Assembly: GCF_001514065.1 (NCBI RefSeq)
Contig: NZ_KQ948422.1
Location: 620,001-684,000, forward strand
Direction of reading: 5' to 3'
DNA: 64,000 nucleotides
Origin: Streptomyces antibioticus
GTDB taxonomy: Bacteria; Actinomycetota; Actinomycetes; Streptomycetales; Streptomycetaceae
The translations under genes were made by a program, and so were the position numbers. Each line of letters begins with the position of its first letter. Position 1 is the stretch's first letter. Shown piece by piece: positions 1 to 64,000 of the stretch. The notes below the pieces were generated by a model, which was not told the origin of the DNA, ran no database searches, and saw only the letters and a program-made list of their open reading frames with translations.

Positions 1-783
1 CAGCGGGATGATGTGGCCGCAGTCCTCGATGACGCGCCCGGTGAGATCGTCGGTGACCGGGCGGAGCTGGCGTTCCAGTGCCGTGCCGACGGGCCGGGCG
101 CCCAGCGCCATGGTCGGCACCGTCAGGCGGGCGGTGGCGACCGCCCGCTCGATCTGCACCGCGCTCTCGGGCAGAGCCCGGTAGTACGAGAACGAGCTGC
201 TCAACGCCTGGCGGCCGGTGTACGCGCGGACGAAGGCGTCGCGGACAGCGGGGCGCACCCCCTCGCCGAGCGTGCCGGCATGCAGGAACCAGTCGACGTA
301 AGCGGCCTCGTGTCCCTCCAACACGGTCTCGGCGAGGCCGGGTTGGGCGGAGTGGAAGCCGAACCACCACGGCGGCCCGTCGGCGAGGAAGTCCTCGGCC
401 CCGGGCAGCCCGCCCAGCACGGCTTCCATGACCACCAGCCGCCGGACGAGACCGGGGCGGCGCAGGGCGAGGAGGAAGGCCGGCGGTGTGCCGGCGTCGA
501 TGCCCACCACCGCGGCCGAGGAGATGCCGAGTGCGGCGAGCAGCTCCGCGGCATCCTCGGCCAGGGTGCCCGCGTCGTACCCGGAGGCGGCCCGACCGCT
601 GGCGCCGAATCCGCGCAGGTCCGGTGCGATGACCCGGTGGCGGGCGGCCAGATCGGCCATGACGTCCGTCCACAGCTCCCAGGTGTGCGGGAAGCCGTGC
701 AGCAACAGGACAGCCGGGCCGGACCCGGCGAGGGCGACGTTCAGTTCGACACCGTTGACCGGGATACGTCGCAGCTCAGGCAT
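1..783 (-). CDS. Alpha/beta hydrolase, epoxide-hydrolase type (3' end cut by window edge)
   Basis: Reading on the minus strand from the ATG at 781-783, 261 codons stay open to the window edge, so the C-terminus is missing. The protein opens MPELRRIPVNGVELNVAL, typical of small-molecule alpha/beta hydrolases, and has an oxyanion-loop motif LHGFPHTW near residue 28. The nucleophile elbow reads VGIDAGTP, with Asp rather than Ser, as in epoxide hydrolases and haloalkane dehalogenases. A late CGH motif just before the edge would supply the catalytic His. The natural substrate cannot be read from sequence. It is divergent from the HxlR regulator at 934, so it is the likely target of that regulator. 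Confidence 0.85.
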   Translation of the reverse strand, partial: MPELRRIPVNGVELNVALAGSGPAVLLLHGFPHTWELWTDVMADLAARHRVIAPDLRGFGASGRAASGYDAGTLAEDAAELLAALGISSAAVVGIDAGTPPAFLLALRRPGLVRRLVVMEAVLGGLPGAEDFLADGPPWWFGFHSAQPGLAETVLEGHEAAYVDWFLHAGTLGEGVRPAVRDAFVRAYTGRQALSSSFSYYRALPESAVQIERAVATARLTVPTMALGARPVGTALERQLRPVTDDLTGRVIEDCGHIIPL

Positions 784-933
784 GGCGGGGCTCTCCAGAG
801 GGGTGGTGTGGATCGGTGACAAGGTCACGTTAGGGAACTAGCCTGATCCACCCAAGACGGCACTTTCCCTTCAGGTGGTGAGCCCCAGGTGACCAGGTCG
901 AGGCCCAGTGAGCGCGGTGAGCGCGGTGACCTG

Positions 934-1290
934 ATGGATCCACAGTGCCCAACGCGCCGGCTGCTGGACCGCATCGGCACCAAGTGGACGTCGATGGCGG
1001 TCAAGATGCTGGCCGAGGAGGCTCCGGGCGAGCTGCGTTTCGCGGAACTGCGGCGCCGGATCCCGGACATCTCGCAGAAGATGCTCTCCGTCACCCTGCA
1101 GAGCCTGGTTCGCGACGGTCTGGTCGCCCGTCGCGTGGAGCCCACCGTGCCGCCCGCCGTCCACTACCGGCTCACGGCACTCGGCCTGTCCCTCGAAGAC
1201 CCGCTCTCCGCACTGCGGGACTGGGCCGAAACCCACATGGCGGAGATCGACCGCAACAATCAACTCGCCGACGAGTTGCCCCTCGACTAG
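934..1290 (+). CDS. HxlR-family winged-helix transcriptional regulator
   Basis: This 118-residue protein has the compact HxlR layout: CPTRRLLDRIGTKWT at the N-terminus, a central FAELRRRIPDISQKMLSVTLQSL recognition region (residues about 35-60), and the wing VHYRLTALG. I chose the ATG at 934 because the family normally starts a few residues before the conserved Cys; a GTG-like upstream start at 889 would add 15 low-complexity residues. HxlR proteins are usually aldehyde- or thiol-responsive dimeric repressors or activators of adjacent genes. Here the adjacent divergent gene is the epoxide-hydrolase-type hydrolase. One Cys (residue 4) lies where many HxlR proteins carry their redox-sensitive Cys. 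Confidence 0.85.
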   Translation: MDPQCPTRRLLDRIGTKWTSMAVKMLAEEAPGELRFAELRRRIPDISQKMLSVTLQSLVRDGLVARRVEPTVPPAVHYRLTALGLSLEDPLSALRDWAETHMAEIDRNNQLADELPLD

Positions 1291-1317
1291 GGCATCCCTC
1301 GCATGCGCGTCGCCCTG

Positions 1318-1367
1318 GCCGCCCTCGTGCTGCCGCTCGGCGCGATCGGCGACGAGCAGAGGGCGGC
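1318..1367. terminator. Candidate bidirectional terminator
   Basis: Inverted repeat between the convergent HxlR and GH12 genes: GCCGCCCTC-TGCT (1318-1331, with one bulged G) pairs with AGCA-GAGGGCGGC (1355-1367). There is no U-tract, as is common in streptomycetes. Confidence 0.4.
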
Positions 1368-1401
1368 AGGTCATTGGTCCGCTCTTCTGCTTGTGGCGGC
1401 G

Positions 1402-2118
1402 TCAGAAGCCCACGGCGCCCCAGGAGTGGGCGGTGTAGTCACCCGGCCCGAATTCCCAGCCGGCCATGACGCTGTTGAGGTAGTGGTCGCCGGTGTAGAA
1501 ACCCCTGTTCAGGCCGTAGTTGAAGAACGGGGTGAGGCTGCCGGACCACCAGCCGGACTTGCCCCTGTCCAGGAAGCTGAGCGTGTGGCCGCCGTTGCTC
1601 CAGGTGTACTCGTAGATGTCCCAACTGCGGCCGCCCAGGCTGATGTTGGTGGCGGCCGGGACGGCGTTGCCGTTCGCGTCGTAGCGGTCGGCCAGCGGTT
1701 TGGTGTTGTACCAGTTGAGCCAGATCATGATCTCGGTCTTGGAGTTGCGGTCGGTCGGCGCCGGGTAGGGGTCGATGAAGATGTCGTACGCGGCGTCGTA
1801 GTACGAGCCGGACTTCGGGTATGCCGACTGGCTGAACCACGAGGTGTTGTTGGGGCTGACGTCGCGGATCTTCTTGGGGAGCGTGGTCACCGGGGACGAC
1901 CAGCCCCAGTCCTTGCCGTTGACCATGGCGACGAAGCCGGTGCCGGTCGAGGAGTTCACACCCCAGTTGTTGTCGTCGCTGTACCACGTCGAGGCGTTGC
2001 CGCCGGTCGCGTAGTACTTGAACCAGTACGTCTGTGACGCTGCCACTGCCGAGTTCGGCAGGGTGAGGACGAGAGCCAGCGCCGCGAGCAGCGCGGCCCA
2101 GCCGATACGGATTTTCAT
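1402..2118 (-). CDS. Secreted GH12 endoglucanase / xyloglucanase
   Basis: The mature part is a glycoside hydrolase family 12 beta-jelly-roll enzyme, which cleaves internal beta-1,4-glucosidic bonds of cellulose or xyloglucan with retention. Residues 1-27 form a Sec signal peptide (MKIRIGWAALLAALALVLTL, then a cut near AVAA-SQTY). The catalytic pair is visible: Glu129 in TEIMIWLNWY (nucleophile) and Glu222 in MAGWEFGPG (acid/base). The 238-residue length equals a catalytic domain alone, with no carbohydrate-binding module. The start at 2118 is set by GGAGGG six bases upstream and the signal peptide. It follows the GH74 gene after 126 bases on the same strand, so both are probably co-transcribed and act together on plant xyloglucan. 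Confidence 0.92.
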   Translation of the reverse strand: MKIRIGWAALLAALALVLTLPNSAVAASQTYWFKYYATGGNASTWYSDDNNWGVNSSTGTGFVAMVNGKDWGWSSPVTTLPKKIRDVSPNNTSWFSQSAYPKSGSYYDAAYDIFIDPYPAPTDRNSKTEIMIWLNWYNTKPLADRYDANGNAVPAATNISLGGRSWDIYEYTWSNGGHTLSFLDRGKSGWWSGSLTPFFNYGLNRGFYTGDHYLNSVMAGWEFGPGDYTAHSWGAVGF

Positions 2119-2244
2119 CAGCCCTCCGGAATGTGTGCTGAGTGGGGGGATCACACAGGAGAGGAGACGGCCGTCCTGCCCTAACGGCAGGGGCACGCCG
2201 TTCCCCTCTTCGGGACGGCGGGTGCGGAGCGCGGTGACGGGAAG

Positions 2245-4602
2245 TCAGACCTCGCTCGGGTCGCCGTAGATGACTCCGCGTCCGTTGGTCCCGAAGTAGA
2301 TGCGGCCGTGGACCCGTGGATCTCCGGTCATGGTGTTGCCGGTCCAGGCGTACTGGTGGCGGTCGTCGTTGATGCGGATCCAGGTCCGGCCCGCGTCGTC
2401 GGAGCGGAAGATGCCGCGCACACCGTGGATCTTGGAACTGGTGTAGACGGCGGGGTACTTGGCGCCGGGTGCGGCCTTGCCGAATCCGACGACGTCGCCC
2501 TCGTCCACCGCTTCGAACCTGCTGAAGGAGGCTCCGGAGTCGGTCGACCGCCACAGCCCGTACGGCGTGGGGGTGGCCGGCTTGGTGGTGCCGCCGGCCA
2601 GCCAGATGTCGCCTTCGTGGCCCGGAACCGGCTTGAAGCGGACGTTCCCCGCGACGGGCAGACCGGTCGCCGTCGTGGCCGTGAAACTCTTGCCGCCGTC
2701 CGTGCTGAGGTAGAAGACGCCGGAGGCGTAGGCGTAGAACGTCGTCGGGTTCACCCGGTCGGAGCGCACCGAGGCCCCGGTCGGCAGCCCTGTCGACGCC
2801 GTCCAGGTGGCGCCGTGGTCGTCGGACCAGCTGACCGGCGCGCCGGCCGGTGACCAGACGATGCGTCTGCCGTCGGCGCTCACGGCGACGGCCTGGTCCT
2901 CGACTCCGGGGCCGGCGACGCCGGTCGGCTCGCTGCTCGACGGCTTCCAGGTGGCGCCGCTGTCGGTGGAGACGGCCAAGTGCTGTGTCCAGCCGCTGGT
3001 GGGGTGGCCGACCCGCACGATGGTGTGCGGCGCGAGCTCCGCGTAGTCCAGGGCCGGGGTGCCGCCGAAGGTCGGGCTGTCGTACATCTTCGGCGCCTTG
3101 CGGAGATCCGTGTGCCGGAAGCCGCCGACATCGCCGACGCCGGAGAAGAGGTGTGCCGCACCGGCGGGCGGGCTGATCACACAGAGGACAGAGGTTTCCT
3201 CCAGGCCCTGGGCGCGTACGGACAGGTGCACCGTGCCGCCGCTGTCCCAGTCGGTCAGGTTGTCCGCGCCGTAGATCGTCGCTCCGGTGCCGTACATGAA
3301 GTGGTCGGAGTCGAAGGGGTCGATCTGGACGGACTCCATCATCCAGCCCAGCTTGGGGGCCATCTCCGGCAGCGACGGCGAGGCGTTCCAGGTCAGCCAG
3401 GGGGCGGCGGAGATGTCGATGTCGTAGCGCAGGGTGCGCTCGCCCTTCGCGCCCAGGTCCCACGCGGGGGTCCAGCTGGCGCCGCCGTCGGTGGAGCGGA
3501 AGAGGAGGCAGTCGGGGTACCACTTGACCTGGGTGGACACCATCAGGGTGGCCGGGTTCCGCCGGTCGATGGTCAGGCCGCTGTAGCCGTACTGGTTGTC
3601 GTCGCTGGTGGACGGGACCGGGCTGATGCGGGTCCAGGTGTCGGTGGCGGTGTCCAGCTTCCACACGTCGCCCTTGGAACCGTCGTAGGGGCCCGCGGTG
3701 TTGCTGGTCGCCAGGTACAGGTGGCCGCCGACGTGGTCGAAGACCGCGTGGTGCGGGATGAAGCCGGTGGGCTGCCCGGGTACGCGTTCCCAGGTCGCTC
3801 CCGCGTCGGTCGACCGGTACAGGATGTTGTCCTTGTCGGCCACGGTGACGTAGAGGGTCCGGGTGGCCTTGCCGGCTCTGCCGCTGCGTTTGTCGAAGAC
3901 GACTTGCAGCACGCCCAGGTTGTCGCCGTTGGGACCATTGGTGTCGGTGGGGTCGGGGACGAAGTTGCCCGCGTTGGGGAAGCTGGTGACCTTCGCGAAG
4001 GTCTTGCCGTGGTCGGTGCTGCGCCACAGCCCGTGGCCCCCGCGCACGCCCAGATAGAGGATTCTGTTGCGGTGGGGGTCGATCACCAGCCGCTCGCCGA
4101 TGCCCCGGCCGGGCATGTTGCCGCCCAGCCGGAACGGCAGCGGGGTGGTCTTCCAGGTGCGGCCGCGGTCGGTCGAGCGCAGGATCGCCGCCATGCTCGG
4201 GTCCCAATCGGGCATGGGATAGGTGCCCGCCGCCAGGTAGACGCGGTCGGGGTCGACCTCGTCGGTGGCGATGCTGATGATGCCGGTGTGTCCGTACGTG
4301 TCCCAGTCCACCCAGTCGGTGAGGGGGATCCACCGCCGGGACGCCTTGTCGAGACGGTAGGCGCCGCCGATATCCGTACGGGCGTACACCAGTCCGGGCT
4401 CGGACTGGCTGAAGACAATGCCCGTGACGAAGCCACCGCCGACTATCTCCGCGTTGCGGAAGGTGTACGGCACGCGTCGGGCCTTCCCGGTCGCATGGGC
4501 GGACGCGGCCGAGGCGGCGGAGGGGGCGAGCACAGGGAGCGCGGCAGCGGCCGCGCCGGCGGCCAGCAGTTCTCGCCGGGAGAGGTCCTGGGCATGGCTC
4601 AT
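2245..4602 (-). CDS. Secreted GH74 xyloglucanase (Tat substrate)
   Basis: This 785-residue protein carries a twin-arginine signal (LSRRELLAAGAAAAALPVL) and then the tandem seven-bladed beta-propellers of GH74, seen as many S-T-D-x-G-x-(S/T)-W Asp-box repeats (for example LRSTDRGRTW, YRSTDAGATW, FRSTDGGASW). GH74 enzymes hydrolyse xyloglucan with inversion. The two catalytic Asp candidates are Asp77 in ARTDIGGAYR and Asp491 in GVGDVGGFRH. No cellulose-binding module follows. I chose the ATG at 4602 because AAGGA precedes it and the Tat motif begins there; the frame stays open to 4740 but those extra residues are Arg/Pro-rich. It is the first gene of the GH74-GH12 operon, with a promoter and LacI-type palindrome upstream. 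Confidence 0.95.
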   Translation of the reverse strand: MSHAQDLSRRELLAAGAAAAALPVLAPSAASAASAHATGKARRVPYTFRNAEIVGGGFVTGIVFSQSEPGLVYARTDIGGAYRLDKASRRWIPLTDWVDWDTYGHTGIISIATDEVDPDRVYLAAGTYPMPDWDPSMAAILRSTDRGRTWKTTPLPFRLGGNMPGRGIGERLVIDPHRNRILYLGVRGGHGLWRSTDHGKTFAKVTSFPNAGNFVPDPTDTNGPNGDNLGVLQVVFDKRSGRAGKATRTLYVTVADKDNILYRSTDAGATWERVPGQPTGFIPHHAVFDHVGGHLYLATSNTAGPYDGSKGDVWKLDTATDTWTRISPVPSTSDDNQYGYSGLTIDRRNPATLMVSTQVKWYPDCLLFRSTDGGASWTPAWDLGAKGERTLRYDIDISAAPWLTWNASPSLPEMAPKLGWMMESVQIDPFDSDHFMYGTGATIYGADNLTDWDSGGTVHLSVRAQGLEETSVLCVISPPAGAAHLFSGVGDVGGFRHTDLRKAPKMYDSPTFGGTPALDYAELAPHTIVRVGHPTSGWTQHLAVSTDSGATWKPSSSEPTGVAGPGVEDQAVAVSADGRRIVWSPAGAPVSWSDDHGATWTASTGLPTGASVRSDRVNPTTFYAYASGVFYLSTDGGKSFTATTATGLPVAGNVRFKPVPGHEGDIWLAGGTTKPATPTPYGLWRSTDSGASFSRFEAVDEGDVVGFGKAAPGAKYPAVYTSSKIHGVRGIFRSDDAGRTWIRINDDRHQYAWTGNTMTGDPRVHGRIYFGTNGRGVIYGDPSEV

Positions 4603-4711
4603 GACGGTCCTTGCCTTTCGGGTGCGGGTCCGTACGGGGCTACGCACGAGCACCGGTCCCGTCGATTCCGATGGGGGCGCAGGCGGGTGGTCGGGGGGTG
4701 GGCGTAGCCCT

Positions 4712-4727
4712 GTCGATGCGCTTCGAC
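4712..4727. promoter_or_regulatory. LacI-type operator candidate near the GH74 transcription start
   Basis: GTCGATGCGCTTCGAC is a 16-base palindrome with one mismatch and a central CG, the format of LacI/GalR-family operators. It lies about 10 bases downstream of the predicted GH74 -10 box, where repressor binding would block transcription. A perfect copy occurs at 4889-4904. No LacI-family gene is in the window. Confidence 0.5.
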
Positions 4728-4736
4728 GTTTCGGTG

Positions 4737-4765
4737 ACACTAAGGCCGTGTTTCCTCGGCGACAA
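4737..4765 (-). promoter_or_regulatory. Predicted promoter of the GH74-GH12 operon
   Basis: On the minus strand, TTGTCG (4765-4760) and TAGTGT (4742-4737) are separated by 17 bases, a good fit to the housekeeping sigma consensus of streptomycetes. The start site would fall near 4730, leaving a 5' leader of roughly 130 bases. Confidence 0.5.
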
Positions 4766-4888
4766 CGGGCCGCTCAGATCACTTTTTGGTAACAGGCACG
4801 ATCGGCAGTGGTGGCCCGCCCCGCCCTTCTTATGACTTCACCTGCGGCGAGCAGGCCTTCCATGCAGGCCCTTCTGCGCCATGCAGCG

Positions 4889-4904
4889 GTCGAAGCGCTT
4901 CGAC
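4889..4904. promoter_or_regulatory. Perfect 16-bp LacI-type palindrome
   Basis: GTCGAAGCGCTTCGAC is fully self-complementary and matches the 4712-4727 site at 15 of 16 positions. It lies 177 bases from that site, in the divergent gap (4603-5062) between GH74 and the condensation-domain gene. Paired sites at this spacing are compatible with repression by looping. I see nothing else firm in this 460-base gap. Confidence 0.5.
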
Positions 4905-5062
4905 TACATGGCCTTGCGATCGCGGAAAGCGGTACGCCGCCGCCGCGTTCCCCGCCTACCGAGCATTGACGCAAGCGGTCCGCGCGCGGAAGCATCCTTT
5001 GCCCGAACACGGGTGCGTCCGCGCTCCGGCCGCGTCGTCGTACCGGAGGAGGCCGGGCGGAT

Positions 5063-6445
5063 ATGCGACAGATCGCACGCCACGACGTCGTCTTCGTCGC
5101 CGGCACCGCCGGAGAGCATGAACTGACCTGGTCGCAGAAGGCACATGAACGCGAAGGGTGCCACCCCCACCTCCAGGGCCCGCGCAACAGGAACCAACGG
5201 ATGGCGCGGGTGCTCGACGGCACACCCGACATGGCCGCGGTGCTTCATGCCTTCGCCGCGGTCGTCTCTCACTTCGAAGCGCTGCGCACGCTGTATCCGC
5301 GTGACGCGGACGGGCACCCGCGCGCGGTCGTCGTGGCCTCCGGTGCGCTCCATGTCGACGAGTACGCCTCCGACGCCCCGGCGACGAGCGACGAGCTCAG
5401 CGCCCTCACCCTTCGGCTGGCCGAGCCCGGATTCGGCCCGGACGACCTGCCGTTACGGGCCGCTGTCGTCACCGTAAACGGCAGACCCCTCCACATCGCG
5501 CTGTCGTTGCACCACTTCTCGGCGGACACGACGGCCGCCCGGATCGTGGCCGAACACCTGGCCCGACTGGCCGCCGATCCGGGCGCCGACCTCGGTACAG
5601 GGTGGCAGCCGCGGCAGATCGCGCGTTTCGAAGCCAGTCCCTCGGGGTTGCGGCACGCCCATCGTGTCGACGCCCACGACCGGGCCATGCTCCGTCAGTC
5701 GGCCATGCCCGAGCTCCAAGTGCCCGGGAACCACAGGGGCGCCCTCTACCACTTCGTCTGCCTCGACTCGGCGGCGGTCGCGCTCGCCGCAGCCGGTCTG
5801 GCGAAGCAGTACCGGACATCCGTGGCCGCCGTCCTGCAAGCCGCGTACGCCTGCGTGCTCGCCGACCACCTCGGCATCGCGAAGTGCGTGTTCAACACCG
5901 TGATGACCAACCGGCAAACCGCCTTCGCCCGCGAGGCGGTGGCCCATGTCGCCGGCAGAGCCCTGGTCCCGGTCGACACGTCCCTGGGCGGTGAACGGTT
6001 CCCGGCGCTGTGTCGTGCCGTCGACGCGGCACTCGTCAGATCCTCCTCCGTCAGCCTGCGAGAGCCCGAGCGCTACGCCAGATCCCTGGACGAGGTCTCC
6101 GACGAGCTGGGCCGCTCCGCGGACAACCCGTACATGGTCAACATCCGTCCCGTCGCACCCCGCACCCTGATCCGGGCCCGCGCGGACAGGACACAGCAGG
6201 ACTTCGAGCGAGCCATGGCGTCCAGCCGGTACGGACGATTCCCCAAAACCGTCGACACGTACGCCGGGAAGCTCTGCTTCATCGTGTGGGGCATGTCCGA
6301 AACGGCCGGGATCAGTCTCGGGACGGATGCGGCATCGTTCGACGCGACGGATCTCGAACAGATACTGCGGTCCTTCGAGAGGCGGCTGGTCGGAACGGCG
6401 ATCGGCGGTCCCGCCGCACGGAGCCGCTCCTTCGCCGACGCGTAG
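5063..6445 (+). CDS. Orphan condensation-domain protein (NRPS-like acyltransferase)
   Basis: This 460-residue protein matches the fold of nonribosomal peptide condensation domains and related CoA-dependent acyltransferases. The hallmark HHxxxD is present as His150-His151-F-S-A-Asp155 in LSLHHFSADTT, with Thr instead of the usual Gly after the Asp. An LTWSQ segment near residue 21 resembles the first conserved C-domain motif, but its start is poorly preserved. The C-terminal lobe has FIVWGM where C-domains usually show DFGWG. No adenylation or carrier domain is nearby. It could acylate a small molecule or lipid in trans, or be a relic. The ATG at 5063 follows GGAGGAGGCCGGG. Function unassigned. 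Confidence 0.75.
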   Translation: MRQIARHDVVFVAGTAGEHELTWSQKAHEREGCHPHLQGPRNRNQRMARVLDGTPDMAAVLHAFAAVVSHFEALRTLYPRDADGHPRAVVVASGALHVDEYASDAPATSDELSALTLRLAEPGFGPDDLPLRAAVVTVNGRPLHIALSLHHFSADTTAARIVAEHLARLAADPGADLGTGWQPRQIARFEASPSGLRHAHRVDAHDRAMLRQSAMPELQVPGNHRGALYHFVCLDSAAVALAAAGLAKQYRTSVAAVLQAAYACVLADHLGIAKCVFNTVMTNRQTAFAREAVAHVAGRALVPVDTSLGGERFPALCRAVDAALVRSSSVSLREPERYARSLDEVSDELGRSADNPYMVNIRPVAPRTLIRARADRTQQDFERAMASSRYGRFPKTVDTYAGKLCFIVWGMSETAGISLGTDAASFDATDLEQILRSFERRLVGTAIGGPAARSRSFADA

Positions 6446-6640
6446 GGACACGGCGCCGACCTCGAAATCCGGCGGCCGGCGACGACCTTGGTCACGGAAG
6501 ATCACTGCCGGAAGATCACCGCCCTCTCCCGTCGTGTCCGCGGGAAGCGAACTCCCGTACCCAGCAACAGACATCTTTGGCCAAAGCCAGTGGGTTATCG
6601 TTCCGCCGGTGGGCGGTTGGGGCGCCCCGAAGGGGGAGTT

Positions 6641-7843
6641 GTGACGACGAACGGCGAGGGGTCGCGGCTGGTCGCGACCGAGGGCGGCCACCGGGTGACA
6701 CCGGCCGAACTCTTCTTCGACTTGGTGTTCGTGTATGCGATCACTCAGGTCACCGCACTGATGGCGGCCCACCCGAGCGGGTTGCGGCTGCTCGGCGGGA
6801 TGGTCGCGCTGGCGCTGCTGTGGTGGTGCTGGTGCTGTTTCGCCTGGCTGGGAAACGTCGTACGGGCCGACTCGGGCGCGATGTTCACCGTGCTCGTGTC
6901 CGTCATGGCCGTTGTCCTGATCGTGTCGCTGGCCGTGCCCGAGATCTACGACGACGCTCCCGGCGGACTGCCCGCCCCGTTGGTCTTCGTCCTGTGCTAC
7001 GGCGCCGTCCGCGTCCTTCACCTGGTCACGTACTGGCTGTCCGACCCCACCGATCAGGCGCTGCGCCGCGTCTTGCGCCGCACCGCCCTGCTCTCGGTGA
7101 CCCCGCCGTTCGCCCTGCTCCTCATCGGTGCGGCGTTCACCGGCACCACCCAGATCCTGATCTGGCTCGCCGCCGTGCTCATCGACTACCTGGGCATCTT
7201 CCTCACCGGAAAAACGGGCTGGCGAGTCGCCTCACCCGGCCATTTCGCCGAACGCCACGGCCTGATCGTCATCATCGCCCTCGGCGAGTCGATCGTCGCC
7301 ATCGGCGTCGGCGTCTCCGGCTTCGCGCTGAGCACCCCGGTCCTGGCCGGTGCCGCCCTGGGGCTGCTCGTTTCCGTGGGGCTGTGGCGCCTGTACTTCC
7401 GGCGACTCGCCGAGACGGTCGAGCATCGCCTGACGACCGTGACCGGCGACGACCGCACCCGGCTGGCCCGTGACGCGTACACCTTCCTCCACCTTCCCCT
7501 GGTGGCCGGAATCGTCCTCACCGCCCTCGGCATGAAGAAGACCCTCACGCAGATCGCCGACACCGGCCACTACGACCTGACCGAGCCCCTCCACGGTGTC
7601 GTCGCCTGGGCCCTGCCCGGCGGCGTCGGCGTGTTCCTCCTCGCCTCGGCAGCCCTGCTCTGGCGCACCACGAGCCACCGCTCCCCGCTCCTCCTCGCCG
7701 GCGGAGCCGTCTGCCTCGTCGCCGGGCCCGCCGTCACCCTCGCCCCCTCTCTCGTCGCCCTGGGCCTGCTGGCCGCGCTCGTGACCGCCCTGGTCGTCGT
7801 CCAGGACACCACGGTCCCGTCCCATGTGACCGCTGCCGACTGA
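6641..7843 (+). CDS. ltrA: LtrA-family low-temperature-requirement membrane protein
   Basis: This is a 400-residue integral membrane protein with 10 or more hydrophobic helices. The N-terminal signature ATEGGHRVTPAELFFDLVFVYAITQV is diagnostic of the LtrA family (bacterial low temperature requirement A), and the internal segment RHGLIVIIALGESIVAIG is its second conserved block. The biochemical role of LtrA proteins is not established. The GTG start at 6641 is preferred because GGGGGAG lies just upstream, while an in-frame ATG at 6488 would add 51 polar residues with no similarity. It stands alone between the condensation gene and the phosphatase gene. Confidence 0.88.
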   Translation: MTTNGEGSRLVATEGGHRVTPAELFFDLVFVYAITQVTALMAAHPSGLRLLGGMVALALLWWCWCCFAWLGNVVRADSGAMFTVLVSVMAVVLIVSLAVPEIYDDAPGGLPAPLVFVLCYGAVRVLHLVTYWLSDPTDQALRRVLRRTALLSVTPPFALLLIGAAFTGTTQILIWLAAVLIDYLGIFLTGKTGWRVASPGHFAERHGLIVIIALGESIVAIGVGVSGFALSTPVLAGAALGLLVSVGLWRLYFRRLAETVEHRLTTVTGDDRTRLARDAYTFLHLPLVAGIVLTALGMKKTLTQIADTGHYDLTEPLHGVVAWALPGGVGVFLLASAALLWRTTSHRSPLLLAGGAVCLVAGPAVTLAPSLVALGLLAALVTALVVVQDTTVPSHVTAAD

Positions 7844-8100
7844 GCTCCGGAGTCGGTCATCTCCTCGGGACGGCGGCAGCGGTTCTTCGTCGAGGAGAAG
7901 CAGCCAAGACAACCGGAGCCAACGGCTTGCGGCAGCCGGCCCAGCTCGTGGAAGGTGTCTCGGAGCCACCTGAGGATTGCCGCCGCGGCTTTGACCATCG
8001 GTTGAGCCGAGCGTGCCGGGGAGCGATCCTGGTGACACCATCCGTGACGCGCGGTGCCGACGGCATCGTCGTCACGGCAGGAACGAGAGTGGGTCGTCCC

Positions 8101-10527
8101 ATGGACAACCGGTCCATCGGCTCCGGTGCGGCACGGGGCACTGGAGTGCCAGAGGACTTCGCCGTCGTCATCGATGCCCGGCTGTGCGTCCTGGCGTGGA
8201 GTTCCGGTGCCCAGACCCTGTTGGGACACACGGCCGACGACGTCGTCGGCCGTCCGGTCGCCGGCCTGCTCGCCGCAGACCTCCCCCACCTCACCGTTCG
8301 GCGGCTGGCCGCCGGCGAACCCTGGACGAGCGAGGTGGCGCTGCGCCACCGTGACGGCGACCGGATCCTCGTACGGCTGCGCGGAGCACCGCTGTCGACC
8401 GGGGGAACGGGCAACCTCTGGCTCGTCACGGATGCCACCGAGACCCACGCCTCCGGCCCACGCGCCGCGGACGCGGCCGAGCTGTGGAACCGCACGCTCG
8501 CGCAGCTTCCGCTGCCCGTCGCGGTCTACGACCACCACGCCCGCTTCGTGGCCTGCAACGAAGTGATGAGCCACGCCATGGGCCTGTCCAGCGAGGAGAT
8601 GGCAGGCAAGACCCTCACCGAGATCCAGGCGAGCCACAAGGAGATGGACCGCCTCCAGCGCGAGGTCCTGCGCACCGGGCAGGCGCTCCACAGCGAGCAA
8701 GCGCCGAGCCGGGGCCTGGGCGAGGTCGACGAGCACGCCTGGTCCGCGTATCTCACCCCGCTCAAAGACCTGGACGGCTCGGTCCAGGGCCTGTCGGCGC
8801 TGGTGATCGACACCACCGAGCAGTACTGGGCCCGGCGGCGCCTGGAGGTGCTCAACGAGGCCAGTGCGCGGATCGGGAGCACACTCGACGTGACGCGGAC
8901 CGCGGAGGAGCTTGCCGAGCTGGCGGTCGCCGGATTCGCCGACTTCGTCGTCGTCGACCTGCTGGAGTCCGTCGTCCGGGGGGACGAACCGGAACCGGTG
9001 GCACCCACCGAGCAGGTCGTCCTGCGCCGTGCCGCCCACGCCTCGGTGCTCCCCGGGTGCCCCGAGTCCGCGATAGCGGTGGGCGAGCGGGCCACGCGTC
9101 CCCCGCAGTCCCCGGCGGCCTGGGCCCTGCGCACCGGCCGGGGCACTCGGCACCGCATCGGTGACCCGGTGCTGCGCGAGTGGCTGGCGCAGTCGCCGGC
9201 GCGCACCGAGGCGGTACGGCGGTACGGGATGCACTCCATCCTGCTCATACCGCTGCGCGCCCGCGGCGTCACATTGGGCCTCGTGTATCTGGTGCGGCAC
9301 CGCACGCCGGAACCCTTCGGTGACGACGACCTGCTGCTGGCCGAGGAGATCGCCGCCAGGGCGGCCGTGAGCATCGACAACGCGCGGCGTTACACCCGGG
9401 AACGCCGGACCGCGCTCGCCCTTCAGCGCAGTCTGCTGCCCGAGCGGTTGCCCTCCCCGACCGCGGTGGACCTGGCCTACCGGTATCTGCCGGCGGGTTC
9501 CGCGAGCGGGGTCGGGGGCGACTGGTTCGACGTCATCCCCCTGTCCGGAGGCAGGGTCGCCCTCGTGGTGGGTGATGTGGTCGGCCACGGCATCCACGCC
9601 TCCGCGACGATGGGTCGCCTGCGCACCGCGGTCCGTACGCTCGCCGACGTCGACCTCGCCCCCGACGAACTGCTCACGCAGCTCGACGACCTGGTCGTCC
9701 GGCTCGACCGGGAGGAGGGACCCGACGCCCGCGGATCGGCGAGCGGCGCATCGGGCGAGGTGGGCGCCACGTGCCTGTACGCCGTCTACGACCCGGTCTC
9801 CCGTACCTGCCGGCTGGCGCGCGCAGGTCATCCGCCGCCGGCCCTGGTGACCCCCGACGGGACCGTGCGGTTCCTCGACCTGCCCGCCGGCCCGCCGCTC
9901 GGCGTCGGAGGGCTGCCGTTCGAAGCCGTCGAGGTCGACCTGGAGGAGGGCAGTCTGCTCGCCCTGTACACGGACGGTCTGATCGAGGCCGCCGACCGGG
10001 ACATCGACAGGGGGCTCGGCCTGCTGCGGGACGCGCTCAGCCATCCGCCGTCCGACCTGGAGGACACCTGCGACCAGGTGGTCCGCAAGGTGATACCCGC
10101 CGCTCCCGCCGACGACATCGTGCTGCTCCTGGCCCGGACGTCCGCGCTGGAGCCCGACCGGGTGCACACCTGGCGGTTGTCCACGGATCCCGCCCTCGTC
10201 GCCGGGGTCCGCCGGATGGCGAGCGACCAGCTGAGCGTCTGGGGGCTGGGCGAGCTGGCCTTCGCCATCGAACTCATCGTGAGCGAACTGGTCACCAATG
10301 CCATCCGCTACGGCAGCGCGCCCATCGAACTGCGCCTGCTGCGCGGCGACACACTCGTCTGCGAGGTCTCCGACGGCAACAGCACCGCCCCGCACCTGCG
10401 GCGGGCGCGCTCCTTCGACGAGGGCGGACGCGGACTCCTGCTCGTCGCCCAGCTCGCGGACCGCTGGGGCAGCCGGCAGACACCCACCGGAAAGACCATC
10501 TGGGCCGAGTTTCCACTGCCGACGTGA
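8101..10527 (+). CDS. PAS-PAS-GAF-PP2C phosphatase with C-terminal anti-sigma-type ATPase domain
   Basis: Domains in order over 808 residues: PAS (about 15-110, EDFAVVIDARLCVLAWSS), second PAS (about 125-240, with VAVYDHHARFVACNEV), GAF (about 255-425), SpoIIE/PP2C phosphatase (about 440-675, with VGGDWFDVIPL at about 470 and ALYTDGLIEA), and a HATPase_c domain (about 690-808, with LIVSELVTNAIRYG and GGRGLLLV). PP2C enzymes of this class dephosphorylate anti-anti-sigma factors, while the ATPase domain resembles RsbW-type serine kinases. One polypeptide may therefore both add and remove the phosphate in response to small-molecule or redox signals. The ATG at 8101 is the likely start; the frame is open upstream to 7927 without domain similarity. 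Confidence 0.9.
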   Translation: MDNRSIGSGAARGTGVPEDFAVVIDARLCVLAWSSGAQTLLGHTADDVVGRPVAGLLAADLPHLTVRRLAAGEPWTSEVALRHRDGDRILVRLRGAPLSTGGTGNLWLVTDATETHASGPRAADAAELWNRTLAQLPLPVAVYDHHARFVACNEVMSHAMGLSSEEMAGKTLTEIQASHKEMDRLQREVLRTGQALHSEQAPSRGLGEVDEHAWSAYLTPLKDLDGSVQGLSALVIDTTEQYWARRRLEVLNEASARIGSTLDVTRTAEELAELAVAGFADFVVVDLLESVVRGDEPEPVAPTEQVVLRRAAHASVLPGCPESAIAVGERATRPPQSPAAWALRTGRGTRHRIGDPVLREWLAQSPARTEAVRRYGMHSILLIPLRARGVTLGLVYLVRHRTPEPFGDDDLLLAEEIAARAAVSIDNARRYTRERRTALALQRSLLPERLPSPTAVDLAYRYLPAGSASGVGGDWFDVIPLSGGRVALVVGDVVGHGIHASATMGRLRTAVRTLADVDLAPDELLTQLDDLVVRLDREEGPDARGSASGASGEVGATCLYAVYDPVSRTCRLARAGHPPPALVTPDGTVRFLDLPAGPPLGVGGLPFEAVEVDLEEGSLLALYTDGLIEAADRDIDRGLGLLRDALSHPPSDLEDTCDQVVRKVIPAAPADDIVLLLARTSALEPDRVHTWRLSTDPALVAGVRRMASDQLSVWGLGELAFAIELIVSELVTNAIRYGSAPIELRLLRGDTLVCEVSDGNSTAPHLRRARSFDEGGRGLLLVAQLADRWGSRQTPTGKTIWAEFPLPT

Positions 10528-10641
10528 GCGTCCCCGTTTCGCCGGTACGGCGGGGCGGTCCCGCAATGCGGCCGCCGGGTCACCACCAACCCGGTCGAGA
10601 TGCCCGCCCGCGTGGTGCTGGTCCACAACGACCCGTCCTCG

Positions 10642-11586
10642 TCATCGTGGCTGCGCCAGCACGGGGTCGGTCTCCCGGGCGGTCTCCACTATCCCCTTGA
10701 TCAGCAGGCGGGTACTCGCGGACGGTGACCGGTCGGCGAGGGTGGTGATCCCGATCTCGCGGGGCACGGTCTCCAGGACCAGGGGCAGCATGTCGAGCAG
10801 GGGGTCCCGTGCGCCGATCAGCATGGGCAGCGGGGCGACGGCGTCGGTTTCCAGCAGAACCGTCCTGAGCGTGAGGATCGTCGAGCATTCGATGATGTTC
10901 GCGGGGAGAGGCAGGCCTCGGCGGTCGAAGAGTTCGTCGATCTCTTGGCGTAGCTGGGTCTTGCGTCCCGGCAGGATCCACGGCAGGTCCATGAGGTCCT
11001 CGATGCCGCCGGTGGGTGTCCCGAGGCTGGGATGTTCGCGCCGGACGACGAGGCGAACCGGTTCGTCGTAGAGGCGCACGTGTCTCAGACTGGCGCGCAG
11101 GCTCGACGGCTGGAGTCGGCCGACCAGCACGTCCACTTCGCCTCGGGCGAGTTGCAGGGCGAGGTCCTCGGGCATCGCTTCGACAACCGAGACGGTCAGG
11201 TGCGGGTGGGCCTTCTTGAGCCGGATCAGGGTCTGCGGCAGAAGTGAGTAGGCACCGGCCAGGTTGGTTCCGACGCGTACAGGTTCCATGCCAAGACGCT
11301 GGAGCTCGTGGATCCGTTCGGCCGCGGTGCGCACGTTGCCGACGACGGTGCGGGCGTGCTCGATGAGGATCTCGCCGTACTGGGTCGGGCGGACGCCGCG
11401 TGGCCCCCTGGCGAAGAGTTTGACCCCCATGATCGTCTCGATCTCCTGGAGGCTTCGGGTCACGACCGGCTGGGTGACGTGCATCGCCTTGGCGGCCCCG
11501 ACCAGGGTGCCCTCATCGGCCACGACGGTGACGAGAACGAGATGGCGCAGTTTCAGCCGACCGTCCAAAAAGTGGTCCACGTTCAT
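10642..11586 (-). CDS. LysR-family regulator, probable regulator of the 3-hydroxyanthranilate operon
   Basis: This 314-residue protein has the LysR layout: a winged helix-turn-helix (residues about 13-70, with LVTVVADEGTLVGAAKAMHVT then QPVVTRSLQEIE) and a periplasmic-binding-protein-like effector domain starting at about 95 (PVRVGTNLAGAYSLLPQ). The ATG at 11586 follows GGAGAGGTG at good distance. The gene is divergent from the cyclase gene at 11697 with a 110-base shared promoter region, the classic LysR arrangement for auto-repression and effector-dependent activation. In the Pseudomonas nba cluster for 3-hydroxyanthranilate breakdown the regulator (NbaR) is also LysR type. The effector is unknown, perhaps a pathway intermediate. 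Confidence 0.9.
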   Translation of the reverse strand: MNVDHFLDGRLKLRHLVLVTVVADEGTLVGAAKAMHVTQPVVTRSLQEIETIMGVKLFARGPRGVRPTQYGEILIEHARTVVGNVRTAAERIHELQRLGMEPVRVGTNLAGAYSLLPQTLIRLKKAHPHLTVSVVEAMPEDLALQLARGEVDVLVGRLQPSSLRASLRHVRLYDEPVRLVVRREHPSLGTPTGGIEDLMDLPWILPGRKTQLRQEIDELFDRRGLPLPANIIECSTILTLRTVLLETDAVAPLPMLIGARDPLLDMLPLVLETVPREIGITTLADRSPSASTRLLIKGIVETARETDPVLAQPR

Positions 11587-11696
11587 GTCTCGACACCTCT
11601 CCGTAACATGGCGTTGGGCGCAGGTATAGCCAAACACGAATAGCGGCGACCGGAGAAGCATTAGTCAAGGCTGAATCCCTGCCAAAGGATGGGGCC

Positions 11697-12503
11697 ATGT
11701 CTTCGACACTCTCCGCACACGGCCCGCTGGGCGGCCTGACGTCCGCTCTGGCCTCCGGCGGCGTCGAGGTGGTCGACCTGACCGCCCTCCTGTCGCCGTC
11801 GACGCCCGTGCTCGACCTTCCGCCGGACATGGCGCCGATCCCTCACTTCGAGCTGGAGGAGCTGGCGCGGTACGACGAGCGGGGAAGCACGTCCTACCAG
11901 AACGGCATCCACACCGGTGAGCACGTGGGCACCCACTTCGACGCGCCGTGCCACTGGATCACCGGCGCCGACAAGGGGGACGTCGCCCACGTACCGGTCC
12001 CGCGCCTGGTGGCTCCCGCTGTCGTGATCGACAAGACCGCCGAGTGCGCCGCCGACCCCGACTTCCTGCTGACCGTTGAGCACCTCGAGGAGTGGCAGCA
12101 GCACAACGGCCCGCTTCCGCAAGGCGGTTGGCTGCTCTACCGCACCGGCTGGGCCGCCCGCTCGCACGACCAGCAGCTGTTCCTCAACGCCGACGAGAAC
12201 GGGCCGCACACACCCGGCCTCACGGCCGAATGCGCCCGCTGGCTGGCCGAGGAGTCCCCGATCGTCGGGCTCGGAGTGGAGACGGTCGGGACCGACGCCG
12301 GGCAGGCGTTCACCTTCACCCCGCAGTTCCCGGCGCACCACTACCTGCTGGGCGCGGGCAAGTACGGAGTCACCCAGTTGCAGAACCTGGACCGGCTGCC
12401 CCTCACCGGCGCCGTCCTGATCGTCGCTCCGCTCCGCATCGTCGGAGGGTCCGGCAGTCCGGCGCGGGTTCTCGCTCTCATCGAGAACGGAGAGGCCAAG
12501 TGA
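11697..12503 (+). CDS. Cyclase-family metal hydrolase (isatin hydrolase / kynurenine formamidase fold)
   Basis: A 268-residue member of the PF04199 cyclase family. The metal site HVGTHFDAPCH is present (His76, His80, Asp82), and a second conserved block LGVETVGTDAGQAF follows near 200. The family includes kynurenine formamidase, which usually has about 210 residues, and isatin hydrolase, about 260 residues and manganese-dependent, which opens isatin to isatinate. Length and the ThDP decarboxylase-like neighbour, whose plausible substrate would be isatinate (2-aminophenylglyoxylate), make isatin hydrolase my preferred reading. Kynurenine formamidase remains possible, but no kynureninase or tryptophan dioxygenase is present. 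It is the first gene of the operon; its stop overlaps the next GTG start. Confidence 0.85.
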   Translation: MSSTLSAHGPLGGLTSALASGGVEVVDLTALLSPSTPVLDLPPDMAPIPHFELEELARYDERGSTSYQNGIHTGEHVGTHFDAPCHWITGADKGDVAHVPVPRLVAPAVVIDKTAECAADPDFLLTVEHLEEWQQHNGPLPQGGWLLYRTGWAARSHDQQLFLNADENGPHTPGLTAECARWLAEESPIVGLGVETVGTDAGQAFTFTPQFPAHHYLLGAGKYGVTQLQNLDRLPLTGAVLIVAPLRIVGGSGSPARVLALIENGEAK

Positions 12504-14149
12504 CCGTACTGGTCCACGAAGCCATCGGCAGGCAGCTCACCGATCTCGGAGTCCGGACGGTCTTCGGCGTGGTCGGCAGCGGCAACTTCCACTTCACCGA
12601 CGCCATGGTGCGCGGTGGCGCTCGGTTCGTCGCCGCCCGTCACGAGGGCGGCGCGGCCACCATGGCGGACGCGTACGCCCGGATGTCCGACGAGGTCGCC
12701 GTGCTCTCCCTGCACCAGGGCTGCGGCTACACGAACGCCCTCACCGGCATCACCGAGGCCGCGAAGAGCAGGACACCGCTGCTGGTGCTGACCGCCGAAG
12801 CCGCCGATCCCACCTCGAACTTCGCGCTCGACCAGGCGGCGATCGCGACGGGGATCGGAGCGGTCGCGCTGCGCGTGAGGTCTGCCCGAACGGCCCTCGA
12901 CGATGTGGCACGGGCCTTCGCGATCTGCCGCAACCAGCGGCGCACGGTCGTCCTGAACGTCCCCATCGATGTTCAGGACGCTCCCCTGGACGCCCAGGCC
13001 CCGGCCCGGGAGTACCACCCGGTCGCCGAACCGCGGCCTGACGACATGGAGACAGCCGCCTTCGCCCAGCTGCTGGAACGCGCCGAGCGGCCGGTCTTCG
13101 TCGTCGGACGCGGTGGCCGATCCCCGGGCTCCAAGGACGCCGTGCGTGAACTGGCCGCCGAGGCGGGCGCACTCCTGGCCACGTCCGCCGTCTCCCGCGG
13201 GATGTTCAACGGCGACGACTGGAACATCGACGTCTCCGGTGGCTTCTCCTCGCCGCTGACGGCCGAACTCGTCTCCGGCGCCGACCTGGTGGTGGGATTC
13301 GGCTGCGCCCTGAACATGTGGACCATGCGGCACGGCAGGCTCATCGCGCCGGACGCTACCGTCGTCCAGGTCGACATCGAACCGGGGGCCATCGGCGTAC
13401 ACCGCGACGTGGACCTCGGGCTGTGGGGCGGTGTCGCCGCGACAGCCCGGGCCACCACCGCGTGGCTGCGCGCGAACTCGCCCGGCGGCCGCACGGGTTA
13501 CCGCACTCCGGACGTCGCCGAGCGGATCCGCTCCGGGCTGCGCTGGAACCAGGTCGGCTTCGAGGACGCGTCGGCGGACGGACGCGTCGACCCGCGCGGT
13601 CTGAGCGTCGCGCTCAACGACATCCTGCCCGCCGAGCGGATCGTCTCCGTGGACTCGGGCAACTTCCTCGGCTACCCGAGCATGTACCTCGACGTGCCCG
13701 ACGAGTACGGGTTCTGCTTCACCCAGGCGTTCCAGTCCGTCGGCCTGGGCCTGGCGACCGCGATCGGTGCCGCGCTGGCGCAGCCCGGCCGGCTGCCCGT
13801 GGCCGGCTGCGGTGACGGCGGGTTCCTGATGGGCCTGTCGGAGCTGGAGACCGTCGTACGGCTGGGTCTGCCCATGCTGATCGTCGTTTACAACGACGCC
13901 ATGTACGGCGCCGAGGTGCATCACTTCGGGGCCGGCACGAGCGGCCTCGACGCGGTGACCTTCCCCGACACGGACATCGCGGCGCTCGCGCGGGGACACG
14001 GGTGCGACGCGCTGACCATCCGGCGGCCCGAGGACACGCACGCCGTCAAGGAGTGGCTGTCGGCCGGCCCCGTCCGTCCCCTGGTGCTGGACGCCAAGAT
14101 CACCTCGGACGGGGGTTCCTGGTGGCTGCACGAAGCCTTCGGGCACTGA
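12500..14149 (+). CDS. Thiamine-diphosphate-dependent enzyme, benzoylformate-decarboxylase / acetolactate-synthase-like
   Basis: This 549-residue ThDP enzyme has the three-domain POX/ALS architecture. The catalytic Glu49 sits in RHEGGAATMADAYAR, and the ThDP/Mg motif GDGGF followed about 25 residues later by VVYNDAMYG is near residue 435. It starts at a GTG overlapping the upstream stop. Such enzymes decarboxylate 2-oxo acids. If the preceding gene makes isatinate, this aryl glyoxylate closely resembles benzoylformate and would be a sensible substrate, giving a 2-aminobenzaldehyde and CO2. The alternatives are carboligation or acyl-CoA lyase chemistry. The gap to the next gene, 55 bases, is the only sizeable one inside the operon. 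Confidence 0.88.
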   Translation: MTVLVHEAIGRQLTDLGVRTVFGVVGSGNFHFTDAMVRGGARFVAARHEGGAATMADAYARMSDEVAVLSLHQGCGYTNALTGITEAAKSRTPLLVLTAEAADPTSNFALDQAAIATGIGAVALRVRSARTALDDVARAFAICRNQRRTVVLNVPIDVQDAPLDAQAPAREYHPVAEPRPDDMETAAFAQLLERAERPVFVVGRGGRSPGSKDAVRELAAEAGALLATSAVSRGMFNGDDWNIDVSGGFSSPLTAELVSGADLVVGFGCALNMWTMRHGRLIAPDATVVQVDIEPGAIGVHRDVDLGLWGGVAATARATTAWLRANSPGGRTGYRTPDVAERIRSGLRWNQVGFEDASADGRVDPRGLSVALNDILPAERIVSVDSGNFLGYPSMYLDVPDEYGFCFTQAFQSVGLGLATAIGAALAQPGRLPVAGCGDGGFLMGLSELETVVRLGLPMLIVVYNDAMYGAEVHHFGAGTSGLDAVTFPDTDIAALARGHGCDALTIRRPEDTHAVKEWLSAGPVRPLVLDAKITSDGGSWWLHEAFGH

Positions 14150-14204
14150 GGCACCCCGGCATGAACCCCCCCGACCGCGTCACGACATGGGAGAGCGAGC
14201 TCTG

Positions 14205-15359
14205 ATGGGAAAGACGACAAGCGGCGTCTCCGTCATCGGTGCCGGCGAGTCGCCCTACACCCGGCATCCGGCATCCGGCACGACCACCGAAGGGGTGCTC
14301 GCCGACGCCGTACGCCGGGCACTCGCCGACGCGAACCTCACGACCTCCGACGTCGACGGTTTCGCCGCGTGCAGCTTCACCCTCGGCCCGGACCACGCCG
14401 TCGACCTGGCCTGGCGGCTGGGACTGCGGCTGCGCTGGCTGATGCAGGACACCAACGGCGGAGCGAGCGCCGGCACGATGCTCCAGCACGCCGTGCGGGC
14501 CGTGGAGTCCGGCGACGCCTCGGTCGTGGTGCTCGTGGCCGGCGACCTGATGGACCACCAGGTGCACCTCAGGATGGTGGCCGAGTACAACCGGGCCACC
14601 GCCGAGAATCTGGTCCCGCTGGACATGCTCGGACCGAACGCCCTCTTCGCACTGCTGACCCAGCGTCAGATGGAAGCCGAGGGCCTCACCCGCACGGACT
14701 ACGGGCGGCTCGCGGTGGCGCAACGCGCCTGGGCGGCCCTGAACCCAGGTGCCGTGTACCGCACGCCGATGACGCTCGACGACTACCTCAACGCCCCCAT
14801 GGTCGCCGAACCCCTCGGCCGCTACGACTGCGTACCGCCGGTCACAGGCGCCGACGCCGTGGTGGTCGCGGCCGACGAACGGGCCGCGGGCACGCGGCGC
14901 GCCAGGGTGCTGGCCGTATCGGCCCGTTACAACAGCGACGACCAGACAGGCGACGGCCTGGTGACCGGATTGGCCGACTGCGCCCCCGAGTTCTGGGACG
15001 CCGCGGGCCATGGGCCCGCCGACGTCGACGTGGTCAGCGTGTACGACGACTACCCGGCCATGGCACTCGCCCAGCTCAAGGATCTCGGGCTGGTCGCCGG
15101 CGGTGAGATGCCGGCCTTCATCGCCGAGCGCCTCGCCACCCGAAAGCTCGCCGTCAACACCTCCGGCGGCCAGCTCTCGGCCGGCCAGCCGGGCTCCGCG
15201 GGAGGCATGCACGGACTCGTGGAGGTCGTACGGCAGTTGCGCGGCCAGGCCGGGCAACGGCAGGTCGATGCCCGTCTCGGCCTGTTCAGCGGCTACGGGA
15301 TGGTCCTCTACCGCTACGGCGCGTGTGCCACCGCCGGACTTCTGGAGGCGGCCGCATGA
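14205..15359 (+). CDS. Thiolase-fold lipid-transfer-type protein lacking the catalytic Cys (Ltp2-like)
   Basis: The 384-residue protein has a thiolase fold of the SCP-x/non-specific lipid-transfer subclass. At the position of the nucleophilic Cys the sequence reads DTNGGASAGTML, without Cys, so classic thiolysis is unlikely. The C-terminal block NTSGGQLSAGQPGSAGG and the VYDDYPAMALAQL segment, whose Tyr aligns with a conserved YD motif in this subclass, resemble Ltp2. Ltp2 partners with a DUF35 protein as a retro-aldolase in steroid side-chain cleavage. The next gene encodes exactly such a DUF35 partner, overlapping by ATGA. Inferred role: retro-aldol cleavage of a beta-hydroxyacyl-CoA. The start at 14205 is preferred for GAGAG spacing; an in-frame ATG at 14187 is possible. 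Confidence 0.85.
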   Translation: MGKTTSGVSVIGAGESPYTRHPASGTTTEGVLADAVRRALADANLTTSDVDGFAACSFTLGPDHAVDLAWRLGLRLRWLMQDTNGGASAGTMLQHAVRAVESGDASVVVLVAGDLMDHQVHLRMVAEYNRATAENLVPLDMLGPNALFALLTQRQMEAEGLTRTDYGRLAVAQRAWAALNPGAVYRTPMTLDDYLNAPMVAEPLGRYDCVPPVTGADAVVVAADERAAGTRRARVLAVSARYNSDDQTGDGLVTGLADCAPEFWDAAGHGPADVDVVSVYDDYPAMALAQLKDLGLVAGGEMPAFIAERLATRKLAVNTSGGQLSAGQPGSAGGMHGLVEVVRQLRGQAGQRQVDARLGLFSGYGMVLYRYGACATAGLLEAAA

Positions 15360-15667
15360 GTGTGCTCGTGCAGAACTGCCGCACCTGCGGCGGCCAGTGG
15401 TTCCCCGCCCGGTTGCTCTGCCCCCGCTGCGGCGGCGCCGATCTGGCACCCAGAAGCATCGAGCGCGGGACGGTCGAGCAGCTCACCCATCTCGGCGACG
15501 TCGTCATCGCGTCGGTGGCCTGCGACCCCGAACCGCTGCTCGTGGCCAGGCTGCACGGCCCGGTCGAGGTCGGTGACGTCGTGGAACTCACCGACCGCCC
15601 CGGCCCGTCCGACCGCCCCGTCGCCTTCGTACCGCCGAGCGGCACACCCCGAGAGGAGTTGTCATGA
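15356..15667 (+). CDS. DUF35 zinc-ribbon / OB-fold partner protein
   Basis: This 103-residue protein has an N-terminal rubredoxin-like zinc ribbon (C9-x2-C12 and CPRC near residues 22-25) followed by an OB-fold, the DUF35 arrangement. DUF35 proteins bind acyl-CoA and activate thiolase-fold partners, as ChsH2's DUF35 domain does for Ltp2 and PhlB does for PhlC. It overlaps the thiolase-fold gene and the CoA ligase gene by ATGA at both ends, so the three products are probably made in fixed ratio and form one functional unit. It has no catalytic role on its own. Confidence 0.9.
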   Translation: MSVLVQNCRTCGGQWFPARLLCPRCGGADLAPRSIERGTVEQLTHLGDVVIASVACDPEPLLVARLHGPVEVGDVVELTDRPGPSDRPVAFVPPSGTPREELS

Positions 15668-17328
15668 GCGACGTCACCGGCACCACCGACGTCCACGGCA
15701 TGGCCCAGCTCACCGGCATCCCCGACCCCAGCATCGCGAGCGTCCCCGGACTGCTGCAATGGCGCGCGGACATCACCCCGGACAGCATCCTGCTGAGCTG
15801 CGGCGACACGCGAAGGACCGCCGCCCAGACGCTGGAACGGGTCGCCGTCACCGGAGGCCTGCTGCGCCGGCACGGAGTGGAGCAGGGCGACCGGGTGGCG
15901 CTGATGGCGTCCAACCGGGTCGAGTTGCTTGACCTGATCCTGGGCTGCGCGTGGATCGGTGCCGTCGCGGTGCCGATCAACACCGCCGCGCGGGGTGAGC
16001 AGCTCCATCACATCCTGACCAACTCACAGGCCGAGCTGCTGATCCTGGAACACCCCTTCCTCGCCCAGGTGGAGGCGTTGCCGAGCACCGCCGAGCTGCG
16101 TCAGATCTGGCTGCTGGACGAGGACGAGGTCGTCTCGGTGCTGCCGGTTCCCGTCGACGTGATCCCGGACGACGGCCTGGCGGTGGAGCCGGTCGCGGTC
16201 GGACCAGGGCATCCCGCGGTGATCCTGTACACCTCGGGCACCACCGGGGTCTCCAAGGGAGTGGTCTGCCCGCACGCCCAGTTCTACTGGTGGGGCCGCA
16301 ACGTCACGGCCCAGCTCGGCATCACCTCGGCCGATGTTCTGCACACCTGCCTGCCGCTGTTCCACACGAACGCCCTCAACGCCTTCAGCCAGGCGCTGGT
16401 CAGCGGTGCCCAGTACGTCATCGGCCCGCGCTTCTCGGCCTCCCGGTTCTGGTCGGACGTCACGGCCAGCGGAGCGACCTTCACCTATCTGCTGGGCGCC
16501 ATGATCAGCATCCTGGCAGGCCGGGCGCCCGGCGAGCACGATCGGGCGCACCGGGTGACCGCGGCACTGGCGCCGGCCACCCCCGCCGGGCTGCTCCGGG
16601 AGTTCGAGGAGCGGTTCGGGGTCGTCCTCATCGACGGCTACGGCTCGACCGAGACCAACGCGGTCATCTCCGCGAGCCGCACCGAACAGCGGCCGGGATA
16701 CGTCGGACGCCTCCAGGAGGGCTTCGCCGCCCGGATCGTCGACGAGAACGGGCTCGACGTGCCCCCCGGCACCCCGGGTGAACTGCTGCTGCGCAGCGAG
16801 CAGCCCTTCGCCTTCGCCTCCGGCTACCACCGCATGCACGACGCCACCGTCGCCGCGTGGCAGGACCTGTGGTTCCACACCGGTGACCGCATGGTGATCG
16901 AGGCGGACGGCTGGATCAGGTTCGTCGACCGCATCAAGGACGTGATCCGCCGACGCGGCGAGAACATCTCCTCCGTCGAGGTCGAGAGCGTCCTCGCCCA
17001 GCACCCCGGGGTCCGTGACGTCGCGGTGTACGCGGTGGACTCCGAACTCGGCGAGGACGAGGTGATGGCCGCCGTGGTCCCCGTCGACGGGCACCAGATC
17101 GACTTCGTCGAGCTGGTGGCCTTCTGCGAGCCCCGCCTGGCCTACTACGCCATTCCCCGCTTCGTGGCGCTGTGCCCGGAACTCCCGCTGACCGAGAACG
17201 GCAAGGTCCGTAAGACCGTGCTGCGGGAGTGGGGAGCCCGCCGCGCCGACTGGGACCGCGAGGCGGCCGGCGTCGTACTGCGGCGCGAACAGCCCACCAC
17301 GGTCCGCTCGGAAGGAGCCTCTGCATGA
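15664..17328 (+). CDS. AMP-forming acyl/aryl-CoA ligase
   Basis: A 554-residue member of the ANL adenylating superfamily. The P-loop-like motif YTSGTTGVSKGV is near 190, the ATP-binding GYGSTETN near 325, the HTGDR motif near 405, the hinge-region RRRGENISS near 435, and the catalytic Lys in LTENGKVRK near 520. It would activate a carboxylic acid to its CoA thioester using ATP. Coupled to the thiolase/DUF35 pair, the probable substrate is a side-chain carboxylate on an aromatic or oxindole ring rather than a long fatty acid, but specificity cannot be read from sequence. ATGA overlaps join it to both neighbours. Confidence 0.9.
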   Translation: MSDVTGTTDVHGMAQLTGIPDPSIASVPGLLQWRADITPDSILLSCGDTRRTAAQTLERVAVTGGLLRRHGVEQGDRVALMASNRVELLDLILGCAWIGAVAVPINTAARGEQLHHILTNSQAELLILEHPFLAQVEALPSTAELRQIWLLDEDEVVSVLPVPVDVIPDDGLAVEPVAVGPGHPAVILYTSGTTGVSKGVVCPHAQFYWWGRNVTAQLGITSADVLHTCLPLFHTNALNAFSQALVSGAQYVIGPRFSASRFWSDVTASGATFTYLLGAMISILAGRAPGEHDRAHRVTAALAPATPAGLLREFEERFGVVLIDGYGSTETNAVISASRTEQRPGYVGRLQEGFAARIVDENGLDVPPGTPGELLLRSEQPFAFASGYHRMHDATVAAWQDLWFHTGDRMVIEADGWIRFVDRIKDVIRRRGENISSVEVESVLAQHPGVRDVAVYAVDSELGEDEVMAAVVPVDGHQIDFVELVAFCEPRLAYYAIPRFVALCPELPLTENGKVRKTVLREWGARRADWDREAAGVVLRREQPTTVRSEGASA

Positions 17329-18779
17329 CCGAATACCGCAACTTCGTCGGTGGCCAATTCCTCGACGGAGCATCGCAGTTCGACGACATCAATCCCGTGG
17401 ACGGCACCCTCGTCGCCCGGGTGCACGAGGCGGACGCGTCCGTCGTAGACCGCGCGGTCCGCGCGGCTCGCAAAGCCCTCGGCGGACCGTGGGGCCGTAT
17501 GACGGTGGCCGACCGGTGTCGCCTGATGCGCGCCGTGGCCGACGAGATCGACCGGCGGGCGGACGACCTGCTCGCCGCCGAGGTCGCCGACACCGGCAAG
17601 CCCGAAGCCGGCGCCCGCCAACTGGACATCGCACGGGCCGCGGCGAACTTCCGCAGCTTCGCCGACGTCGTGGCCGCGGAGGGCGTGGAGTCCTTCCTCC
17701 TTGAGTACGGCGAGGGGCGCCAGGCCCTGAACTACGCGGTCCGCAAGCCGCTGGGGGTGGTGGCCGCCATCGCACCGTGGAACCTTCCGCTGCTGCTGTT
17801 GACGTGGAAACTCGCCCCGGCGCTGGCATCCGGCAACACGGTCGTCATCAAGCCGTCGGAGGAGACGCCCGGTTCGGCCACGGTACTGGCCGAGATCATG
17901 ACGGCCGCGGGCGTGCCCGACGGCGTCTTCAACCTCGTGCACGGCTTCGGAGCCGGCTCGGCGGGCGAACTGCTGACGACGCACCCGGGCATCGACGGGG
18001 TCACCTTCACCGGCTCCTCCGCCACCGGTGCCGGCATCATGAAGGCGGTGGCACCCCGCGTGCGACCGGTCTCCTTCGAACTCGGCGGCAAGAACGCGGC
18101 GTTGGTCTTCGCGGACGCCGACCTCGACGCGACCGTCGAAGGACTGACCCGCTCGGTCTTCGCCAACACCGGCCAGGTGTGTCTGTGCACCGAGCGCGTC
18201 TACATCGAACGCTCGGTCTTCGACGAGGTCAGCGAGCGGCTGGTGGAGCGGGCCCGGTCCCTGCGGCTGGGACGTCCCTCCGATCCGACCACCACCACCG
18301 GGCCCGTCATCTCGGCCGAGCATCAGCGCAAGGTCCTCGGCTACTTCGACCTCGCCGAGCGGGCCGGCGCGACGGTCCTCACCGGTGGCGGAACGGCCAA
18401 GGTGGACAGCGACCTCGCCGGCGGGTTCTGGGTCGAGCCGACGCTGTGGACGGGCTTGACGAACTCGGACCGTGTCGTGCGCGAGGAGATCTTCGGTCCC
18501 GCCGCGGCCCTCATCCCGTTCGACACGGAGGAGGAGGCCGTCTGGCTCGCCAACGACACCGACTACGGCCTCGCCGCCTCCGTCTGGACCACGGACCTGT
18601 CCCGCGGGCATCGGGTCGCCCAGCGCATGGACGTCGGAATCGCGTGGGTGAACACCTGGTTCCTGCGCGAACTGCGCTCGCCCTTCGGCGGCAGGGGCCT
18701 GTCCGGCATCGGCCGGGAGGGCGGTCGGCACTCCCTGGACTTCTACACGGAACCCACCAACGTCTGCGTGGCGATCTGA
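17325..18779 (+). CDS. nbaE: 2-Aminomuconate 6-semialdehyde / 2-hydroxymuconate semialdehyde dehydrogenase
   Basis: This 484-residue NAD-dependent aldehyde dehydrogenase has the general-base Glu in SFELGGKN and the nucleophilic Cys in NTGQVCLCTERV (about 287). The C-terminal RELRSPFGGRGLSGIGREGG signature is typical of the XylG/DmpC/AmnC subgroup acting on muconate semialdehydes; its Arg is the kind used to hold the substrate carboxylate. In this operon, with 3-hydroxyanthranilate dioxygenase and ACMS decarboxylase downstream, the expected substrate is 2-aminomuconate 6-semialdehyde. It may also have to oxidise an aminobenzaldehyde made upstream, since no other aldehyde dehydrogenase is present. 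The ATG at 17325 has GGAAGGAG upstream. Confidence 0.92.
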   Translation: MTEYRNFVGGQFLDGASQFDDINPVDGTLVARVHEADASVVDRAVRAARKALGGPWGRMTVADRCRLMRAVADEIDRRADDLLAAEVADTGKPEAGARQLDIARAAANFRSFADVVAAEGVESFLLEYGEGRQALNYAVRKPLGVVAAIAPWNLPLLLLTWKLAPALASGNTVVIKPSEETPGSATVLAEIMTAAGVPDGVFNLVHGFGAGSAGELLTTHPGIDGVTFTGSSATGAGIMKAVAPRVRPVSFELGGKNAALVFADADLDATVEGLTRSVFANTGQVCLCTERVYIERSVFDEVSERLVERARSLRLGRPSDPTTTTGPVISAEHQRKVLGYFDLAERAGATVLTGGGTAKVDSDLAGGFWVEPTLWTGLTNSDRVVREEIFGPAAALIPFDTEEEAVWLANDTDYGLAASVWTTDLSRGHRVAQRMDVGIAWVNTWFLRELRSPFGGRGLSGIGREGGRHSLDFYTEPTNVCVAI

Positions 18780-19589
18780 ATGCCCATCCCAACCGAAAGC
18801 CACACCGCCAACTGGCTGGCGGCAGCCGACCGGCTGGCCGCAGCGGCATCGTCGGGCACCCCGTGCGACCCCGTGCGCGACCTCATCGGCGCGCAGGATC
18901 TCGATGCCGCGTACGCCGTGCAGTCCGAGCTGATCGAGCGCCGTCTGACGGGCGGAGCACGCATCGTGGGACGCAAGATCGGCCTGACGGCACCGGCCGT
19001 GCAGCAGCAGTTCGGCGTCCACCAGCCGGACTTCGGCGTCCTTCTGGACGACATGATCCACGCGGACTCCGCGGTACTGCCCCTGGGCGACTTCATCGCA
19101 CCACGCGTCGAGGGCGAGATCGCGTTCGTACTGGGAGCCGACCTGGACAACCCCCGGACCACCGTCGTCGACGTGCTGCGGGCCACCCAGTACCTGCTGC
19201 CGGCCATCGAGGTCGTCGACTCGCGCATCCGCGGCTGGGACATCTCCCTCGCCGACACCGTGGCCGACAACGCCTCCTCCGGAGCGGTCGTCCTCGGCAC
19301 CACCGCCTACGACCCGGTCGGCCTCGACCTCACCGAGGTGGCGATGACGCTGGAGCACGCAGGCGAACCGGTCTCCACCGGCACCGGCGCGGCCTGCCTG
19401 GGCTCCCCGGTCAATGCCGTGGTGTGGCTGGCCCGCGAGTGCGCCGCCCGGGGCCGCCCCCTGGCCTCCGGGGAGGTGGTTCTCTCCGGCGCCCTCGGGC
19501 CGATGGTCCAGGTCGACGGACCGGGTCACCACCGGGTCGACATCTCCGGTCTGGGACACGTCGCAGTGCACTTCGAGGAGACAGCGTGA
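18780..19589 (+). CDS. nbaH: 2-Oxopent-4-enoate hydratase
   Basis: A 269-residue MhpD/DmpE-type hydratase of the fumarylacetoacetase superfamily. Typical blocks are GRKIGLTAPAVQQQFGVHQPDFGVL (about 62-86), the metal-binding [13 protein letters not shown] near 114 and AIEVVDSRIRGWD near 145. It adds water to 2-oxopent-4-enoate to give 4-hydroxy-2-oxovalerate in the lower meta-cleavage pathway. The QQ-GV-QPDFG signature separates it from the decarboxylase encoded next. The ATG immediately follows the dehydrogenase stop. A paralogue lies at 35069. Confidence 0.9.
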   Translation: MPIPTESHTANWLAAADRLAAAASSGTPCDPVRDLIGAQDLDAAYAVQSELIERRLTGGARIVGRKIGLTAPAVQQQFGVHQPDFGVLLDDMIHADSAVLPLGDFIAPRVEGEIAFVLGADLDNPRTTVVDVLRATQYLLPAIEVVDSRIRGWDISLADTVADNASSGAVVLGTTAYDPVGLDLTEVAMTLEHAGEPVSTGTGAACLGSPVNAVVWLARECAARGRPLASGEVVLSGALGPMVQVDGPGHHRVDISGLGHVAVHFEETA

Positions 19590-20389
19590 CAGCGCACACG
19601 GCGGCCCACGCGCCGCACATCGAGAACGTCGTCGACCGGCTGGACCTCGCCGAGACGTCACGGACCCCGGTCGGTGACGACGGCACCTGGCCCGCCCTCA
19701 CCCTGGACGAGGCCTACACCGCACAGGCGGCCCTGTTCGCACGCCGCACGGCGCGAGGCGAGCACGAAGCAGGGCTCAAGCTCGGTTTCACGAGCGCGGC
19801 CAAGATGCGGCAGATGGGCGTCTCCGACCTCATCGTCGGCCGCCTCTCCGATGCCATGCGGATCGCGGAGGGCGACGTCCTGGACCGCACGGCCCTCATC
19901 CATCCCCGGGTCGAGCCGGAGGTGGTCTTCCGCGTCGCCCGCGATGTCGACCTGGCCGACCCGGACGCCGATCTCGCCTCCTCGGTCGACGCCGTCGCCC
20001 CCGCGATGGAGATCATCGACTCGCGCTACGAGGGCTTCAAGTTCGACCTGCCGCGCGTCGTCGCGGACAACACGTCGGCGGCCCGCTACGTGACCGGCGC
20101 GTGGGTGCCCGTCGACCCGCAGGCACTGGGCAACCTCGCCGTCACCCTGCGGGTGGACGGACGGGACACCGCCTACGGCTCGACGTCGGCCATCCTCGGC
20201 CACCCGATGCGCACCCTCACGCGCCTCCAGGCGCTCGGCGCCCGCCTCGGACTGCGGCTGCGGGCCGGGGCCGTGGTGCTCGCCGGGGCGGCAACAGCAG
20301 CCGTCCCCCTGCCCGTCGGTCATGTCGAGGTCGCCATCCCGACCCTCGGACGCGTGAGCATCCAGGTCGAAGGAGCACGACATGAGTGA
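19586..20389 (+). CDS. nbaG: 4-Oxalocrotonate decarboxylase
   Basis: This 267-residue protein belongs to the same superfamily as its neighbour but has decarboxylase-type blocks: GLKLGFTSAAKMRQMGVSDLI (about 57-77) and PRVEPEVVFRVARDV near 110, matching DmpH/XylI proteins. It would decarboxylate 2-oxo-3-hexenedioate (4-oxalocrotonate) to 2-oxopent-4-enoate, ideally in complex with the hydratase, because the product is unstable. The two genes overlap through a GTGA junction, which supports complex formation. The start codon is GTG; upstream codons in this frame lie inside the hydratase gene. Confidence 0.9.
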   Translation: MTAHTAAHAPHIENVVDRLDLAETSRTPVGDDGTWPALTLDEAYTAQAALFARRTARGEHEAGLKLGFTSAAKMRQMGVSDLIVGRLSDAMRIAEGDVLDRTALIHPRVEPEVVFRVARDVDLADPDADLASSVDAVAPAMEIIDSRYEGFKFDLPRVVADNTSAARYVTGAWVPVDPQALGNLAVTLRVDGRDTAYGSTSAILGHPMRTLTRLQALGARLGLRLRAGAVVLAGAATAAVPLPVGHVEVAIPTLGRVSIQVEGARHE

Positions 20390-20822
20390 GGCCTACCTCC
20401 TGGACGGCAAGGCCCGTCCGCGCGGACGCTTCCCGCACGCCAAGCGGGCCGGGAACCTCGTGTACGTCTCCGGCACCAGCAGCCGGCTGCCGTCGAACGA
20501 GATCGTCGGCGCCCGCGTCGACGAGCTGGGCACGGTCGATCTCGACATCCGCGCCCAGACCGCGGCGGTCATCGAGAACATCGCCGACATCCTGCGCCCG
20601 ATCGGAGGCGGCCTCGACGACCTCGTCCAGGTGACCGCCTACCTCGTCTCCATGAACGACTTCGGTGGCTTCAACGAGGTCTACGCCCGCTACTTCGACG
20701 AGAACGGCCCGACCCGCACCACCGTCGCCGTCCATCAACTCCCCCATCCCCACCTGCTGATCGAGATCCAGGCGGTCGCCTGGATCGATCCCGCCCGTGA
20801 CACGACACAGGAGCAGCCATGA
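20382..20822 (+). CDS. nbaF: 2-Aminomuconate deaminase (RidA/YjgF family)
   Basis: A 146-residue RidA-family protein: GRFPHAKRAGNLVYVSGTSS near the N-terminus and LLIEIQAVAWID near the C-terminus. In 2-aminophenol and 3-hydroxyanthranilate pathways a protein of this family (AmnD/NbaF) hydrolyses 2-aminomuconate to 4-oxalocrotonate and ammonia. It is longer than housekeeping RidA (about 130 residues) and lies between the decarboxylase and the dioxygenase, which fixes the assignment. Both ends overlap neighbouring genes by 4-8 bases. Confidence 0.9.
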   Translation: MSEAYLLDGKARPRGRFPHAKRAGNLVYVSGTSSRLPSNEIVGARVDELGTVDLDIRAQTAAVIENIADILRPIGGGLDDLVQVTAYLVSMNDFGGFNEVYARYFDENGPTRTTVAVHQLPHPHLLIEIQAVAWIDPARDTTQEQP

Positions 20823-21352
20823 CCGACACAGCCTCCGGCATCACCCCGGCCGTGAACTTCGCCGCCTGGATCAAGGACAACGAGCAGCTGCTCAAGCCCC
20901 CGGTCAACAACCAGGCGATCTTCACCGGCGACGACTTCATCGTCCAGGTCGTCGGCGGTCCCAACCAGCGCACCGACTTCCACGTCGACCCCTACGAGGA
21001 GTGGTTCCACCAGGTCAAGGGCGACATGCACGTCAACGTGATGACGGCGGACGGCGAACGGACCGTTCACATCAAGGAGGGCGAGACCTGGCTGCTGCCC
21101 CGCAACACGCCGCATTCGCCCCAGCGCCCCCACGCCGGATCCATCGGCGTCGTCATCGAGCGCATCCGCGAGGAGGGCACCCTGGAGAAGTTCCAGTGGT
21201 ACTGCCCGAGTTGCTCGGCTCTGGTCCACGAGGTCGAGCTCCAGGTCCGTGACATCGTCGACGATCTGCCCCCGGTGTTCACCGCGTTCTACGAGGACGA
21301 GCAGGCCCGTACCTGCAAGGCCTGCGGGACGCTGCACCCGGGCAAGGGCTGA
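20819..21352 (+). CDS. nbaC: 3-Hydroxyanthranilate 3,4-dioxygenase
   Basis: This 177-residue cupin opens the ring of 3-hydroxyanthranilate with O2 to 2-amino-3-carboxymuconate 6-semialdehyde. Iron ligands and substrate residues are all in place: Arg51, His55, Glu61, His99, Arg103, Glu114, plus the C-terminal rubredoxin-like iron site Cys129, Cys132, Cys166 and Cys169. As I remember the well-studied bacterial enzyme, these match its active-site positions with a constant offset of four. The short bacterial type with the second metal site is therefore clear. This is the strongest functional anchor for the operon. Confidence 0.96.
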   Translation: MTDTASGITPAVNFAAWIKDNEQLLKPPVNNQAIFTGDDFIVQVVGGPNQRTDFHVDPYEEWFHQVKGDMHVNVMTADGERTVHIKEGETWLLPRNTPHSPQRPHAGSIGVVIERIREEGTLEKFQWYCPSCSALVHEVELQVRDIVDDLPPVFTAFYEDEQARTCKACGTLHPGKG

Positions 21353-21359
21353 GCCGGCG

Positions 21360-22373
21360 ATGGCAGACATCATCGACGTGCACACGCACTACGTGCCCCG
21401 AGGCTGGCCGCAGCTGCCGGGCGCGGGACCGAACCCCTGGCTCGACGTGCGGACCGAGAGCGAGGCGGTGATCATGGTCGGCTCACGCGAGTTCCGCAAG
21501 GTCACCGCCAACGCGTGGGACGTGGAGACCCGGCTCGCCGAGATGGACGCCGACGGCGTCGCGGCGCAGGTCATGTCGCCGACACCGGTCTTCTTCTCCT
21601 ACGACCGGGATCCCGAGGAGTCGGCGGCGATCGCACGGATCTTCAACGACCTGGCCCTGGAGATCGCCGCGGGCTCTCCCTCGCGGCTGATTCCCTTCTG
21701 TCAGGTGCCGTTGCAGGACACCGACGCCGCGTGTGCCGAAGTCGAACGCTGCATGGCGGCCGGCCACCGGGGCGTCGAGATCGGCAACCACGTCGGCGAC
21801 CGCGATCTCGACGACGCCGGGATCGTGACGTTCCTCCAGCACTGCGCGGACCTCGGCGCACCGGTCTTCGTCCACCCCTGGGACATGGCCTCCTCGGTCC
21901 GTTCGGACCGGTGGATGGCGCAGTGGCTCGCCGGGATGCCTGCCGAGACCCATCTGTCGATCCTCGCGATGATCCTCGGCGGCACCTTCGACCGCGTCTC
22001 GGACCAGCTGAAGATCTGCTTCGCGCACGGCGGCGGATCGTTCGCCTTCTGGCTGGGACGCATGGAGAACGCCTGGCACCAGCGCCACGATGTCATCGGC
22101 ACCTCCGCCGCACCTCCCTCGCACTACCTCGACCGCTTCTCGGTCGACTCGGTCGTCTTCGACGAGCGGGCCCTGCGCCTCCTGGTCGACACGCTGGGAA
22201 CGGAACGGGTCATGACCGGAAGCGACTACCCCTACCCGCTCGGCGAACGCCCGGTGGGCAACGTCGTCCGCACGGCCGGCTTCCTCGACGAGGCCCAGCG
22301 CGAGCTGGTGTTGTCCGGAAACGCGCGACGGTTCCTCGGCAGCGCCACCGTCGCGGTCGGCACTCCGGTCTGA
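21360..22373 (+). CDS. nbaD: 2-Amino-3-carboxymuconate 6-semialdehyde decarboxylase (ACMSD)
   Basis: This 337-residue amidohydrolase-superfamily decarboxylase has zinc ligands His8 and His10 in DVHTHYVPRG, His in VFVHPWDM (about 175), a catalytic His in CFAHGGGSFAF (about 224) and the Asp of MTGSDYPYPLGE (about 290). These match ACMSD. It removes CO2 from the dioxygenase product before it cyclises spontaneously to quinolinate, giving 2-aminomuconate 6-semialdehyde. The ATG at 21360 lies seven bases after the dioxygenase stop. It is the last catalytic gene of the operon. Confidence 0.94.
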   Translation: MADIIDVHTHYVPRGWPQLPGAGPNPWLDVRTESEAVIMVGSREFRKVTANAWDVETRLAEMDADGVAAQVMSPTPVFFSYDRDPEESAAIARIFNDLALEIAAGSPSRLIPFCQVPLQDTDAACAEVERCMAAGHRGVEIGNHVGDRDLDDAGIVTFLQHCADLGAPVFVHPWDMASSVRSDRWMAQWLAGMPAETHLSILAMILGGTFDRVSDQLKICFAHGGGSFAFWLGRMENAWHQRHDVIGTSAAPPSHYLDRFSVDSVVFDERALRLLVDTLGTERVMTGSDYPYPLGERPVGNVVRTAGFLDEAQRELVLSGNARRFLGSATVAVGTPV

Positions 22374-22735
22374 GGAGCGCCTGACACCGCGCCCCGGCCC
22401 GGGAGACGAACCCGCACGGCTCGACGTCACCCGCACCCTTCCCGGGCCCACCTCGGCGAACTCCGCCCCCCTGCCCGAGACGGCGACCACCCCCATCGCC
22501 CAGGGCCTCACCCACACGGCAGTCGACCTTCACTGCCGAGCGCGCGACCACCGTCGCCTCATCCGCCCTCGAAGCGGCGTCGGCATCCCCCGACAGTTCT
22601 TGGCCGTCAACGGCATTTCCCGCAGACCCACTTGGGCGGTCCCCGCCCCGGCGCACACCCATCCGCGACCACCGCGACGTCACGACGCTGTCCCTGACGT
22701 CCCGGTGGCCGCCGTCCTCACCCAGAGGTGACGAG
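22374..22735. other. 362-base gap without a recognisable gene
   Basis: The gap between the ACMSD and permease genes reads open in places but has a Pro/Arg/Thr-rich composition in every frame and no similarity I recognise. It may hold a weak internal promoter for the permease. I see no strong hairpin or operator. Confidence 0.4.
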
Positions 22736-24076
22736 ATGAGCTCCATCACCCCGCGCACAGTCGCTGCCCCACCCCAGTCGATCCGCAAGGTCGCCCTCGC
22801 CAGCCTGGCCGGCACCGCGCTCGAGTGGTACGACTTCTTCCTCTACGGCACCGCCTCCGCCTTGGTGTTCGGCCCCCTCTTCTTCCCCGGGGCCAGCTCC
22901 CTCGCCGGCACCCTCGCCTCGTTCGGCACCTTCGCCGTCGGCTTCGCGGCCCGCCCCCTGGGCGGAATCGTCTTCGGTCACTTCGGAGACCGGCTCGGCC
23001 GCAAACCGATGCTGGTGATCACCCTGCTGGTCATGGGTGTCGCCACCTTCCTGATCGGAGCCCTGCCCACCTACGCGCAGATCGGGGTATGGGCGCCGAT
23101 CCTCCTCGTCCTGCTGCGTGTACTCCAGGGCATCGCGGTCGGGGGCGAGTGGGGCGGCGGCGTCCTCATGATCACCGAGCGCGCACCCGAGGGACGGCGC
23201 GGCTTCTACTCGGCGTGGAGCCAGGTCGGCATCAACCTCGGCTTCATCACGTCCGCCGGAGTCTTCGCCGCGGTCCAGACGATGTCCGACGAGGCGTTCC
23301 TGTCCTGGGGCTGGCGCATTCCCTTCCTTCTGGGAGCCATCCCCGCGCTCGTCGGGCTCGTCATCCGCCTGAAGGTCGAAGAAACACCGGAATTCCAGAC
23401 CGTCCAGCACGACGGTGGCAAGCAGCGCCTGCCCGTCCTGCACGCCCTGCGCACCCACCCGCGCTCGATCCTGATCGCGGCGGGCGCCCGGATGGCGGAG
23501 AACGGCGGCTCCTACGTCTTCCTCGTGTTCAGCCTCGCCTACGGCAAGCACATCGGGGTCGACAGCGGCCTCCTGCTGACCGGCATCATCATCGCGAACG
23601 TGGTCGAAGGCGCCTCCATGGTGGGGTTCGGCGCCCTCTCGGACCGCATCGGCCGCCGCCCCGTCTACATGGCCGGTGCCGCCACCCTCATCGCCTTCGC
23701 GTTCCCCTTCTTCTGGCTCGTGGACTCCGGCACCCCCGCGCTGGTCTGGCTCGCCTTCGTCATCGCCCTCGGCATCGGTCACGGCGCCATGATCGGAACC
23801 CAGCCGGCCTTCTTCACCGAACTGTTCGGCAAGTCCTCCCGCTACAGCGCGATTTCGCTGGGACACGAACTCGCCTCGGTGTTCGCCGGCGGTCTCTCAC
23901 CGCTCATCGCCACCGCCCTGCTGGCCGCGACCGACTCCTCCTGGCCCATCTCGCTGTACCTCGTCCTCCTCGGCTGTATCACGCTGGTTGCCGTCTATTT
24001 CGCCCGCGAGACGGTGCAGCGCGACGCCCCGCCCGCGCCGACCCCGCAGCTGCAACCGGCCAACACACACCAGTAG
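22736..24076 (+). CDS. MFS permease, metabolite:H+ symporter (MHS) family
   Basis: A 446-residue, 12-helix major facilitator protein. The N-terminal ASLAGTALEWYDFFLYGTAS, the loop motif HFGDRLGRKPML between helices 2 and 3, and RVLQGIAVGGEWGGG are hallmarks of the MHS family (shikimate, alpha-ketoglutarate, proline/betaine and aromatic acid importers). Located at the end of the catabolic operon, it probably imports the pathway substrate, an organic acid, by proton symport. The ATG at 22736 follows AGAGGTGACGAG. The hydrophilic C-terminal tail is Pro-rich. A strong terminator follows. Confidence 0.9.
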   Translation: MSSITPRTVAAPPQSIRKVALASLAGTALEWYDFFLYGTASALVFGPLFFPGASSLAGTLASFGTFAVGFAARPLGGIVFGHFGDRLGRKPMLVITLLVMGVATFLIGALPTYAQIGVWAPILLVLLRVLQGIAVGGEWGGGVLMITERAPEGRRGFYSAWSQVGINLGFITSAGVFAAVQTMSDEAFLSWGWRIPFLLGAIPALVGLVIRLKVEETPEFQTVQHDGGKQRLPVLHALRTHPRSILIAAGARMAENGGSYVFLVFSLAYGKHIGVDSGLLLTGIIIANVVEGASMVGFGALSDRIGRRPVYMAGAATLIAFAFPFFWLVDSGTPALVWLAFVIALGIGHGAMIGTQPAFFTELFGKSSRYSAISLGHELASVFAGGLSPLIATALLAATDSSWPISLYLVLLGCITLVAVYFARETVQRDAPPAPTPQLQPANTHQ

Positions 24077-24088
24077 TGCCCACTCGGT

Positions 24089-24133
24089 ACGCCCGTGCTC
24101 GTCGGCTGCCTCGCGGCCGACGAGCACGGGCGT
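24089..24133. terminator. Strong bidirectional terminator hairpin
   Basis: An 18-bp perfect stem, ACGCCCGTGCTCGTCGGC (24089-24106) with its complement at 24116-24133, closes a 9-base loop between the convergent permease and MerR genes. It is the longest perfect hairpin I found in the window. Confidence 0.85.
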
Positions 24134-24224
24134 CTTGCGGAAGGCGCTCAGGAGTGTGGGCCATGTGCGCACGCGCTCCCAGATCAACGAGAGGTCGAGG
24201 CCTGTTTGTCGATGCTCACCCGGC

Positions 24225-24581
24225 TCAGCCGGCCGCCCGCAGCGGGCATCCGGTGCCCACACGTGCGTCCAGCTCGGCCCGCAGGGCGGCAAGCTGCGCC
24301 ATACGCTCGTCGATCACCTGGATCTTCTCGATGAACAGCGCGGACAACGCCTCGGCGGTGTCGGGTGCGTTCCGCAGTTCCTCGCCGGTCCGTGCGATCT
24401 CGGCCAGCGAGAAGCCGAGCGTCTGCGCGGTACGGACGTACTGCAGCCAGGGCACTGCCTCTGGCGGGAAGTCGCGGTAACCGTTGGCCAGACGCCGCCC
24501 CGTGACGAGACCGACCTTCTCGTAGAAGCGGATGGTGTCCCTGGTCAGTCCCGCTTGCGCGGCCAGCTCCCCGATACGCAC
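24225..24581 (-). CDS. MerR-family transcriptional regulator
   Basis: The 118-residue protein begins with the MerR winged helix VRIGELAAQAGLTRDTIRFYEKVGLV and continues with NGYRDFPPEAVPWLQYVRTAQTLGFSLAEI, then a dimerisation helix and a short Cys-containing tail (GTGCPL). Only one Cys is near the C-terminus, so a metal-binding loop is not obvious. The GTG at 24581 is chosen because GGGGGAG lies just upstream; residues further upstream lack similarity. It faces a small membrane-protein gene across a stretched-spacer promoter with a dyad, the usual MerR target structure. Confidence 0.88.
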   Translation of the reverse strand: MRIGELAAQAGLTRDTIRFYEKVGLVTGRRLANGYRDFPPEAVPWLQYVRTAQTLGFSLAEIARTGEELRNAPDTAEALSALFIEKIQVIDERMAQLAALRAELDARVGTGCPLRAAG

Positions 24582-24602
24582 GACTCCCCCAGAACTGCCG
24601 AC

Positions 24603-24632
24603 TTGACCTTGGACAGTACTCCACTGTTTAGC
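24603..24632 (+). promoter_or_regulatory. MerR-type promoter with central dyad
   Basis: TTGACC (24603-24608) and TTTAGC (24627-24632) are 18 bases apart, longer than optimal. The perfect inverted repeat ACAGT-ACTCC-ACTGT (24613-24627) lies between or over them. MerR proteins activate such promoters by untwisting the spacer. It points toward the membrane-protein gene at 24672. Confidence 0.5.
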
Positions 24633-24671
24633 GTCGTGGCGTCCGTGCAGGAGACCAGCAGGAGCCTCGCC

Positions 24672-25136
24672 GTGTTCCGTCCTTTCCCCCCTTCCCACCC
24701 CGCCTATCTTCGCGTCGTACGCACAAGTGCCTGGTACGACCTCGTGGTCACAGCCGGTTTCGCCACGCCGTGGACCTACGCCCTGGTGCACGATGCACTG
24801 TCGAAGACCGGTGACGCGCTCGGGCTGGGCACCCTGCCCGCCCTCGACCCGATAGAGATCCTCTATGCGAATCTGATGGGTTCAGTGGTGGTCGTCTGGG
24901 CGCTGCTCCGGATCATCAAGCCGCTGCCCGCGCACGGACTGTTCGACGGCATCGCGCGCACGCTTTTCGCCGCATGGCAGGCGTATGCGCTGGCACACGG
25001 TGCGCCGCGATGGCTGACGCTGTTCCTGATTGCCGAGGTGGCGTTCGGTGTCGTCCAGCTTGTGCCGTGGTGGCGGGCTCGACGCACCGACCTTATGGAC
25101 CCTTCCCATGCGCCAGGGGCCCAGTCGCTCCACTAG
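24672..25136 (+). CDS. Small four-helix membrane protein of unknown function
   Basis: A 154-residue protein with four predicted transmembrane helices: roughly residues 18-40 (DLVVTAGFATPWTYALVHDA), 59-78 (ILYANLMGSVVVVWALLRII), 86-105 and 112-132 (LTLFLIAEVAFGVVQLVPWW). I recognise no catalytic motif. The GTG at 24672 is preceded by AGGAG-like sequence, and the MerR-type promoter lies 40 bases upstream, so it is the probable MerR target. Efflux accessory or stress-membrane functions are possible but unproven. Confidence 0.7.
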   Translation: MFRPFPPSHPAYLRVVRTSAWYDLVVTAGFATPWTYALVHDALSKTGDALGLGTLPALDPIEILYANLMGSVVVVWALLRIIKPLPAHGLFDGIARTLFAAWQAYALAHGAPRWLTLFLIAEVAFGVVQLVPWWRARRTDLMDPSHAPGAQSLH

Positions 25137-25237
25137 GGGCAACTGCCTTGCCCGCAACCCGGGATGCCCGTCGCCTCGCCGGCGCCTGCAGGAGCGGGCC
25201 GTCGGCGATCCCAGTCGACAGCCCGCGTGTCGCCCCC

Positions 25238-26512
25238 TCAGCGCCGACGCTGGGCGGCCATCCACTGCCAGATGTGCGTCCCGTCGATGCTGGGGTCGTT
25301 GCGGGCCACGTAGATCCATGAGTAGTGGCCGAGGAACTGGTGGTCGTTCCAGACGACGTGGTCATAGAGCGTGATCAGTGATCCTGGGATCACTTCGTGC
25401 GCGTGGACGGTGTTGGCCTGCGCGTCGATGATGGGGTCATCACTGGATGCGACGAGCCAGCTCGGAGTGCTGATCAAGGCCAGCTCGCTGTCGGGGATCA
25501 GCGGTGTCTCCCCGGACGGGAAGGGCTCGACGACGCCGCAGATCGGCACGGAAGCAGCGAACAGGCTGGGATGGACGGTGGTCATCTTCAGGCTCATGTA
25601 GCCACCGTTGCTACAGCCGGCCACGTAGATCCGGTCACGGTCGACGCCGTTCCCGCGCACGACGTCGTTGATGATCTCGTGGATGAGGGGGGCGAAACGG
25701 GGGCCGTCCTCCATCCAGTAGGAGGTGCTCTGCGGGGCGACGACGTAGGCGCCGTCGAAGATGCGCTGCGCCTGGGGAGTGGCGAAGCCCAACGCACCAC
25801 GGTTGGCCCGCAGCGTGGTCTCGTTGTCGTAGTAGTTGTCGGGCAGTGAGGCGCCCTCGCCGCCGCCGTGCAGCCAGACGATCAGCGGACGCTTCTTGTG
25901 CCACCAGGAGCGGGACTCGGTGGGCGAGTACAGCCGGTACTTCATTCCCGAGCCGGAGACGTGGAAGCTGAACGCGTCCACCTCGGGGTCCGAGAGTCGA
26001 GGGTTCTGCACGAACTCGTCGATGACGACGGATCGGTGGTTGCGCAGCACGATCGGTGCGTGCTGCGTGATGGTGTAAGTGAGGTCGAGCAGCACGTTGC
26101 GGCCCTGGGCGGCGAGGTAGCTGAGCGTGCTCCCGCCGATCTGGCCTTCGGCATAGCTCAGTTCGAGGACGATGTTGCCGCTGTGGTCGAGCCGGACCGC
26201 GGTCACCGTGCGGTCGAGATCGTAGTCGGTCACCAGGTCGCCGCCGGGGGTGGTGGCGAACGGCCGGGTGCCCTTGGCGTGGACGCCGAAGGTGGCGGTG
26301 GTGAGGCCGGCGGGGTCGATCGGGCCGAACCGGGCGGTCTCCAGGGTGATCGAGGTGACCTGTTCGCCGCCGTCGAGAACCTGGGCGTTCAGGGTGAATC
26401 TCACGCCGGTGGGCGTGCGGCCGGCGGCATGAGCGGCGACGCCGGACAGGGACAGGCCGGCAGCGCCCGCGCCGGCGGCCAGAACGGTGCGACGGCTGAT
26501 ACGTGGTGCCAT
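25238..26512 (-). CDS. Secreted (Tat) esterase / prolyl-oligopeptidase-type hydrolase
   Basis: The protein is 424 residues, with a Tat signal (RISRRTVLAAGAGAAGLSLSG, then a cut near AHA). Residues about 35-160 form a beta-rich N-terminal domain. A C-terminal alpha/beta hydrolase domain follows, with oxyanion motif VWLHGGGEGA (about 215) and nucleophile elbow AGCSNGGYMS (Ser about 302), as in PHB-depolymerase-like and feruloyl/acetyl esterases (CE1-like). It is probably an extracellular esterase acting on plant polymers or small esters. GAGGAG precedes the ATG at 26512. It stands alone between the membrane-protein gene and the GH3 region. Confidence 0.85.
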   Translation of the reverse strand: MAPRISRRTVLAAGAGAAGLSLSGVAAHAAGRTPTGVRFTLNAQVLDGGEQVTSITLETARFGPIDPAGLTTATFGVHAKGTRPFATTPGGDLVTDYDLDRTVTAVRLDHSGNIVLELSYAEGQIGGSTLSYLAAQGRNVLLDLTYTITQHAPIVLRNHRSVVIDEFVQNPRLSDPEVDAFSFHVSGSGMKYRLYSPTESRSWWHKKRPLIVWLHGGGEGASLPDNYYDNETTLRANRGALGFATPQAQRIFDGAYVVAPQSTSYWMEDGPRFAPLIHEIINDVVRGNGVDRDRIYVAGCSNGGYMSLKMTTVHPSLFAASVPICGVVEPFPSGETPLIPDSELALISTPSWLVASSDDPIIDAQANTVHAHEVIPGSLITLYDHVVWNDHQFLGHYSWIYVARNDPSIDGTHIWQWMAAQRRR

Positions 26513-27176
26513 GCGGACTCCTCAGGGGGTCGGTGGCTTCACCGCGGCCCGTGCGCCGAGCGCTGTGGGGCCGCCGTCGAGAAGAGGAAGCAGTCGCCGC
26601 GCCTGCCGGGACTCACAACGCGGAGCGGCTGACGCGGACTCAGCCGACACGAGGCCGGCAGGACAGCGAGGCCTGCCGGGTGGGCAAGCCTCTGCCGGAC
26701 CGGGAATCGCGCTGAATTCCGTGGGATTTCGGGCCGACGAGAAAGCCAAGATCTGCCTTGCAAGAAAGGCGTGCGACGTTACTGGTCCGTTCAGCGAACC
26801 CGCGACGGAAGGCAACGCACCGGCTTCAGGAGTTGGATTGGTGCGGCATCGAACCGGAATTCCGGGCCTCGGGAACTCGCGCGGCTGCATCAGACACTGA
26901 CTTCGCACACGGCGAGGCAAGACCCAACAGTCCAGCCTGACCTGCTGTTCTCTCTGACGTGGACGGAGCCGGTGAGCAGCTGGACGCGATCACTGCCGGC
27001 GCCCGGACACCGATGAGCCTGCGGGGCGGATCAAGTGGCCTGCATTGAGTACTGGTTATGAACCGGTGAAGCCTGCGAGATCGATTTCGTCTTCACTTAT
27101 TGACGCGTCAAATGGTCACTCCTAGCCTCCTCGTGCATCCGGCTCCCGGCCGGACAAGGCAGAGAGGACGCTGTCT
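26513..27176. other. 664-base intergenic region upstream of the esterase and GH3 genes
   Basis: The divergent gap holds the GH3 promoter at its right end (27100-27128) and presumably the esterase promoter at its left end. I found no supported gene; short open frames here are Arg/Ser/Pro-rich without recognisable motifs. Confidence 0.5.
27100..27128 (+). promoter_or_regulatory. GH3 promoter with overlapping palindrome
   Basis: TTGACG (27100-27105) and TAGCCT (27123-27128) have a 17-base spacer. The -35 box is part of TTGACGCGTCAA (27100-27111), a perfect 12-base palindrome with central CG, compatible with a LacI-type repressor that would block polymerase. GAGAGGA then precedes the GTG start at 27177. 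Confidence 0.45.
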
Positions 27177-30100
27177 GTGAATCCCGCACATAGAAGCTCT
27201 CGGACCCGTGCCGTGACCGTGGCAGCCGCCGCCTCGGTCGTGGTTTCGGCCCTGATGTTCGGCGGGCTGCTGCCCGCCCAGGCCGCCACCACCGATCCCA
27301 CGCCGAGCGCTCTGGAGAAGACCAACGCGGCCCTGTCCCGCTCCGCCGGAGCGCAGGGCATGGTGCTGATGGAGAATCACGATCAGGCACTGCCGATCGC
27401 GTCGTCAGGAAACGTCGCCCTGTACGGAATCGGCGCCTACGTCACCGTCAAGGGCGGCACCGGCTCCGGCGCCGTCAACAACCGTGCGACGGTCACCGCC
27501 CGCCAAGGCCTGGAGAGCGCGGGCTACAAGGTCACCACCAGCAGCGCCTACTGGTCCGCGATGACCTCGGCCTACGACACCAAGTACGGCAACAGCGGCT
27601 CCGGCGGCATCTTCGGCCCGACGATCGACTACTCCTCGGTGGAACAGCCGCTCACCGCCGACACGGTGAAGCCCACCACGAAGACCGACACGGCCGTCTA
27701 CGTGATAGCCCGCAACTCCGGTGAGGGCGCCGACCGTTCGTCCGGCAAGGGCGACTACCAGCTGGCCGACACCGAGCGCGCCAACCTCGAACTCCTGGGC
27801 CGCACCTACAAGCGCGTGGTCGTCGTCATCAACTCCGGCGGTGTCATCGACACCACCTTCTACCGGCAGATCAACAAGGCGGAGAGGGACGCTTCCGGCG
27901 GGCTCGCGCTGGACGCGATGCTGCTCATGAGCCAGGCCGGTCAGGAGAGCGGCAACGCCCTGGTCGACGTGTTGAAGGGAACCGTCACCCCTTCGGGCAA
28001 GCTCACCGACACCTGGGCCTCGGCCTACTCGCTCTACCCGACCTCCGCGACCTTCGCGAACAACGACGGGAACTCCACCACCGAGGAGTACAGCGAAGGC
28101 ATCTACGTCGGCTACCGCTACTTCGACTCCTTCTACAAGCGACTCGCCCCCGACCCCGCCTCCGTCGTCAACTACCCCTTCGGCTACGGCGCTTCCTACA
28201 CCGACTTCGATGTCCGAGCGCAGAAGGTCACCGCCGGCGCGCAGCAGGTGAAGGTCACCGCCAAGGTCACCAACACCGGGAAGCGCTACAGCGGCAGCGA
28301 GGTGGTGCAGATCTACGTCTCCGCCCCGCAGACCGGCCAGGACAAGGCGTACCAGCAGCTGGCGGGCTACGCGAAAACCGACAACCTGGCTCCCGGCGCC
28401 TCGCAGACCGTGACCATCAGCTTCGACACCACCTCCCTGGCCTCCTACGACGAGTCCCGCGCCGCCTACGTCCTGGACGCGGGCGACTACCTGGTCCGTG
28501 TCGGCACCTCCTCCCGCGACACCCACGTCGCAGCCAGGTTGAGCCTGCTCAAGAGCGTGGTGACGGAGCAGGACCACACCGAGCTGGACGACCAGAAGCC
28601 CACGAGCGAACTGACCAGCGACCCGGCCGACTTCTACACCTACGCCGGTGAGAAGAACGAGATCGCGCGAGCCCAGCGGATCTTCCTCAACCCGAAGTCG
28701 TTCCGCACCGAGCACAACGCCTCGCCCTACGAGCAGGACGTCACCGTCGACTCCTCCTCCCCGTACTACGCGCTCGACGGGTCGAAGGTCTCCTCGACCA
28801 CCGTCTACCTGGACAGGAACCAGAAGAACTGGGAGAACACCGGCGCCCCCTACAAGGCGAAGACCGGTGAGAACGTCAAGTACGTCAACACCAGTTCCTC
28901 CTCCACGCTGTACGACGTCGCCAAGGGCAAGGTCTCCATGGAGCAGTTCGTCGCCGGCCTGTCGGTGACACAGCTCGCCAACATCGTGGAAGGCACCAGC
29001 CTGAGTGGCACCACCCCGTCCGCCGTCGGCGCCGCCGGCTACACCACCGGCGCCTACGAAAGCCTGGGCATCCCCAGCACGACCCTGGCGGACGGGCCCG
29101 CCGGACTGCGCCTCACCCAGCAGATCGCCACCACGCCCACCTCCTACCAGTACGCCACAGCCTTCCCGATCGGCACCTCGCTCGCCCAGACCTGGGACCG
29201 GGACCTGGTCCGGAAGGTCGGCGCGGCGATCGGCGAGGAGATGAACACCTACGGAGTCCAGCTGTGGCTGGCGCCCGGCATGAACCTCCACCGCGACCCG
29301 CTCAACGGCCGCAACTTCGAGTACTACTCCGAGGACCCGCTGATCACCGGCCTCACCGCCGCCGCCACCACCCAGGGCGTGCAGAGCAGGCCGGGCGCCG
29401 GTGTCACGATCAAGCATCTCGCCGGGAACAACCAGGAGACCAGCCGCAGCGGCGGCAACGACGTGGTCGGTGAGCGGGCGATGCGCGAGATGGAGCTCAA
29501 GGGCTTCGAGATCGCGGTGAAGGCCGCCCAGCCGATGGCCGTCATGAGCTCCTACAACAAGATCAACAACACCTACGCGTCCGGCAACTACGACCTCCTC
29601 ACCGACCTGCTGCGCGGTGAATGGGGCTTCCAGGGCACCGTGATGACCGACTGGGGCGGCGCGCACGGCGCGACCAACACGATGTACTCGGGCAACGACC
29701 TGATCATGCCCGGCGGGAAACCCTCCGACATCGTCAACGCGACGATCAAGACCGCGCCGGCCGTCGACCTCAACGGACTCCCCGCCTACACGAAGACGGT
29801 CAAGACCACCGGCAACCCCAGCTACACCTTCCAGCTCGGCGCGCTCACCCTGGCCGCAGGCGGCACAACGACCGTCTCCACCACCGTCGACAGCAAGACC
29901 GACCTGTCGAAGACCCCGCTCTCCGGCACGGTCACCGTGGACGCCATCAACAACCAGACCTACACGGCCAACGCCAAGTTCACCTCGGTCGACGACGCCT
30001 ATCGCTCCGTGCAGACCCTGCTGGCCTCCACTGCCCTGACCGCCGCGCAGAAGGCCGCGATCACCGTCTCGGGCGTCCAGTACGCGACCGCCGGTGACGC

Positions 30101-30365
30101 CACCACACCGGTCGTCTCCTACACGGTGAACCTGTCCGGCACCTACCCGGCCGAGAACACCTACACGATGCGCCTGGGCGACCTCCAGCGCAGCGCCGTA
30201 CGTATCCTCACCACCGCCTCCAACACCTCCTCGTTCCAGCAGCTCGCCAAGAAGCAGAAGGTCAAGGGCATCTCGGTCGGCTCCTACACCGAGCAGTTCA
30301 GGAATCTCGACCCGATCGTCGAGTCGTCCAAGAGCCGGATCCAGGAACCCCACCACAGGCACTGA
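27177..30365 (+). CDS. Secreted GH3 beta-glucosidase with circularly permuted domains
   Basis: A 1062-residue glycoside hydrolase family 3 enzyme with a Sec signal peptide (cut near PAQA-ATTD, about residue 37). Domain order is reversed from usual: the alpha/beta-sandwich GH3_C domain comes first (about 45-290, ending GTVTPSGKLTDTWA), then a fibronectin-III-like domain (about 350-455), then the TIM-barrel GH3_N domain (about 600-860). The nucleophile is Asp825 in VMTDWGGAHG; LHRDPLNGRNFEYYSEDP and TIKHLAGNNQ form the substrate pocket. A further C-terminal extension of about 200 residues follows. It would release glucose or related sugars outside the cell. GTG start, GAGAGGA upstream. Confidence 0.93.
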   Translation: MNPAHRSSRTRAVTVAAAASVVVSALMFGGLLPAQAATTDPTPSALEKTNAALSRSAGAQGMVLMENHDQALPIASSGNVALYGIGAYVTVKGGTGSGAVNNRATVTARQGLESAGYKVTTSSAYWSAMTSAYDTKYGNSGSGGIFGPTIDYSSVEQPLTADTVKPTTKTDTAVYVIARNSGEGADRSSGKGDYQLADTERANLELLGRTYKRVVVVINSGGVIDTTFYRQINKAERDASGGLALDAMLLMSQAGQESGNALVDVLKGTVTPSGKLTDTWASAYSLYPTSATFANNDGNSTTEEYSEGIYVGYRYFDSFYKRLAPDPASVVNYPFGYGASYTDFDVRAQKVTAGAQQVKVTAKVTNTGKRYSGSEVVQIYVSAPQTGQDKAYQQLAGYAKTDNLAPGASQTVTISFDTTSLASYDESRAAYVLDAGDYLVRVGTSSRDTHVAARLSLLKSVVTEQDHTELDDQKPTSELTSDPADFYTYAGEKNEIARAQRIFLNPKSFRTEHNASPYEQDVTVDSSSPYYALDGSKVSSTTVYLDRNQKNWENTGAPYKAKTGENVKYVNTSSSSTLYDVAKGKVSMEQFVAGLSVTQLANIVEGTSLSGTTPSAVGAAGYTTGAYESLGIPSTTLADGPAGLRLTQQIATTPTSYQYATAFPIGTSLAQTWDRDLVRKVGAAIGEEMNTYGVQLWLAPGMNLHRDPLNGRNFEYYSEDPLITGLTAAATTQGVQSRPGAGVTIKHLAGNNQETSRSGGNDVVGERAMREMELKGFEIAVKAAQPMAVMSSYNKINNTYASGNYDLLTDLLRGEWGFQGTVMTDWGGAHGATNTMYSGNDLIMPGGKPSDIVNATIKTAPAVDLNGLPAYTKTVKTTGNPSYTFQLGALTLAAGGTTTVSTTVDSKTDLSKTPLSGTVTVDAINNQTYTANAKFTSVDDAYRSVQTLLASTALTAAQKAAITVSGVQYATAGDATTPVVSYTVNLSGTYPAENTYTMRLGDLQRSAVRILTTASNTSSFQQLAKKQKVKGISVGSYTEQFRNLDPIVESSKSRIQEPHHRH

Positions 30366-30375
30366 CGGGCCGAAC

Positions 30376-30411
30376 GCGGGGGCAGGGGCGGGACGAGCCA
30401 CCTGCCTCCGC
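30376..30411. terminator. Terminator hairpin after GH3
   Basis: GCGGGGGCAGG (30376-30386) pairs with CCTGCCTCCGC (30401-30411), 11 bp with one G-U pair, just after the GH3 stop and before the convergent hydrolase gene. Confidence 0.6.
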
Positions 30412-30494
30412 ATCGGCCGGCGTCACACGACCCTCCGAGCACAGGCAGAGGTTGTGCCACCCCTGGCCCAACCTGCGGCAGCCAGTGCCACGGG

Positions 30495-31451
30495 TCACGC
30501 CTTGGAACGCCACATCTCTTTGTAGGGGGCCAGGAACTCGCTCAGGGCCGACAGCATCTGTTCGGGTGCTTCCTCGGCCGGGTAGTGGCCGCACTCAGGC
30601 AGGATCACCGTCTGCACGTCCTGCGCACCCAGCTCCATCGTGGCACCGACCGCCGCGCCCACACTCATCTCACCGCCGATCGCCAGAACGGGAAGCGAGA
30701 GCCGCTGAGTCCTGCGCTTCTCGTTCTGCGCGATGGTCGAGTCCAGCGCCCGGTAGAACTCGAAACTGCACCGCAAGGCTTCCGGGTCGGACGCCAGCAC
30801 GTCGACGTAGTACTGGACGGCATGCCCGGGCAGCGGCTTCCCCGCCTTCTTCGCGAACTGGTCGCCGAAATAGACCTCTTCCCGCCCTCGGACCAACTGC
30901 TCGTTGACTGCTGCCAGGCGGTTGAAGGCGAAATGCCACAGGCGCTCATTGGCCTCGCGCGTCCCCAGAACGGGAGCGGAGTGGGAAAGCCCGGGGATGG
31001 TCGCTTCGGCGACGGCCAGCCGGTCGACCCGCTCCGGGTGGTCCGCGGCCAGGGCATAGCCGGTCCACATGCCGACGTCATGGCCGACCATGGCGAATCG
31101 CTCATGCCCGAGAGAATCCATGAGCGTGACCAAGTCACGGGCCAGGGTGCCGGTGTCGTACCCGTCCCGCGGCTTGTCGGACAGACCGACGCCACGCGGA
31201 TCGACGGCGACGACATGAAAGTCCCGGGCGAGTGCGGGCATCAGGAAACGCCAGGCGTACCAGGTCTGCGGCCAGCCGGCCACCAACAGCAGCGCAGGGC
31301 CGGATCCGCCGGTGACGGCGTGCAGACGCAGTTCGCCGATGTCCACGTACCGACTGGTGAAGAGGTCGGCGAAACCGGTCGGGAGCTCCGGCGCACCGGA
31401 GGCCGAACCTGGCCCCTGAGGGGTCGGGAGGTCAGCGGACGAGAGGTTCAT
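30495..31451 (-). CDS. Alpha/beta hydrolase, epoxide-hydrolase type
   Basis: This 318-residue hydrolase shows VAGWPQTWYAWR (oxyanion HGxP-like motif), the nucleophile elbow VGHDVGMWTGY with Asp in place of Ser, and a late ECGHYPAEEAPEQ with the catalytic His. These features place it with epoxide hydrolases and haloalkane dehalogenases; absence of a halide-binding Trp after the Asp favours epoxide-type or unknown ester chemistry. The ATG at 31451 is preferred over an upstream in-frame start. It is divergent from a TetR regulator with two operator-like palindromes between them, so it is almost certainly that regulator's target. Confidence 0.88.
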   Translation of the reverse strand: MNLSSADLPTPQGPGSASGAPELPTGFADLFTSRYVDIGELRLHAVTGGSGPALLLVAGWPQTWYAWRFLMPALARDFHVVAVDPRGVGLSDKPRDGYDTGTLARDLVTLMDSLGHERFAMVGHDVGMWTGYALAADHPERVDRLAVAEATIPGLSHSAPVLGTREANERLWHFAFNRLAAVNEQLVRGREEVYFGDQFAKKAGKPLPGHAVQYYVDVLASDPEALRCSFEFYRALDSTIAQNEKRRTQRLSLPVLAIGGEMSVGAAVGATMELGAQDVQTVILPECGHYPAEEAPEQMLSALSEFLAPYKEMWRSKA

Positions 31452-31546
31452 AGTGCCCTTTCGTTTCAGAGCTGGGCCGACGCGGACACGTGGCACGCGG
31501 ACCGCACGAGCCTCGCGCCCCGGACGGTCACCCCACCCTAGGCATC

Positions 31547-31587
31547 TTGGAACGATCGGTCAAAGATAGTTTGACCAGTCGGTCCAA
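31547..31587. promoter_or_regulatory. Double TetR-type operator
   Basis: Two 18-base arms, TTGGAACGATCGGTCAAA (31547-31564) and TTTGACCAGTCGGTCCAA (31570-31587), are inverted with 15 of 18 positions complementary, separated by GATAG. Each arm is itself near-palindromic, suggesting two adjacent dimer sites covering the divergent hydrolase and TetR promoters. Confidence 0.65.
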
Positions 31588-31631
31588 GATGCTGCTAGCC
31601 TCACAACAGCGATGTGATCAGGAGGTGCACC

Positions 31632-32219
31632 GTGTCGGGCCGAAAGCAGTTCGACGTCGGCACGGCCGTCGACCAGGCGATGCGGGTGTTCTGGGAACGC
31701 GGCTATGCCGACACCTCGCTCGACTCCTTGACCTCCGCCACCGGTCTCGGCCGGGGCTCGCTCTACGGTGCCTTCGGCAACAAGGAGACCCTGTTCACCC
31801 AGTGCCTCGATCGTTACTCCGCCATCTACGGGACGCGTTTTGAGCAGGCATTGGCCGCGCACCCGCACAATCCGGTCCGCTCGATCGAGGCGTTCTACGC
31901 CGTCACCCTGGATCGCATCGCGGACCCCTCGGTCCCCGCAGGCTGCCTCATCGCACAGTCGGCCGCGCAGTCGTCGACCCTAAGCGCGGAGTGCGGCGCC
32001 CGTGTGCGCAGCCTCATCGCCGCGCAGCAACAGCGGGTACGTACGTCCTTGGCCGGCTCTTCGACCGACGGTCAATCGCTGGACGAGCTCGCCATGTTCG
32101 TGGTTGCGGTCAACCAATCGCTGGCCGTCCTCAGCCGCACCGGGTCCCCGCACTCCGAGCTGCGATCCGTGGCCCGCCTCGCATGCTCCACGGTGGCCAA
32201 CACCATCAGCGCGAACTGA
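31632..32219 (+). CDS. TetR/AcrR-family repressor
   Basis: A 195-residue TetR-family protein. The N-terminal helix-turn-helix reads AVDQAMRVFWERGYADTSLDSLTSATGLGRGSLYGAFGNKETLF, and the remainder is the helical ligand-binding domain. Its FWERGY-x-SLYGAFGNKE pattern belongs to the subgroup that controls divergent oxidoreductases or hydrolases in response to electrophiles. The GTG at 31632 follows AGGAGGTG, a near-perfect ribosome site. A double operator lies directly upstream, so autoregulation together with control of the hydrolase is likely. Confidence 0.9.
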   Translation: MSGRKQFDVGTAVDQAMRVFWERGYADTSLDSLTSATGLGRGSLYGAFGNKETLFTQCLDRYSAIYGTRFEQALAAHPHNPVRSIEAFYAVTLDRIADPSVPAGCLIAQSAAQSSTLSAECGARVRSLIAAQQQRVRTSLAGSSTDGQSLDELAMFVVAVNQSLAVLSRTGSPHSELRSVARLACSTVANTISAN

Positions 32220-32243
32220 CATCGGGAGTCCACCGGTTGTTTC

Positions 32244-32285
32244 GCCCGCTGCCCGTTCCCTGCCATGCGGGAACAGACAGCGGGC
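32244..32285. terminator. Terminator between convergent TetR and carboxylesterase genes
   Basis: Two-part stem: GCCCGCTG (32244-32251) with CAGCGGGC (32278-32285), and GTTCCC (32255-32260) with GGGAAC (32269-32274), around an 8-base loop. Confidence 0.65.
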
Positions 32286-32361
32286 CTGCGGATACCGCGT
32301 GACTGCGCCGTACCGCACGGAGCGGCGTCGGTCAGTCCGCTATCGCATCATCGCCGGGAGC

Positions 32362-34008
32362 TCAGTCGATGCTGTTCCAGAACCGGCACTGATGGTCCCT
32401 CTCATATGCGGCGCCGGCGACGGCCGTGCTACTGCCGCCGGGGAGCAACGACATCAGGCGGCCGCTGCGGTACGACGGCCAGGTGGCCTGACCGGCGGCG
32501 TGCACGTTGGGTGAACCGGTGCGGATGAACGACCCCCAGTAGTTGGTCATCTCCTTCGCGAGCTGCCGCTGCGCCGCCGTGAACTGCGACGACAGGGGCT
32601 CGTCACCGCCGAAGTAGGCCCAGACGTAAGGGAGTTCCGCCGCATGTGTGGCACCGGCGTCAAAGCCGGGCAGCGCGGCGGAGAGCCGCGACGGGGCGTC
32701 CTGGTCGTTGAACTCGTAGAAGTACGTGCGCGCCTGGTTACCGGTGTAGTCCCGCGCCAACTGCTGCGCCGGGCACCCGCCGAGGCCGATCATGTAACCG
32801 CTGTCGGTCCACACGTCGCCGACCGCATAGGTGCCGGTGTAGGGGCTGGGGTAGGAGTCGTAGGGGTAGCGGGCGAGCACCGCGTCGGCGTGGATACCGT
32901 ATTCGTCACGCATGGTCTGCTCGTACGCGCTCTCGGTGGCCGCGGCGTAGGAGAGGGCGAACAGGCGTGCTTCGTCGCGATTGACGCCGATCAGCAGGGG
33001 GACGTTGTTGAAGCGTCCAGAGCTGAGTGCCGTCGCCGGCGCGAGCGGGAGTTCTGGTGTTCCCGCGGTCGGCAGGAGGGTTCCGGCGCTGTCGGCGAGG
33101 CTGCTGGACGCTGCCAGAAGGTCGCCGCTCGATCGGGTGCGCAAGCATGCGGCCAGTGCCGAGGTCTCGGTGCAGCCGACCGCCTTCGCGTAGGCCGTGC
33201 TCCGTGCGGTGGCCACCGTCGCCGTGAGGCTCTCACAGACGCCGCTTTCGACAATCGCCTTGCTGAACAGGCCGGCGGCCTTCGGTGAAGCGAGCAGCGC
33301 GCACACCGAGATACCGCCGGCGGACTCCCCGGCGATGCTCACCCGGCCGGGGTCGCCCCCGAACGACGCGATGTTGCGCTGGGTCCACTTCAGGGCCGCG
33401 ATCTGGTCGAGCATGCCGTAGTTGCCGTCGCCGCTGGAACTCAGACCGGGCACGTTGAGGTAGCCGAAGACGCCGAGCCGGTAGTTGATCGATACGACGA
33501 CGGCGTTCTGGCTGTCGGCGATCTGCGAGCCGTCGTACTCGTTGCCCGAGCCGGCCTTGAGTGAGCCGCCGTGGATCCAGAAGAGCACCGGCAGACGCTG
33601 ATGCCGGGCTTGCGCCCCTGTCGGCGTGTAGACGTTGAGGTACAGACAGTCCTCGCTGCCGGTGGACGCGGACGGGGTGCCATAGCCGCCCGCCTGCGCG
33701 CACTGGGCTGCGTACTCGGTCGCCTTGCGCACGCCCGACCACGACGTGGCCCGCTGCGGAGGCTGCCAGCGCAGCCGGCCGGTGGGTGCGGCCGCGTAGG
33801 GGATCCCGAGGTACTGGTGGGCGGACTCGGCGTTCTTGCCCTGGAGCCTGCCTGTGTCGGTCGAGACGATGAGGCCGCCGCTGTCGGCTGCTGCTGCGGG
33901 GGTCGGCATGCCCGACACCGCGGTGAAGCAGGCGGCGACCAGCGCCACCATGCCTGCCCGCAGCGCTTTTCGCCGTTGTGCGGTGCTGCCTCTGAAGAAA
34001 CCCAGCAT
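32362..34008 (-). CDS. Secreted type-B carboxylesterase
   Basis: A 548-residue carboxylesterase/lipase of the cholinesterase-like family. It has an export signal (RRKALRAGMVALVAACFTAVSG, cut near AAA-ADSG), YLGIPYAAAPTGRLRW, the first disulfide Cys in EDCLYLNVYTP, oxyanion FWIHGGSLKAGSG, nucleophile elbow AGESAGGISVC (Ser about 225) and a later TDSGYMIG. The unusual GGSLKAGSG lacks the common F after GGG/GGS. It probably hydrolyses extracellular esters. The ATG at 34008 is chosen because the signal peptide begins there; the upstream open frame is Arg-rich. It is divergent from an IclR regulator. Confidence 0.9.
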   Translation of the reverse strand: MLGFFRGSTAQRRKALRAGMVALVAACFTAVSGMPTPAAAADSGGLIVSTDTGRLQGKNAESAHQYLGIPYAAAPTGRLRWQPPQRATSWSGVRKATEYAAQCAQAGGYGTPSASTGSEDCLYLNVYTPTGAQARHQRLPVLFWIHGGSLKAGSGNEYDGSQIADSQNAVVVSINYRLGVFGYLNVPGLSSSGDGNYGMLDQIAALKWTQRNIASFGGDPGRVSIAGESAGGISVCALLASPKAAGLFSKAIVESGVCESLTATVATARSTAYAKAVGCTETSALAACLRTRSSGDLLAASSSLADSAGTLLPTAGTPELPLAPATALSSGRFNNVPLLIGVNRDEARLFALSYAAATESAYEQTMRDEYGIHADAVLARYPYDSYPSPYTGTYAVGDVWTDSGYMIGLGGCPAQQLARDYTGNQARTYFYEFNDQDAPSRLSAALPGFDAGATHAAELPYVWAYFGGDEPLSSQFTAAQRQLAKEMTNYWGSFIRTGSPNVHAAGQATWPSYRSGRLMSLLPGGSSTAVAGAAYERDHQCRFWNSID

Positions 34009-34201
34009 GTCATCCCATTCGTGAGAAGGTGCGCGGGAGATGCGAGAGAGCAGGTGCCGGCGGCAGTGGACCACCAGGCCCGCACAGAACGAACGGCTTC
34101 GGTCCGCTCTCCGGACCTCGCGGCGGCGCACGCGAGGAGGGCGCCGCTCGCCTCGACAGATCGAACGCCCGCTCCTGGTCCCGTACAGTCGAGATGCCGC
34201 G

Positions 34202-34987
34202 ATGCCCCGGAAGGAAGATCCCTTGAGCGACGACGCGCCGAGCGGTGTCCTGAGCAAGGCGCTCGCCGTACTGCAGGCGTTCACCGTCGAGGACACGACC
34301 CTGGGCTTCACCGAACTACGGCGCCGTACGGGGTTCGCCAAGAGCACCCTGCACCGGGTGCTCGGGGACCTGGTGGCGGCACGGCTGCTGGACCGTATCG
34401 ACGAGCGTTACCGTCTCTCGGGGCTCGTCTTCGAGCTCGGGATGCGCGCCTCGGTCGAGCGCGGGCTGCTCGAAGTGGCCACGCCGTTCCTTGAGGACCT
34501 GTACGAACGCACGCACGAACTCGTCCATCTGGGCACCCGCGAGGGCACGGAGGTCGTGTACGTCGCCAAAGTGGGCGGCCACCAGCAGGCGAACTCCCCG
34601 TCACGGCTCGGCGGCCGCATGCCCCTGCACGCGACGGCCCTCGGGAAGGTGCTGCTGAGCCACGCCCCGGACGAGGTTCGGGAGAAGGTGCTGCGCGGTC
34701 CCCTGGAGCGCAAGGCACCGCGGACCATCACCAACGTCGAGGTACTGACCCGCCAGCTGTCCGACGTCGTCACCCAGGGGGTGGCCTTCGAGTACGAGGA
34801 GTCCGCTGTCGGCATCGTCTGCGTGGCCGCCGGGATCTTCTCGCCGTCGGACGAGATCATGGCGGCGATCAGTGTGACGGGCCCGGTGCACCGCTTCCAG
34901 CCCGCCCGGCACGCCAGCAGTGTGCGAGCCGCCGCTGCCGGGATTTCCGCGACGCTCGCCCGTCGCGAGGAGCTGCGCAGCCACTGA
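34202..34987 (+). CDS. IclR-family regulator of the adjacent hydratase-aldolase operon
   Basis: This 261-residue protein has the IclR winged helix (VLSKALAVLQAFTVEDTTLGFTELRR, then FAKSTLHRVLGDLVAARLLDR) and the effector domain with GGRMPLHATALGKVLLS and the motif GVAFEYEESAVGIVCVAA. The ATG at 34202 has a weak ribosome site; an in-frame TTG at 34223 preceded by AAGGAAG is an equally good start. It is upstream of, and parallel to, the hydratase-dehydrogenase-aldolase operon, with a perfect inverted repeat in the 81-base gap. IclR proteins commonly control aromatic meta-pathways (MhpR, PcaR). Confidence 0.9.
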   Translation: MPRKEDPLSDDAPSGVLSKALAVLQAFTVEDTTLGFTELRRRTGFAKSTLHRVLGDLVAARLLDRIDERYRLSGLVFELGMRASVERGLLEVATPFLEDLYERTHELVHLGTREGTEVVYVAKVGGHQQANSPSRLGGRMPLHATALGKVLLSHAPDEVREKVLRGPLERKAPRTITNVEVLTRQLSDVVTQGVAFEYEESAVGIVCVAAGIFSPSDEIMAAISVTGPVHRFQPARHASSVRAAAAGISATLARREELRSH

Positions 34988-35006
34988 TCCGGCGCCGCCC
35001 ACGACC

Positions 35007-35027
35007 GAGTTCCGCGAGGCGGAACTC
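35007..35027. promoter_or_regulatory. Perfect IclR-type operator dyad
   Basis: GAGTTCCGC-GAG-GCGGAACTC is a perfect 9-bp inverted repeat with 3-base spacer, located between the IclR stop (34987) and the hydratase start (35069). The format matches IclR-family operators. Confidence 0.65.
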
Positions 35028-35068
35028 ATTGCTGGGCCTGGGACGACCCTCCTGTTCAAGCTGTGGGC

Positions 35069-35893
35069 ATGAACCAGTCCTCCCCCGACAGCGACCCGGT
35101 GGCGCAGGCGGCCGACCGTCTGCTGCGCGCCGCCGCCGACCGCGTCCCCTGTCCCCCGGTGCGCGATCTGATCGGCAGCGACGACGTCAAAGCCGCCTAC
35201 GCCGTCCAAGCGCTGCTGACCTCGCGCCGCCTCGAAGCGGGCGGCAGCGTCACCGGCCGCAAGATCGGCCTCACCTCCCCCGCCGTGCAGCAGCAACTGG
35301 GCGTGGACCAGCCGGACTTCGGGGTGCTGTTCGCCGACATGAGAGTCACGGACGGGGCATCCGTAGAGGTCGGCGAGCTGCTCCAGCCGAAGGTCGAGGC
35401 GGAGATCGCGTTCGTGCTGGGCGCCGACCTCGCCGAGGGACCGCTCGACACCGCGCAGATCCGGGCCGCTGTAGCGCACGCCGTCCCCGCCCTGGAGATC
35501 GTGGACAGCCGGATCGCCGGCTGGGACATCACCTTCGGCGACACCGTCGCCGACAACGGCTCCTCCGCGCTCTACGTCCTCGGCACCCCGGCCCGGCCGC
35601 TCACCGAGTTCGAGCCGGTCGAGGCCACCATGACCCTCGACCGGGGCGGAGAGACCGTCTCCCGCGGTGACGGCGCGGCCTGCCTGGGCGACCCGCTGGC
35701 CGCCCTGGCCTGGCTCGCCCGCACCGCGCGCGACGTCGGCGATCCACTCCGGGCAGGCCAGGTCGTGCTGTCCGGCGCGCTCGGCCCGATGGTGCCCGTC
35801 ACGGCCGGAGACGCGTTCAGCGCCGAGATCACCGGGCTGGGCTCCGTCTCCGTCCGCTTCCACACTTCAGGCGACGAAGGAGCCTCAGCATGA
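35069..35893 (+). CDS. mhpD: 2-Oxopent-4-enoate hydratase (second copy)
   Basis: The 274-residue protein closely resembles the hydratase at 18780: [39 protein letters not shown] and [23 protein letters not shown]. It hydrates 2-hydroxypenta-2,4-dienoate to 4-hydroxy-2-oxovalerate. The ATG at 35069 lies 6 bases after an alternative in-frame GTG. Its stop overlaps the acetaldehyde dehydrogenase start by ATGA, giving the classic MhpD-F-E order of a meta-cleavage lower pathway. Having two copies suggests that two separate upper pathways converge. Confidence 0.93.
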
Positions 35894-36837
35894 AGACCAA
35901 GGTTGCCGTCATCGGCTCGGGCAACATCGGCACCGATCTCATGATCAAGGTGCTCCGCCTGTCGGACACCCTGGAGATGGGCGCGATGGTCGGCATCGAC
36001 CCCGCCTCCGACGGGCTCGCCCGGGCCGAGCGGCTCGGGGTCCCGGTGACCGCCGACGGAGTGGAGGGCCTGATCGCCATGGACGGCTTCGAGGACATCA
36101 GGATCGTCTTCGACGCCACGTCCGCGAAGGCGCACCTCGCCAACGCCCACGCGCTCACCCCGTACGGCAAGCAGCTCATCGACCTCACCCCCGCCGCCAT
36201 CGGCCCCATGGTGATCCCCGCGGTGAACCTCGACGACCATGTCGCCGCGGACAACGTGAACATGGTGACGTGCGGCGGCCAGGCCACCATTCCGATCGTC
36301 GCCGCGATCTCCCAGGTGGCTCCGGTCCCGTACGCGGAGATCGTCGCCTCCATCGCCTCGAAGAGCGCCGGTCCCGGCACCCGCGCCAACATCGACGAGT
36401 TCACCGAGACGACCAGCCACGCCATCGAGACGGTCGGCGGCGCCGAGCGCGGCAAGGCCGTCATCATCCTCAACCCGGCCGAGCCGCCGCTGATCATGCG
36501 CGACACCGTGCTCGCGCTCGTGGACGCGCCTGACGAGGCGACCCACGACGCCATCCGCGCAGCCGTCACGCGTCGGGTCGACGAGGTGTCGGCGTACGTG
36601 CCGGGCTACCGCCTCAAGCAGCAGGTGCAGATCACCCCCGTCCCCGCGGACCAGCCGGTGCACACCCTCACCAAGGCAGCGGCCACCCACCAGGTGTCCG
36701 TGTTCCTGGAGGTCGAGGGCGCCGCCCACTACCTCCCCGCCTACGCCGGGAACCTCGACATCATGACCAGCGCGGCCCTGCGGATGGCCGAGGCCATGGC
36801 CGCCCGCACCACCGAACTCCAGGGAGCCGACGCATGA
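35890..36837 (+). CDS. mhpF: Acetaldehyde dehydrogenase (acylating)
   Basis: A 315-residue DmpF/MhpF-type enzyme: Rossmann motif [13 protein letters not shown] at the N-terminus and the catalytic Cys128 in [14 protein letters not shown]. It oxidises acetaldehyde with NAD+ and CoA to acetyl-CoA, receiving the aldehyde through a channel from the aldolase encoded next. Length and motifs are complete. ATGA overlaps on both sides support assembly into the usual bifunctional complex. This activity is missing from the 3-hydroxyanthranilate operon at 11.7-22.4 kb. Confidence 0.95.
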
Positions 36838-37847
36838 CCGTCGACAAGCTGTTCATCCAGGACGTCACCCTGCGGGACGGCATGCACGCCATCCGGCACC
36901 GCATCGAGCCCGAGCAGGTGGGCCGGATCGTGGCCGCGCTCGACGCGGCCGGGGTCGACGGCATCGAGGTGTCCCACGGCGACGGCCTCGCGGGCGGCTC
37001 GCTCAACTACGGTCCCGGCAGCCACACCGACTGGGAGTGGATCGAGGCGGCGGCCGCGCACATCGAGAACGCCCGCCTCACCACGCTCCTGCTGCCCGGC
37101 ATCGGCACCATCGAGGAGCTCAAGCACGCCTACGCCCTCGGGGTGCGCTCGGTGCGGGTCGCCACGCACTGCACCGAGGCCGACGTCTCGGCCCAGCACA
37201 TCGCCACCGCGCGCGAGTTGGGCATGGACGTGTCCGGCTTCCTGATGATGAGCCACATGGCCGACGCCCGGACGCTCGCCCAGCAGGCCAAGCTCATGGA
37301 GTCGTACGGCGCCCACTGCGTCTACGTCACCGACTCCGGCGGCCGGCTGATGATGGACGGCGTGCGTGAGCGCATGCGGGCCTACCGCGATGTGCTGGAC
37401 CCGGCCACGGAGATCGGCATCCACGCCCACGAGAACCTCTCCCTCTCGGTCGCCAACACCATGATCGCCGTCGAGGAGGGCGTGACCCGCGTGGACGCCT
37501 CCCTCGCCGGTCAGGGCGCGGGCGCGGGCAACTGCCCCATCGAGCCGTTCATCGCGGTCGCCGACCTCAACGGCTGGAAGCACGGCTGCGATCTCTTCGC
37601 CCTTCAGGACGCGGCAGAGGATCTCGTACGTCCGCTACAGGACCGTCCGGTCCGTGTCGACCGCGAGACGCTCACGCTCGGCTATGCCGGTGTCTACGGC
37701 TCGTTCCTGCGGCACGCGGAGGCGGCGGCCGAGCGGTACGGCGTCGACGTCCGCACGATCCTCGTCGAGGTCGGCAGGCGCGGACTCGTCGGCGGCCAGG
37801 AGGACATGATCGTCGACGTGGCGCTGGGGCTCGCGCAGGCGAGCTGA
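36834..37847 (+). CDS. mhpE: 4-Hydroxy-2-oxovalerate aldolase
   Basis: This 337-residue DRE-TIM metallolyase splits 4-hydroxy-2-oxovalerate into pyruvate and acetaldehyde. Signature segments are [14 protein letters not shown] (Arg14 and metal ligand Asp15, catalytic His nearby), [13 protein letters not shown] and the metal-binding [15 protein letters not shown] (about 195-209). The C-terminal segment forms the dehydrogenase contact in DmpG-DmpF complexes. It ends the operon; a terminator hairpin follows within 15 bases. Confidence 0.95.
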
Positions 37848-37860
37848 CATCTCCTGCGGC

Positions 37861-37894
37861 GCAGGGCCGGGAGGGCGGTGACCCCCGGCCCTGC
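37861..37894. terminator. Terminator between aldolase and cupin genes
   Basis: GCAGGGCCGGG (37861-37871) pairs perfectly with CCCGGCCCTGC (37884-37894); 12-base loop. The two flanking genes are convergent. Confidence 0.75.
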
Positions 37895-37920
37895 TCGGCA
37901 TGCCCGCGATCCGGCCTGGC

Positions 37921-38442
37921 TCACTCCCGGACGCCGGTGTCCTCCTCGCCTCCCAGGACATACAGATTCGGGAGGTTCACCACGATCGCCTCCTGCGTGC
38001 TGCGGGCGATGACCACCACGGCCTCTTCGGCGGGGTCCGGGTTCTCCTCGCGGTGGGGCACGTACGGGGGCACGAAGATGTAGTCGCCGGGAGAGGTGCG
38101 CAGGCGGATCTCCTGCGGGGTTCCGCCGGAGTCGTCGAGGAAGACGAACTCGGGGTGTCCGCTCAGCACGTGGATGGCGGTCTCGGACTCGCCGTGATGG
38201 TGGTCGGAGGAAGAGGTCGAGGGGGCCACGTGGGTCTGGCCCATCCACAGCTTCTCGGAGCCCACGGTCTTGCCGCTGACGGCGGCGAACCTGCGCATGC
38301 CTCCGGACTGGGCGGTGTCGCCGTCGAGTTCGTCGGCGCGGATGTGGTGCAGCCGGGCGCGCAGGGGCGTTGGCGGGTGGCTCGCGGTGTCGTGGAGATG
38401 AGGGTGGAAACCTTCGCCGGGACTGGTCAGCGGCTCGCTCAT
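37921..38442 (-). CDS. Cupin-domain protein
   Basis: A 173-residue single-cupin protein. Motif 1 is DHHHGESETAIHVLSG (about 80-95), giving two or three His and a Glu as metal ligands; motif 2 is PGDYIFVPPYVPHREEN (about 118-134). Such small cupins may be dioxygenases, isomerases or sensory proteins, and no substrate can be read from sequence. The gene is divergent from the Rrf2 gene. Its promoter is strong and the predicted start site falls at or next to the ATG (38442), so the mRNA is probably leaderless. A half-copy of the Rrf2-type dyad lies just upstream of its -35. Confidence 0.85.
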   Translation of the reverse strand: MSEPLTSPGEGFHPHLHDTASHPPTPLRARLHHIRADELDGDTAQSGGMRRFAAVSGKTVGSEKLWMGQTHVAPSTSSSDHHHGESETAIHVLSGHPEFVFLDDSGGTPQEIRLRTSPGDYIFVPPYVPHREENPDPAEEAVVVIARSTQEAIVVNLPNLYVLGGEEDTGVRE

Positions 38443-38449
38443 GGGTCGG

Positions 38450-38492
38450 ACGCTAGGACCGCCCCGGAAAGGATGTCAAGAGGTGTCCATTG
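38450..38492 (-). promoter_or_regulatory. Cupin promoter with Rrf2-type half site
   Basis: On the minus strand TTGACA (38479-38474) and TAGCGT (38455-38450) are 18 bases apart. Immediately upstream lies CAATGGACACC (38492-38482), the complement of GGTGTCCATTG, which also occurs at 39984-39994 in the leader-peptide promoter. Confidence 0.55.
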
Positions 38493-38571
38493 CGCTTCAC
38501 CTGCGGCAATGTTCCCGCAATATCTACGAGGAGGACCTCGGGGCCGGCCGTTCGTCGGGCATCATGTGCGC

Positions 38572-39006
38572 ATGCATATCTCCGCGAAGGCGGACTACGC
38601 CACGCGGGCCCTGTTGGAGCTCGCCCGCGAACCCGACCGCCCGTTGACGTGCGAGGCCATCGCCGCCTCGCAGCAGATCCCGTTCCGCTTCCTGAAGTCC
38701 GTGGTGGGTGAGCTGCGCAGAGCCGGGCTGGTGCGCAGTCAGCGCGGCTGTGAGGGCGGCTACTGGCTCGGCCGGCCCGCCGAAGAGATCACGCTGCTCG
38801 ACGTCACGCGTGCCGTGGACGGTGAGCTGATCACGCTGCGGGGCGAGCCGCTGGCCGGGCTCGACTATCCCGGCCCCGCCTCCGGGCTGCCCGGGGTGTG
38901 GCGCCGTATCGAGGCGGATGCGGCGGCCGTCCTCGGCGGCACCACGCTCACCGCGCTGCTGCCCGGGGAAGCGGGCGGGCAGTTGGACCGGAAGGGTGCC
39001 GCGTGA
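38572..39006 (+). CDS. Rrf2-family transcriptional regulator
   Basis: A 144-residue Rrf2 protein: MHISAKADYATRALLELAREPDRPLT, helix-turn-helix EAIAASQQIPFRFLKSVVGELRRAGLVRSQRGCEGGYWLG, then a helical C-terminus. The three clustered Cys residues that hold an Fe-S cluster in IscR/NsrR are absent (only the QRGCEGGY Cys and one near residue 25 exist), so it more resembles CymR-type regulators of sulfur metabolism. It overlaps the DsbA-like gene by GTGA. The shared dyad upstream of the cupin and leader-peptide promoters is its best operator candidate. Confidence 0.88.
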   Translation: MHISAKADYATRALLELAREPDRPLTCEAIAASQQIPFRFLKSVVGELRRAGLVRSQRGCEGGYWLGRPAEEITLLDVTRAVDGELITLRGEPLAGLDYPGPASGLPGVWRRIEADAAAVLGGTTLTALLPGEAGGQLDRKGAA

Positions 39007-39932
39007 CGAGCGAGCCGGAGACGGATCGCGCGACGGCCGAGGTGGTGGAGTACACCGACCCGCTGTGCCCCTGGTCGTGGGGGGCGGAGCCGGTCCTGCG
39101 CGGACTGCGGGCGGCCTTCGCGGGCCGGGTGCGCTGGCGTCGCGTGTTCTGCATCCTCTTCGACCACGACGACGACCCGGCGCCGGACGCGGCCGCCGAG
39201 ACCGTCTGGTACTCCCGCTACATCGAGGACATCGGCCGCCACACGCAGGCGCCCAGGGCGTTCGAACTGCACCGGGTGGCGGCGAGTTCGTGGCCCGCCT
39301 CGCTCGTCGCCAAGGCTGCCGAGGTGCAGGGAGCCGAGGTCGCCGAGCGGGTGCTGCGCCGGTTGCGGGAGAGCGTGTTCGTGCTCGGCGAGCCGGCCGA
39401 CACGCCCGCCCTCGCGCTGTCCGTGGTGCGCGGGGTGCCGGGACTGAACCTGGAACGCCTGGCGGCCGACGCGGACTCCGCTCCCGTACTCGACCGGGTA
39501 CGTGCCGACCATGCCGAGGCGCGCCGTCCGGTCCGCGAGGTGCTGTCCGTGCGGGACGACGGGTCCTCGCCGCATCCGGGTGCGGCGAAGGAGACTCCTG
39601 ACGGCGGGCGCCGGTATGCGCTGCCGACGCTGCTCGTCCGTTCGGCCGCTGGTGTCCGCGCGGTGCCGGGCTGGCGGTCGTACGACACCTACACCGCGTC
39701 GATCGGCTCGCAGGCGGGACTGCCGGCCGCCGCCCCGGAGCGGATCGATCCGGCGGACGCGCTCGCCCGTTACCGGAGCCTCACCGAGCCGGAGCGCAGA
39801 CTGCTCACACGCGGGGCCTGGCCCCCGGCCGACGCGGTCCGGGTGGACACGGCGGGAGGCCCGCTGTGGCTGCATCCCGAGGAGGCGCGCACGCACCCCG
39901 CCGTCGGGCGCGGCGCTCCCGCCGCCCCCTGA
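39003..39932 (+). CDS. DsbA/FrnE-like thioredoxin-fold protein
   Basis: A 309-residue protein with an N-terminal thioredoxin fold of the DsbA/FrnE type: EVVEYTDPLCPWSWGAEPVLR, in which the active site is C22-P-W-S25, a one-Cys variant typical of cytoplasmic FrnE-like or ClpXP-adaptor proteins. The second half contains the helical insertion and YALPTLLVRS with the cis-Pro expected before the last strands. There is no signal peptide, so it acts in the cytosol. GTG start overlapping the Rrf2 stop. Coupling to an Rrf2 regulator suggests thiol or sulfur stress functions. Confidence 0.82.
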   Translation: MTSEPETDRATAEVVEYTDPLCPWSWGAEPVLRGLRAAFAGRVRWRRVFCILFDHDDDPAPDAAAETVWYSRYIEDIGRHTQAPRAFELHRVAASSWPASLVAKAAEVQGAEVAERVLRRLRESVFVLGEPADTPALALSVVRGVPGLNLERLAADADSAPVLDRVRADHAEARRPVREVLSVRDDGSSPHPGAAKETPDGGRRYALPTLLVRSAAGVRAVPGWRSYDTYTASIGSQAGLPAAAPERIDPADALARYRSLTEPERRLLTRGAWPPADAVRVDTAGGPLWLHPEEARTHPAVGRGAPAAP

Positions 39933-39968
39933 AAGGGCTCTGATCTGCACTCAGAGACCGTCCCGCCG

Positions 39969-40021
39969 AATGAGACACCTTTTGGTGTCCATTGACAGCC
40001 GCTGACGGACGGCCCCAGGAT
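39969..40021 (+). promoter_or_regulatory. Promoter and Rrf2-type operator of the leader-peptide / transporter operon
   Basis: An inverted repeat AATG-a-GACACC (39969-39979), TTTT spacer, and GGTGTCCATT (39984-39993) overlaps a -35 box TTGACA (39992-39997); CAGGAT (40016-40021) is 18 bases further. Transcription would begin about at the leader ATG (40029), making it leaderless. The right arm GGTGTCCATTG is identical over 11 bases to the site beside the Rrf2/cupin promoters. Confidence 0.6.
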
Positions 40022-40028
40022 GTTCACC

Positions 40029-40103
40029 ATGCTCACGACGCACCCCGGTGTGGTGTGCCGCTACGTGGACCTGCGGCGCACCTGTAGCGCTCTCTGTCGC
40101 TGA
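40029..40103 (+). CDS. Cys-ending leader peptide (putative attenuator uORF)
   Basis: A 24-codon frame beginning MLTTHPGVVCRYVDLRR and ending TCSALCR. It closely fits the actinobacterial 'putative leader peptide' pattern, in which a short, Arg-rich peptide with a D-L-x-R core ends in Ser-Ala-x-Cys-Arg. Such uORFs sit in front of sulfur and cysteine genes and are thought to sense Cys supply by ribosome stalling at the terminal Cys codons. Three Cys codons occur, two in the last six codons. It lies 306 bases before the ABC transporter gene, with alternative hairpins in between. Confidence 0.8.
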   Translation: MLTTHPGVVCRYVDLRRTCSALCR

Positions 40104-40173
40104 CCACCCGCCGCCCCCGGCCCACAGGCGCCCGCACGCTCGCGACGGCACCCGCCTTGCGCCGGTCCTCCGC

Positions 40174-40329
40174 CGAGCGCCCCACCTCTCCGGCCGTCTC
40201 CTCGGCGCTCGCCTCCCTCTCGCCTTCCGGCTCTCCCCCGCGGCTCCGCCGACGCCTCACACCCTGAGTCCGGCATGCCCGTGCGCACACCTGGCGCGTC
40301 GGCATGTCCGTATGCGGTGTGCGCCGACG
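40174..40329 (+). promoter_or_regulatory. Possible attenuator region after the leader peptide
   Basis: Between leader and transporter gene: CGAGCGCC (40174-40181) pairs with GGCGCTCG (40204-40211); GCGCACACC (40283-40291) pairs with GGTGTGCGC (40316-40324); CGTCGGC (40297-40303) pairs with GCCGACG (40323-40329). The last two overlap and exclude each other. GC-rich DNA makes chance pairing likely. No gene is otherwise seen in 40104-40409. Confidence 0.3.
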
Positions 40330-40409
40330 TCCGATGCCGCGGGACACCGCTCCCGTTCCCGAGCCCGTAGCCCTGACACGGCGCCGGAGCCCTCGCAGAA
40401 AGAATCGAC

Positions 40410-41972
40410 ATGTTCGGACGTTCCGCACCGCACCGCCCCGCATCCAAGCCCCGCTCCCCGCGCCGACTGCGCTCCGCCGCCCTGGGAACCGCCCTCGCCA
40501 CCGTGTTCGTCCCGGCACTGAGCGCCTGCGGCGGCGAGGCCGCCTCCGCGAGCGGCAACGCCACCCTGAAGTGGACCTCCTCCTATTTCCCCACCCACTG
40601 GGACCCGGTGGTGGGCGGCAGCGGCGCGCAGTTCCGTGAACTCGCCCTGGTGTACGCCTCGTTGACCCGCACGGACGAGAAGGGCAACGCGGTCCCCGAC
40701 CTGGCCAAGAGCTGGGAGTACAACGCGAAGGGCGACCAGATCACCTTCCATCTGCGCCCCGGCCTCAAGTTCAGCGACGGGGAGCCGGTCGACGCCACCG
40801 CTGTGAAGGCGGCCATCGAACGGGCCAAGAACCAGAAGAACTCGGCGCTCTTCGGCGACCTGACCTCCATCAAGTCGGTGGACGCCAAGGGTCTCGACGC
40901 GGTCGTCCATCTCAGCCAGGTCGACTACCAGATCCCGCAGCTGCTCGGCGAACGCGTCCTGCAGATCGCGAGCCCCAGGGCCGCCAAGTCCCCTACGAAG
41001 CTGGACCTGAACCCGGTCGGCGCCGGCCCGTTCATCGTGACGCAGATCGTGCCGGGCACCAAGGCGGTCCTGAAGAAGAACCCGGAGTACTGGGACGCCA
41101 AGAACATCCACATCGACAACGTCGAACTGACCTCGGCGCCCGATGCGTCCACGGTGGTCTCGGGCCTCCAGACCGGCGTCTACAACTTCGCCGACATCGC
41201 CCCCAGTCAGGCGGAGGCGGCCAAGAAGGCGGGCCTGGACGTCTTCGTGCAGCCCGGGTTCAACGCCTCCAACATCAGCCTGAACATCAACAAGGCGCCG
41301 TTCAACAACGACAAGGTCGTCGACGCGGTCCGTTACGCCATCGACCGTCAGGAGTTCGTCGACAAGCTGACCTTCGGCTACGGCGAGGTGACCGACCAGC
41401 CCTTCCCCAAGGGATACGTGGCCTACGACCCCGAGTCGGCGGACACCTACCCCTACGACCCGGCGAAGTCGAAGCAGTTGCTCGCCGAGGCGGGCTACAA
41501 GTCCGGTGACCTCAAGCTGAACCTGGTCATCCCGGCGGAGGACCCGCAGGCCGAGATCGTCCAGTCGCAGCTGGCGAAGGTGGGCATCAAGGTCACCATC
41601 AAGATCGACAAGAACTGGGCGACGCCGTTCTTCGCCAAGAACCTTACGTTCTCGCTGTACGGCACCACGGGCCGCGACTCCGCGCTCCAGACCCTCACCG
41701 CGCACTTCGGCCCGAACGGTCCGCTCAACCTCAGCTCGCCGTACGAGCCGTCCGGCTTCGAGGCCGCCGTCGCCAAGGTCCGCCAGACCCCGCTGGACTC
41801 CCCCGACTACACCAAGGTCCTCCAGGCGGCGACCCGGGCCGGTCTGGAGAGCAAGGCGTTGGTGTTCACGTACTCCCAGCCCAACCTCATCGCCAAGAGC
41901 AAGTCCATCTCCGCGCTGCCGAAGAACCCGGCCCACATCGACTGGACCGGCGTGACCATCGGCGGCAACTGA
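40410..41972 (+). CDS. ABC transporter substrate-binding lipoprotein, family 5 (dipeptide/nickel type)
   Basis: A 520-residue lipoprotein: export signal ending in lipobox LSAC with Cys40, then the family-5 solute-binding fold (ELALVYASLTRTDEKGNAVPDLAKSWEYNAKGDQITFHLRPGLKFSDGEPVDA; NPVGAGPFIVTQIVPG; AVRYAIDRQEFV). The family binds peptides, glutathione, nickel or other ligands with a large cleft, so the ligand cannot be named. Located behind a Cys-sensing leader and ahead of a flavin monooxygenase, a sulfur-containing ligand is my preferred guess. It is the first gene of a transporter operon. Confidence 0.9.
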   Translation: MFGRSAPHRPASKPRSPRRLRSAALGTALATVFVPALSACGGEAASASGNATLKWTSSYFPTHWDPVVGGSGAQFRELALVYASLTRTDEKGNAVPDLAKSWEYNAKGDQITFHLRPGLKFSDGEPVDATAVKAAIERAKNQKNSALFGDLTSIKSVDAKGLDAVVHLSQVDYQIPQLLGERVLQIASPRAAKSPTKLDLNPVGAGPFIVTQIVPGTKAVLKKNPEYWDAKNIHIDNVELTSAPDASTVVSGLQTGVYNFADIAPSQAEAAKKAGLDVFVQPGFNASNISLNINKAPFNNDKVVDAVRYAIDRQEFVDKLTFGYGEVTDQPFPKGYVAYDPESADTYPYDPAKSKQLLAEAGYKSGDLKLNLVIPAEDPQAEIVQSQLAKVGIKVTIKIDKNWATPFFAKNLTFSLYGTTGRDSALQTLTAHFGPNGPLNLSSPYEPSGFEAAVAKVRQTPLDSPDYTKVLQAATRAGLESKALVFTYSQPNLIAKSKSISALPKNPAHIDWTGVTIGGN

Positions 41973-42004
41973 CACCCCGTCACGGCACTGAGAGGGGGCA
42001 TCCC

Positions 42005-43003
42005 ATGACAACGGACATCACGGCGGCGGGGAGGACGCGACACGCACTGGGTCGGGTCCTGGCCACCCTCGCCCGGTCGGTGGCCGTCTTCGTACCGGTC
42101 TTCCTGCTCGCCACGTTCGTGACGTTCGCGCTGCGCTCGCTCAGCGGGCTCAGCCCGGCGCGCATCCAGCTGGGCGAGGACGCGACACCGGAGGCGATCG
42201 CCAGGGTCGAGGCGCAGTGGGGCCTGAACCGGCCCTTCCTGGTGCAGTACGCCGACTGGTTCGACGGCGTCCTGCACGGACAGCTCGGCACCAGCTGGGC
42301 CAACGGCGCCGACATCTCCACCCTGATCGGTCTCGGCCTCGGGGTGAGCCTGTCGGTGGCGACGTTCGCGCTGCTGATCGGCGTGGTCGTGGGCTTCGCC
42401 CTCGGCACGGTCGCGGCCCTGCGCCGGACCACCTGGGTCGACCGGGCCATCACCGGCTTCGTCACGGCGATCTCGGTGATGCCGGCCTTCGTCGTCGGGA
42501 TCGTGCTGGTCGCGGTCCTGGCGGTCGGACTGAAGCTGTTCCCCTCCGCCGGGTATGTCCCGGCGGAGCAGGGGGTCGGACCGTGGCTGGCCCACATCAC
42601 CCTGCCCGCCGTGGCGTTGAGCTTCGACGTCGTCGCCGACGTGGCCCGTCAACTGCGCTCCGGTCTCGTCGCGGCCTACCGCGAGAACTACGTGACGGGC
42701 GCGCTGGTACGGGGGCTCTCTCCGCGCAGGATCTTCTTCGGCCATGTGCTGCGCAACGGTCTCGGGCCGGCGCTCGCCACCCTCGGCCTGAAGTTCCCCT
42801 CGCTCGTGGGTGCTTCCGTCGTCACGGAGTGGATCTTCGGGCTTCAGGGGTTCGGCCGGTTCGCGAACGACTCGGCCCAAGCCGGGGACGTCCCGGCCGT
42901 ACAAGGGGTGCTGGTGGTGTCGATCGTGCTGGTCGTGGTGTTCAACCTGTTCGTCAACCTGGTGCTGGCGCGTGTGACGCCGGCATCGCAGCGGGGGGTG
43001 TGA
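42005..43003 (+). CDS. ABC transporter permease, DppB/OppB type
   Basis: A 332-residue inner-membrane permease with six predicted helices. The EAA-type cytoplasmic loop reads YRENYVTGALVRGLSPRRIFFGHVLRNGLGPALATLG, and the N-terminal block RIQLGEDATPEAIARVEAQWGLNRPFLVQY is typical of DppB proteins. It forms a channel with the DppC-type permease encoded next. The ATG is preceded by GAGAGGGGGC; 32 bases separate it from the binding-protein gene. Confidence 0.92.
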   Translation: MTTDITAAGRTRHALGRVLATLARSVAVFVPVFLLATFVTFALRSLSGLSPARIQLGEDATPEAIARVEAQWGLNRPFLVQYADWFDGVLHGQLGTSWANGADISTLIGLGLGVSLSVATFALLIGVVVGFALGTVAALRRTTWVDRAITGFVTAISVMPAFVVGIVLVAVLAVGLKLFPSAGYVPAEQGVGPWLAHITLPAVALSFDVVADVARQLRSGLVAAYRENYVTGALVRGLSPRRIFFGHVLRNGLGPALATLGLKFPSLVGASVVTEWIFGLQGFGRFANDSAQAGDVPAVQGVLVVSIVLVVVFNLFVNLVLARVTPASQRGV

Positions 43004-43006
43004 CCC

Positions 43007-43897
43007 GTGGTGCGTCGTGTACTGGCCCTGCCGTCCGGACGGATCGCCGTCGCCGTCCTCGCCGTGATCGCCCTGCTCGCCGTGTTCGGCCCATGGCTGG
43101 CACCCCAGGATCCGCTGGCCACCAGTGGCAACACCCTCGGTGCCGCCTCGGGATCGCACTGGCTGGGGACCGACTACCTGGGCCGGGACGTCCTGAGCCG
43201 GTTGCTCGACGGCTCCCGCGTGAGCGTGCTCGGCTCGCTGGAGGTCGCGCTCACCGCGCTGGTGGTCGGGGTGATACCCGGCATCCTGTCGGTCTACCTG
43301 GGCCGGGCCTTCGAATGGATCACGCTCAGGCTGACCGACACCCTGGTCGCCCTGCCGTTCCTGCTGTTCGCCGTCGCCGTCGTCGCACTGCTCGGCAACG
43401 GCATCACCCAGGCGATGCTGGTCACCGGGGTACTGGTCTCCCCGCTGTTCTACCGGGTCTCCCGGGCGGCGACCCTCGCGGTGGCCCGCTCCCCGTACGT
43501 GGAAGCCGCCCTCATCTCGGGCGCCTCGCTCGGCTGGGTCGTACGACGGCATGTCTGGGTGAAGGTGCTGCCGCCCATCGCGGTCGCCCTCGCCCAGACC
43601 GTCGGCGTCGGCTTCGTGATCGTGTCGAGCCTGACCTTCCTCGGGATCGGGGTGCAGCCGCCCGCCCCCACCTGGGGCGGCCTGCTCGCCTCGGACCTCG
43701 GCTACCTCAGCCAACGCCCGTGGGCTCCGCTCACACCCGCCCTGCTGATCGTGGTCACGGTCTGGGCCTGCAACCTCCTCGCCGACGCCATCCGCGACGT
43801 CTCCGGCGAGGCGGGCCGCGCGCTGCTCAACAGCCGCAAGGCCCGCGCCAACCAGATCGACGAGGCCGGCCCCGCTCCCGCCGGAGGTGCGTCATGA
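43007..43897 (+). CDS. ABC transporter permease, DppC/OppC type
   Basis: A 296-residue permease with a DppC-type N-terminus (GPWLAPQDPLATSGNTLGAASGSHWLGTDYLGRDVLSRLLDGSRVS) and EAA loop ARSPYVEAALISGASLGWVVRRHVWVKVLPP. Six helices are predicted. It starts at GTG 43007, only a few bases after the upstream stop, with GGGGGG as ribosome site; a second GTG follows at 43010. It overlaps the next ATPase gene by ATGA. Confidence 0.92.
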   Translation: MVRRVLALPSGRIAVAVLAVIALLAVFGPWLAPQDPLATSGNTLGAASGSHWLGTDYLGRDVLSRLLDGSRVSVLGSLEVALTALVVGVIPGILSVYLGRAFEWITLRLTDTLVALPFLLFAVAVVALLGNGITQAMLVTGVLVSPLFYRVSRAATLAVARSPYVEAALISGASLGWVVRRHVWVKVLPPIAVALAQTVGVGFVIVSSLTFLGIGVQPPAPTWGGLLASDLGYLSQRPWAPLTPALLIVVTVWACNLLADAIRDVSGEAGRALLNSRKARANQIDEAGPAPAGGAS

Positions 43898-44745
43898 GCA
43901 CGGTGTCCACGCTCGCGGAGAGCACGGTCGCCCAGGCCGTCCTGTCGGTACGCGACCTACGGATCAGCGACCAGGCGAACGGCCGGGAGATCGTCCACGG
44001 CGTGAGCTTCGACCTCGCCCCGGGGCGCACAGTCGGCATCGTCGGCGAGTCCGGCAGCGGCAAGACCCTGACCTGCCGGGCCGCCCTGGGCATCCTGCCC
44101 GTCCACTTCGAGGTGACCGGCGGCGCGATCGAACTCGACGGCCGGGACATCACCGGGCTCGCCCCGGCCGAGTGGACCGCCCAACGAGGGTCGACGATCA
44201 GCGCCGTCTTCCAGGACCCCGCCTCCTACCTCAACCCCTCCCTCCGGGTGGGCGCACAGGTCGCCGAGGTGATCCGGGTCAAGAAGAGGGCCGGGCGGCG
44301 CGCGGCACGCAGGCAGACGATCGAGCTGCTGCGCGCGGTGCATCTGCGCGACCCGGAGCTGGTGTACGGGCAGTACGCCTACGAACTGTCCGGCGGCATG
44401 CTCCAACGGGTGCTCATCGCCGCCGCGATCGCGGCCGGCCCGCGCGTCCTGATCGCCGACGAAGCCACGACCGCGCTCGACGTCACCGTCCAAGCGGAGA
44501 TCCTCGACCTGCTGGCCGACCTGCGGGACCGGACCGGCCTGGCGCTGGTGCTCGTCTCCCACGACCTGGCCGTCGTCGCCCAGTTGTGCGACGAGGTGCT
44601 CGTGCTGCGGCAGGGGGAGGTGGTCGAGCAGGGCCCCACCCGGGAGGTCCTCCACCATCCTCGCCACGAGTACACCCGGCTCCTGATCGCCGAGCACGAG
44701 CAGTACGGGCTCGACCGGTTCCTGGCGCCCGAGGAGGACGTATGA
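43894..44745 (+). CDS. ABC transporter ATPase, DppD type
   Basis: A 283-residue ATP-binding subunit with Walker A GESGSGKT (about 53-60), Q-loop VFQDPASYLNP, signature YELSGGMLQRV, Walker B VLIADEATTALD and H-loop VSHDLAV. The DppD-type pattern SGGMLQR is evident. The C-terminal oligopeptide-transporter extension is short (HHPRHEYTRLLIAEHEQ), without the Cys cluster that binds Fe-S in some members. The start ATG at 43894 overlaps the permease stop, and the gene overlaps the partner ATPase. Confidence 0.92.
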   Translation: MSTVSTLAESTVAQAVLSVRDLRISDQANGREIVHGVSFDLAPGRTVGIVGESGSGKTLTCRAALGILPVHFEVTGGAIELDGRDITGLAPAEWTAQRGSTISAVFQDPASYLNPSLRVGAQVAEVIRVKKRAGRRAARRQTIELLRAVHLRDPELVYGQYAYELSGGMLQRVLIAAAIAAGPRVLIADEATTALDVTVQAEILDLLADLRDRTGLALVLVSHDLAVVAQLCDEVLVLRQGEVVEQGPTREVLHHPRHEYTRLLIAEHEQYGLDRFLAPEEDV

Positions 44746-45608
44746 GCGCCGACGCGATTCCCTGCACCCGAGGGGGAGGCATGAGCACTGACGCGGTTCT
44801 GACGCTCGAGGGCCTGTCGGTGCACTACGGCGCGCGCCGCCGACGCCGCCGCGTCCTGCACGACGTGAACCTGAGCATCGCCCCGGGCGAGACCGTCGGC
44901 GTCATCGGCGAGACCGGCTCGGGCAAGTCCACCCTCGCGCGGACCGTGCTCGGCCTGGTGCGCGCCTCGGGCGGCTCGATCGTCGTCGACGGCGAGGAGG
45001 TCGCCGGGTACGGTCCCCGCCAGTGGCGCGCACTGCGCCGCCGGGGTGTCGTCCAGTACGTCTTCCAGGACCCCCTGCGCAGTCTCGACCCGGATCTCAC
45101 CGTCGCGGACTCGCTCGCCGAGCCGCTGCTCGTCCAAGGGGTGCCCCGAGCCGAGGCGGCCACCAGGGTGCGGGCCTTCCTCGACCGGGTCCGGCTCACC
45201 GAGGACCTCCTCGACCGGCTGCCCGGCGAGCTCTCCGGCGGACAGCGCCAACGCGTCGCCGTCGCACGCGCGTTGGTCACCGAGCCGCGGCTGGTGATCC
45301 TGGACGAGCCGGTCAGCGCCCTGGACTCCGCCAACCGCGTCCAAGTGCTCCAGATCCTCAAGGAACTCCGCGACGACGGGGTGGCCCTCGTCTTCATCTC
45401 CCACGACCTCGGCTCCGTGGCCGGAGTCGCCGACCGCATCGCGGTGCTCTACCGAGGCGAGCTGGTCGAGACCGGCGCCGCCCGCGACGTCATCGCCGCC
45501 CCGCAACACCCTTACACCCGCCTGCTCGTCAGGTCCGCGCCCACCCTGCACAGCGCACCGGCCGACCGGGCCGAACGCGACGCGCTGCGCGCCCTGCTGC
45601 ACGCCTGA
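44742..45608 (+). CDS. ABC transporter ATPase, DppF type
   Basis: The 288-residue second ATPase of the transporter: Walker A GETGSGKST, Q-loop VFQDPLRSLDPDL, signature GELSGGQRQRV, Walker B LVILDEPVSALD and H-loop ISHDLGS. DppD- and DppF-type subunits work as a heterodimer. The ATG at 44742 overlaps the previous stop by ATGA and follows GAGGAGG; a second in-frame ATG at 44781 with GGGGGAGG is also plausible and would fit the usual family length. The operon continues with flavin enzymes. Confidence 0.92.
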   Translation: MSADAIPCTRGGGMSTDAVLTLEGLSVHYGARRRRRRVLHDVNLSIAPGETVGVIGETGSGKSTLARTVLGLVRASGGSIVVDGEEVAGYGPRQWRALRRRGVVQYVFQDPLRSLDPDLTVADSLAEPLLVQGVPRAEAATRVRAFLDRVRLTEDLLDRLPGELSGGQRQRVAVARALVTEPRLVILDEPVSALDSANRVQVLQILKELRDDGVALVFISHDLGSVAGVADRIAVLYRGELVETGAARDVIAAPQHPYTRLLVRSAPTLHSAPADRAERDALRALLHA

Positions 45609-45643
45609 GCCGACAGCCCACGACCGAAAAGGACAGGACACCC

Positions 45644-46972
45644 ATGTCCCGCACGCTCCATCTCGCCCTCCACCCCTACGGCGTCGGCGGCCCCGGCCAG
45701 CACGGCCTGTGGAAGGACCCGCGCGTCGCGAAGAACGCCAGCATCGACATCAACCACTACATCCGGCTGGCGCAGGCGGCCGAACACGCCCTGTTCGACG
45801 CCCTGTTCATCGTCGACAGCCAGTTCATCAACGCCACCTACCCGGCGCACTACCTCAACCGCCTGGAGCCGCTGACCCTGTTGTCGGCCGTCGCCACCCA
45901 CACCAGGCACCTCGGACTGGTGGGCACGGCAAGCTCGACGTACAACTCGCCCTTCAACCTGGCCCGCCGCTTCGCCTCGCTCGACCACATCAGCGGCGGC
46001 CGGGCCGGCTGGAACGTCGTCACCAGCTTCGACACCGGCACCGCCAAGAACTTCGGGCTCGACGAGCACCTCGACTACGCCACCCGCTACGGCCGCGCCC
46101 TGGAATTCGTGCAGGTCGCCCGGGGACTCTGGGACTCCTACGAGGACGACGCGTTCCCGGCCGACGTCGAGCGGGGCGTGTTCCTCGACCCGGCCAAGCT
46201 GCATGAACTCAACCACGAGGGCGAGCACTTCAGGGTCGCCGGACCGCTGAACCTCTCCCGCTCCCCGCAGGGCCAGCCGGTCATCTTCCAGGCCGGAGTC
46301 TCCGAGGAGGGCCGCGATCTCGCCGCGCAGGTCGCCGAGGGCATCTTCGCGCCCGGCGGCGGCCTGGAACAGGCGCGGGACTACTACGCCGACATCAAGA
46401 AGCGCACCGCCGCCTACGGCCGGAACCCCGACCACGTCAAGATCCTCATCCACGGCGGTCCGGTCGTCGCCGCGACCGACGAGGCGGCCCGCCGACGCGA
46501 GCGGGAGATCTTCGAGGAGGACGACGACTTCGACCGCAACCTCGCGCTGCTGGGCCGCTCCTTCGGGGCGTACGACTTCAGCGTCCACGACCTGGACGCC
46601 CCTTTCCCCGACGTCGCCCACCTGGCCGAGAAGGGCGGGCGCACGGGTGCCGCGCAGCTCATCGAGCGGGCCCGCAGCGAGAACCTGACGCTGCGCCAAG
46701 TGGCCCAGTCCGTCAACCAGTTCCGCCAGTCGCCGTTCGTCGGGGACCCGCGGACCGTGGCCGACACCATTCAGCACTGGTTCGACGCCCGCGCCTTCGA
46801 CGGCATCAACCTCGCCTTCCGCACCGAGGAGGAGCTGGACCTCTTCGTCGACGGCGTGGTCCCGATCCTCCAGAAGCGGGGCCTGTTCCGCACCGAATAC
46901 ACGGCGGACACCCTGCGCGGAAACCTCGGGCTGCCCCTTCCTGCCAACCGGCACACGCTGGTGCGGCCGTGA
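45644..46972 (+). CDS. FMNH2-dependent monooxygenase, NtaA/SnaA/DszA family
   Basis: A 442-residue bacterial-luciferase-fold monooxygenase of the NtaA/SnaA/DszA/SfnG subgroup, seen in LARRFASLDHISGGRAGWNVVTS, LWDSYEDDAF, and the ligand region RSPQGQPVIFQAGVSEEGRDLAA. These two-component enzymes oxidise C-S, S-O or C-N bonds (sulfones, sulfonates, nitrilotriacetate, pristinamycin IIA precursor) using FMNH2 from a separate reductase. An SsuE-type reductase is encoded 2.6 kb downstream. Together with the transporter it probably takes in and desulfurises an organosulfur compound; the substrate is unknown. GGACAGGAC precedes the ATG. Confidence 0.9.
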   Translation: MSRTLHLALHPYGVGGPGQHGLWKDPRVAKNASIDINHYIRLAQAAEHALFDALFIVDSQFINATYPAHYLNRLEPLTLLSAVATHTRHLGLVGTASSTYNSPFNLARRFASLDHISGGRAGWNVVTSFDTGTAKNFGLDEHLDYATRYGRALEFVQVARGLWDSYEDDAFPADVERGVFLDPAKLHELNHEGEHFRVAGPLNLSRSPQGQPVIFQAGVSEEGRDLAAQVAEGIFAPGGGLEQARDYYADIKKRTAAYGRNPDHVKILIHGGPVVAATDEAARRREREIFEEDDDFDRNLALLGRSFGAYDFSVHDLDAPFPDVAHLAEKGGRTGAAQLIERARSENLTLRQVAQSVNQFRQSPFVGDPRTVADTIQHWFDARAFDGINLAFRTEEELDLFVDGVVPILQKRGLFRTEYTADTLRGNLGLPLPANRHTLVRP

Positions 46973-48702
46973 GCGAACTGTCGTTGACGGGCGGACGTGA
47001 CGTCCACACCGTCCACTTCCCCTCCGCCACTCCCCCACCGGCGGTCGACGTCCTGATCGTCGGCGCCGGACCGGTCGGACTGGCGGCGGCCGTCGAACTC
47101 ACCTCACGCGGGGTGCGGGTCGCCGTCGTCGAACGCGCCCGTGCCGCGACCCTGGTACGGGCCGGCGCGATGGGACACACCCCGCGGGTGGTGGAGCATC
47201 TGCGTCGCTGGCGGCTGCTTCAGCGGGTCCGGGACGCTTGGACCTATCCGCCCGAGTGGCACCGGGGCACCCGGCTGGTCACCTCCCTCGCCGGGCATGA
47301 ACTCGTGCCCGCGCCCCACTCGTCCTTCGATGACCGCGGCGGCGGTTCCACCGAGGAGGCGCTGCGCCGTCCGCAGACCGTCTTCCAGCAGGTGTTCCTG
47401 GAGCACCTGTCCGAGCAGGGAGTCACCGTCGCCGGTGGCTGGGAGCTGGCCGACCTGCGCCAGGACGCCGACGGGGCCCTGGCCGAGGTCGTGGACACCC
47501 GGTCGGGCGAGCGGCGTGCCCTCCGGGCGCCCTATGTCCTGGGCACCGACGGGGGCAGCAGCACCACACGACGGCTCGTCGGCATCGCCCGGGAAGGGGA
47601 GCACGCCACCGAGAAGCGGCTGCGGCTCGTCGTGCGCACCGGTGACGTCTCCGACCGACTCGGACCGGCCCCGAGCGCCACCAACATCGTCGTCAACGCG
47701 AAGGCCTCGGGATTCCTCGCCGCGATCAGCTCCCGCGAGTGGCGGGTGTACGCCGGCCCGTACCCCCTCGACCACGAACCAGGCGAGGACGAGCTGCTGG
47801 CGGTGGGCCGTGCCGCGTTCGGATACGACGTCGACCTCGAACTCGTGTCGGCGACCACCTTCTACCAGGCCACCCGGATCGCCGAGACCTTCCGCCGGGG
47901 CCGGGTACTGCTGGCCGGCGACGCCGCCCATGTCCGCACACCCGGCGGCAACCTGGGCGAGGGCATCGGTGACGTCGTCAACCTCGGCTGGAAGCTGGCA
48001 GCCGTGCTCGCCGGCCGGGCCCCGCAGTCCCTGCTGGACTCCTACGACCAGGAGCGACGGCCGCACAACTGGCGGGTCGCCGACCACTCGTCGGCCCGGG
48101 CACGTCGTACCGAGGCCACGCTCGGCGAGATCCGCCGCGGCGGCATTCCCGACGACGCGGATCTCGGCGCCCAGGCCGTGCGGCGACGGGCCGAGATCGG
48201 TGAACGCCTGCGCCGGGACCGCTTCGGCTCCGACGGGGTCACCTTCGACGAGCGCTACGACGCCTCGGCGGTCGTCTGGTACGAGCCGGGCCAACTCGCC
48301 GCGGAGGCGCCGTGGCGGGCCGACGTGTACGAAGACGACCCGCGCCCGGGCCATCGCGCGCCCAACGGCCTTGTCGATCCGGGAGGCGGAACGCTCTACG
48401 ACCGCCTCGGCACCTCGTTCGGACTGCTGGTCCTCACCGAGGACCGGACCGTCGAGCGTGCCTTCGCCACGGAGGCCGCCGCCCGCTCGCTGCCCTTCAC
48501 CGTCGTCCACCTCACCGACGCCTCGGCGCGCGCCGTCTACGGCACCGGCCATGTGCTCGTCCGTCCGGACCAGCACGTCGTCTGGCGCGGCGCGCGGCTG
48601 CCCGAGGGCGGGGCGGGCGCGGTCCTGGACCGGGTGCTGGGTCCGGAGCCCGTCACGAGGTCCGACGGGGCCGGTCTGCTCGCTCCGGGCGCCGTGGCCT
48701 GA
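46969..48702 (+). CDS. FAD-dependent aromatic monooxygenase (PheA/TfdB-like)
   Basis: A 577-residue class A flavoprotein hydroxylase: GXGXXG motif VDVLIVGAGPVGLAAAVEL, the Arg-containing RRPQTVFQQVFLEHL, DG motif GTDGGSSTTRRLVG and the FAD ribityl-binding GDAAHVRTPGGNLGEGIGD. The C-terminal thioredoxin-like domain common in phenol hydroxylases follows from about 430. It would hydroxylate an aromatic ring with NAD(P)H and O2. The GTG start overlaps the previous gene, so it belongs to the same operon and may act on the ring left after desulfurisation, or before it. Confidence 0.88.
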   Translation: MSELSLTGGRDVHTVHFPSATPPPAVDVLIVGAGPVGLAAAVELTSRGVRVAVVERARAATLVRAGAMGHTPRVVEHLRRWRLLQRVRDAWTYPPEWHRGTRLVTSLAGHELVPAPHSSFDDRGGGSTEEALRRPQTVFQQVFLEHLSEQGVTVAGGWELADLRQDADGALAEVVDTRSGERRALRAPYVLGTDGGSSTTRRLVGIAREGEHATEKRLRLVVRTGDVSDRLGPAPSATNIVVNAKASGFLAAISSREWRVYAGPYPLDHEPGEDELLAVGRAAFGYDVDLELVSATTFYQATRIAETFRRGRVLLAGDAAHVRTPGGNLGEGIGDVVNLGWKLAAVLAGRAPQSLLDSYDQERRPHNWRVADHSSARARRTEATLGEIRRGGIPDDADLGAQAVRRRAEIGERLRRDRFGSDGVTFDERYDASAVVWYEPGQLAAEAPWRADVYEDDPRPGHRAPNGLVDPGGGTLYDRLGTSFGLLVLTEDRTVERAFATEAAARSLPFTVVHLTDASARAVYGTGHVLVRPDQHVVWRGARLPEGGAGAVLDRVLGPEPVTRSDGAGLLAPGAVA

Positions 48703-48763
48703 CCACGCACATCACCCCCCATGACAAACCTGCCGGACGGGCCCATATCCACAGGAGCATGAC

Positions 48764-49534
48764 ATGACCCAGTACACCGACCACTACGGCCCCGAAGGCC
48801 TGCGCGTCCGCGGCACCGTCGTCGTGGTGCCCGGCCGGGGCGAGACCCGGGCGACCTACGCACGGTTCGGCAGGCGGCTCGCCGCGGACGCCTACCGCGT
48901 GCGCGTGATCGACGGCCCCGAACTCCACGGAATCGGCGACGTGGAGGCCGCGACGTCCGCATTCGCCGCGCGGGTCGCCGAAGCGGTCGAGGGCACCGCG
49001 TCCGAGGGTGACGTGGTCCGCCCCGTCGTGCTCGTCGGAGCCGACTCCGGCGCCGCGGCCGTCGCCGCGCTGGCCGGCCGGTCCGGGGAAACCGCCGTCC
49101 CGCTGCCCGACGCCGTGGTCCTCGCCGGCCTGCCCGGGCGGGCCCCGGAAACCGTCGAGTCCTGGGACGACGAACTCGCCGTCCGTACCTCCTGCCCCAC
49201 CCACAGGGGCGTGCTCACCGAGGACCCCGAGGTGCGGCGGGGCGCGCTCGACGACGCCGTACCGGACGCTCTGCTGACCGCCCTGAACGAGGGCGAGGTG
49301 GACGTTCCGGTCCTGCTCCTCGTCGGGGACGCCGATCCGCTGGCCGACCACGAGGCACTGGCGCAGACGACGAAGTCACTGCCCCGCGCCCGCCTCTCGG
49401 TCGTGCACGGCGCTCACCACGACGTCCTCAACGACCTCCAGCACCGTTCCGCGGCAGGCGAGGTCGTCACGTTCCTCGAAACGCTCCGCAACGACCTGAT
49501 CCCCGTGGTCACGGTGCGGTCGAGCGCGTGGTGA
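48764..49534 (+). CDS. Alpha/beta hydrolase
   Basis: A 256-residue alpha/beta hydrolase-fold protein. VVVVPGRGETRATYARFGRRLAADAYRVRVIDGPEL forms the first strands and oxyanion loop, VGADSGAAAVAAL carries the nucleophile Ser, LLVGDADPLADHEAL the Asp region, and GAHHDVLNDLQHR the catalytic His. The motifs are complete although the family is only distantly familiar; esterase, thioesterase or C-C hydrolase chemistry are all possible. It lies 61 bases after the FAD monooxygenase in the same direction. Confidence 0.8.
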   Translation: MTQYTDHYGPEGLRVRGTVVVVPGRGETRATYARFGRRLAADAYRVRVIDGPELHGIGDVEAATSAFAARVAEAVEGTASEGDVVRPVVLVGADSGAAAVAALAGRSGETAVPLPDAVVLAGLPGRAPETVESWDDELAVRTSCPTHRGVLTEDPEVRRGALDDAVPDALLTALNEGEVDVPVLLLVGDADPLADHEALAQTTKSLPRARLSVVHGAHHDVLNDLQHRSAAGEVVTFLETLRNDLIPVVTVRSSAW

Positions 49535-49595
49535 GCAACCGCCTTACAAATCCGCCCTGTTCACACGTCTGAAACCCGTCCCCGGAAGGTCCCTC

Positions 49596-50150
49596 ATGGC
49601 TGCCATCCTGTCCGTCTCCGGAAGCCCCTCCCCCACCTCCCGTACCACCCGGCTGTTGCGTCACCTGGACGACCGGCTGCGGCGGCAAGGGCACGAAGTC
49701 ACCCCGCTGGAGGTGCGCGCCCTGCCACCCGAAGCGCTGCTCGGCGCCGATTTCGCGCATCCGGCGATCGTCGCCGCGACGGAGCTGTTCGCACGGGCGG
49801 ACGGGGTGGTGATCGGCACGCCCGTGTACAAGGCGGCCTACTCGGGGCTGCTCAAGTCGCTGCTCGACCTGCTCCCGCAGTATGCGCTGGCCGGCAAGAC
49901 CGTGCTGCCGCTGGCCACCGGCGGCAGCACGGCCCACGTCCTGGCCATCGACTACGCCCTGCGCCCCGTGCTGAGTTCCATGGGCGCGGCGCACATCGTC
50001 CAGGGCTGGTTCACCCTCGACAAGGACATCGCGGCGGAGGACGGCGCGTCGCCCGTGGCACCCGCCGCCGCGCCGGCGCTGGAGCAGGTCACCGACCAGT
50101 TCTCCGGCGCACTGGGCGGGCGTACGGGCAGGCTGGCAGCCGCAGGGTGA
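49596..50150 (+). CDS. ssuE: NAD(P)H:FMN reductase, SsuE type
   Basis: A 184-residue flavodoxin-like reductase. VSGSPSPTSRTTRLL forms the FMN phosphate loop, and GTPVYKAAYSGLLKSLLDLLPQ is the SsuE signature helix region. It supplies FMNH2 to two-component monooxygenases such as the NtaA-type enzyme at 45644. SsuE is a sulfur-starvation protein in many bacteria, which supports a sulfur role for this region. GGAAGG precedes the ATG. Confidence 0.9.
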   Translation: MAAILSVSGSPSPTSRTTRLLRHLDDRLRRQGHEVTPLEVRALPPEALLGADFAHPAIVAATELFARADGVVIGTPVYKAAYSGLLKSLLDLLPQYALAGKTVLPLATGGSTAHVLAIDYALRPVLSSMGAAHIVQGWFTLDKDIAAEDGASPVAPAAAPALEQVTDQFSGALGGRTGRLAAAG

Positions 50151-50213
50151 AACCCGGGGGCCCCGAACACCCATTCTCTTGCCCGGCCTTGTGTTGAGGG
50201 GTTCACTGGGGGG

Positions 50214-50300
50214 ATGCCGACCTTGGTCGCGACGTTGACGGGCTTCTGGCCCTCGCGCCGTGTGTATCTCTTCGACGGGTTCTGTCGCCGGGCCTCGTGA
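50214..50300 (+). other. Possible degenerate leader peptide before the carbonic anhydrase
   Basis: A 28-codon frame, ATG after GGGGGG, reads MPTLVATLTGFWPSRR and then VYLFDGFCRRAS. It is Arg-rich with one Cys near the end, somewhat like leader peptides, but lacks the D-L-x-R ... Cys-Arg terminus. Low confidence. Confidence 0.2.
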
Positions 50301-50361
50301 TCCCGCTCCGCGCCATCACTTCGCCTGTGCCCTTCACCGTACGAGAGAACCGAGGTCCGTC

Positions 50362-50850
50362 ATGTCCGTCACCGATGAACTGCTCGCCAACAACGCCCGC
50401 TACGCCGAGACCTTCTCCGGCCCGCTCCCGCTGCCGCCCTCCCGCCAACTGGCCGTCGTGGCCTGCATGGACGCCCGGCTGAACGTCTACGCCATCCTCG
50501 GCCTCAACGACGGCGAGGCACACGTCATCCGCAACGCCGGCGGGGTGGTGACCCAGGACGAGATCCGCTCGCTCGCCATCAGCCAACGGCTCCTCGGCAC
50601 CGAGGAGATCATCCTCATCCACCACACCGACTGCGGCATGCTGACCTTCACCGACGACGGGTTCAAGGACACGGTCCAGAAGGACACCGGCATCCGTCCG
50701 CCCTGGGCGGCGGAAGCGTTTCCCGACCTGGAGGAGGACGTACGGCAGTCCGTAGCCCGCATCAAGGCCGACCCGTTCGTCGTCCACAAGGACCGCGTCC
50801 GCGGTTTCGTCTTCGACGTGGCCACGGGCAGGCTCACCGAAGTCCGCTGA
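50362..50850 (+). CDS. Beta-carbonic anhydrase, clade-D-like (possible COS hydrolase relative)
   Basis: A 162-residue beta-class carbonic anhydrase. Zinc and dyad residues are Cys35, Asp37 and Arg39 (ACMDARLN) and His88 and Cys91 (HHTDCGM). Size and positions resemble the short mycobacterial enzyme Rv1284 and the Thiobacillus carbonyl sulfide hydrolase, which belong to the same clade. It interconverts CO2 and bicarbonate; a side activity on COS is possible because the gene lies among sulfur genes. The ATG at 50362 has GAGG upstream. Family assignment is firm; COS activity is inference. Confidence 0.9.
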   Translation: MSVTDELLANNARYAETFSGPLPLPPSRQLAVVACMDARLNVYAILGLNDGEAHVIRNAGGVVTQDEIRSLAISQRLLGTEEIILIHHTDCGMLTFTDDGFKDTVQKDTGIRPPWAAEAFPDLEEDVRQSVARIKADPFVVHKDRVRGFVFDVATGRLTEVR

Positions 50851-50894
50851 CCGGGTCCTCCCGGCGAGTATGCAAGCGAGCCTCACCCAGCGCA

Positions 50895-50931
50895 CGAGAC
50901 CCGGCCGGACACCTTGCCCGGCCGGGTCTCG
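50895..50931. terminator. Bidirectional terminator
   Basis: CGAGACCCGGCCGG (50895-50908) pairs perfectly with CCGGCCGGGTCTCG (50918-50931) around a 9-base loop, between the convergent carbonic anhydrase and MDR genes. Confidence 0.85.
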
Positions 50932-50968
50932 CATGCAGGGAATCCCGCCTGTCACGGGGAGGTGGGGA

Positions 50969-51940
50969 TCATGTGCCGGTGTACCCCAGGTCGAGCACGA
51001 TCTTGCCCACCACCGCGCCCGTGCGCAGTCGCTCGACCGCTTCGCCGAGCGCGTCCATGCCGTAGCTCTCGTACGGCAGTGTCAGCGCGCCCGAGGACAG
51101 CTCCGGGAGCAGGCGCAGTACCTGGGGGGCGACCTCCGCGCTGCGGTTGATCATGTTCACGGGGAGGAGGGAGACGTCCGCGAGGAAGAAGTCTGCGAGG
51201 TCCAGGGTGAGTTCGCGCCCGGCGGTGTAGCCGAGGACCGCGGCCCGGCCACGGGGGCGGACCAGCGTGAGGGCGTTGCGCAGGATCCGGCCGCCGACGG
51301 TGTCGATGAGGACGTCGACCTTGCCGCCGACCGCCTCCTCGGACAGGTCGGAGGCGAGCATCGCCTTGGCGGCACCGGGCACGTGCGGGAGCTTCGCCGG
51401 GCGGCCGACCGCGCCGATCACCTCCGCGCCGGCGCGCGCCGCGAGCTGCACGGCCATGGCGCCGACCGCTCCGGACGCGCCGGTGACCAGTACCCGCTCC
51501 CCCGGTCGCACCTGGGTGATCGCATGGACGGACGCCCAGGCGGTGCCGACCGGCGAGAAGTAGATGCAGGCCAGCGCGGGGTCGGTGCCCTCGGGCATGG
51601 GCTCGGCAGCGACGTCCGGCACGAGCACGTGCTCGGCCCAGGCTCCGTCACGGCTCAGGCCGATCCCCTCACCGCGCAGCCGTACCAGGGCACCTTCCGG
51701 GTGCGTGTCGGAGGCGACGACGTAGCCGCTGCCCTGGGTGCCGGGAATGAAGGGCAGCTCGGGCAGGATGCCGAACTGTCCGTCGAGAATGTTCAGGTCG
51801 AGATGGGCGGCGGTGGCCGCTGCCACCCGGACGAGTGTGTGCCCCGGGCGCGGCTCGGGCACGGTCCGTTCCCCGAGCTTCGGCAGCGTGCCGAACTCCT
51901 CGAGGAACAGGGCGCGCGACGTGGATGAGGTAGTGCTCAC
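50969..51940 (-). CDS. MDR-family quinone oxidoreductase-like protein
   Basis: A 323-residue zinc-independent medium-chain dehydrogenase/reductase. There is no structural-zinc Cys cluster; the NADPH-binding motif is VLVTGASGAVGAMAVQLAARAGAEV (about 147-171), and the C-terminal block is VSLLPVNM and VGKIVLDLG. It probably reduces quinones or enones with NADPH. The start is GTG at 51940 with GGAGAA upstream. A paralogue with the same LLPVNMI segment lies at 63014. It is the last gene in the direction of the ssu-type transporter operon, 68 bases after the permease, and may be co-transcribed with it. Confidence 0.87.
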   Translation of the reverse strand: MSTTSSTSRALFLEEFGTLPKLGERTVPEPRPGHTLVRVAAATAAHLDLNILDGQFGILPELPFIPGTQGSGYVVASDTHPEGALVRLRGEGIGLSRDGAWAEHVLVPDVAAEPMPEGTDPALACIYFSPVGTAWASVHAITQVRPGERVLVTGASGAVGAMAVQLAARAGAEVIGAVGRPAKLPHVPGAAKAMLASDLSEEAVGGKVDVLIDTVGGRILRNALTLVRPRGRAAVLGYTAGRELTLDLADFFLADVSLLPVNMINRSAEVAPQVLRLLPELSSGALTLPYESYGMDALGEAVERLRTGAVVGKIVLDLGYTGT

Positions 51941-52008
51941 GTGCTGTGTTCTCCGTTCTATCCCCGTTGGTGACTGCGCTTCCCCCGTGGGTCGCCGGCG
52001 CGCCCTAT

Positions 52009-52842
52009 CTAGACCTTTGCCCCATACTTGTACAGTACACGCATCGCGATGAGGCGCAGGATCCGGTCGTAGACGAGGCCCAGGATGCCCAGGGTGATGA
52101 TGCCGACGAAGACCCAGTCGATGCGGCCGTAGTTACGGGAGGTCCAGATCAAGGAGCCGAGACCCACCTGTGCGGCGACGATCTCGGCGGAGACGATCGT
52201 CAGGAAGCTGTTGCCCATGGCGAGGCGGGCACCCGTGACGATGTACGGGACGGTGGACGGCAGTACGACGCGCTGCAGGATCTGTCGGCGGCTGGCCCCG
52301 AGGCTGGCTGCGGCCCGCAGCTTGGACTCGTTGACGGCCATCACACCCGCGCTGGTGTTGAGCGTGACGATGAAGACAGCCGTGTAGAAGATCAGGACCA
52401 CCTTCGAACTCTCACCGATGCCCAGCCACACCACCGCCAGGGTCACGAAGGCGACCGGCGGGATGAAGCGGAAGAACTCGGTGTACGGCTCCAGGAGCAG
52501 GCGGACGATCCTGATCTGCCCGATGAGCAGGCCGACCGGGGCGCCCACCACGACGCCCAGGCCCCAGCCGATCAGGATGCGGCGGCTGGACGCGATGATC
52601 GAGTTGCCCAGCGTTCCGTCGGCCGCCAGCTCGCGGGCGGCCGACAGGGTCTCACTCGGCGAGGCGACCAGGGCCGGGCCGTACTTCACGGCCAAGAGCT
52701 GCCAGACACCCAGGCCGACGAGGACGGCGATGATGTAGAGGCCGATGGTGCGCAGCGCCTGCGCGCCGGCCCTCCCTTTGGAGCGGCGCGGTCGGGTGCC
52801 GGTGCTTGCCGAGGTCGGGGCCTCGGTCGTGGTGATGGTCAT
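52009..52842 (-). CDS. ssuC: ABC transporter permease, SsuC/TauC type
   Basis: A 277-residue permease of the sulfonate/nitrate/taurine family, with the EAA-type loop KLRAAASLGASRRQILQRVVLPSTVPYIVTGARLAMG and six helices. It pairs with the SsuB-type ATPase encoded immediately upstream on the same strand (4-base overlap). Typical ligands of this family are alkanesulfonates, taurine, nitrate, thiamine precursors or aromatic acids. Confidence 0.92.
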   Translation of the reverse strand: MTITTTEAPTSASTGTRPRRSKGRAGAQALRTIGLYIIAVLVGLGVWQLLAVKYGPALVASPSETLSAARELAADGTLGNSIIASSRRILIGWGLGVVVGAPVGLLIGQIRIVRLLLEPYTEFFRFIPPVAFVTLAVVWLGIGESSKVVLIFYTAVFIVTLNTSAGVMAVNESKLRAAASLGASRRQILQRVVLPSTVPYIVTGARLAMGNSFLTIVSAEIVAAQVGLGSLIWTSRNYGRIDWVFVGIITLGILGLVYDRILRLIAMRVLYKYGAKV

Positions 52843-53747
52843 GCGCCCTTTGCCTCTCGGTCGAGCTGGTCGTCGAGCCCCTGATCGCGCATGGCCTTGC
52901 GGACTTCTTCTCCGATGTCCTCGCGCAGCTGGTTGCGCAGGCGCAGGGCGGCCGGGTCGGACTCGTCGCGTGGACGCGGCAGGTCGACGGTGTACAGGGA
53001 CTTGATCGAGGCAGCGGGACCCGCGGTCATGACGGCGACCCGGTCGGCGAGGAGGATCGCCTCGTCGATGTCGTGCGTGACGAAGACGACGGTGCAGCCG
53101 GAGGCGCTCCAGATGCGGGCCGTCTCCTGCTGGAGCACCTGCCGGGTCTGCGCGTCGAGCGCGCCGAAGGGCTCGTCCATGAGGACGACGCCCGGCTCGT
53201 TGGCCAGCACTCGGGCGATCTGGACGCGCTGGCGCATGCCGCCGCTGAGCTGGCCGGGGTAGCGGTCCGCGCAGTGGCGCAGTCCGACGAGGCCGAGGTA
53301 CTCGTCGGCCACCCCGTTCTGCTCGGCGCGGGACATGCCGCGCATGCGCGGTCCGAAGGTGACGTTCTGCTTTACCGTCAGCCAGTCGAAGAGGGCCTCG
53401 CTGCTCTGGAACACCATGCCGAGTTCCGGGTCGGGGCCGCGGACGGGTGCGCCGTCCGCGGTGAGCGTCCCCTCGCTGACCTGGATGAATCCCGCCATGG
53501 CCGACAACAATGTGGACTTGCCGCAGCCGCTCGGTCCGAGCAAACAGAGAAACTCTCCGGCCGGGATGTCCAGATCGATGCCCTGGACGGCCCGGAAGTC
53601 ACCGAAGGAGATGCCCGCGCCTTCGACACGCAGAGCCGCTCCGCGTCCGGCTGCCGGCTCCGTACCGCGCGCTGTCACGGTTGTCGCGGCCACCGCGCCG
53701 CCCCCGGGCGCTGTCTCCTTGTCGATTCCCTGGATCGCCTTGGTCAT
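52839..53747 (-). CDS. ssuB: ABC transporter ATPase, SsuB/TauB type
   Basis: A 302-residue ATPase with Walker A LGPSGCGKST, signature GQLSGGMRQRV, Walker B VLMDEPFGALD and H-loop VTHDIDEAI, all typical of the SsuB/NrtD/TauB group. A hydrophilic N-terminal extension of about 38 residues precedes the ABC domain. The ATG at 53747 overlaps the binding-protein stop and has GGAGGG upstream. Confidence 0.93.
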   Translation of the reverse strand: MTKAIQGIDKETAPGGGAVAATTVTARGTEPAAGRGAALRVEGAGISFGDFRAVQGIDLDIPAGEFLCLLGPSGCGKSTLLSAMAGFIQVSEGTLTADGAPVRGPDPELGMVFQSSEALFDWLTVKQNVTFGPRMRGMSRAEQNGVADEYLGLVGLRHCADRYPGQLSGGMRQRVQIARVLANEPGVVLMDEPFGALDAQTRQVLQQETARIWSASGCTVVFVTHDIDEAILLADRVAVMTAGPAASIKSLYTVDLPRPRDESDPAALRLRNQLREDIGEEVRKAMRDQGLDDQLDREAKGA

Positions 53748-54757
53748 CAGGAACCCTCCGGGTTGTCGGAAAGCCAGCCGCGCTGGACGGTGCGGGACAC
53801 GTCGGGGCGGGCCTTCACCTTGCCGGTGTCCAGGTAGAACTGGGCCGTGCTGTCGTAGCCCTCGATGTCCTTGTCCGTGAAGTCGCGTACGGCGAAGTTG
53901 ATCTCCTTCACCGCCTTCAGGGTCTGGTCGGTGGGGATCTTCGCGGCCTTCTTGGTGGACTCCGCCGCGGCCTGCGGGTCGCTCTCGGTCTTCTGCGTCG
54001 CTTCCGCGAGGGTGGCCGCCACCTTCGCGGCGACGTCCTTGTTGTCCTTCAGCCAGGTCGAGGTCGACAACAGCCAGTGCTGGTAGCTGAATCCGTAGTC
54101 GCCCGTGGTCTCCAGGACCCGCTCGCCCAGCTCCACCCCCTTGCTCGGCCACGGTTCCCACAGGACGTAGGCGTCCACGTCGCCCTTCTTCGTGAGCGCC
54201 GGGATCTCGGCAGGGTCGGCCGTGACGAACTCGACCGAGTCGGTCTTGATGCCCTTCGATTCGAGGAACCGGGTGGCGGCCAGCTGGGACAGGCCCGGGA
54301 CCACGGCCATCTTCCGGATCTTCTCGGGGGACTTCACATCGCGCCCCAGGACGACCTTGAGGTACTGCCCGGAGTCCTCGTACACGAGCAGGGAGCGCAG
54401 ATCCGGGTTCTCCCCGAGCAGACCGATGGTGGTGGCGTCGGAGTTCCCCGCCATCTGCACCTGTCCCGCGTTGAGAGCGTCGACGCCTTCCCCGCCCTTG
54501 GCGAACTGCACGAGGTCGACGTCGAGCCCGTGCTTGGCCCACAGTCCCTCGGCATCGGCGACGAAGAACGGCGCGTACCCGGCGTCGATACCGACGGCGA
54601 TACGTATGTGGGGCACACCTGCCTTGCCGCCCGAGCCCGAACCGGCATCGGTGGTACCCGCTCCGCAGGCGGTCACGGCGGTCAGTGCGGCGGCGAAAAA
54701 GACGGTGCCGGCGATGCGTTGGACGGGGCGGGCATTCGGGCGGGACGTGTTCTGCAT
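53747..54757 (-). CDS. ssuA: ABC transporter substrate-binding lipoprotein, SsuA/TauA/NrtA type
   Basis: A 336-residue lipoprotein: signal peptide with lipobox AVTAC (Cys31), then the NMT1/SsuA fold (IAVGIDAGYAPFFVADAEGLWAKHGLDVDLVQFAKGG; ALNAGQVQMAGNSDATT; VDAYVLWEPW). The ligand is unknown; sulfonates are the usual choice in this family. GAGGTG precedes the ATG at 54757. It shares about half of its visible positions with the frameshifted paralogue upstream, which indicates a tandem duplication. The remaining intact copy suffices for the transporter. Confidence 0.9.
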   Translation of the reverse strand: MQNTSRPNARPVQRIAGTVFFAAALTAVTACGAGTTDAGSGSGGKAGVPHIRIAVGIDAGYAPFFVADAEGLWAKHGLDVDLVQFAKGGEGVDALNAGQVQMAGNSDATTIGLLGENPDLRSLLVYEDSGQYLKVVLGRDVKSPEKIRKMAVVPGLSQLAATRFLESKGIKTDSVEFVTADPAEIPALTKKGDVDAYVLWEPWPSKGVELGERVLETTGDYGFSYQHWLLSTSTWLKDNKDVAAKVAATLAEATQKTESDPQAAAESTKKAAKIPTDQTLKAVKEINFAVRDFTDKDIEGYDSTAQFYLDTGKVKARPDVSRTVQRGWLSDNPEGS

Positions 54758-54900
54758 GGTCACCTCGGAGTGGGGCGCTTTTGGCAGGTAATCGGGGGTG
54801 CGGGCCCGTGAGTGGGCGAACGCTACTGCTGGTCGAGGGGCGGGAGCATGCACGACGGTCCGCTCAGCGGGACGGGCTCGCACGTGCTTCGTCACAGGCG

Positions 54901-55877
54901 TCACTCGGCGTGCCGGTCGTACCAGCCACGCAGCAGGACGGTGTCGTAGTCGGGTGCGTTCTTGATGAGCTTCTGCGCGAGGAGGAAGTCCACGATCTTG
55001 CGCGAGGAGGTGACATCGGCCGAGGTCAGGGAACGGGGCGTGAAGGAGATCTCGCCGACGCCCTTCTCCGTCTGGGCCACCGGCAGCTGGGCCTGCTCGT
55101 GGGCCGCGAGGGCGGCCGCGTGCGGATCCTTCGTCACCAGCCGGTCGGCCTCCGCGACCACCTTGAACACCTTCCCGGCGAGCTCCTCGTTGTTTTTCAG
55201 CCACTTGTCGTCCGCCAGCAGCCACTGCTGGTACGTGACGCCGAAGTCGCCGATGGAACCGGCGATGTGGCCGCCCGCCTCGACGCCCTTGGTCACCCAG
55301 GGGTCGAAGAGGATGTACCCGTCGATGTCACCGCGCTGGAGCATGCTGGGGATCTCCTGCGGCGAGCTCTGCTGGATCTTCACCGAGTCCGGGTCGATGC
55401 CGTGATGGTCCAGGTACTCGTGCGTGGCGTACAGACCGATGCCCTGGATCGAACCCATGGTCCTGATCTGGCTCGGCGAGGTGATGCCCTTGCGCAGGAC
55501 GACCTTGAGGTAACGGCCGGAGGACTGGAACACACCCAGGGCGCGCAGGCGGGGGTTGCTCACCATCTGCGGCAGGGCGGTGGAGTCCGCGTTCACGGAG
55601 ATCTGTGCGGTGCCGGCCGTGACCGCCTGGCGGCGGCGGGCCCACCCTCCACCTTCGTCAGCTGCACGTCGAGGCCGGCCTTCTCGAACATTCCGTTCTC
55701 GGCGGCCAGATACAGCGGGGCGTACGCGGCGTCGACGCCGAGCGCGATCCGCACGGTCGGGCTCGCGCCGCCCGCGGATCCCGCCGAGTCGGTGGTACCC
55801 GCGCCGCAGGCGGTGGCGAGGAGCAGGGCGAACAGGGCGACCGCCGGGCGCCCTCTCCTTCGGTGGAGACGGAACAT
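54901..55877 (-). pseudogene. Second SsuA-type binding-protein gene, frameshifted
   Basis: From the ATG at 55877 (GGAGGT upstream) the first frame encodes a lipoprotein start (LATAC, Cys24) and TVRIALGVDAAYAPLYLAAENGMFEKAGLDVQLTKVEGG. At about 55628-55632 the frame must shift by one base to continue as QAVTAGTAQISVNADSTALPQM and so on to the stop at 54901. Adding a single C within the GCC-GCC-GCC-AGG run restores ...AAAQAVTAG..., an excellent family match. Everything else is intact, so this is either a very recent mutation or a base-calling error in a GC repeat. Confidence 0.85.
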
Positions 55878-56087
55878 CGGATACGACCTCCGGTCGGAGT
55901 GCTGTCGAGGTGGCGGAAACCTGACACTCCGGAAGACCGACGCAAAGCACGACGTCCCGTCTGGCGGACCGGCTCGATCGAGGTGATCACTTGCTGCGCC
56001 GACCGAGCCGCTGACCACGGGAATGACTCTCGCCGCATGGGTGGCCCTGATCACCCGTTGCCTGATTTTTACACCCCCGCCCCTCTA

Positions 56088-56130
56088 TGCAACATGGCGT
56101 TGTTGCACTTCAAATGGCCTGTAACGCCAT
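56088..56130. promoter_or_regulatory. Nested inverted repeats upstream of IclR gene
   Basis: TGCAACA (56088-56094) and TGTTGCA (56101-56107) form a dyad with a 6-base spacer. Overlapping it, ATGGCGTT (56094-56101) is inverted as AACGCCAT (56123-56130). Both lie just before the IclR start at 56153 and are candidate autoregulatory sites, also serving the divergent binding-protein gene. Confidence 0.4.
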
Positions 56131-56152
56131 GCGACGGAGTAAGGGGACGCTG

Positions 56153-57004
56153 ATGGGGTCGTATTCCGAAGAGGACGTCCTGCTGCCGAATTCCGTCCTG
56201 GGCAAGGCCCAGCTGCTGCTCGCCGCGTTCGAGTCGGGGGCGGTCCGCCTGCGGCTGAGCGAGCTGAGCCGCCGCTCGGGTGTGCCCAAGGCGTCGGCGT
56301 ACCGCCTCGCCCAGGAAATGGTGCAGTGGGGTCTGCTGGACCGGCGCGGTGAGATGTACGAGCTCGGCATCAGGCTCTTCCACCTGGGGCAGCGGGTGCC
56401 CGCCTCCTCGGTGCTGCGCACCGTGGCCCGCCCGCGGATGGCCGACCTGTTCACTCGGATCCGCACGGCCGTGCACCTCGCGGTCCTCGACGGCACCCAT
56501 GTGCTGTTCCTGGAGAAGATCGCCGGTGAGGCCAACGTGCTCGCCCCCTCGTACGTCGGCGGCCGCCTCCCCGCTTCCTGCGCGGCCACCGGTCAGATGC
56601 TGCTCGCCGTGGCGCCGGACGGGCACGAGCGAGTGGCGGCACTCACCGACGCGGGCCTGCCCGCAATGACCCGCCGCTCCCTGACGGACCCGCGGCTCCT
56701 GTCCCAGCGGCTGTCGAAGGCGGCCCACCAGGGATACGTGCTGGAGGTCGAGGAGGTCAGAGCCGGACACGCCAGTCTCGCCGTACCCGTGGCTCTGCCC
56801 GGGTCGGAGTACGCGGCGCTCTCGGTCACGGCACCGGTCACGCAGGTGTCGGTGGAACGGTGCCTCGCGGCGTTGCGTACCGCGGCGGACAGCATCGAAC
56901 GGGGCGTGGCGCAGAAGACGGAGCAGGATCCGTCGTACCAAACGGCTCGCGCGGTCCGCAGACCGAAGCGGGGCGGAGCGCGTCCCGCCCGCGCCGCGAG
57001 CTGA
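56153..57004 (+). CDS. IclR-family transcriptional regulator
   Basis: A 283-residue IclR protein with winged helix LGKAQLLLAAFESGAVRLRLSELSRRSGVPKASAYRLAQEM and effector domain segments YELGIRLFHLGQRV, GGRLPASCAATGQMLLA and GYVLEVEEVRAGHASLAVPV. The C-terminal 30 residues are Arg/Ala-rich. The ATG at 56153 follows AAGGGG; an in-frame ATG at 56087 would extend into the dyads. It is divergent from the ssu-type operon and upstream of the CoA-transferase operon in the same direction, so either could be its target. Confidence 0.9.
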   Translation: MGSYSEEDVLLPNSVLGKAQLLLAAFESGAVRLRLSELSRRSGVPKASAYRLAQEMVQWGLLDRRGEMYELGIRLFHLGQRVPASSVLRTVARPRMADLFTRIRTAVHLAVLDGTHVLFLEKIAGEANVLAPSYVGGRLPASCAATGQMLLAVAPDGHERVAALTDAGLPAMTRRSLTDPRLLSQRLSKAAHQGYVLEVEEVRAGHASLAVPVALPGSEYAALSVTAPVTQVSVERCLAALRTAADSIERGVAQKTEQDPSYQTARAVRRPKRGGARPARAAS

Positions 57005-57126
57005 GCACCCGCTCGGCCCGCGCCCCGCAGCCGGTTCCGGTCAGCAGAACACCCCCGTGGCCCGCCTCCCCGCCCCCGGTGATCGTGAGATTCCGCAAAG
57101 GCTGCGGACACGTAAGGGGAGGAGCC

Positions 57127-59442
57127 GTGGTGGGACCAGACACGGACCCGGCAACACTGCGCGTGCTCGACCTGACCGATGAACTCGCCTTCCAGGGCGC
57201 CCGGTTGCTCGTCGGGATCGGCGCCGACGTGCTACGGACCGAGCCGGGCACCGGCCTCGACCCGGCGGCCCGTGCCCACTGGCACGCGGGCAAGCGATGG
57301 ATGCCGGCGGAGGATCCGGCCGCGCTCGACGCACTGGCGGCGGACGCCGACATCATCCTGGAGAGCGGGCCCGTGGCGCGGCTGCGCGGCCTGCGGGAGG
57401 ACGGCGCTTCCCGGTGGCCGCATGCCGTGCACGTGGTGGTGACACCCTTCGGGCTGACCGGACCGCGCCGCGACTGGATCGGCGACGATCTGGTGCTGGC
57501 CTCGGCCGGCGGCATGACCTGGCTCGGCGGCCGCCCCGACGCACAGCCCAAACCGCCGCCGCGGGAACAGGCGCTCCAGACCGCCGGCGCCCACGCGGCG
57601 ATCGGGGCACTCCTGGCCGTCGTCTCGGGCACCCCTCAACTGGTCGACATCTCCGCGCAGGAGGCCGTCGCCGCCACGCTGGAGACCGCCGCCCTCGCAT
57701 GGATCCACGCCGGACGTTTCCCCGTACGCAACGGCGGGGTGTACGAACACGTGGCGCACCAGATCTTCGAGGCAGCGGACGGGTACGTGGCCGGGGGCTA
57801 CTCCGGCAGCAACCGGATGTGGACGGATCTGCTGGCGTGGCTGGCCGAGCGCGGCGAAGCCGGTGACCTCCTCGACGAGCGCTGGCAGGACGCCACGTTC
57901 CGATGGCAGCAGCGCCCCCATGTGGACGCCGTCGTACGACGGTTCGCGGCGCGGCAACCGGCCGCCGAACTGGCCGCCGAGGCGCGCGAGCGGGCCCTGC
58001 CCTGGGCCGAGGTCGTACCGGCCGCGCGTCTGACCGACAACCCGCAGCTACGCGACCGCGAGTACCTGGTCACGATCACCGGCGAGGGGCTGCCCGACGG
58101 CGGCGTCGAGGACGTCGGCTTTCCGTGGGCGGCGCTGCCGCGGCCGGTCACGCTGCCCGCGCTGCGAGCAGTGGCGCCGGGCGATGCTCCGTGGCGCAGG
58201 TCCGCACCGACCAAGGTGCGCGACAGTGGCGCGGAACCGAAGTCCAAGGCCTTGGAAGGGGTACGGGTCCTCGATCTTACGTGGGTGCTGGCCGGGCCGT
58301 ACGTCACCAAGCAGCTCGGCGAGCACAGTGCCGACATCGTCAAGATCGAGTCACGGCACCGTCAGGACCCCACGCGTTTCGCCCCGTCGATGCATCTGCG
58401 GCCGGGCTCCGACCCCGACGACAGCGGCTACTTCATCAACTTCAACCGCAACAAGCGCAGCGTCGCCCTCAACCTGCGCACCGACGAAGGCCAGAGGCTG
58501 CTGCGCGAGCTGGTCCCGCACTGCCACGTCGTCGTGGAGAACTTCAGCCCGGGTGTGCTCGCCCGCTGGGGCATGGACTACGCGTCGCTGCGCGAACTCA
58601 ACCCGGACGTCATCCTGGTGTCGATGGCGGGGGTCGGCCAGACCGGTCCCTGGCGCAACGCCGTCACGTTCGCCGACACACTCGCCGCGATGTCCGGCCT
58701 GTCCAGCGAGACCGGCGATCCCGGCGGCCCTCCGCAGGGCCTGACCTTCGGGCTCGGCGACATGATCGCAGCCAATTCCGCCGTACTCGCCACGCTCGAC
58801 CTGCTGGCGCGCGGGCGCGGCGGCCACGTGGACCTGTCCCAACTGGAGGCGATGGCCGCGACGATGGGCCCGGCCGCCCTGGAACCCGTCCTGGGCGAGG
58901 GAGTACCAGATCCCCGGACCGCCGAGTTCCCCAACCGGTCGCCGCGCGCCGTGCCGCACGGGGTGTATCCGGCAGCCGGGGACGACCGGTGGGTGGCAGT
59001 GTCGGTGACCGACGAGACGCAGTGGCAGACCCTGACGCGCCTCGTCGAACTCCCCTGCGCTGACGCCGACTTGGCCACCCGACGAGCGCACGAGGACGAG
59101 ATCGACACCACCCTCGCCGCCTGGACCAGCCGACACGACGCGCACAAACTCGCCGAAGCGCTCCAGGCGGAGGGCATCGCGGCGGCGGTCGTGGCGACCG
59201 GGCAGGACCTGGTCGAGGCCGACGAACAGCTCGCGGCCCGAGGCTTCTACCCCGTGCTGGACCACCCCCTCACCGGCCCGGTCCGGCACGAGGGCATCGT
59301 CGCGCGCCTGACGGCGACGCCGGGCGGACTCGACCGGCCCGCACCTCTTCTGGGCCAGCACACGGATGAGGTACTGCGGGAACTGCTGGGCCTGAGCGAG
59401 GAACAGCTGGCGACGCTGACAGCCGAAGGAGTGACCGAGTGA
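57127..59442 (+). CDS. Fused tandem class III CoA-transferase (CaiB/BaiF family), N-half degenerate
   Basis: A 771-residue protein of two CaiB/BaiF-like halves (about 1-350 and 378-771). The C-terminal half has VRVLDLTWVLAGPYVTKQLGEHSADIVKIE, NFNRNKRSVALNL and the active-site Asp545 in FGLGDMIAANSAVLA. In the N-terminal half the equivalent segment reads QTAGAHAAIGALLAV with Ala instead of Asp, so it is probably only structural. Class III transferases move CoA between carboxylic acids. The GTG at 57127 follows GGGGAGGA. It is the first gene of a catabolic operon with crotonase next (GTGA overlap). Substrate unknown. Confidence 0.9.
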   Translation: MVGPDTDPATLRVLDLTDELAFQGARLLVGIGADVLRTEPGTGLDPAARAHWHAGKRWMPAEDPAALDALAADADIILESGPVARLRGLREDGASRWPHAVHVVVTPFGLTGPRRDWIGDDLVLASAGGMTWLGGRPDAQPKPPPREQALQTAGAHAAIGALLAVVSGTPQLVDISAQEAVAATLETAALAWIHAGRFPVRNGGVYEHVAHQIFEAADGYVAGGYSGSNRMWTDLLAWLAERGEAGDLLDERWQDATFRWQQRPHVDAVVRRFAARQPAAELAAEARERALPWAEVVPAARLTDNPQLRDREYLVTITGEGLPDGGVEDVGFPWAALPRPVTLPALRAVAPGDAPWRRSAPTKVRDSGAEPKSKALEGVRVLDLTWVLAGPYVTKQLGEHSADIVKIESRHRQDPTRFAPSMHLRPGSDPDDSGYFINFNRNKRSVALNLRTDEGQRLLRELVPHCHVVVENFSPGVLARWGMDYASLRELNPDVILVSMAGVGQTGPWRNAVTFADTLAAMSGLSSETGDPGGPPQGLTFGLGDMIAANSAVLATLDLLARGRGGHVDLSQLEAMAATMGPAALEPVLGEGVPDPRTAEFPNRSPRAVPHGVYPAAGDDRWVAVSVTDETQWQTLTRLVELPCADADLATRRAHEDEIDTTLAAWTSRHDAHKLAEALQAEGIAAAVVATGQDLVEADEQLAARGFYPVLDHPLTGPVRHEGIVARLTATPGGLDRPAPLLGQHTDEVLRELLGLSEEQLATLTAEGVTE

Positions 59443-60239
59443 GCGAGGCGAGGATGACCCAGGGCATGGCGACGCAGGTACTGCACGTGACGCGCGACGG
59501 GGCCGTGGCGACCGTCCGCGTGGACCGACCCAAGGTGAACGCCGTGGATCCGGCGATGATCGAGGAGTTCCTCTCGGTCCTGTCGCCGCTGGCCGCCGAC
59601 CCGCAGGTGCGGTGCATCGTCATCACCGGCACCGGCCGCTTCTTCGTCGCCGGCGCCGACATCGCCGTCATGCGGGACCTGTCCGTCGAGAACCAGGCGA
59701 AGATGCGCCGCTGGATCCACGTACAGCGCGCGATCGAGCAGACCCCCAAGCCGGTCGTCGCGGCGATGAACGGCCACGCGCTGGGCGGCGGCGCGGAGTT
59801 GTCCCTCGCCTGCGACCTGCGGATCCTCTCGACGGAGGCCACGTTCGGCTTCCCGGAGATGCGGCTCGGGCTGTTCCCGGGGGCCGGCGGCAGCCAGCGG
59901 CTCCCCCGGCTCATCGGCCCCCACCTTGCCAAGCGCCTGATGATCGAGGGAGAACTGCTGACACCGCAGCGCGCACTGGAACTCGGACTGGTCGACGTCG
60001 TGGTGGAGCACGCCGAGTTCGAGACGACGGTCGCCGAGCAGGCCCGCCGCCTCGCGGCGCAGCCGACGGCCACCATCGCCCTGCTCAAGCGGGTCGTCGA
60101 CGAGGGGTACGGACTGCCCCTCGAACAGGCCCTGGAGCGCGAGGAGAAGGGCGTCGCCGACCTGATCGGGACCGCCGACGCGGCGGAGGGGCTCCAGGCG
60201 TTCCTCGACAAGCGGACGCCGGTGTTCACCGGCCGGTGA
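59439..60239 (+). CDS. Enoyl-CoA hydratase/isomerase (crotonase) family protein
   Basis: A 266-residue crotonase with oxyanion segments RFFVAGADIAVM and MNGHALGGGAELSLACDLRI. Both hydratase glutamates are present (Glu120 in GGGAEL and Glu140 in FGFPEMRLG), so true enoyl-CoA hydration is plausible. The GTG start overlaps the CoA-transferase stop. The 3' end carries the first copy of a 47-base tandem duplication. Confidence 0.9.
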   Translation: MSEARMTQGMATQVLHVTRDGAVATVRVDRPKVNAVDPAMIEEFLSVLSPLAADPQVRCIVITGTGRFFVAGADIAVMRDLSVENQAKMRRWIHVQRAIEQTPKPVVAAMNGHALGGGAELSLACDLRILSTEATFGFPEMRLGLFPGAGGSQRLPRLIGPHLAKRLMIEGELLTPQRALELGLVDVVVEHAEFETTVAEQARRLAAQPTATIALLKRVVDEGYGLPLEQALEREEKGVADLIGTADAAEGLQAFLDKRTPVFTGR

Positions 60240-60290
60240 GGCCGGCGTTCCCCGACAAGCGGAGGCGGGTGTTCATCGGCCGGTGAGGCC
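60197..60290. repeat. 47-bp imperfect tandem duplication at the crotonase 3' end
   Basis: Copy 1 (60197-60243) includes the last 14 codons and stop of the crotonase gene; copy 2 (60244-60290) repeats it with about 4 mismatches, ending with another in-frame-looking VFIGR-stop. The second copy is untranslated. Confidence 0.8.
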
Positions 60291-60371
60291 ACGCCGTCGC
60301 GGGGGTGGCCCGGTTCCGGTGACCGGACCGCCTCCGTTGGCGTGTTCCCGTACGTTCCGCATGCTCGGCGG

Positions 60372-61166
60372 ATGAGTTCCCCACAGCACACCGAGACCCA
60401 GCACTCCCCAGAAGCCCCGCAGAACGGGCCCGTGCTCGTCACCGGCGGCACGAGCGGGATCGGCCTGGCCATCGCGGAAGCGGTGGCCCGTGCCGGGCGC
60501 CCCGTCGTGGTCACCGGGCGTTCCGAGGACCGCTGCCGCGCGGCGGAGAAGCAGCTCCAAAGCAGCGCGGGCGAGCGCCAGTTGGCGCTGGTCGCGGACA
60601 CCACCGATCCCGACGCACTGGCCGCGGCCGTGAGTGGGGCCGCCGAACGCTGGGGCCCTGTCACCGGCTTGGTGACGGCCGCCGGACAGCTGGCCCGCGG
60701 CTCGGTGCTCGACCTCACGCCCGACGACTTCCGCGCCGCCCTCGACACCAACGTCATCGGCACCTGGCTGGCCATCCGCGCCGTCCTGCCCGGCATGCTC
60801 GCCGCCGGACACGGCCGCATCGTCACGATCGGCTCCGTGCTCGGCACGACCGGTGCCCCCGAACGGTCCGGCTACGCCGCCACCAAGGGCGCGGTCGCCG
60901 CGCTGACCCGGTCGGCGGCCCTGGAGGTCGCCGGGACCGGCGTCACCGTGAACTGCGTCGCGCCCGGCCCCGTCCGCTCCCCCATGAACGAGAGTGCCAC
61001 CGCCACCGACGCCGCCGCCCAGGCCGCCTTCACCGCCAAGGTGCCGTTGGGCCGCTGGGGCACGCCCGAGGACATCGCGCACGCGGTGCTCCCGCTGCTC
61101 GCCGCCGGCTCGTCCTTCACCACCGGCGCGGTGGTGCACGCGGACGGCGGCTACACCGCGCAGTGA
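60372..61166 (+). CDS. Short-chain dehydrogenase/reductase (SDR)
   Basis: A 264-residue classical SDR: NAD(P)-binding VTGGTSGIGLAIAEAVARAG, TAAGQLARG, catalytic Ser in IVTIGSVLG and YAATK (Tyr-x3-Lys), and the C-terminal HADGGYTAQ. It likely oxidises or reduces a hydroxyacyl-CoA or alicyclic alcohol in this operon. The ATG at 60372 follows a weak site; an in-frame upstream ATG at 60342 exists. It lies 132 bases after the crotonase stop, with the tandem repeat in between. Confidence 0.92.
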   Translation: MSSPQHTETQHSPEAPQNGPVLVTGGTSGIGLAIAEAVARAGRPVVVTGRSEDRCRAAEKQLQSSAGERQLALVADTTDPDALAAAVSGAAERWGPVTGLVTAAGQLARGSVLDLTPDDFRAALDTNVIGTWLAIRAVLPGMLAAGHGRIVTIGSVLGTTGAPERSGYAATKGAVAALTRSAALEVAGTGVTVNCVAPGPVRSPMNESATATDAAAQAAFTAKVPLGRWGTPEDIAHAVLPLLAAGSSFTTGAVVHADGGYTAQ

Positions 61167-61273
61167 ACTCCCTGGTGAGAGAGGTTCGCTGAGCGGACCG
61201 CGACGCTGGGCCCGCGCACCGCGCGGTGATGGGCTCGACACCGCACCCCCCTGCTTCGTACGGAAGGACTCGC

Positions 61274-62122
61274 ATGTCACCTGCACCGGAGAGCCACTAC
61301 GCGGACGGCGCGGGCATCCGCTACCACTACCACGACCTCGGCTCGGGGCCCGACACCGTCTTCCTGCACGGTGGCGGCCCCGGCTGCACCGCGTGGAGCG
61401 ACTTCGGGCCCGTCGCGCACCTGTTCGCCGCCGACCGGCGCTGTCTGCTCGTCGACATCCAGCAGTACGGCAAGTCGGAGAAGTCCCCCATCAAGGGCCC
61501 GATGTGGGACCACCACGCGGCGAAGACCGTCGGCCTGCTGGACACGCTCGGCGTCGACCGCGCCGACTTCATCTGCAGCTCGTGGGGCGGCACCATCGCC
61601 CTCAACCTCGCGGCCAAGTACCCGGACCGGGTCCGCTCGCTGGTCGTCACCGGCAGCATGCCCGTCTTCTACGGGCCGCTCGCCCCGCTCCCGGAGAACG
61701 GGCACCGCGGCCGTACGGCCCGCGACATCTACTACGGCGGCGAGGGCCCGACCCGCGAGAAGATGCGGGACCTCATCACGAAGCTGGAGTGGTACGACGG
61801 CTCGAAGCTCCCCGAAGAGACGCTGACGATGCGGTACGAGCAGAGCCTGGACGAGGAGGAGTGCGCGCTGGCGGCCATGTCGGACTCGCCGCGCGGCGAC
61901 TGGCAGGACCTCACCGAGGAGCTGGGGCAGATCCAGGCTCCCACGCTGTTCATCTGGGGCATGCAGGACGCGTTCCTCACCCCGGACTACCCGCTGATGC
62001 TGGCCCGCATGGTGCCGAACGGCAACCTGCACGTGATGGACCACACCTCCCACCACCTGGAGGAGGAGCGCCCCGAGGCGTACCACTCGGTGGTCAGCGG
62101 CTTCCTCAACTCCTTCAGCTGA
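61274..62122 (+). CDS. Alpha/beta hydrolase, meta-cleavage-product hydrolase-like
   Basis: The 282-residue protein resembles C-C bond hydrolases of meta-cleavage pathways (MhpC/BphD/HsaD): VFLHGGGPGCTAWSDFGPVAHLFAADRRCLLVDIQQYGKSEK, nucleophile elbow ICSSWGGTIALN, Asp in WGMQDAFLTPDYP and His in DHTSHHLEEERP. The elbow has CSSWG instead of the usual GNSMG. The HGGGPG oxyanion motif supports C-C hydrolase chemistry on a vinylogous 1,5-diketone. No extradiol dioxygenase is encoded in the window. GGAAGGA precedes the ATG at 61274. Confidence 0.88.
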   Translation: MSPAPESHYADGAGIRYHYHDLGSGPDTVFLHGGGPGCTAWSDFGPVAHLFAADRRCLLVDIQQYGKSEKSPIKGPMWDHHAAKTVGLLDTLGVDRADFICSSWGGTIALNLAAKYPDRVRSLVVTGSMPVFYGPLAPLPENGHRGRTARDIYYGGEGPTREKMRDLITKLEWYDGSKLPEETLTMRYEQSLDEEECALAAMSDSPRGDWQDLTEELGQIQAPTLFIWGMQDAFLTPDYPLMLARMVPNGNLHVMDHTSHHLEEERPEAYHSVVSGFLNSFS

Positions 62123-62159
62123 AACGCCCCCCTCCCCAACCGCCCTTCGGAGGTGCCGC

Positions 62160-63014
62160 ATGTCCATCTGGACAGAGATCAGCCCCACCCCCTTCCGCGT
62201 CGAGTACGTCGACGCCGCCGGAGTCCCCACCCGCACCCTGCGCGCCGGTGACCCGACCGCCCAGGCCGTCGTCTTCCTGCACGGAACCAGCGGTCATCTG
62301 GAGGCCTTCGCGCGCAACATCACCGCGCACGCCGCCTACGACCTGCACGCCATCGACATGCTCGGCCACGGCTACACCGGCAAGCCCGACAAGCCGTACG
62401 AGATCGCCGACTACGTCGCCCACCTGCTCGACTACCTGGACGCCGTCGGTGTCGACAGCGCCCACATCGTCGGTGAGTCCCTGGGCGGCTGGGTCGGCGC
62501 CCGCGCCGCCATCGACCACCCCGAGCGGGTGCGCAGCCTCCAACTCCTGTGCTCCGGAGGCACGGTGGCCAACCCCGAGGTCATGGACCGCATCCGCACC
62601 AGCACCAAGCAGGCCGTCACCTCCGACGACATCGAGCTGACCCGCAAGCGGATGCGGCTGCTCATGGCCGACGACGCTTCCGCGACCGAGGAACTCGTCG
62701 AGGTCCGGCACGCGATCTACCACACACCGGAGTTCGTCGCGGGCGTCGACAATCTCCTCTCCCTCCAGGACATGGAACGCCGCCGACGCAACCTGCTGCG
62801 CCCCGAGCACCTGGCACAGATCACCCAGCCGACGCTGGTGGTGTGGGGCCGCCAGAACCCGTTCGGCGACACACCGGAGGCGACGGCCCTGCACGAGGGC
62901 ATCCCCGGCTCGCGCCTCGAACTCTTCGAGAACTGCGGGCACTGGCCGCAGCACGAGCAGGCCGAGCGCTACAACCCCCTCAGCCTGGAGTTCATCGGCA
63001 AGGCCGCCTCCTGA
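62160..63014 (+). CDS. Alpha/beta hydrolase, second C-C hydrolase-like protein
   Basis: A 284-residue hydrolase with VVFLHGTSGHLEAFARNI (oxyanion), HAIDMLGHGYTGKP, nucleophile elbow VGESLGGWVGARA, WGRQNPFGDTP and NCGHWPQHEQAERY. In the usual acid position WGxxD the residue is Asn (RQN), so the catalytic acid may be the nearby Asp of FGDTP. It resembles 2-hydroxy-6-oxo-dienoate hydrolases. GGAGGTG precedes the ATG, and its stop overlaps the next start (TGATG). Confidence 0.88.
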   Translation: MSIWTEISPTPFRVEYVDAAGVPTRTLRAGDPTAQAVVFLHGTSGHLEAFARNITAHAAYDLHAIDMLGHGYTGKPDKPYEIADYVAHLLDYLDAVGVDSAHIVGESLGGWVGARAAIDHPERVRSLQLLCSGGTVANPEVMDRIRTSTKQAVTSDDIELTRKRMRLLMADDASATEELVEVRHAIYHTPEFVAGVDNLLSLQDMERRRRNLLRPEHLAQITQPTLVVWGRQNPFGDTPEATALHEGIPGSRLELFENCGHWPQHEQAERYNPLSLEFIGKAAS

Positions 63015-63961
63015 TGCGGGCCGTCCGCTTCCACGGCTGGGGCGCCGCTCCGTCCCTCGACGAGGTGCCCGAGCCGGTCCGCGCTGCGGGAGAGGTTCTC
63101 GTCCAGGTCACGGCCGGCGGCGTCTCGCATCTCGATGCCACCGTCGCGTCCGGCGACTTCGAGTTCAAGCCCTCGCTTCCGTACATCGGCGGTGTCGAGG
63201 GCGCGGGCACCGTCCTGGAGGCGGACGCCGACTCCGGTCTGGCTCCCGGCACGCAGGTCGTGCTGCGGGGCGGCGGCCTGGGTCTCCTGCGTGACGGGAC
63301 GTGGGCCGAGCGGGTCAGTGTGAAGCGCAAGGCCGTCACACCGCTCGACGCGCCGCTCGACCCCGCGGTGGCGGCGAGCTTCTTCGTCCCCGCCACGACC
63401 GCGCATGTGGCTCTGTTCGACATCGCCCGGATCGGCCAGGACGAGAACGTCGTCGTGGTCGGAGCCGCCGGCGCGGTCGGCGCGATGGTGGCCCAGCAGG
63501 CCCTGGCCGCCGGCGCCCGGGTGACCGGCGTGGTCGGCCGGGAGGACCAGCTGGCCGACGTGCCGAAGGGGGTGGCGGCGCTGACGCTGGAGGATGCGGA
63601 AGGTCTAACCCGCGACCGGTCGGCCTCTCTGCTCGTCGACACACTCGGCGGTGCCGGGCTGATCGGCCGCAGCCGCTGGGTGCGCCAGGGCGGGCGCGCC
63701 GTCGTCATCGGCTACGTCGCGGGCCCGCAGGTCGAGTTCGACCTGCCGAGCTGGCTGCTCGACGAGGTGGCGCTGCTGCCGGTGAACATGATCCGCCAGG
63801 AGCGCCGGGCCCGGGCGGTCTCCGGTGACCTGGTCCGGCGACTCTCCGAGGGTGAACTGACGCTGGCGGTCGAGGAGTTCGGCCTGGCGGACGCTCCCGC
63901 TGCGCTCGACGCCCTGCGCGGCGGGCGCGTGCGGGGACGGGCCGTACTGCTGCCCGGGTGA
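63014..63961 (+). CDS. MDR-family quinone oxidoreductase-like protein
   Basis: A 315-residue zinc-free medium-chain reductase: MRAVRFHGWGAAPSLDEVPEP, cofactor motif VVVVGAAGAVGAMVAQQALAAGARV and the conserved LLPVNMIRQE block shared with the paralogue at 50969. It would reduce an enone or quinone with NADPH. It is the last gene visible; the 39 bases to the window end carry no feature I can support, and the operon may continue beyond. Confidence 0.88.
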   Translation: MRAVRFHGWGAAPSLDEVPEPVRAAGEVLVQVTAGGVSHLDATVASGDFEFKPSLPYIGGVEGAGTVLEADADSGLAPGTQVVLRGGGLGLLRDGTWAERVSVKRKAVTPLDAPLDPAVAASFFVPATTAHVALFDIARIGQDENVVVVGAAGAVGAMVAQQALAAGARVTGVVGREDQLADVPKGVAALTLEDAEGLTRDRSASLLVDTLGGAGLIGRSRWVRQGGRAVVIGYVAGPQVEFDLPSWLLDEVALLPVNMIRQERRARAVSGDLVRRLSEGELTLAVEEFGLADAPAALDALRGGRVRGRAVLLPG

Positions 63962-64000
63962 CGACTCGGTTGTGCGCGGGCACTGCCAAGTGCGCGTTGC

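Follow-up and report, generated by a model that had tools for sequence, protein, structure and literature searches.

Within the window (the whole 64,000-nucleotide stretch of Streptomyces antibioticus DNA analyzed here), eleven closely spaced genes on the forward strand, at 11697 to 22373, combine five upper genes with genes for the cleavage of 3-hydroxyanthranilate (3-HAA). The five upper genes encode an isatin-hydrolase-like enzyme of the cyclase family (11697 to 12503; PF04199), a ThDP enzyme with a GTG start and three TPP domains (12500 to 14149), a thiolase-fold protein without the thiolase cysteines (14205 to 15359), a zinc-ribbon zf-ChsH2/DUF35-type partner (15356 to 15667; PF12172, 27.9 bits), and an AMP-forming CoA ligase (15664 to 17328; PF00501). 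The lower set comprises a 2-(amino/hydroxy)muconic semialdehyde dehydrogenase (17325 to 18779), proteins resembling 2-oxopent-4-enoate hydratase (18780 to 19589; PRK11342, 299 bits against a cut-off of 350) and 4-oxalocrotonate decarboxylase (19586 to 20389; TIGR03218, 193 against 351 bits), a RidA family protein proposed to be a 2-aminomuconate deaminase (20382 to 20822; PF01042), a 3-HAA 3,4-dioxygenase (20819 to 21352), of which the genome holds a single strong copy, and an ACMSD-like amidohydrolase (21360 to 22373; PF04909) that, by position and family, is a candidate ACMS decarboxylase. NCBIfam equivalog cut-offs are passed by the dioxygenase (NF009763, 258 against 220 bits; TIGR03037, 218 against 146), the ligase (NF004808 (PRK06155), 785 against 722), and the semialdehyde dehydrogenase (TIGR03216, 779 against 693), and none is passed by the cyclase, ThDP enzyme, thiolase, hydratase, decarboxylase, or RidA protein; the DUF35 protein has no NCBIfam match at the limits used, and the ACMSD-like protein none at E<=1e-20. 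At the starts used, neighboring genes share 4 or 8 bases at seven of the ten junctions, abut at one, and are separated by 7 and 55 bases at the other two. The gene calls, families, and tight packing together confirm the coupling of five upper genes to 3-HAA cleavage genes described in the initial annotation.

Upstream of the operon lies a divergent LysR-family regulator (10642 to 11661, reverse strand; PF03466 and PF00126, below the cut-off of the PcaQ model), which is retained next to it in relatives such as L022 and L028 to L033. Downstream, an MFS metabolite/H+ symporter (22736 to 24076, forward strand; PF07690; TIGR00883, 410 bits against a cut-off of 443), whose family is present in 31 of 86 loci, is a candidate for uptake. 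A neighboring GH3 gene, with 88 to 90% homologues in the loci of two relatives only, may belong to the pathway. The description of the lower route as complete inside the operon did not hold: a second hydratase, an acetaldehyde dehydrogenase, and a 4-hydroxy-2-oxovalerate aldolase sit at 35063 to 37847, behind an IclR regulator gene (whole group 34040 to 37847, forward strand; Pfam assignments). On these assignments, the group completes the lower route; in L028 and L029, a matching cluster follows directly behind the LysR gene.

The closest solved relatives of the cyclase are isatin hydrolases, which account for four of its seven solved matches (E 8.5e-77 to 1.1e-73). In alignment with LaIHA, LaIHB, and RsIHA, members of the same family, it keeps the Mn site (HxxxHxD), the further His/Asp/His residues, and the proton-shuttle residues (key residues as given in PMC6117287). 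We class it as isatin-hydrolase-like only, because its signature loop reads GVTQ and matches neither GLQC nor GLAS of the isatin hydrolases. A GxTQ loop does not mark the 3-HAA-linked cyclases either, as stand-alone Streptomyces copies have GLTQ. Kynurenine formamidase was rejected as an identity for the cyclase, this name being carried by none of the seven solved matches and the NCBIfam arylformamidase model giving 24 against 223 bits. The pocket residues Trp59 and Trp61 of isatin hydrolase are replaced by Ser66 and Gln68, a pair shared by all 12 cyclases of the window's clade (including L036, on a contig too short to show whether a 3-HAA dioxygenase follows), whereas all 27 others have Trp66; this comparison omits L151, which lies on the same contig as L028, and sets L175 apart, and L163 has no cyclase match. 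Both pocket types occur together in three genomes; the genome of the window has a second cyclase copy, of the Trp type, on contig C14. The two Trp are lost in 12 of 13 3-HAA-linked cyclases; because the thirteenth, from L175, keeps Trp66, the change is a feature of the clade, and its use as a mark of every 3-HAA-linked cyclase is weakened.

The cyclase and ThDP enzyme genes also occur away from such operons, and of 15 stand-alone Streptomyces loci examined out of 55 such places, 14 have the two side by side as a two-gene unit. The ThDP enzyme exceeds the cut-off of no NCBIfam model, its best solved and NCBIfam matches being other ThDP enzymes, and the benzoylformate decarboxylase model gives 137 against 493 bits. 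Ser27 and His72 are invariant in six of six homologues, and alignment coordinates suggest that they lie opposite positions 26 and 70 of the Pseudomonas benzoylformate decarboxylase, where its catalytic Ser26 and His70 stand.

The thiolase-fold protein has no Cys in its Gly85-Gly86 region, and an ordinary thiolase can be dismissed, the catalytic positions being without Cys. Its closest solved relatives are the retro-aldolases CtSal (9myr) and TcLtp2 (6ok1), with which it shares the fold family by sequence, the catalytic Tyr, a DUF35-type partner, and, as a residue match from alignment, the CtSal Gln pair; those enzymes act on a steroid substrate, whereas an oxindole substrate is proposed here. 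The motif containing the catalytic Tyr of Ltp2/Sal reads YDDY (Tyr280 in the window protein) in 89 of 89 relatives, in contrast to YDHF and YDCY in the DUF35-partnered Ltp2 and Sal, respectively. Neither form of the second catalytic acid, Tyr344 of Ltp2 or Cys304 of Sal, is kept, and Asp282 occupies the Sal Cys position; if active, the protein would, by its sequence, represent a new variant of these retro-aldolases. The DUF35 protein family keeps four zinc-type Cys in 50 of 50 matches.

Much of the proposed upper chemistry is already known for auxin. In the iad locus of Variovorax paradoxus CL14 and Bradyrhizobium, a CoA ligase, a thiolase-like protein, and a cyclase-family hydrolase, all present here, serve an indole-3-acetate route that passes through isatin and isatinic acid (gene roles from PMC12633357). 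Ten Paraburkholderia loci that contain IadCDE-like genes share the YDDY motif, one of their Rieske proteins matches the solved Variovorax protein (E 1e-209), and the thiolases of these iad-type loci are 55 to 58% identical to that of the window. The ligase belongs to a different subgroup (33 to 36% identity to those of iad-type loci), the regulator is of the LysR rather than the MarR type, and probes for IadD and IadE (Rieske oxygenase) from L059 found no match in the window at E<=1e-25. The operon further differs from iad in adding the ThDP enzyme and in replacing anthranilate as end product by the 3-HAA lower route, whose dioxygenase, ACMSD-like protein, semialdehyde dehydrogenase, RidA protein, decarboxylase, and hydratase are those of nba/kynurenine-type meta-cleavage; here an isatin-type upper set would feed them, and kynureninase is absent from the window.

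Taking these findings together, we propose, at about even chances, that the operon functions in the catabolism of a 3-hydroxy-2-oxindole-3-acetate-type acid, its ring most likely already 7-hydroxylated, to 3-HAA and then onward through ring cleavage. Gene content, close packing, families, and the recurring coupling are observed here, whereas we infer all substrates, the sequence of upper steps, and the hydroxyl on the ring, as follows. The ligase would convert the acid to its acyl-CoA, and the YDDY protein with its DUF35 partner would split the latter, a tertiary beta-hydroxyacyl-CoA, in retro-aldol fashion into an isatin and acetyl-CoA. The cyclase would open the isatin to isatinate, the ThDP enzyme would decarboxylate this to a 2-aminobenzaldehyde, and an aldehyde dehydrogenase, none being dedicated to that step in the operon, would oxidize the latter. 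The resulting 3-HAA would pass through the dioxygenase, ACMSD-like decarboxylase, semialdehyde dehydrogenase, RidA protein, decarboxylase, and hydratase. In support, the iadF mutant shows the highest accumulation of C10H9NO4, and C8H7NO3 and C7H7NO are observed before anthranilate (PMC12633357). Against the proposal, the same study suggests that the side chain is removed reductively and describes C8H7NO2 rather than isatin; the unassigned family of the ThDP enzyme, the GVTQ loop of the cyclase, and the Burkholderiales loci described below also weigh against it.

The ring would most likely carry the 7-hydroxyl from the start. Plants produce a 7-hydroxy-oxindole-acetate glucoside (PMC9458244), and six oxygenase probes found no match in the linked actinobacterial loci, where the domain scan covered part of the ORFs. 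Alternatively, though this seems rather unlikely, the same upper route might act on unsubstituted dioxindole-3-acetate, with an unlinked hydroxylase converting anthranilate to 3-HAA before ring cleavage. Anthranilate is the end product in all iad reports, a route from it to 3-HAA is known in Geobacillus (PMC4539516), FAD_binding_3 genes lie in the window (46969 to 48702, about 25 kb downstream) and 2.4 kb from the cyclase of L033, and L175 retains the Trp-type pocket. The lack of oxygenase-probe matches and the Ser66/Gln68 pocket of the clade argue against such a late hydroxylation, as does the candidate hydroxylase that adjoins the cluster in L171, L041, L038, and L157, but not in the linked relatives. 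An HpaB-type anthranilate 3-hydroxylase was rejected as the 3-HAA source, the genome having no HpaB-family protein at E<=0.001. The first reading as an oxindole/auxin-catabolite route is partly supported: the 3-HAA coupling is confirmed as conserved, and the 7-hydroxylated entry compound is plausible rather than proven.

The coupling recurs in eleven further loci of actinobacteria and in five of Burkholderiales and, on the thiolase tree, arose at least twice (the last change count on this tree omits seven rows). Among 392 Streptomyces genomes, 40 have the 3-HAA dioxygenase (E<=1e-40) and three the thiolase (E<=1e-80); all three hold both in one cluster, and the association therefore exceeds chance. 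Comparison of neighborhoods turned up both types, with and without nbaC: four thiolase-bearing genomes (G065 to G068) lack the dioxygenase altogether, and in some relatives gentisate-dioxygenase-like lower genes take the place of the 3-HAA set. It is highly improbable that an isatin-type operon and a kynurenine-catabolic 3-HAA set are merely adjacent, with no pathway link. The noted absence of kynureninase applies to the window but not to the genome, which encodes one on another contig, next to a protein that by its sequence is probably a tryptophan 2,3-dioxygenase, and of 23 further Streptomyces loci with 3-HAA genes that were read (drawn from 37 other genomes with a dioxygenase match), 12 have a kynureninase-like match. 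However, none of these 23 contains the cyclase, ThDP enzyme, or thiolase. The 4-base overlap of the ligase and semialdehyde dehydrogenase genes at the upper/lower boundary and the repeated origin also argue for a link, as do four close Streptomyces relatives that have lost the original 3-HAA set but have another nearby; remnants of the lost set are clear in L029 and L150 and weak in L030.

The Burkholderiales loci bear on another explanation, which we regard as unlikely: the upper genes might act on other N-aromatic acids, such as hydroxylated quinolines or N-acyl aminobenzoyl compounds, with different substrates for the cyclase and ThDP enzyme. Within the sequence read, these loci couple ligase, thiolase, and DUF35 genes to 3-HAA cleavage with neither cyclase nor ThDP enzyme, three of the four genomes concerned having no cyclase at E<=1e-40, and both the Ser66/Gln68 pocket and the GVTQ loop differ from tested isatin hydrolases. 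Yet the cyclase remains close in sequence to isatin hydrolases, as does the thiolase to its iad counterparts, and an acyl-ACAD-type monooxygenase family that all but one of the five linked Burkholderiales loci contain also occurs in L027 (73%), whose remaining genes resemble an iac auxin cluster.

Extending the proposed oxindole route, we tentatively suggest, with rather less than even confidence, a modular system for ring-hydroxylated auxin catabolites, with the lower pathway matched to the hydroxyl position. Its core would be the CoA ligase, YDDY retro-aldolase, and DUF35 protein yielding an isatin, which might be opened by the hydrolase with either the ThDP decarboxylase or an indolepyruvate-oxidoreductase-like pair. 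A 7-hydroxy ring would lead to the 3-HAA dioxygenase, as here, and a 5-hydroxy ring elsewhere to 5-hydroxyanthranilate, the substrate of an enzyme resembling gentisate dioxygenase; the isatin hydrolase pocket of the window's clade would have been remodeled for the hydroxylated ring.

Most likely, the operon represents a testable variation on auxin degradation as known from bacteria. Our searches of the open-access literature listed no report of such a fate for oxidized, ring-hydroxylated auxin waste. If the proposal is true, it would offer testable enzymes for the doubtful or unassigned iad steps, namely isatin release from the CoA ester and isatinate decarboxylation, and YDDY would constitute a third active-site type among thiolase-fold retro-aldolases. 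Soil and root actinobacteria could then use oxidized, ring-hydroxylated auxin waste, for example, from maize.

The eleven genes between 11697 and 22373 lie on the forward strand of a 10.1-Mb genome; at seven of their ten junctions they overlap, at one they abut, and at the other two a short gap separates them. By family searches, the five upper genes encode, in order, a cyclase-family protein (11697 to 12503), a ThDP enzyme (12500 to 14149), a thiolase-like protein (14205 to 15359), a zinc-ribbon/DUF35-type protein, and a CoA ligase. These adjoin the lower set without a break between the ligase and its first member, a semialdehyde dehydrogenase, which is followed by a hydratase, an oxalocrotonate-decarboxylase-like protein, RidA, a 3-hydroxyanthranilate (3-HAA) dioxygenase, and an ACMSD-like protein. 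The lower route is completed by a separate cluster at 34040 to 37847, whose counterpart stands directly behind the LysR gene (10642 to 11661, reverse strand, in the window) in the related loci L028 and L029. A GH3 glycoside hydrolase gene (27213 to 30365) lies 5 kb downstream of the operon, with homologues (88 to 90%) near the second 3-HAA set of L176 and L178; its product could release a plant glucoside, or its position could be plain synteny. Positions 40410 to 64000 form a further catabolic-looking region with peptide-type ABC transporter genes, luciferase-type and FAD_binding_3 monooxygenases, a family III CoA-transferase, and alpha/beta hydrolases.

The nearest loci in a thiolase scan are from Streptomyces (94 to 95% identical). 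The upper genes and the 3-HAA dioxygenase cluster in eleven other actinobacterial loci (L022, L023, L028 to L033, L035, L150, and L175), and within the L035 cluster the only lower-route genes seen are those for the dehydrogenase and dioxygenase. Five Burkholderiales loci (L024, L056, L065, L077, and L079) likewise combine the ligase, thiolase, and DUF35 protein with a 3-HAA set, and the linked rows of a 90-row thiolase tree need at least two origins of the coupling. Behind the ligase, L029 and L150 retain the first part of the dehydrogenase gene together with the last part of the ACMSD gene, and L030 a weak 29-residue remnant; these three and L028 carry a second 3-HAA set starting about 6 to 7 kb downstream of the ligase, its dioxygenase being 63 to 65% identical. 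The thiolase is rare, occurring in 3 of 392 Streptomyces genomes and, in a class-wide sample of 394, in the window's own genome alone; the 3-HAA dioxygenase occurs in 40 of the 392. Among 23 other Streptomyces 3-HAA loci read, none has the cyclase, ThDP enzyme, or thiolase, and 12 have a kynureninase-like match (33 to 56% identity). Counting against the coupling, four thiolase-bearing genomes (G065 to G068; loci L037, L038, L042, and L048) yielded no 3-HAA dioxygenase at E<=0.001. The steps beyond the thiolase must differ in the Burkholderiales loci: three of the four genomes with these linked loci lack the cyclase at E<=1e-40. An extra TrpC (indole-3-glycerol-phosphate synthase) family gene is found in Burkholderiales clusters L024, L056, L063, L065, L077, and L079, the L024 copy exceeding the TrpC cut-off. 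Asp/Glu-racemase-family and Ohr-type peroxiredoxin genes, with no evident part in the 3-HAA route, accompany linked Rhodococcus, Nocardioides, and Nonomuraea clusters (L022, 16105 to 17329; L032, 18420 to 19624; L033, 18320 to 19533).

Seven relatives (L026, L044, L048, L103, L169, L170, and L171) carry, in place of the 3-HAA set, a carbon-nitrogen hydrolase, a gentisate-dioxygenase-like cupin scoring below the gentisate cut-off, an FAA hydrolase, and an Asp/Glu-racemase or Amdase-type protein. The ligase and thiolase accompany this set in five of the seven and were not found within the stretch read in L170 and L171; L048 also has the cyclase and ThDP enzyme. Because an amide-type hydrolase follows, we infer that the set would act on 5-hydroxyanthranilate. 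An indolepyruvate-oxidoreductase-alpha-like gene occurs in nine loci, and the cyclase accompanies it in seven. On a Caballeronia plasmid (L171, 3242 to 15628), indolepyruvate-oxidoreductase subunits, a thioesterase, a salicylyl-CoA 5-hydroxylase-like protein, and the cupin are accompanied by the FAA hydrolase, carbon-nitrogen hydrolase, racemase, and cyclase. Together these genes make up a candidate route via anthraniloyl-CoA and 5-hydroxyanthranilate.

The cyclase and ThDP enzyme belong together: among Streptomyces loci with a ThDP homologue but without the other upper genes, 14 of the 15 read have a cyclase next to it, and any other gene family recurs in at most three. ThDP homologues (E<=1e-150) occur in 57 of 392 Streptomyces genomes, and the window's genome has a second, stand-alone pair (L149, contig C14; 64 and 60% identical) with a Trp-type pocket. 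Family scores do not settle the function of the ThDP enzyme, all NCBIfam models falling below cut-off. Next to the pair in L157 is a protein 49% identical to one annotated as a bifunctional salicylyl-CoA 5-hydroxylase/oxidoreductase; its FAD_binding_3 and Oxidored_FMN domains are those expected for 2-aminobenzoyl-CoA monooxygenase/reductase, and an aminobenzoate as product would agree with this.

The four best solved relatives of the cyclase are isatin hydrolases, and in alignment it keeps the metal-binding and proton-shuttle residues described in PMC6117287; however, its signature loop departs from theirs, and hence we do not file it as an isatin hydrolase. Trp59/Trp61 of the tested isatin hydrolase LaIHA are replaced by Ser66/Gln68 in all 12 cyclase rows of the window's clade, whereas Trp66 is retained in all 27 outside it; the window's genome, G070, and G794 each have both pocket types. 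Six oxygenase probes (IadD, IadE, an ACAD-type monooxygenase, a salicylyl-CoA 5-hydroxylase-like protein, and the window's FAD and luciferase-type enzymes) had no match at E<=1e-25 in linked actinobacterial loci. This result, the Ser66/Gln68 pocket, its presence beside the Trp type in three genomes, and plant 7-hydroxy compounds count for a ring already hydroxylated at the start; passages of PMC9458244 describe a 7-hydroxy-oxindole-acetate glucoside in maize and 3,5-dihydroxy-indolinone-acetate glycosides in rice bran, and one in PMC8329485 terms the 7-hydroxy acid corn specific. Against it count the Trp66 retained by the 3-HAA-linked cyclase of L175 and the FAD_binding_3 genes near the cyclase in L033 and about 25 kb downstream of the operon in the window.

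The thiolase-like protein lacks the thiolase cysteines, and its nearest solved relatives are the steroid retro-aldolases CtSal (9myr) and TcLtp2 (6ok1). The motif with their catalytic Tyr reads YDDY in all 89 relatives of the thiolase-like protein; known types, per PMC12329534, are YDHF and YDCY. A divergent YDDY thiolase (44 to 46%) stands beside another ThDP enzyme (21 to 34%) in a neighborhood common to marine alphaproteobacterial genomes (L091, L092, L094 to L097, L101, and L102). Ten Paraburkholderia loci with IadCDE-like genes have thiolases 55 to 58% identical to the window's, and the L059 Rieske protein matches 7yls/8h2t (E 1e-209), which we take to be Variovorax IadD structures. In PMC12633357, C10H9NO4 accumulated most in an iadF mutant, and C8H7NO3 and C7H7NO are regarded as intermediates preceding anthranilate; we read the three as dioxindole-acetate, isatinate, and aminobenzaldehyde. 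Those authors, who also report C8H7NO2, propose reductive side-chain removal, which differs from our retro-aldol reading; isatin was detected in an earlier iad paper (PMC9613470). The operon is not classed as an iad (auxin degradation) locus, since IadD and IadE probes found no match in it. In the open-access literature searched, we recognized no paper joining oxindole-acetate breakdown to 3-hydroxyanthranilate. We predict that the operon carries out steps like those in the central part of the iad pathway and links them to 3-HAA cleavage.
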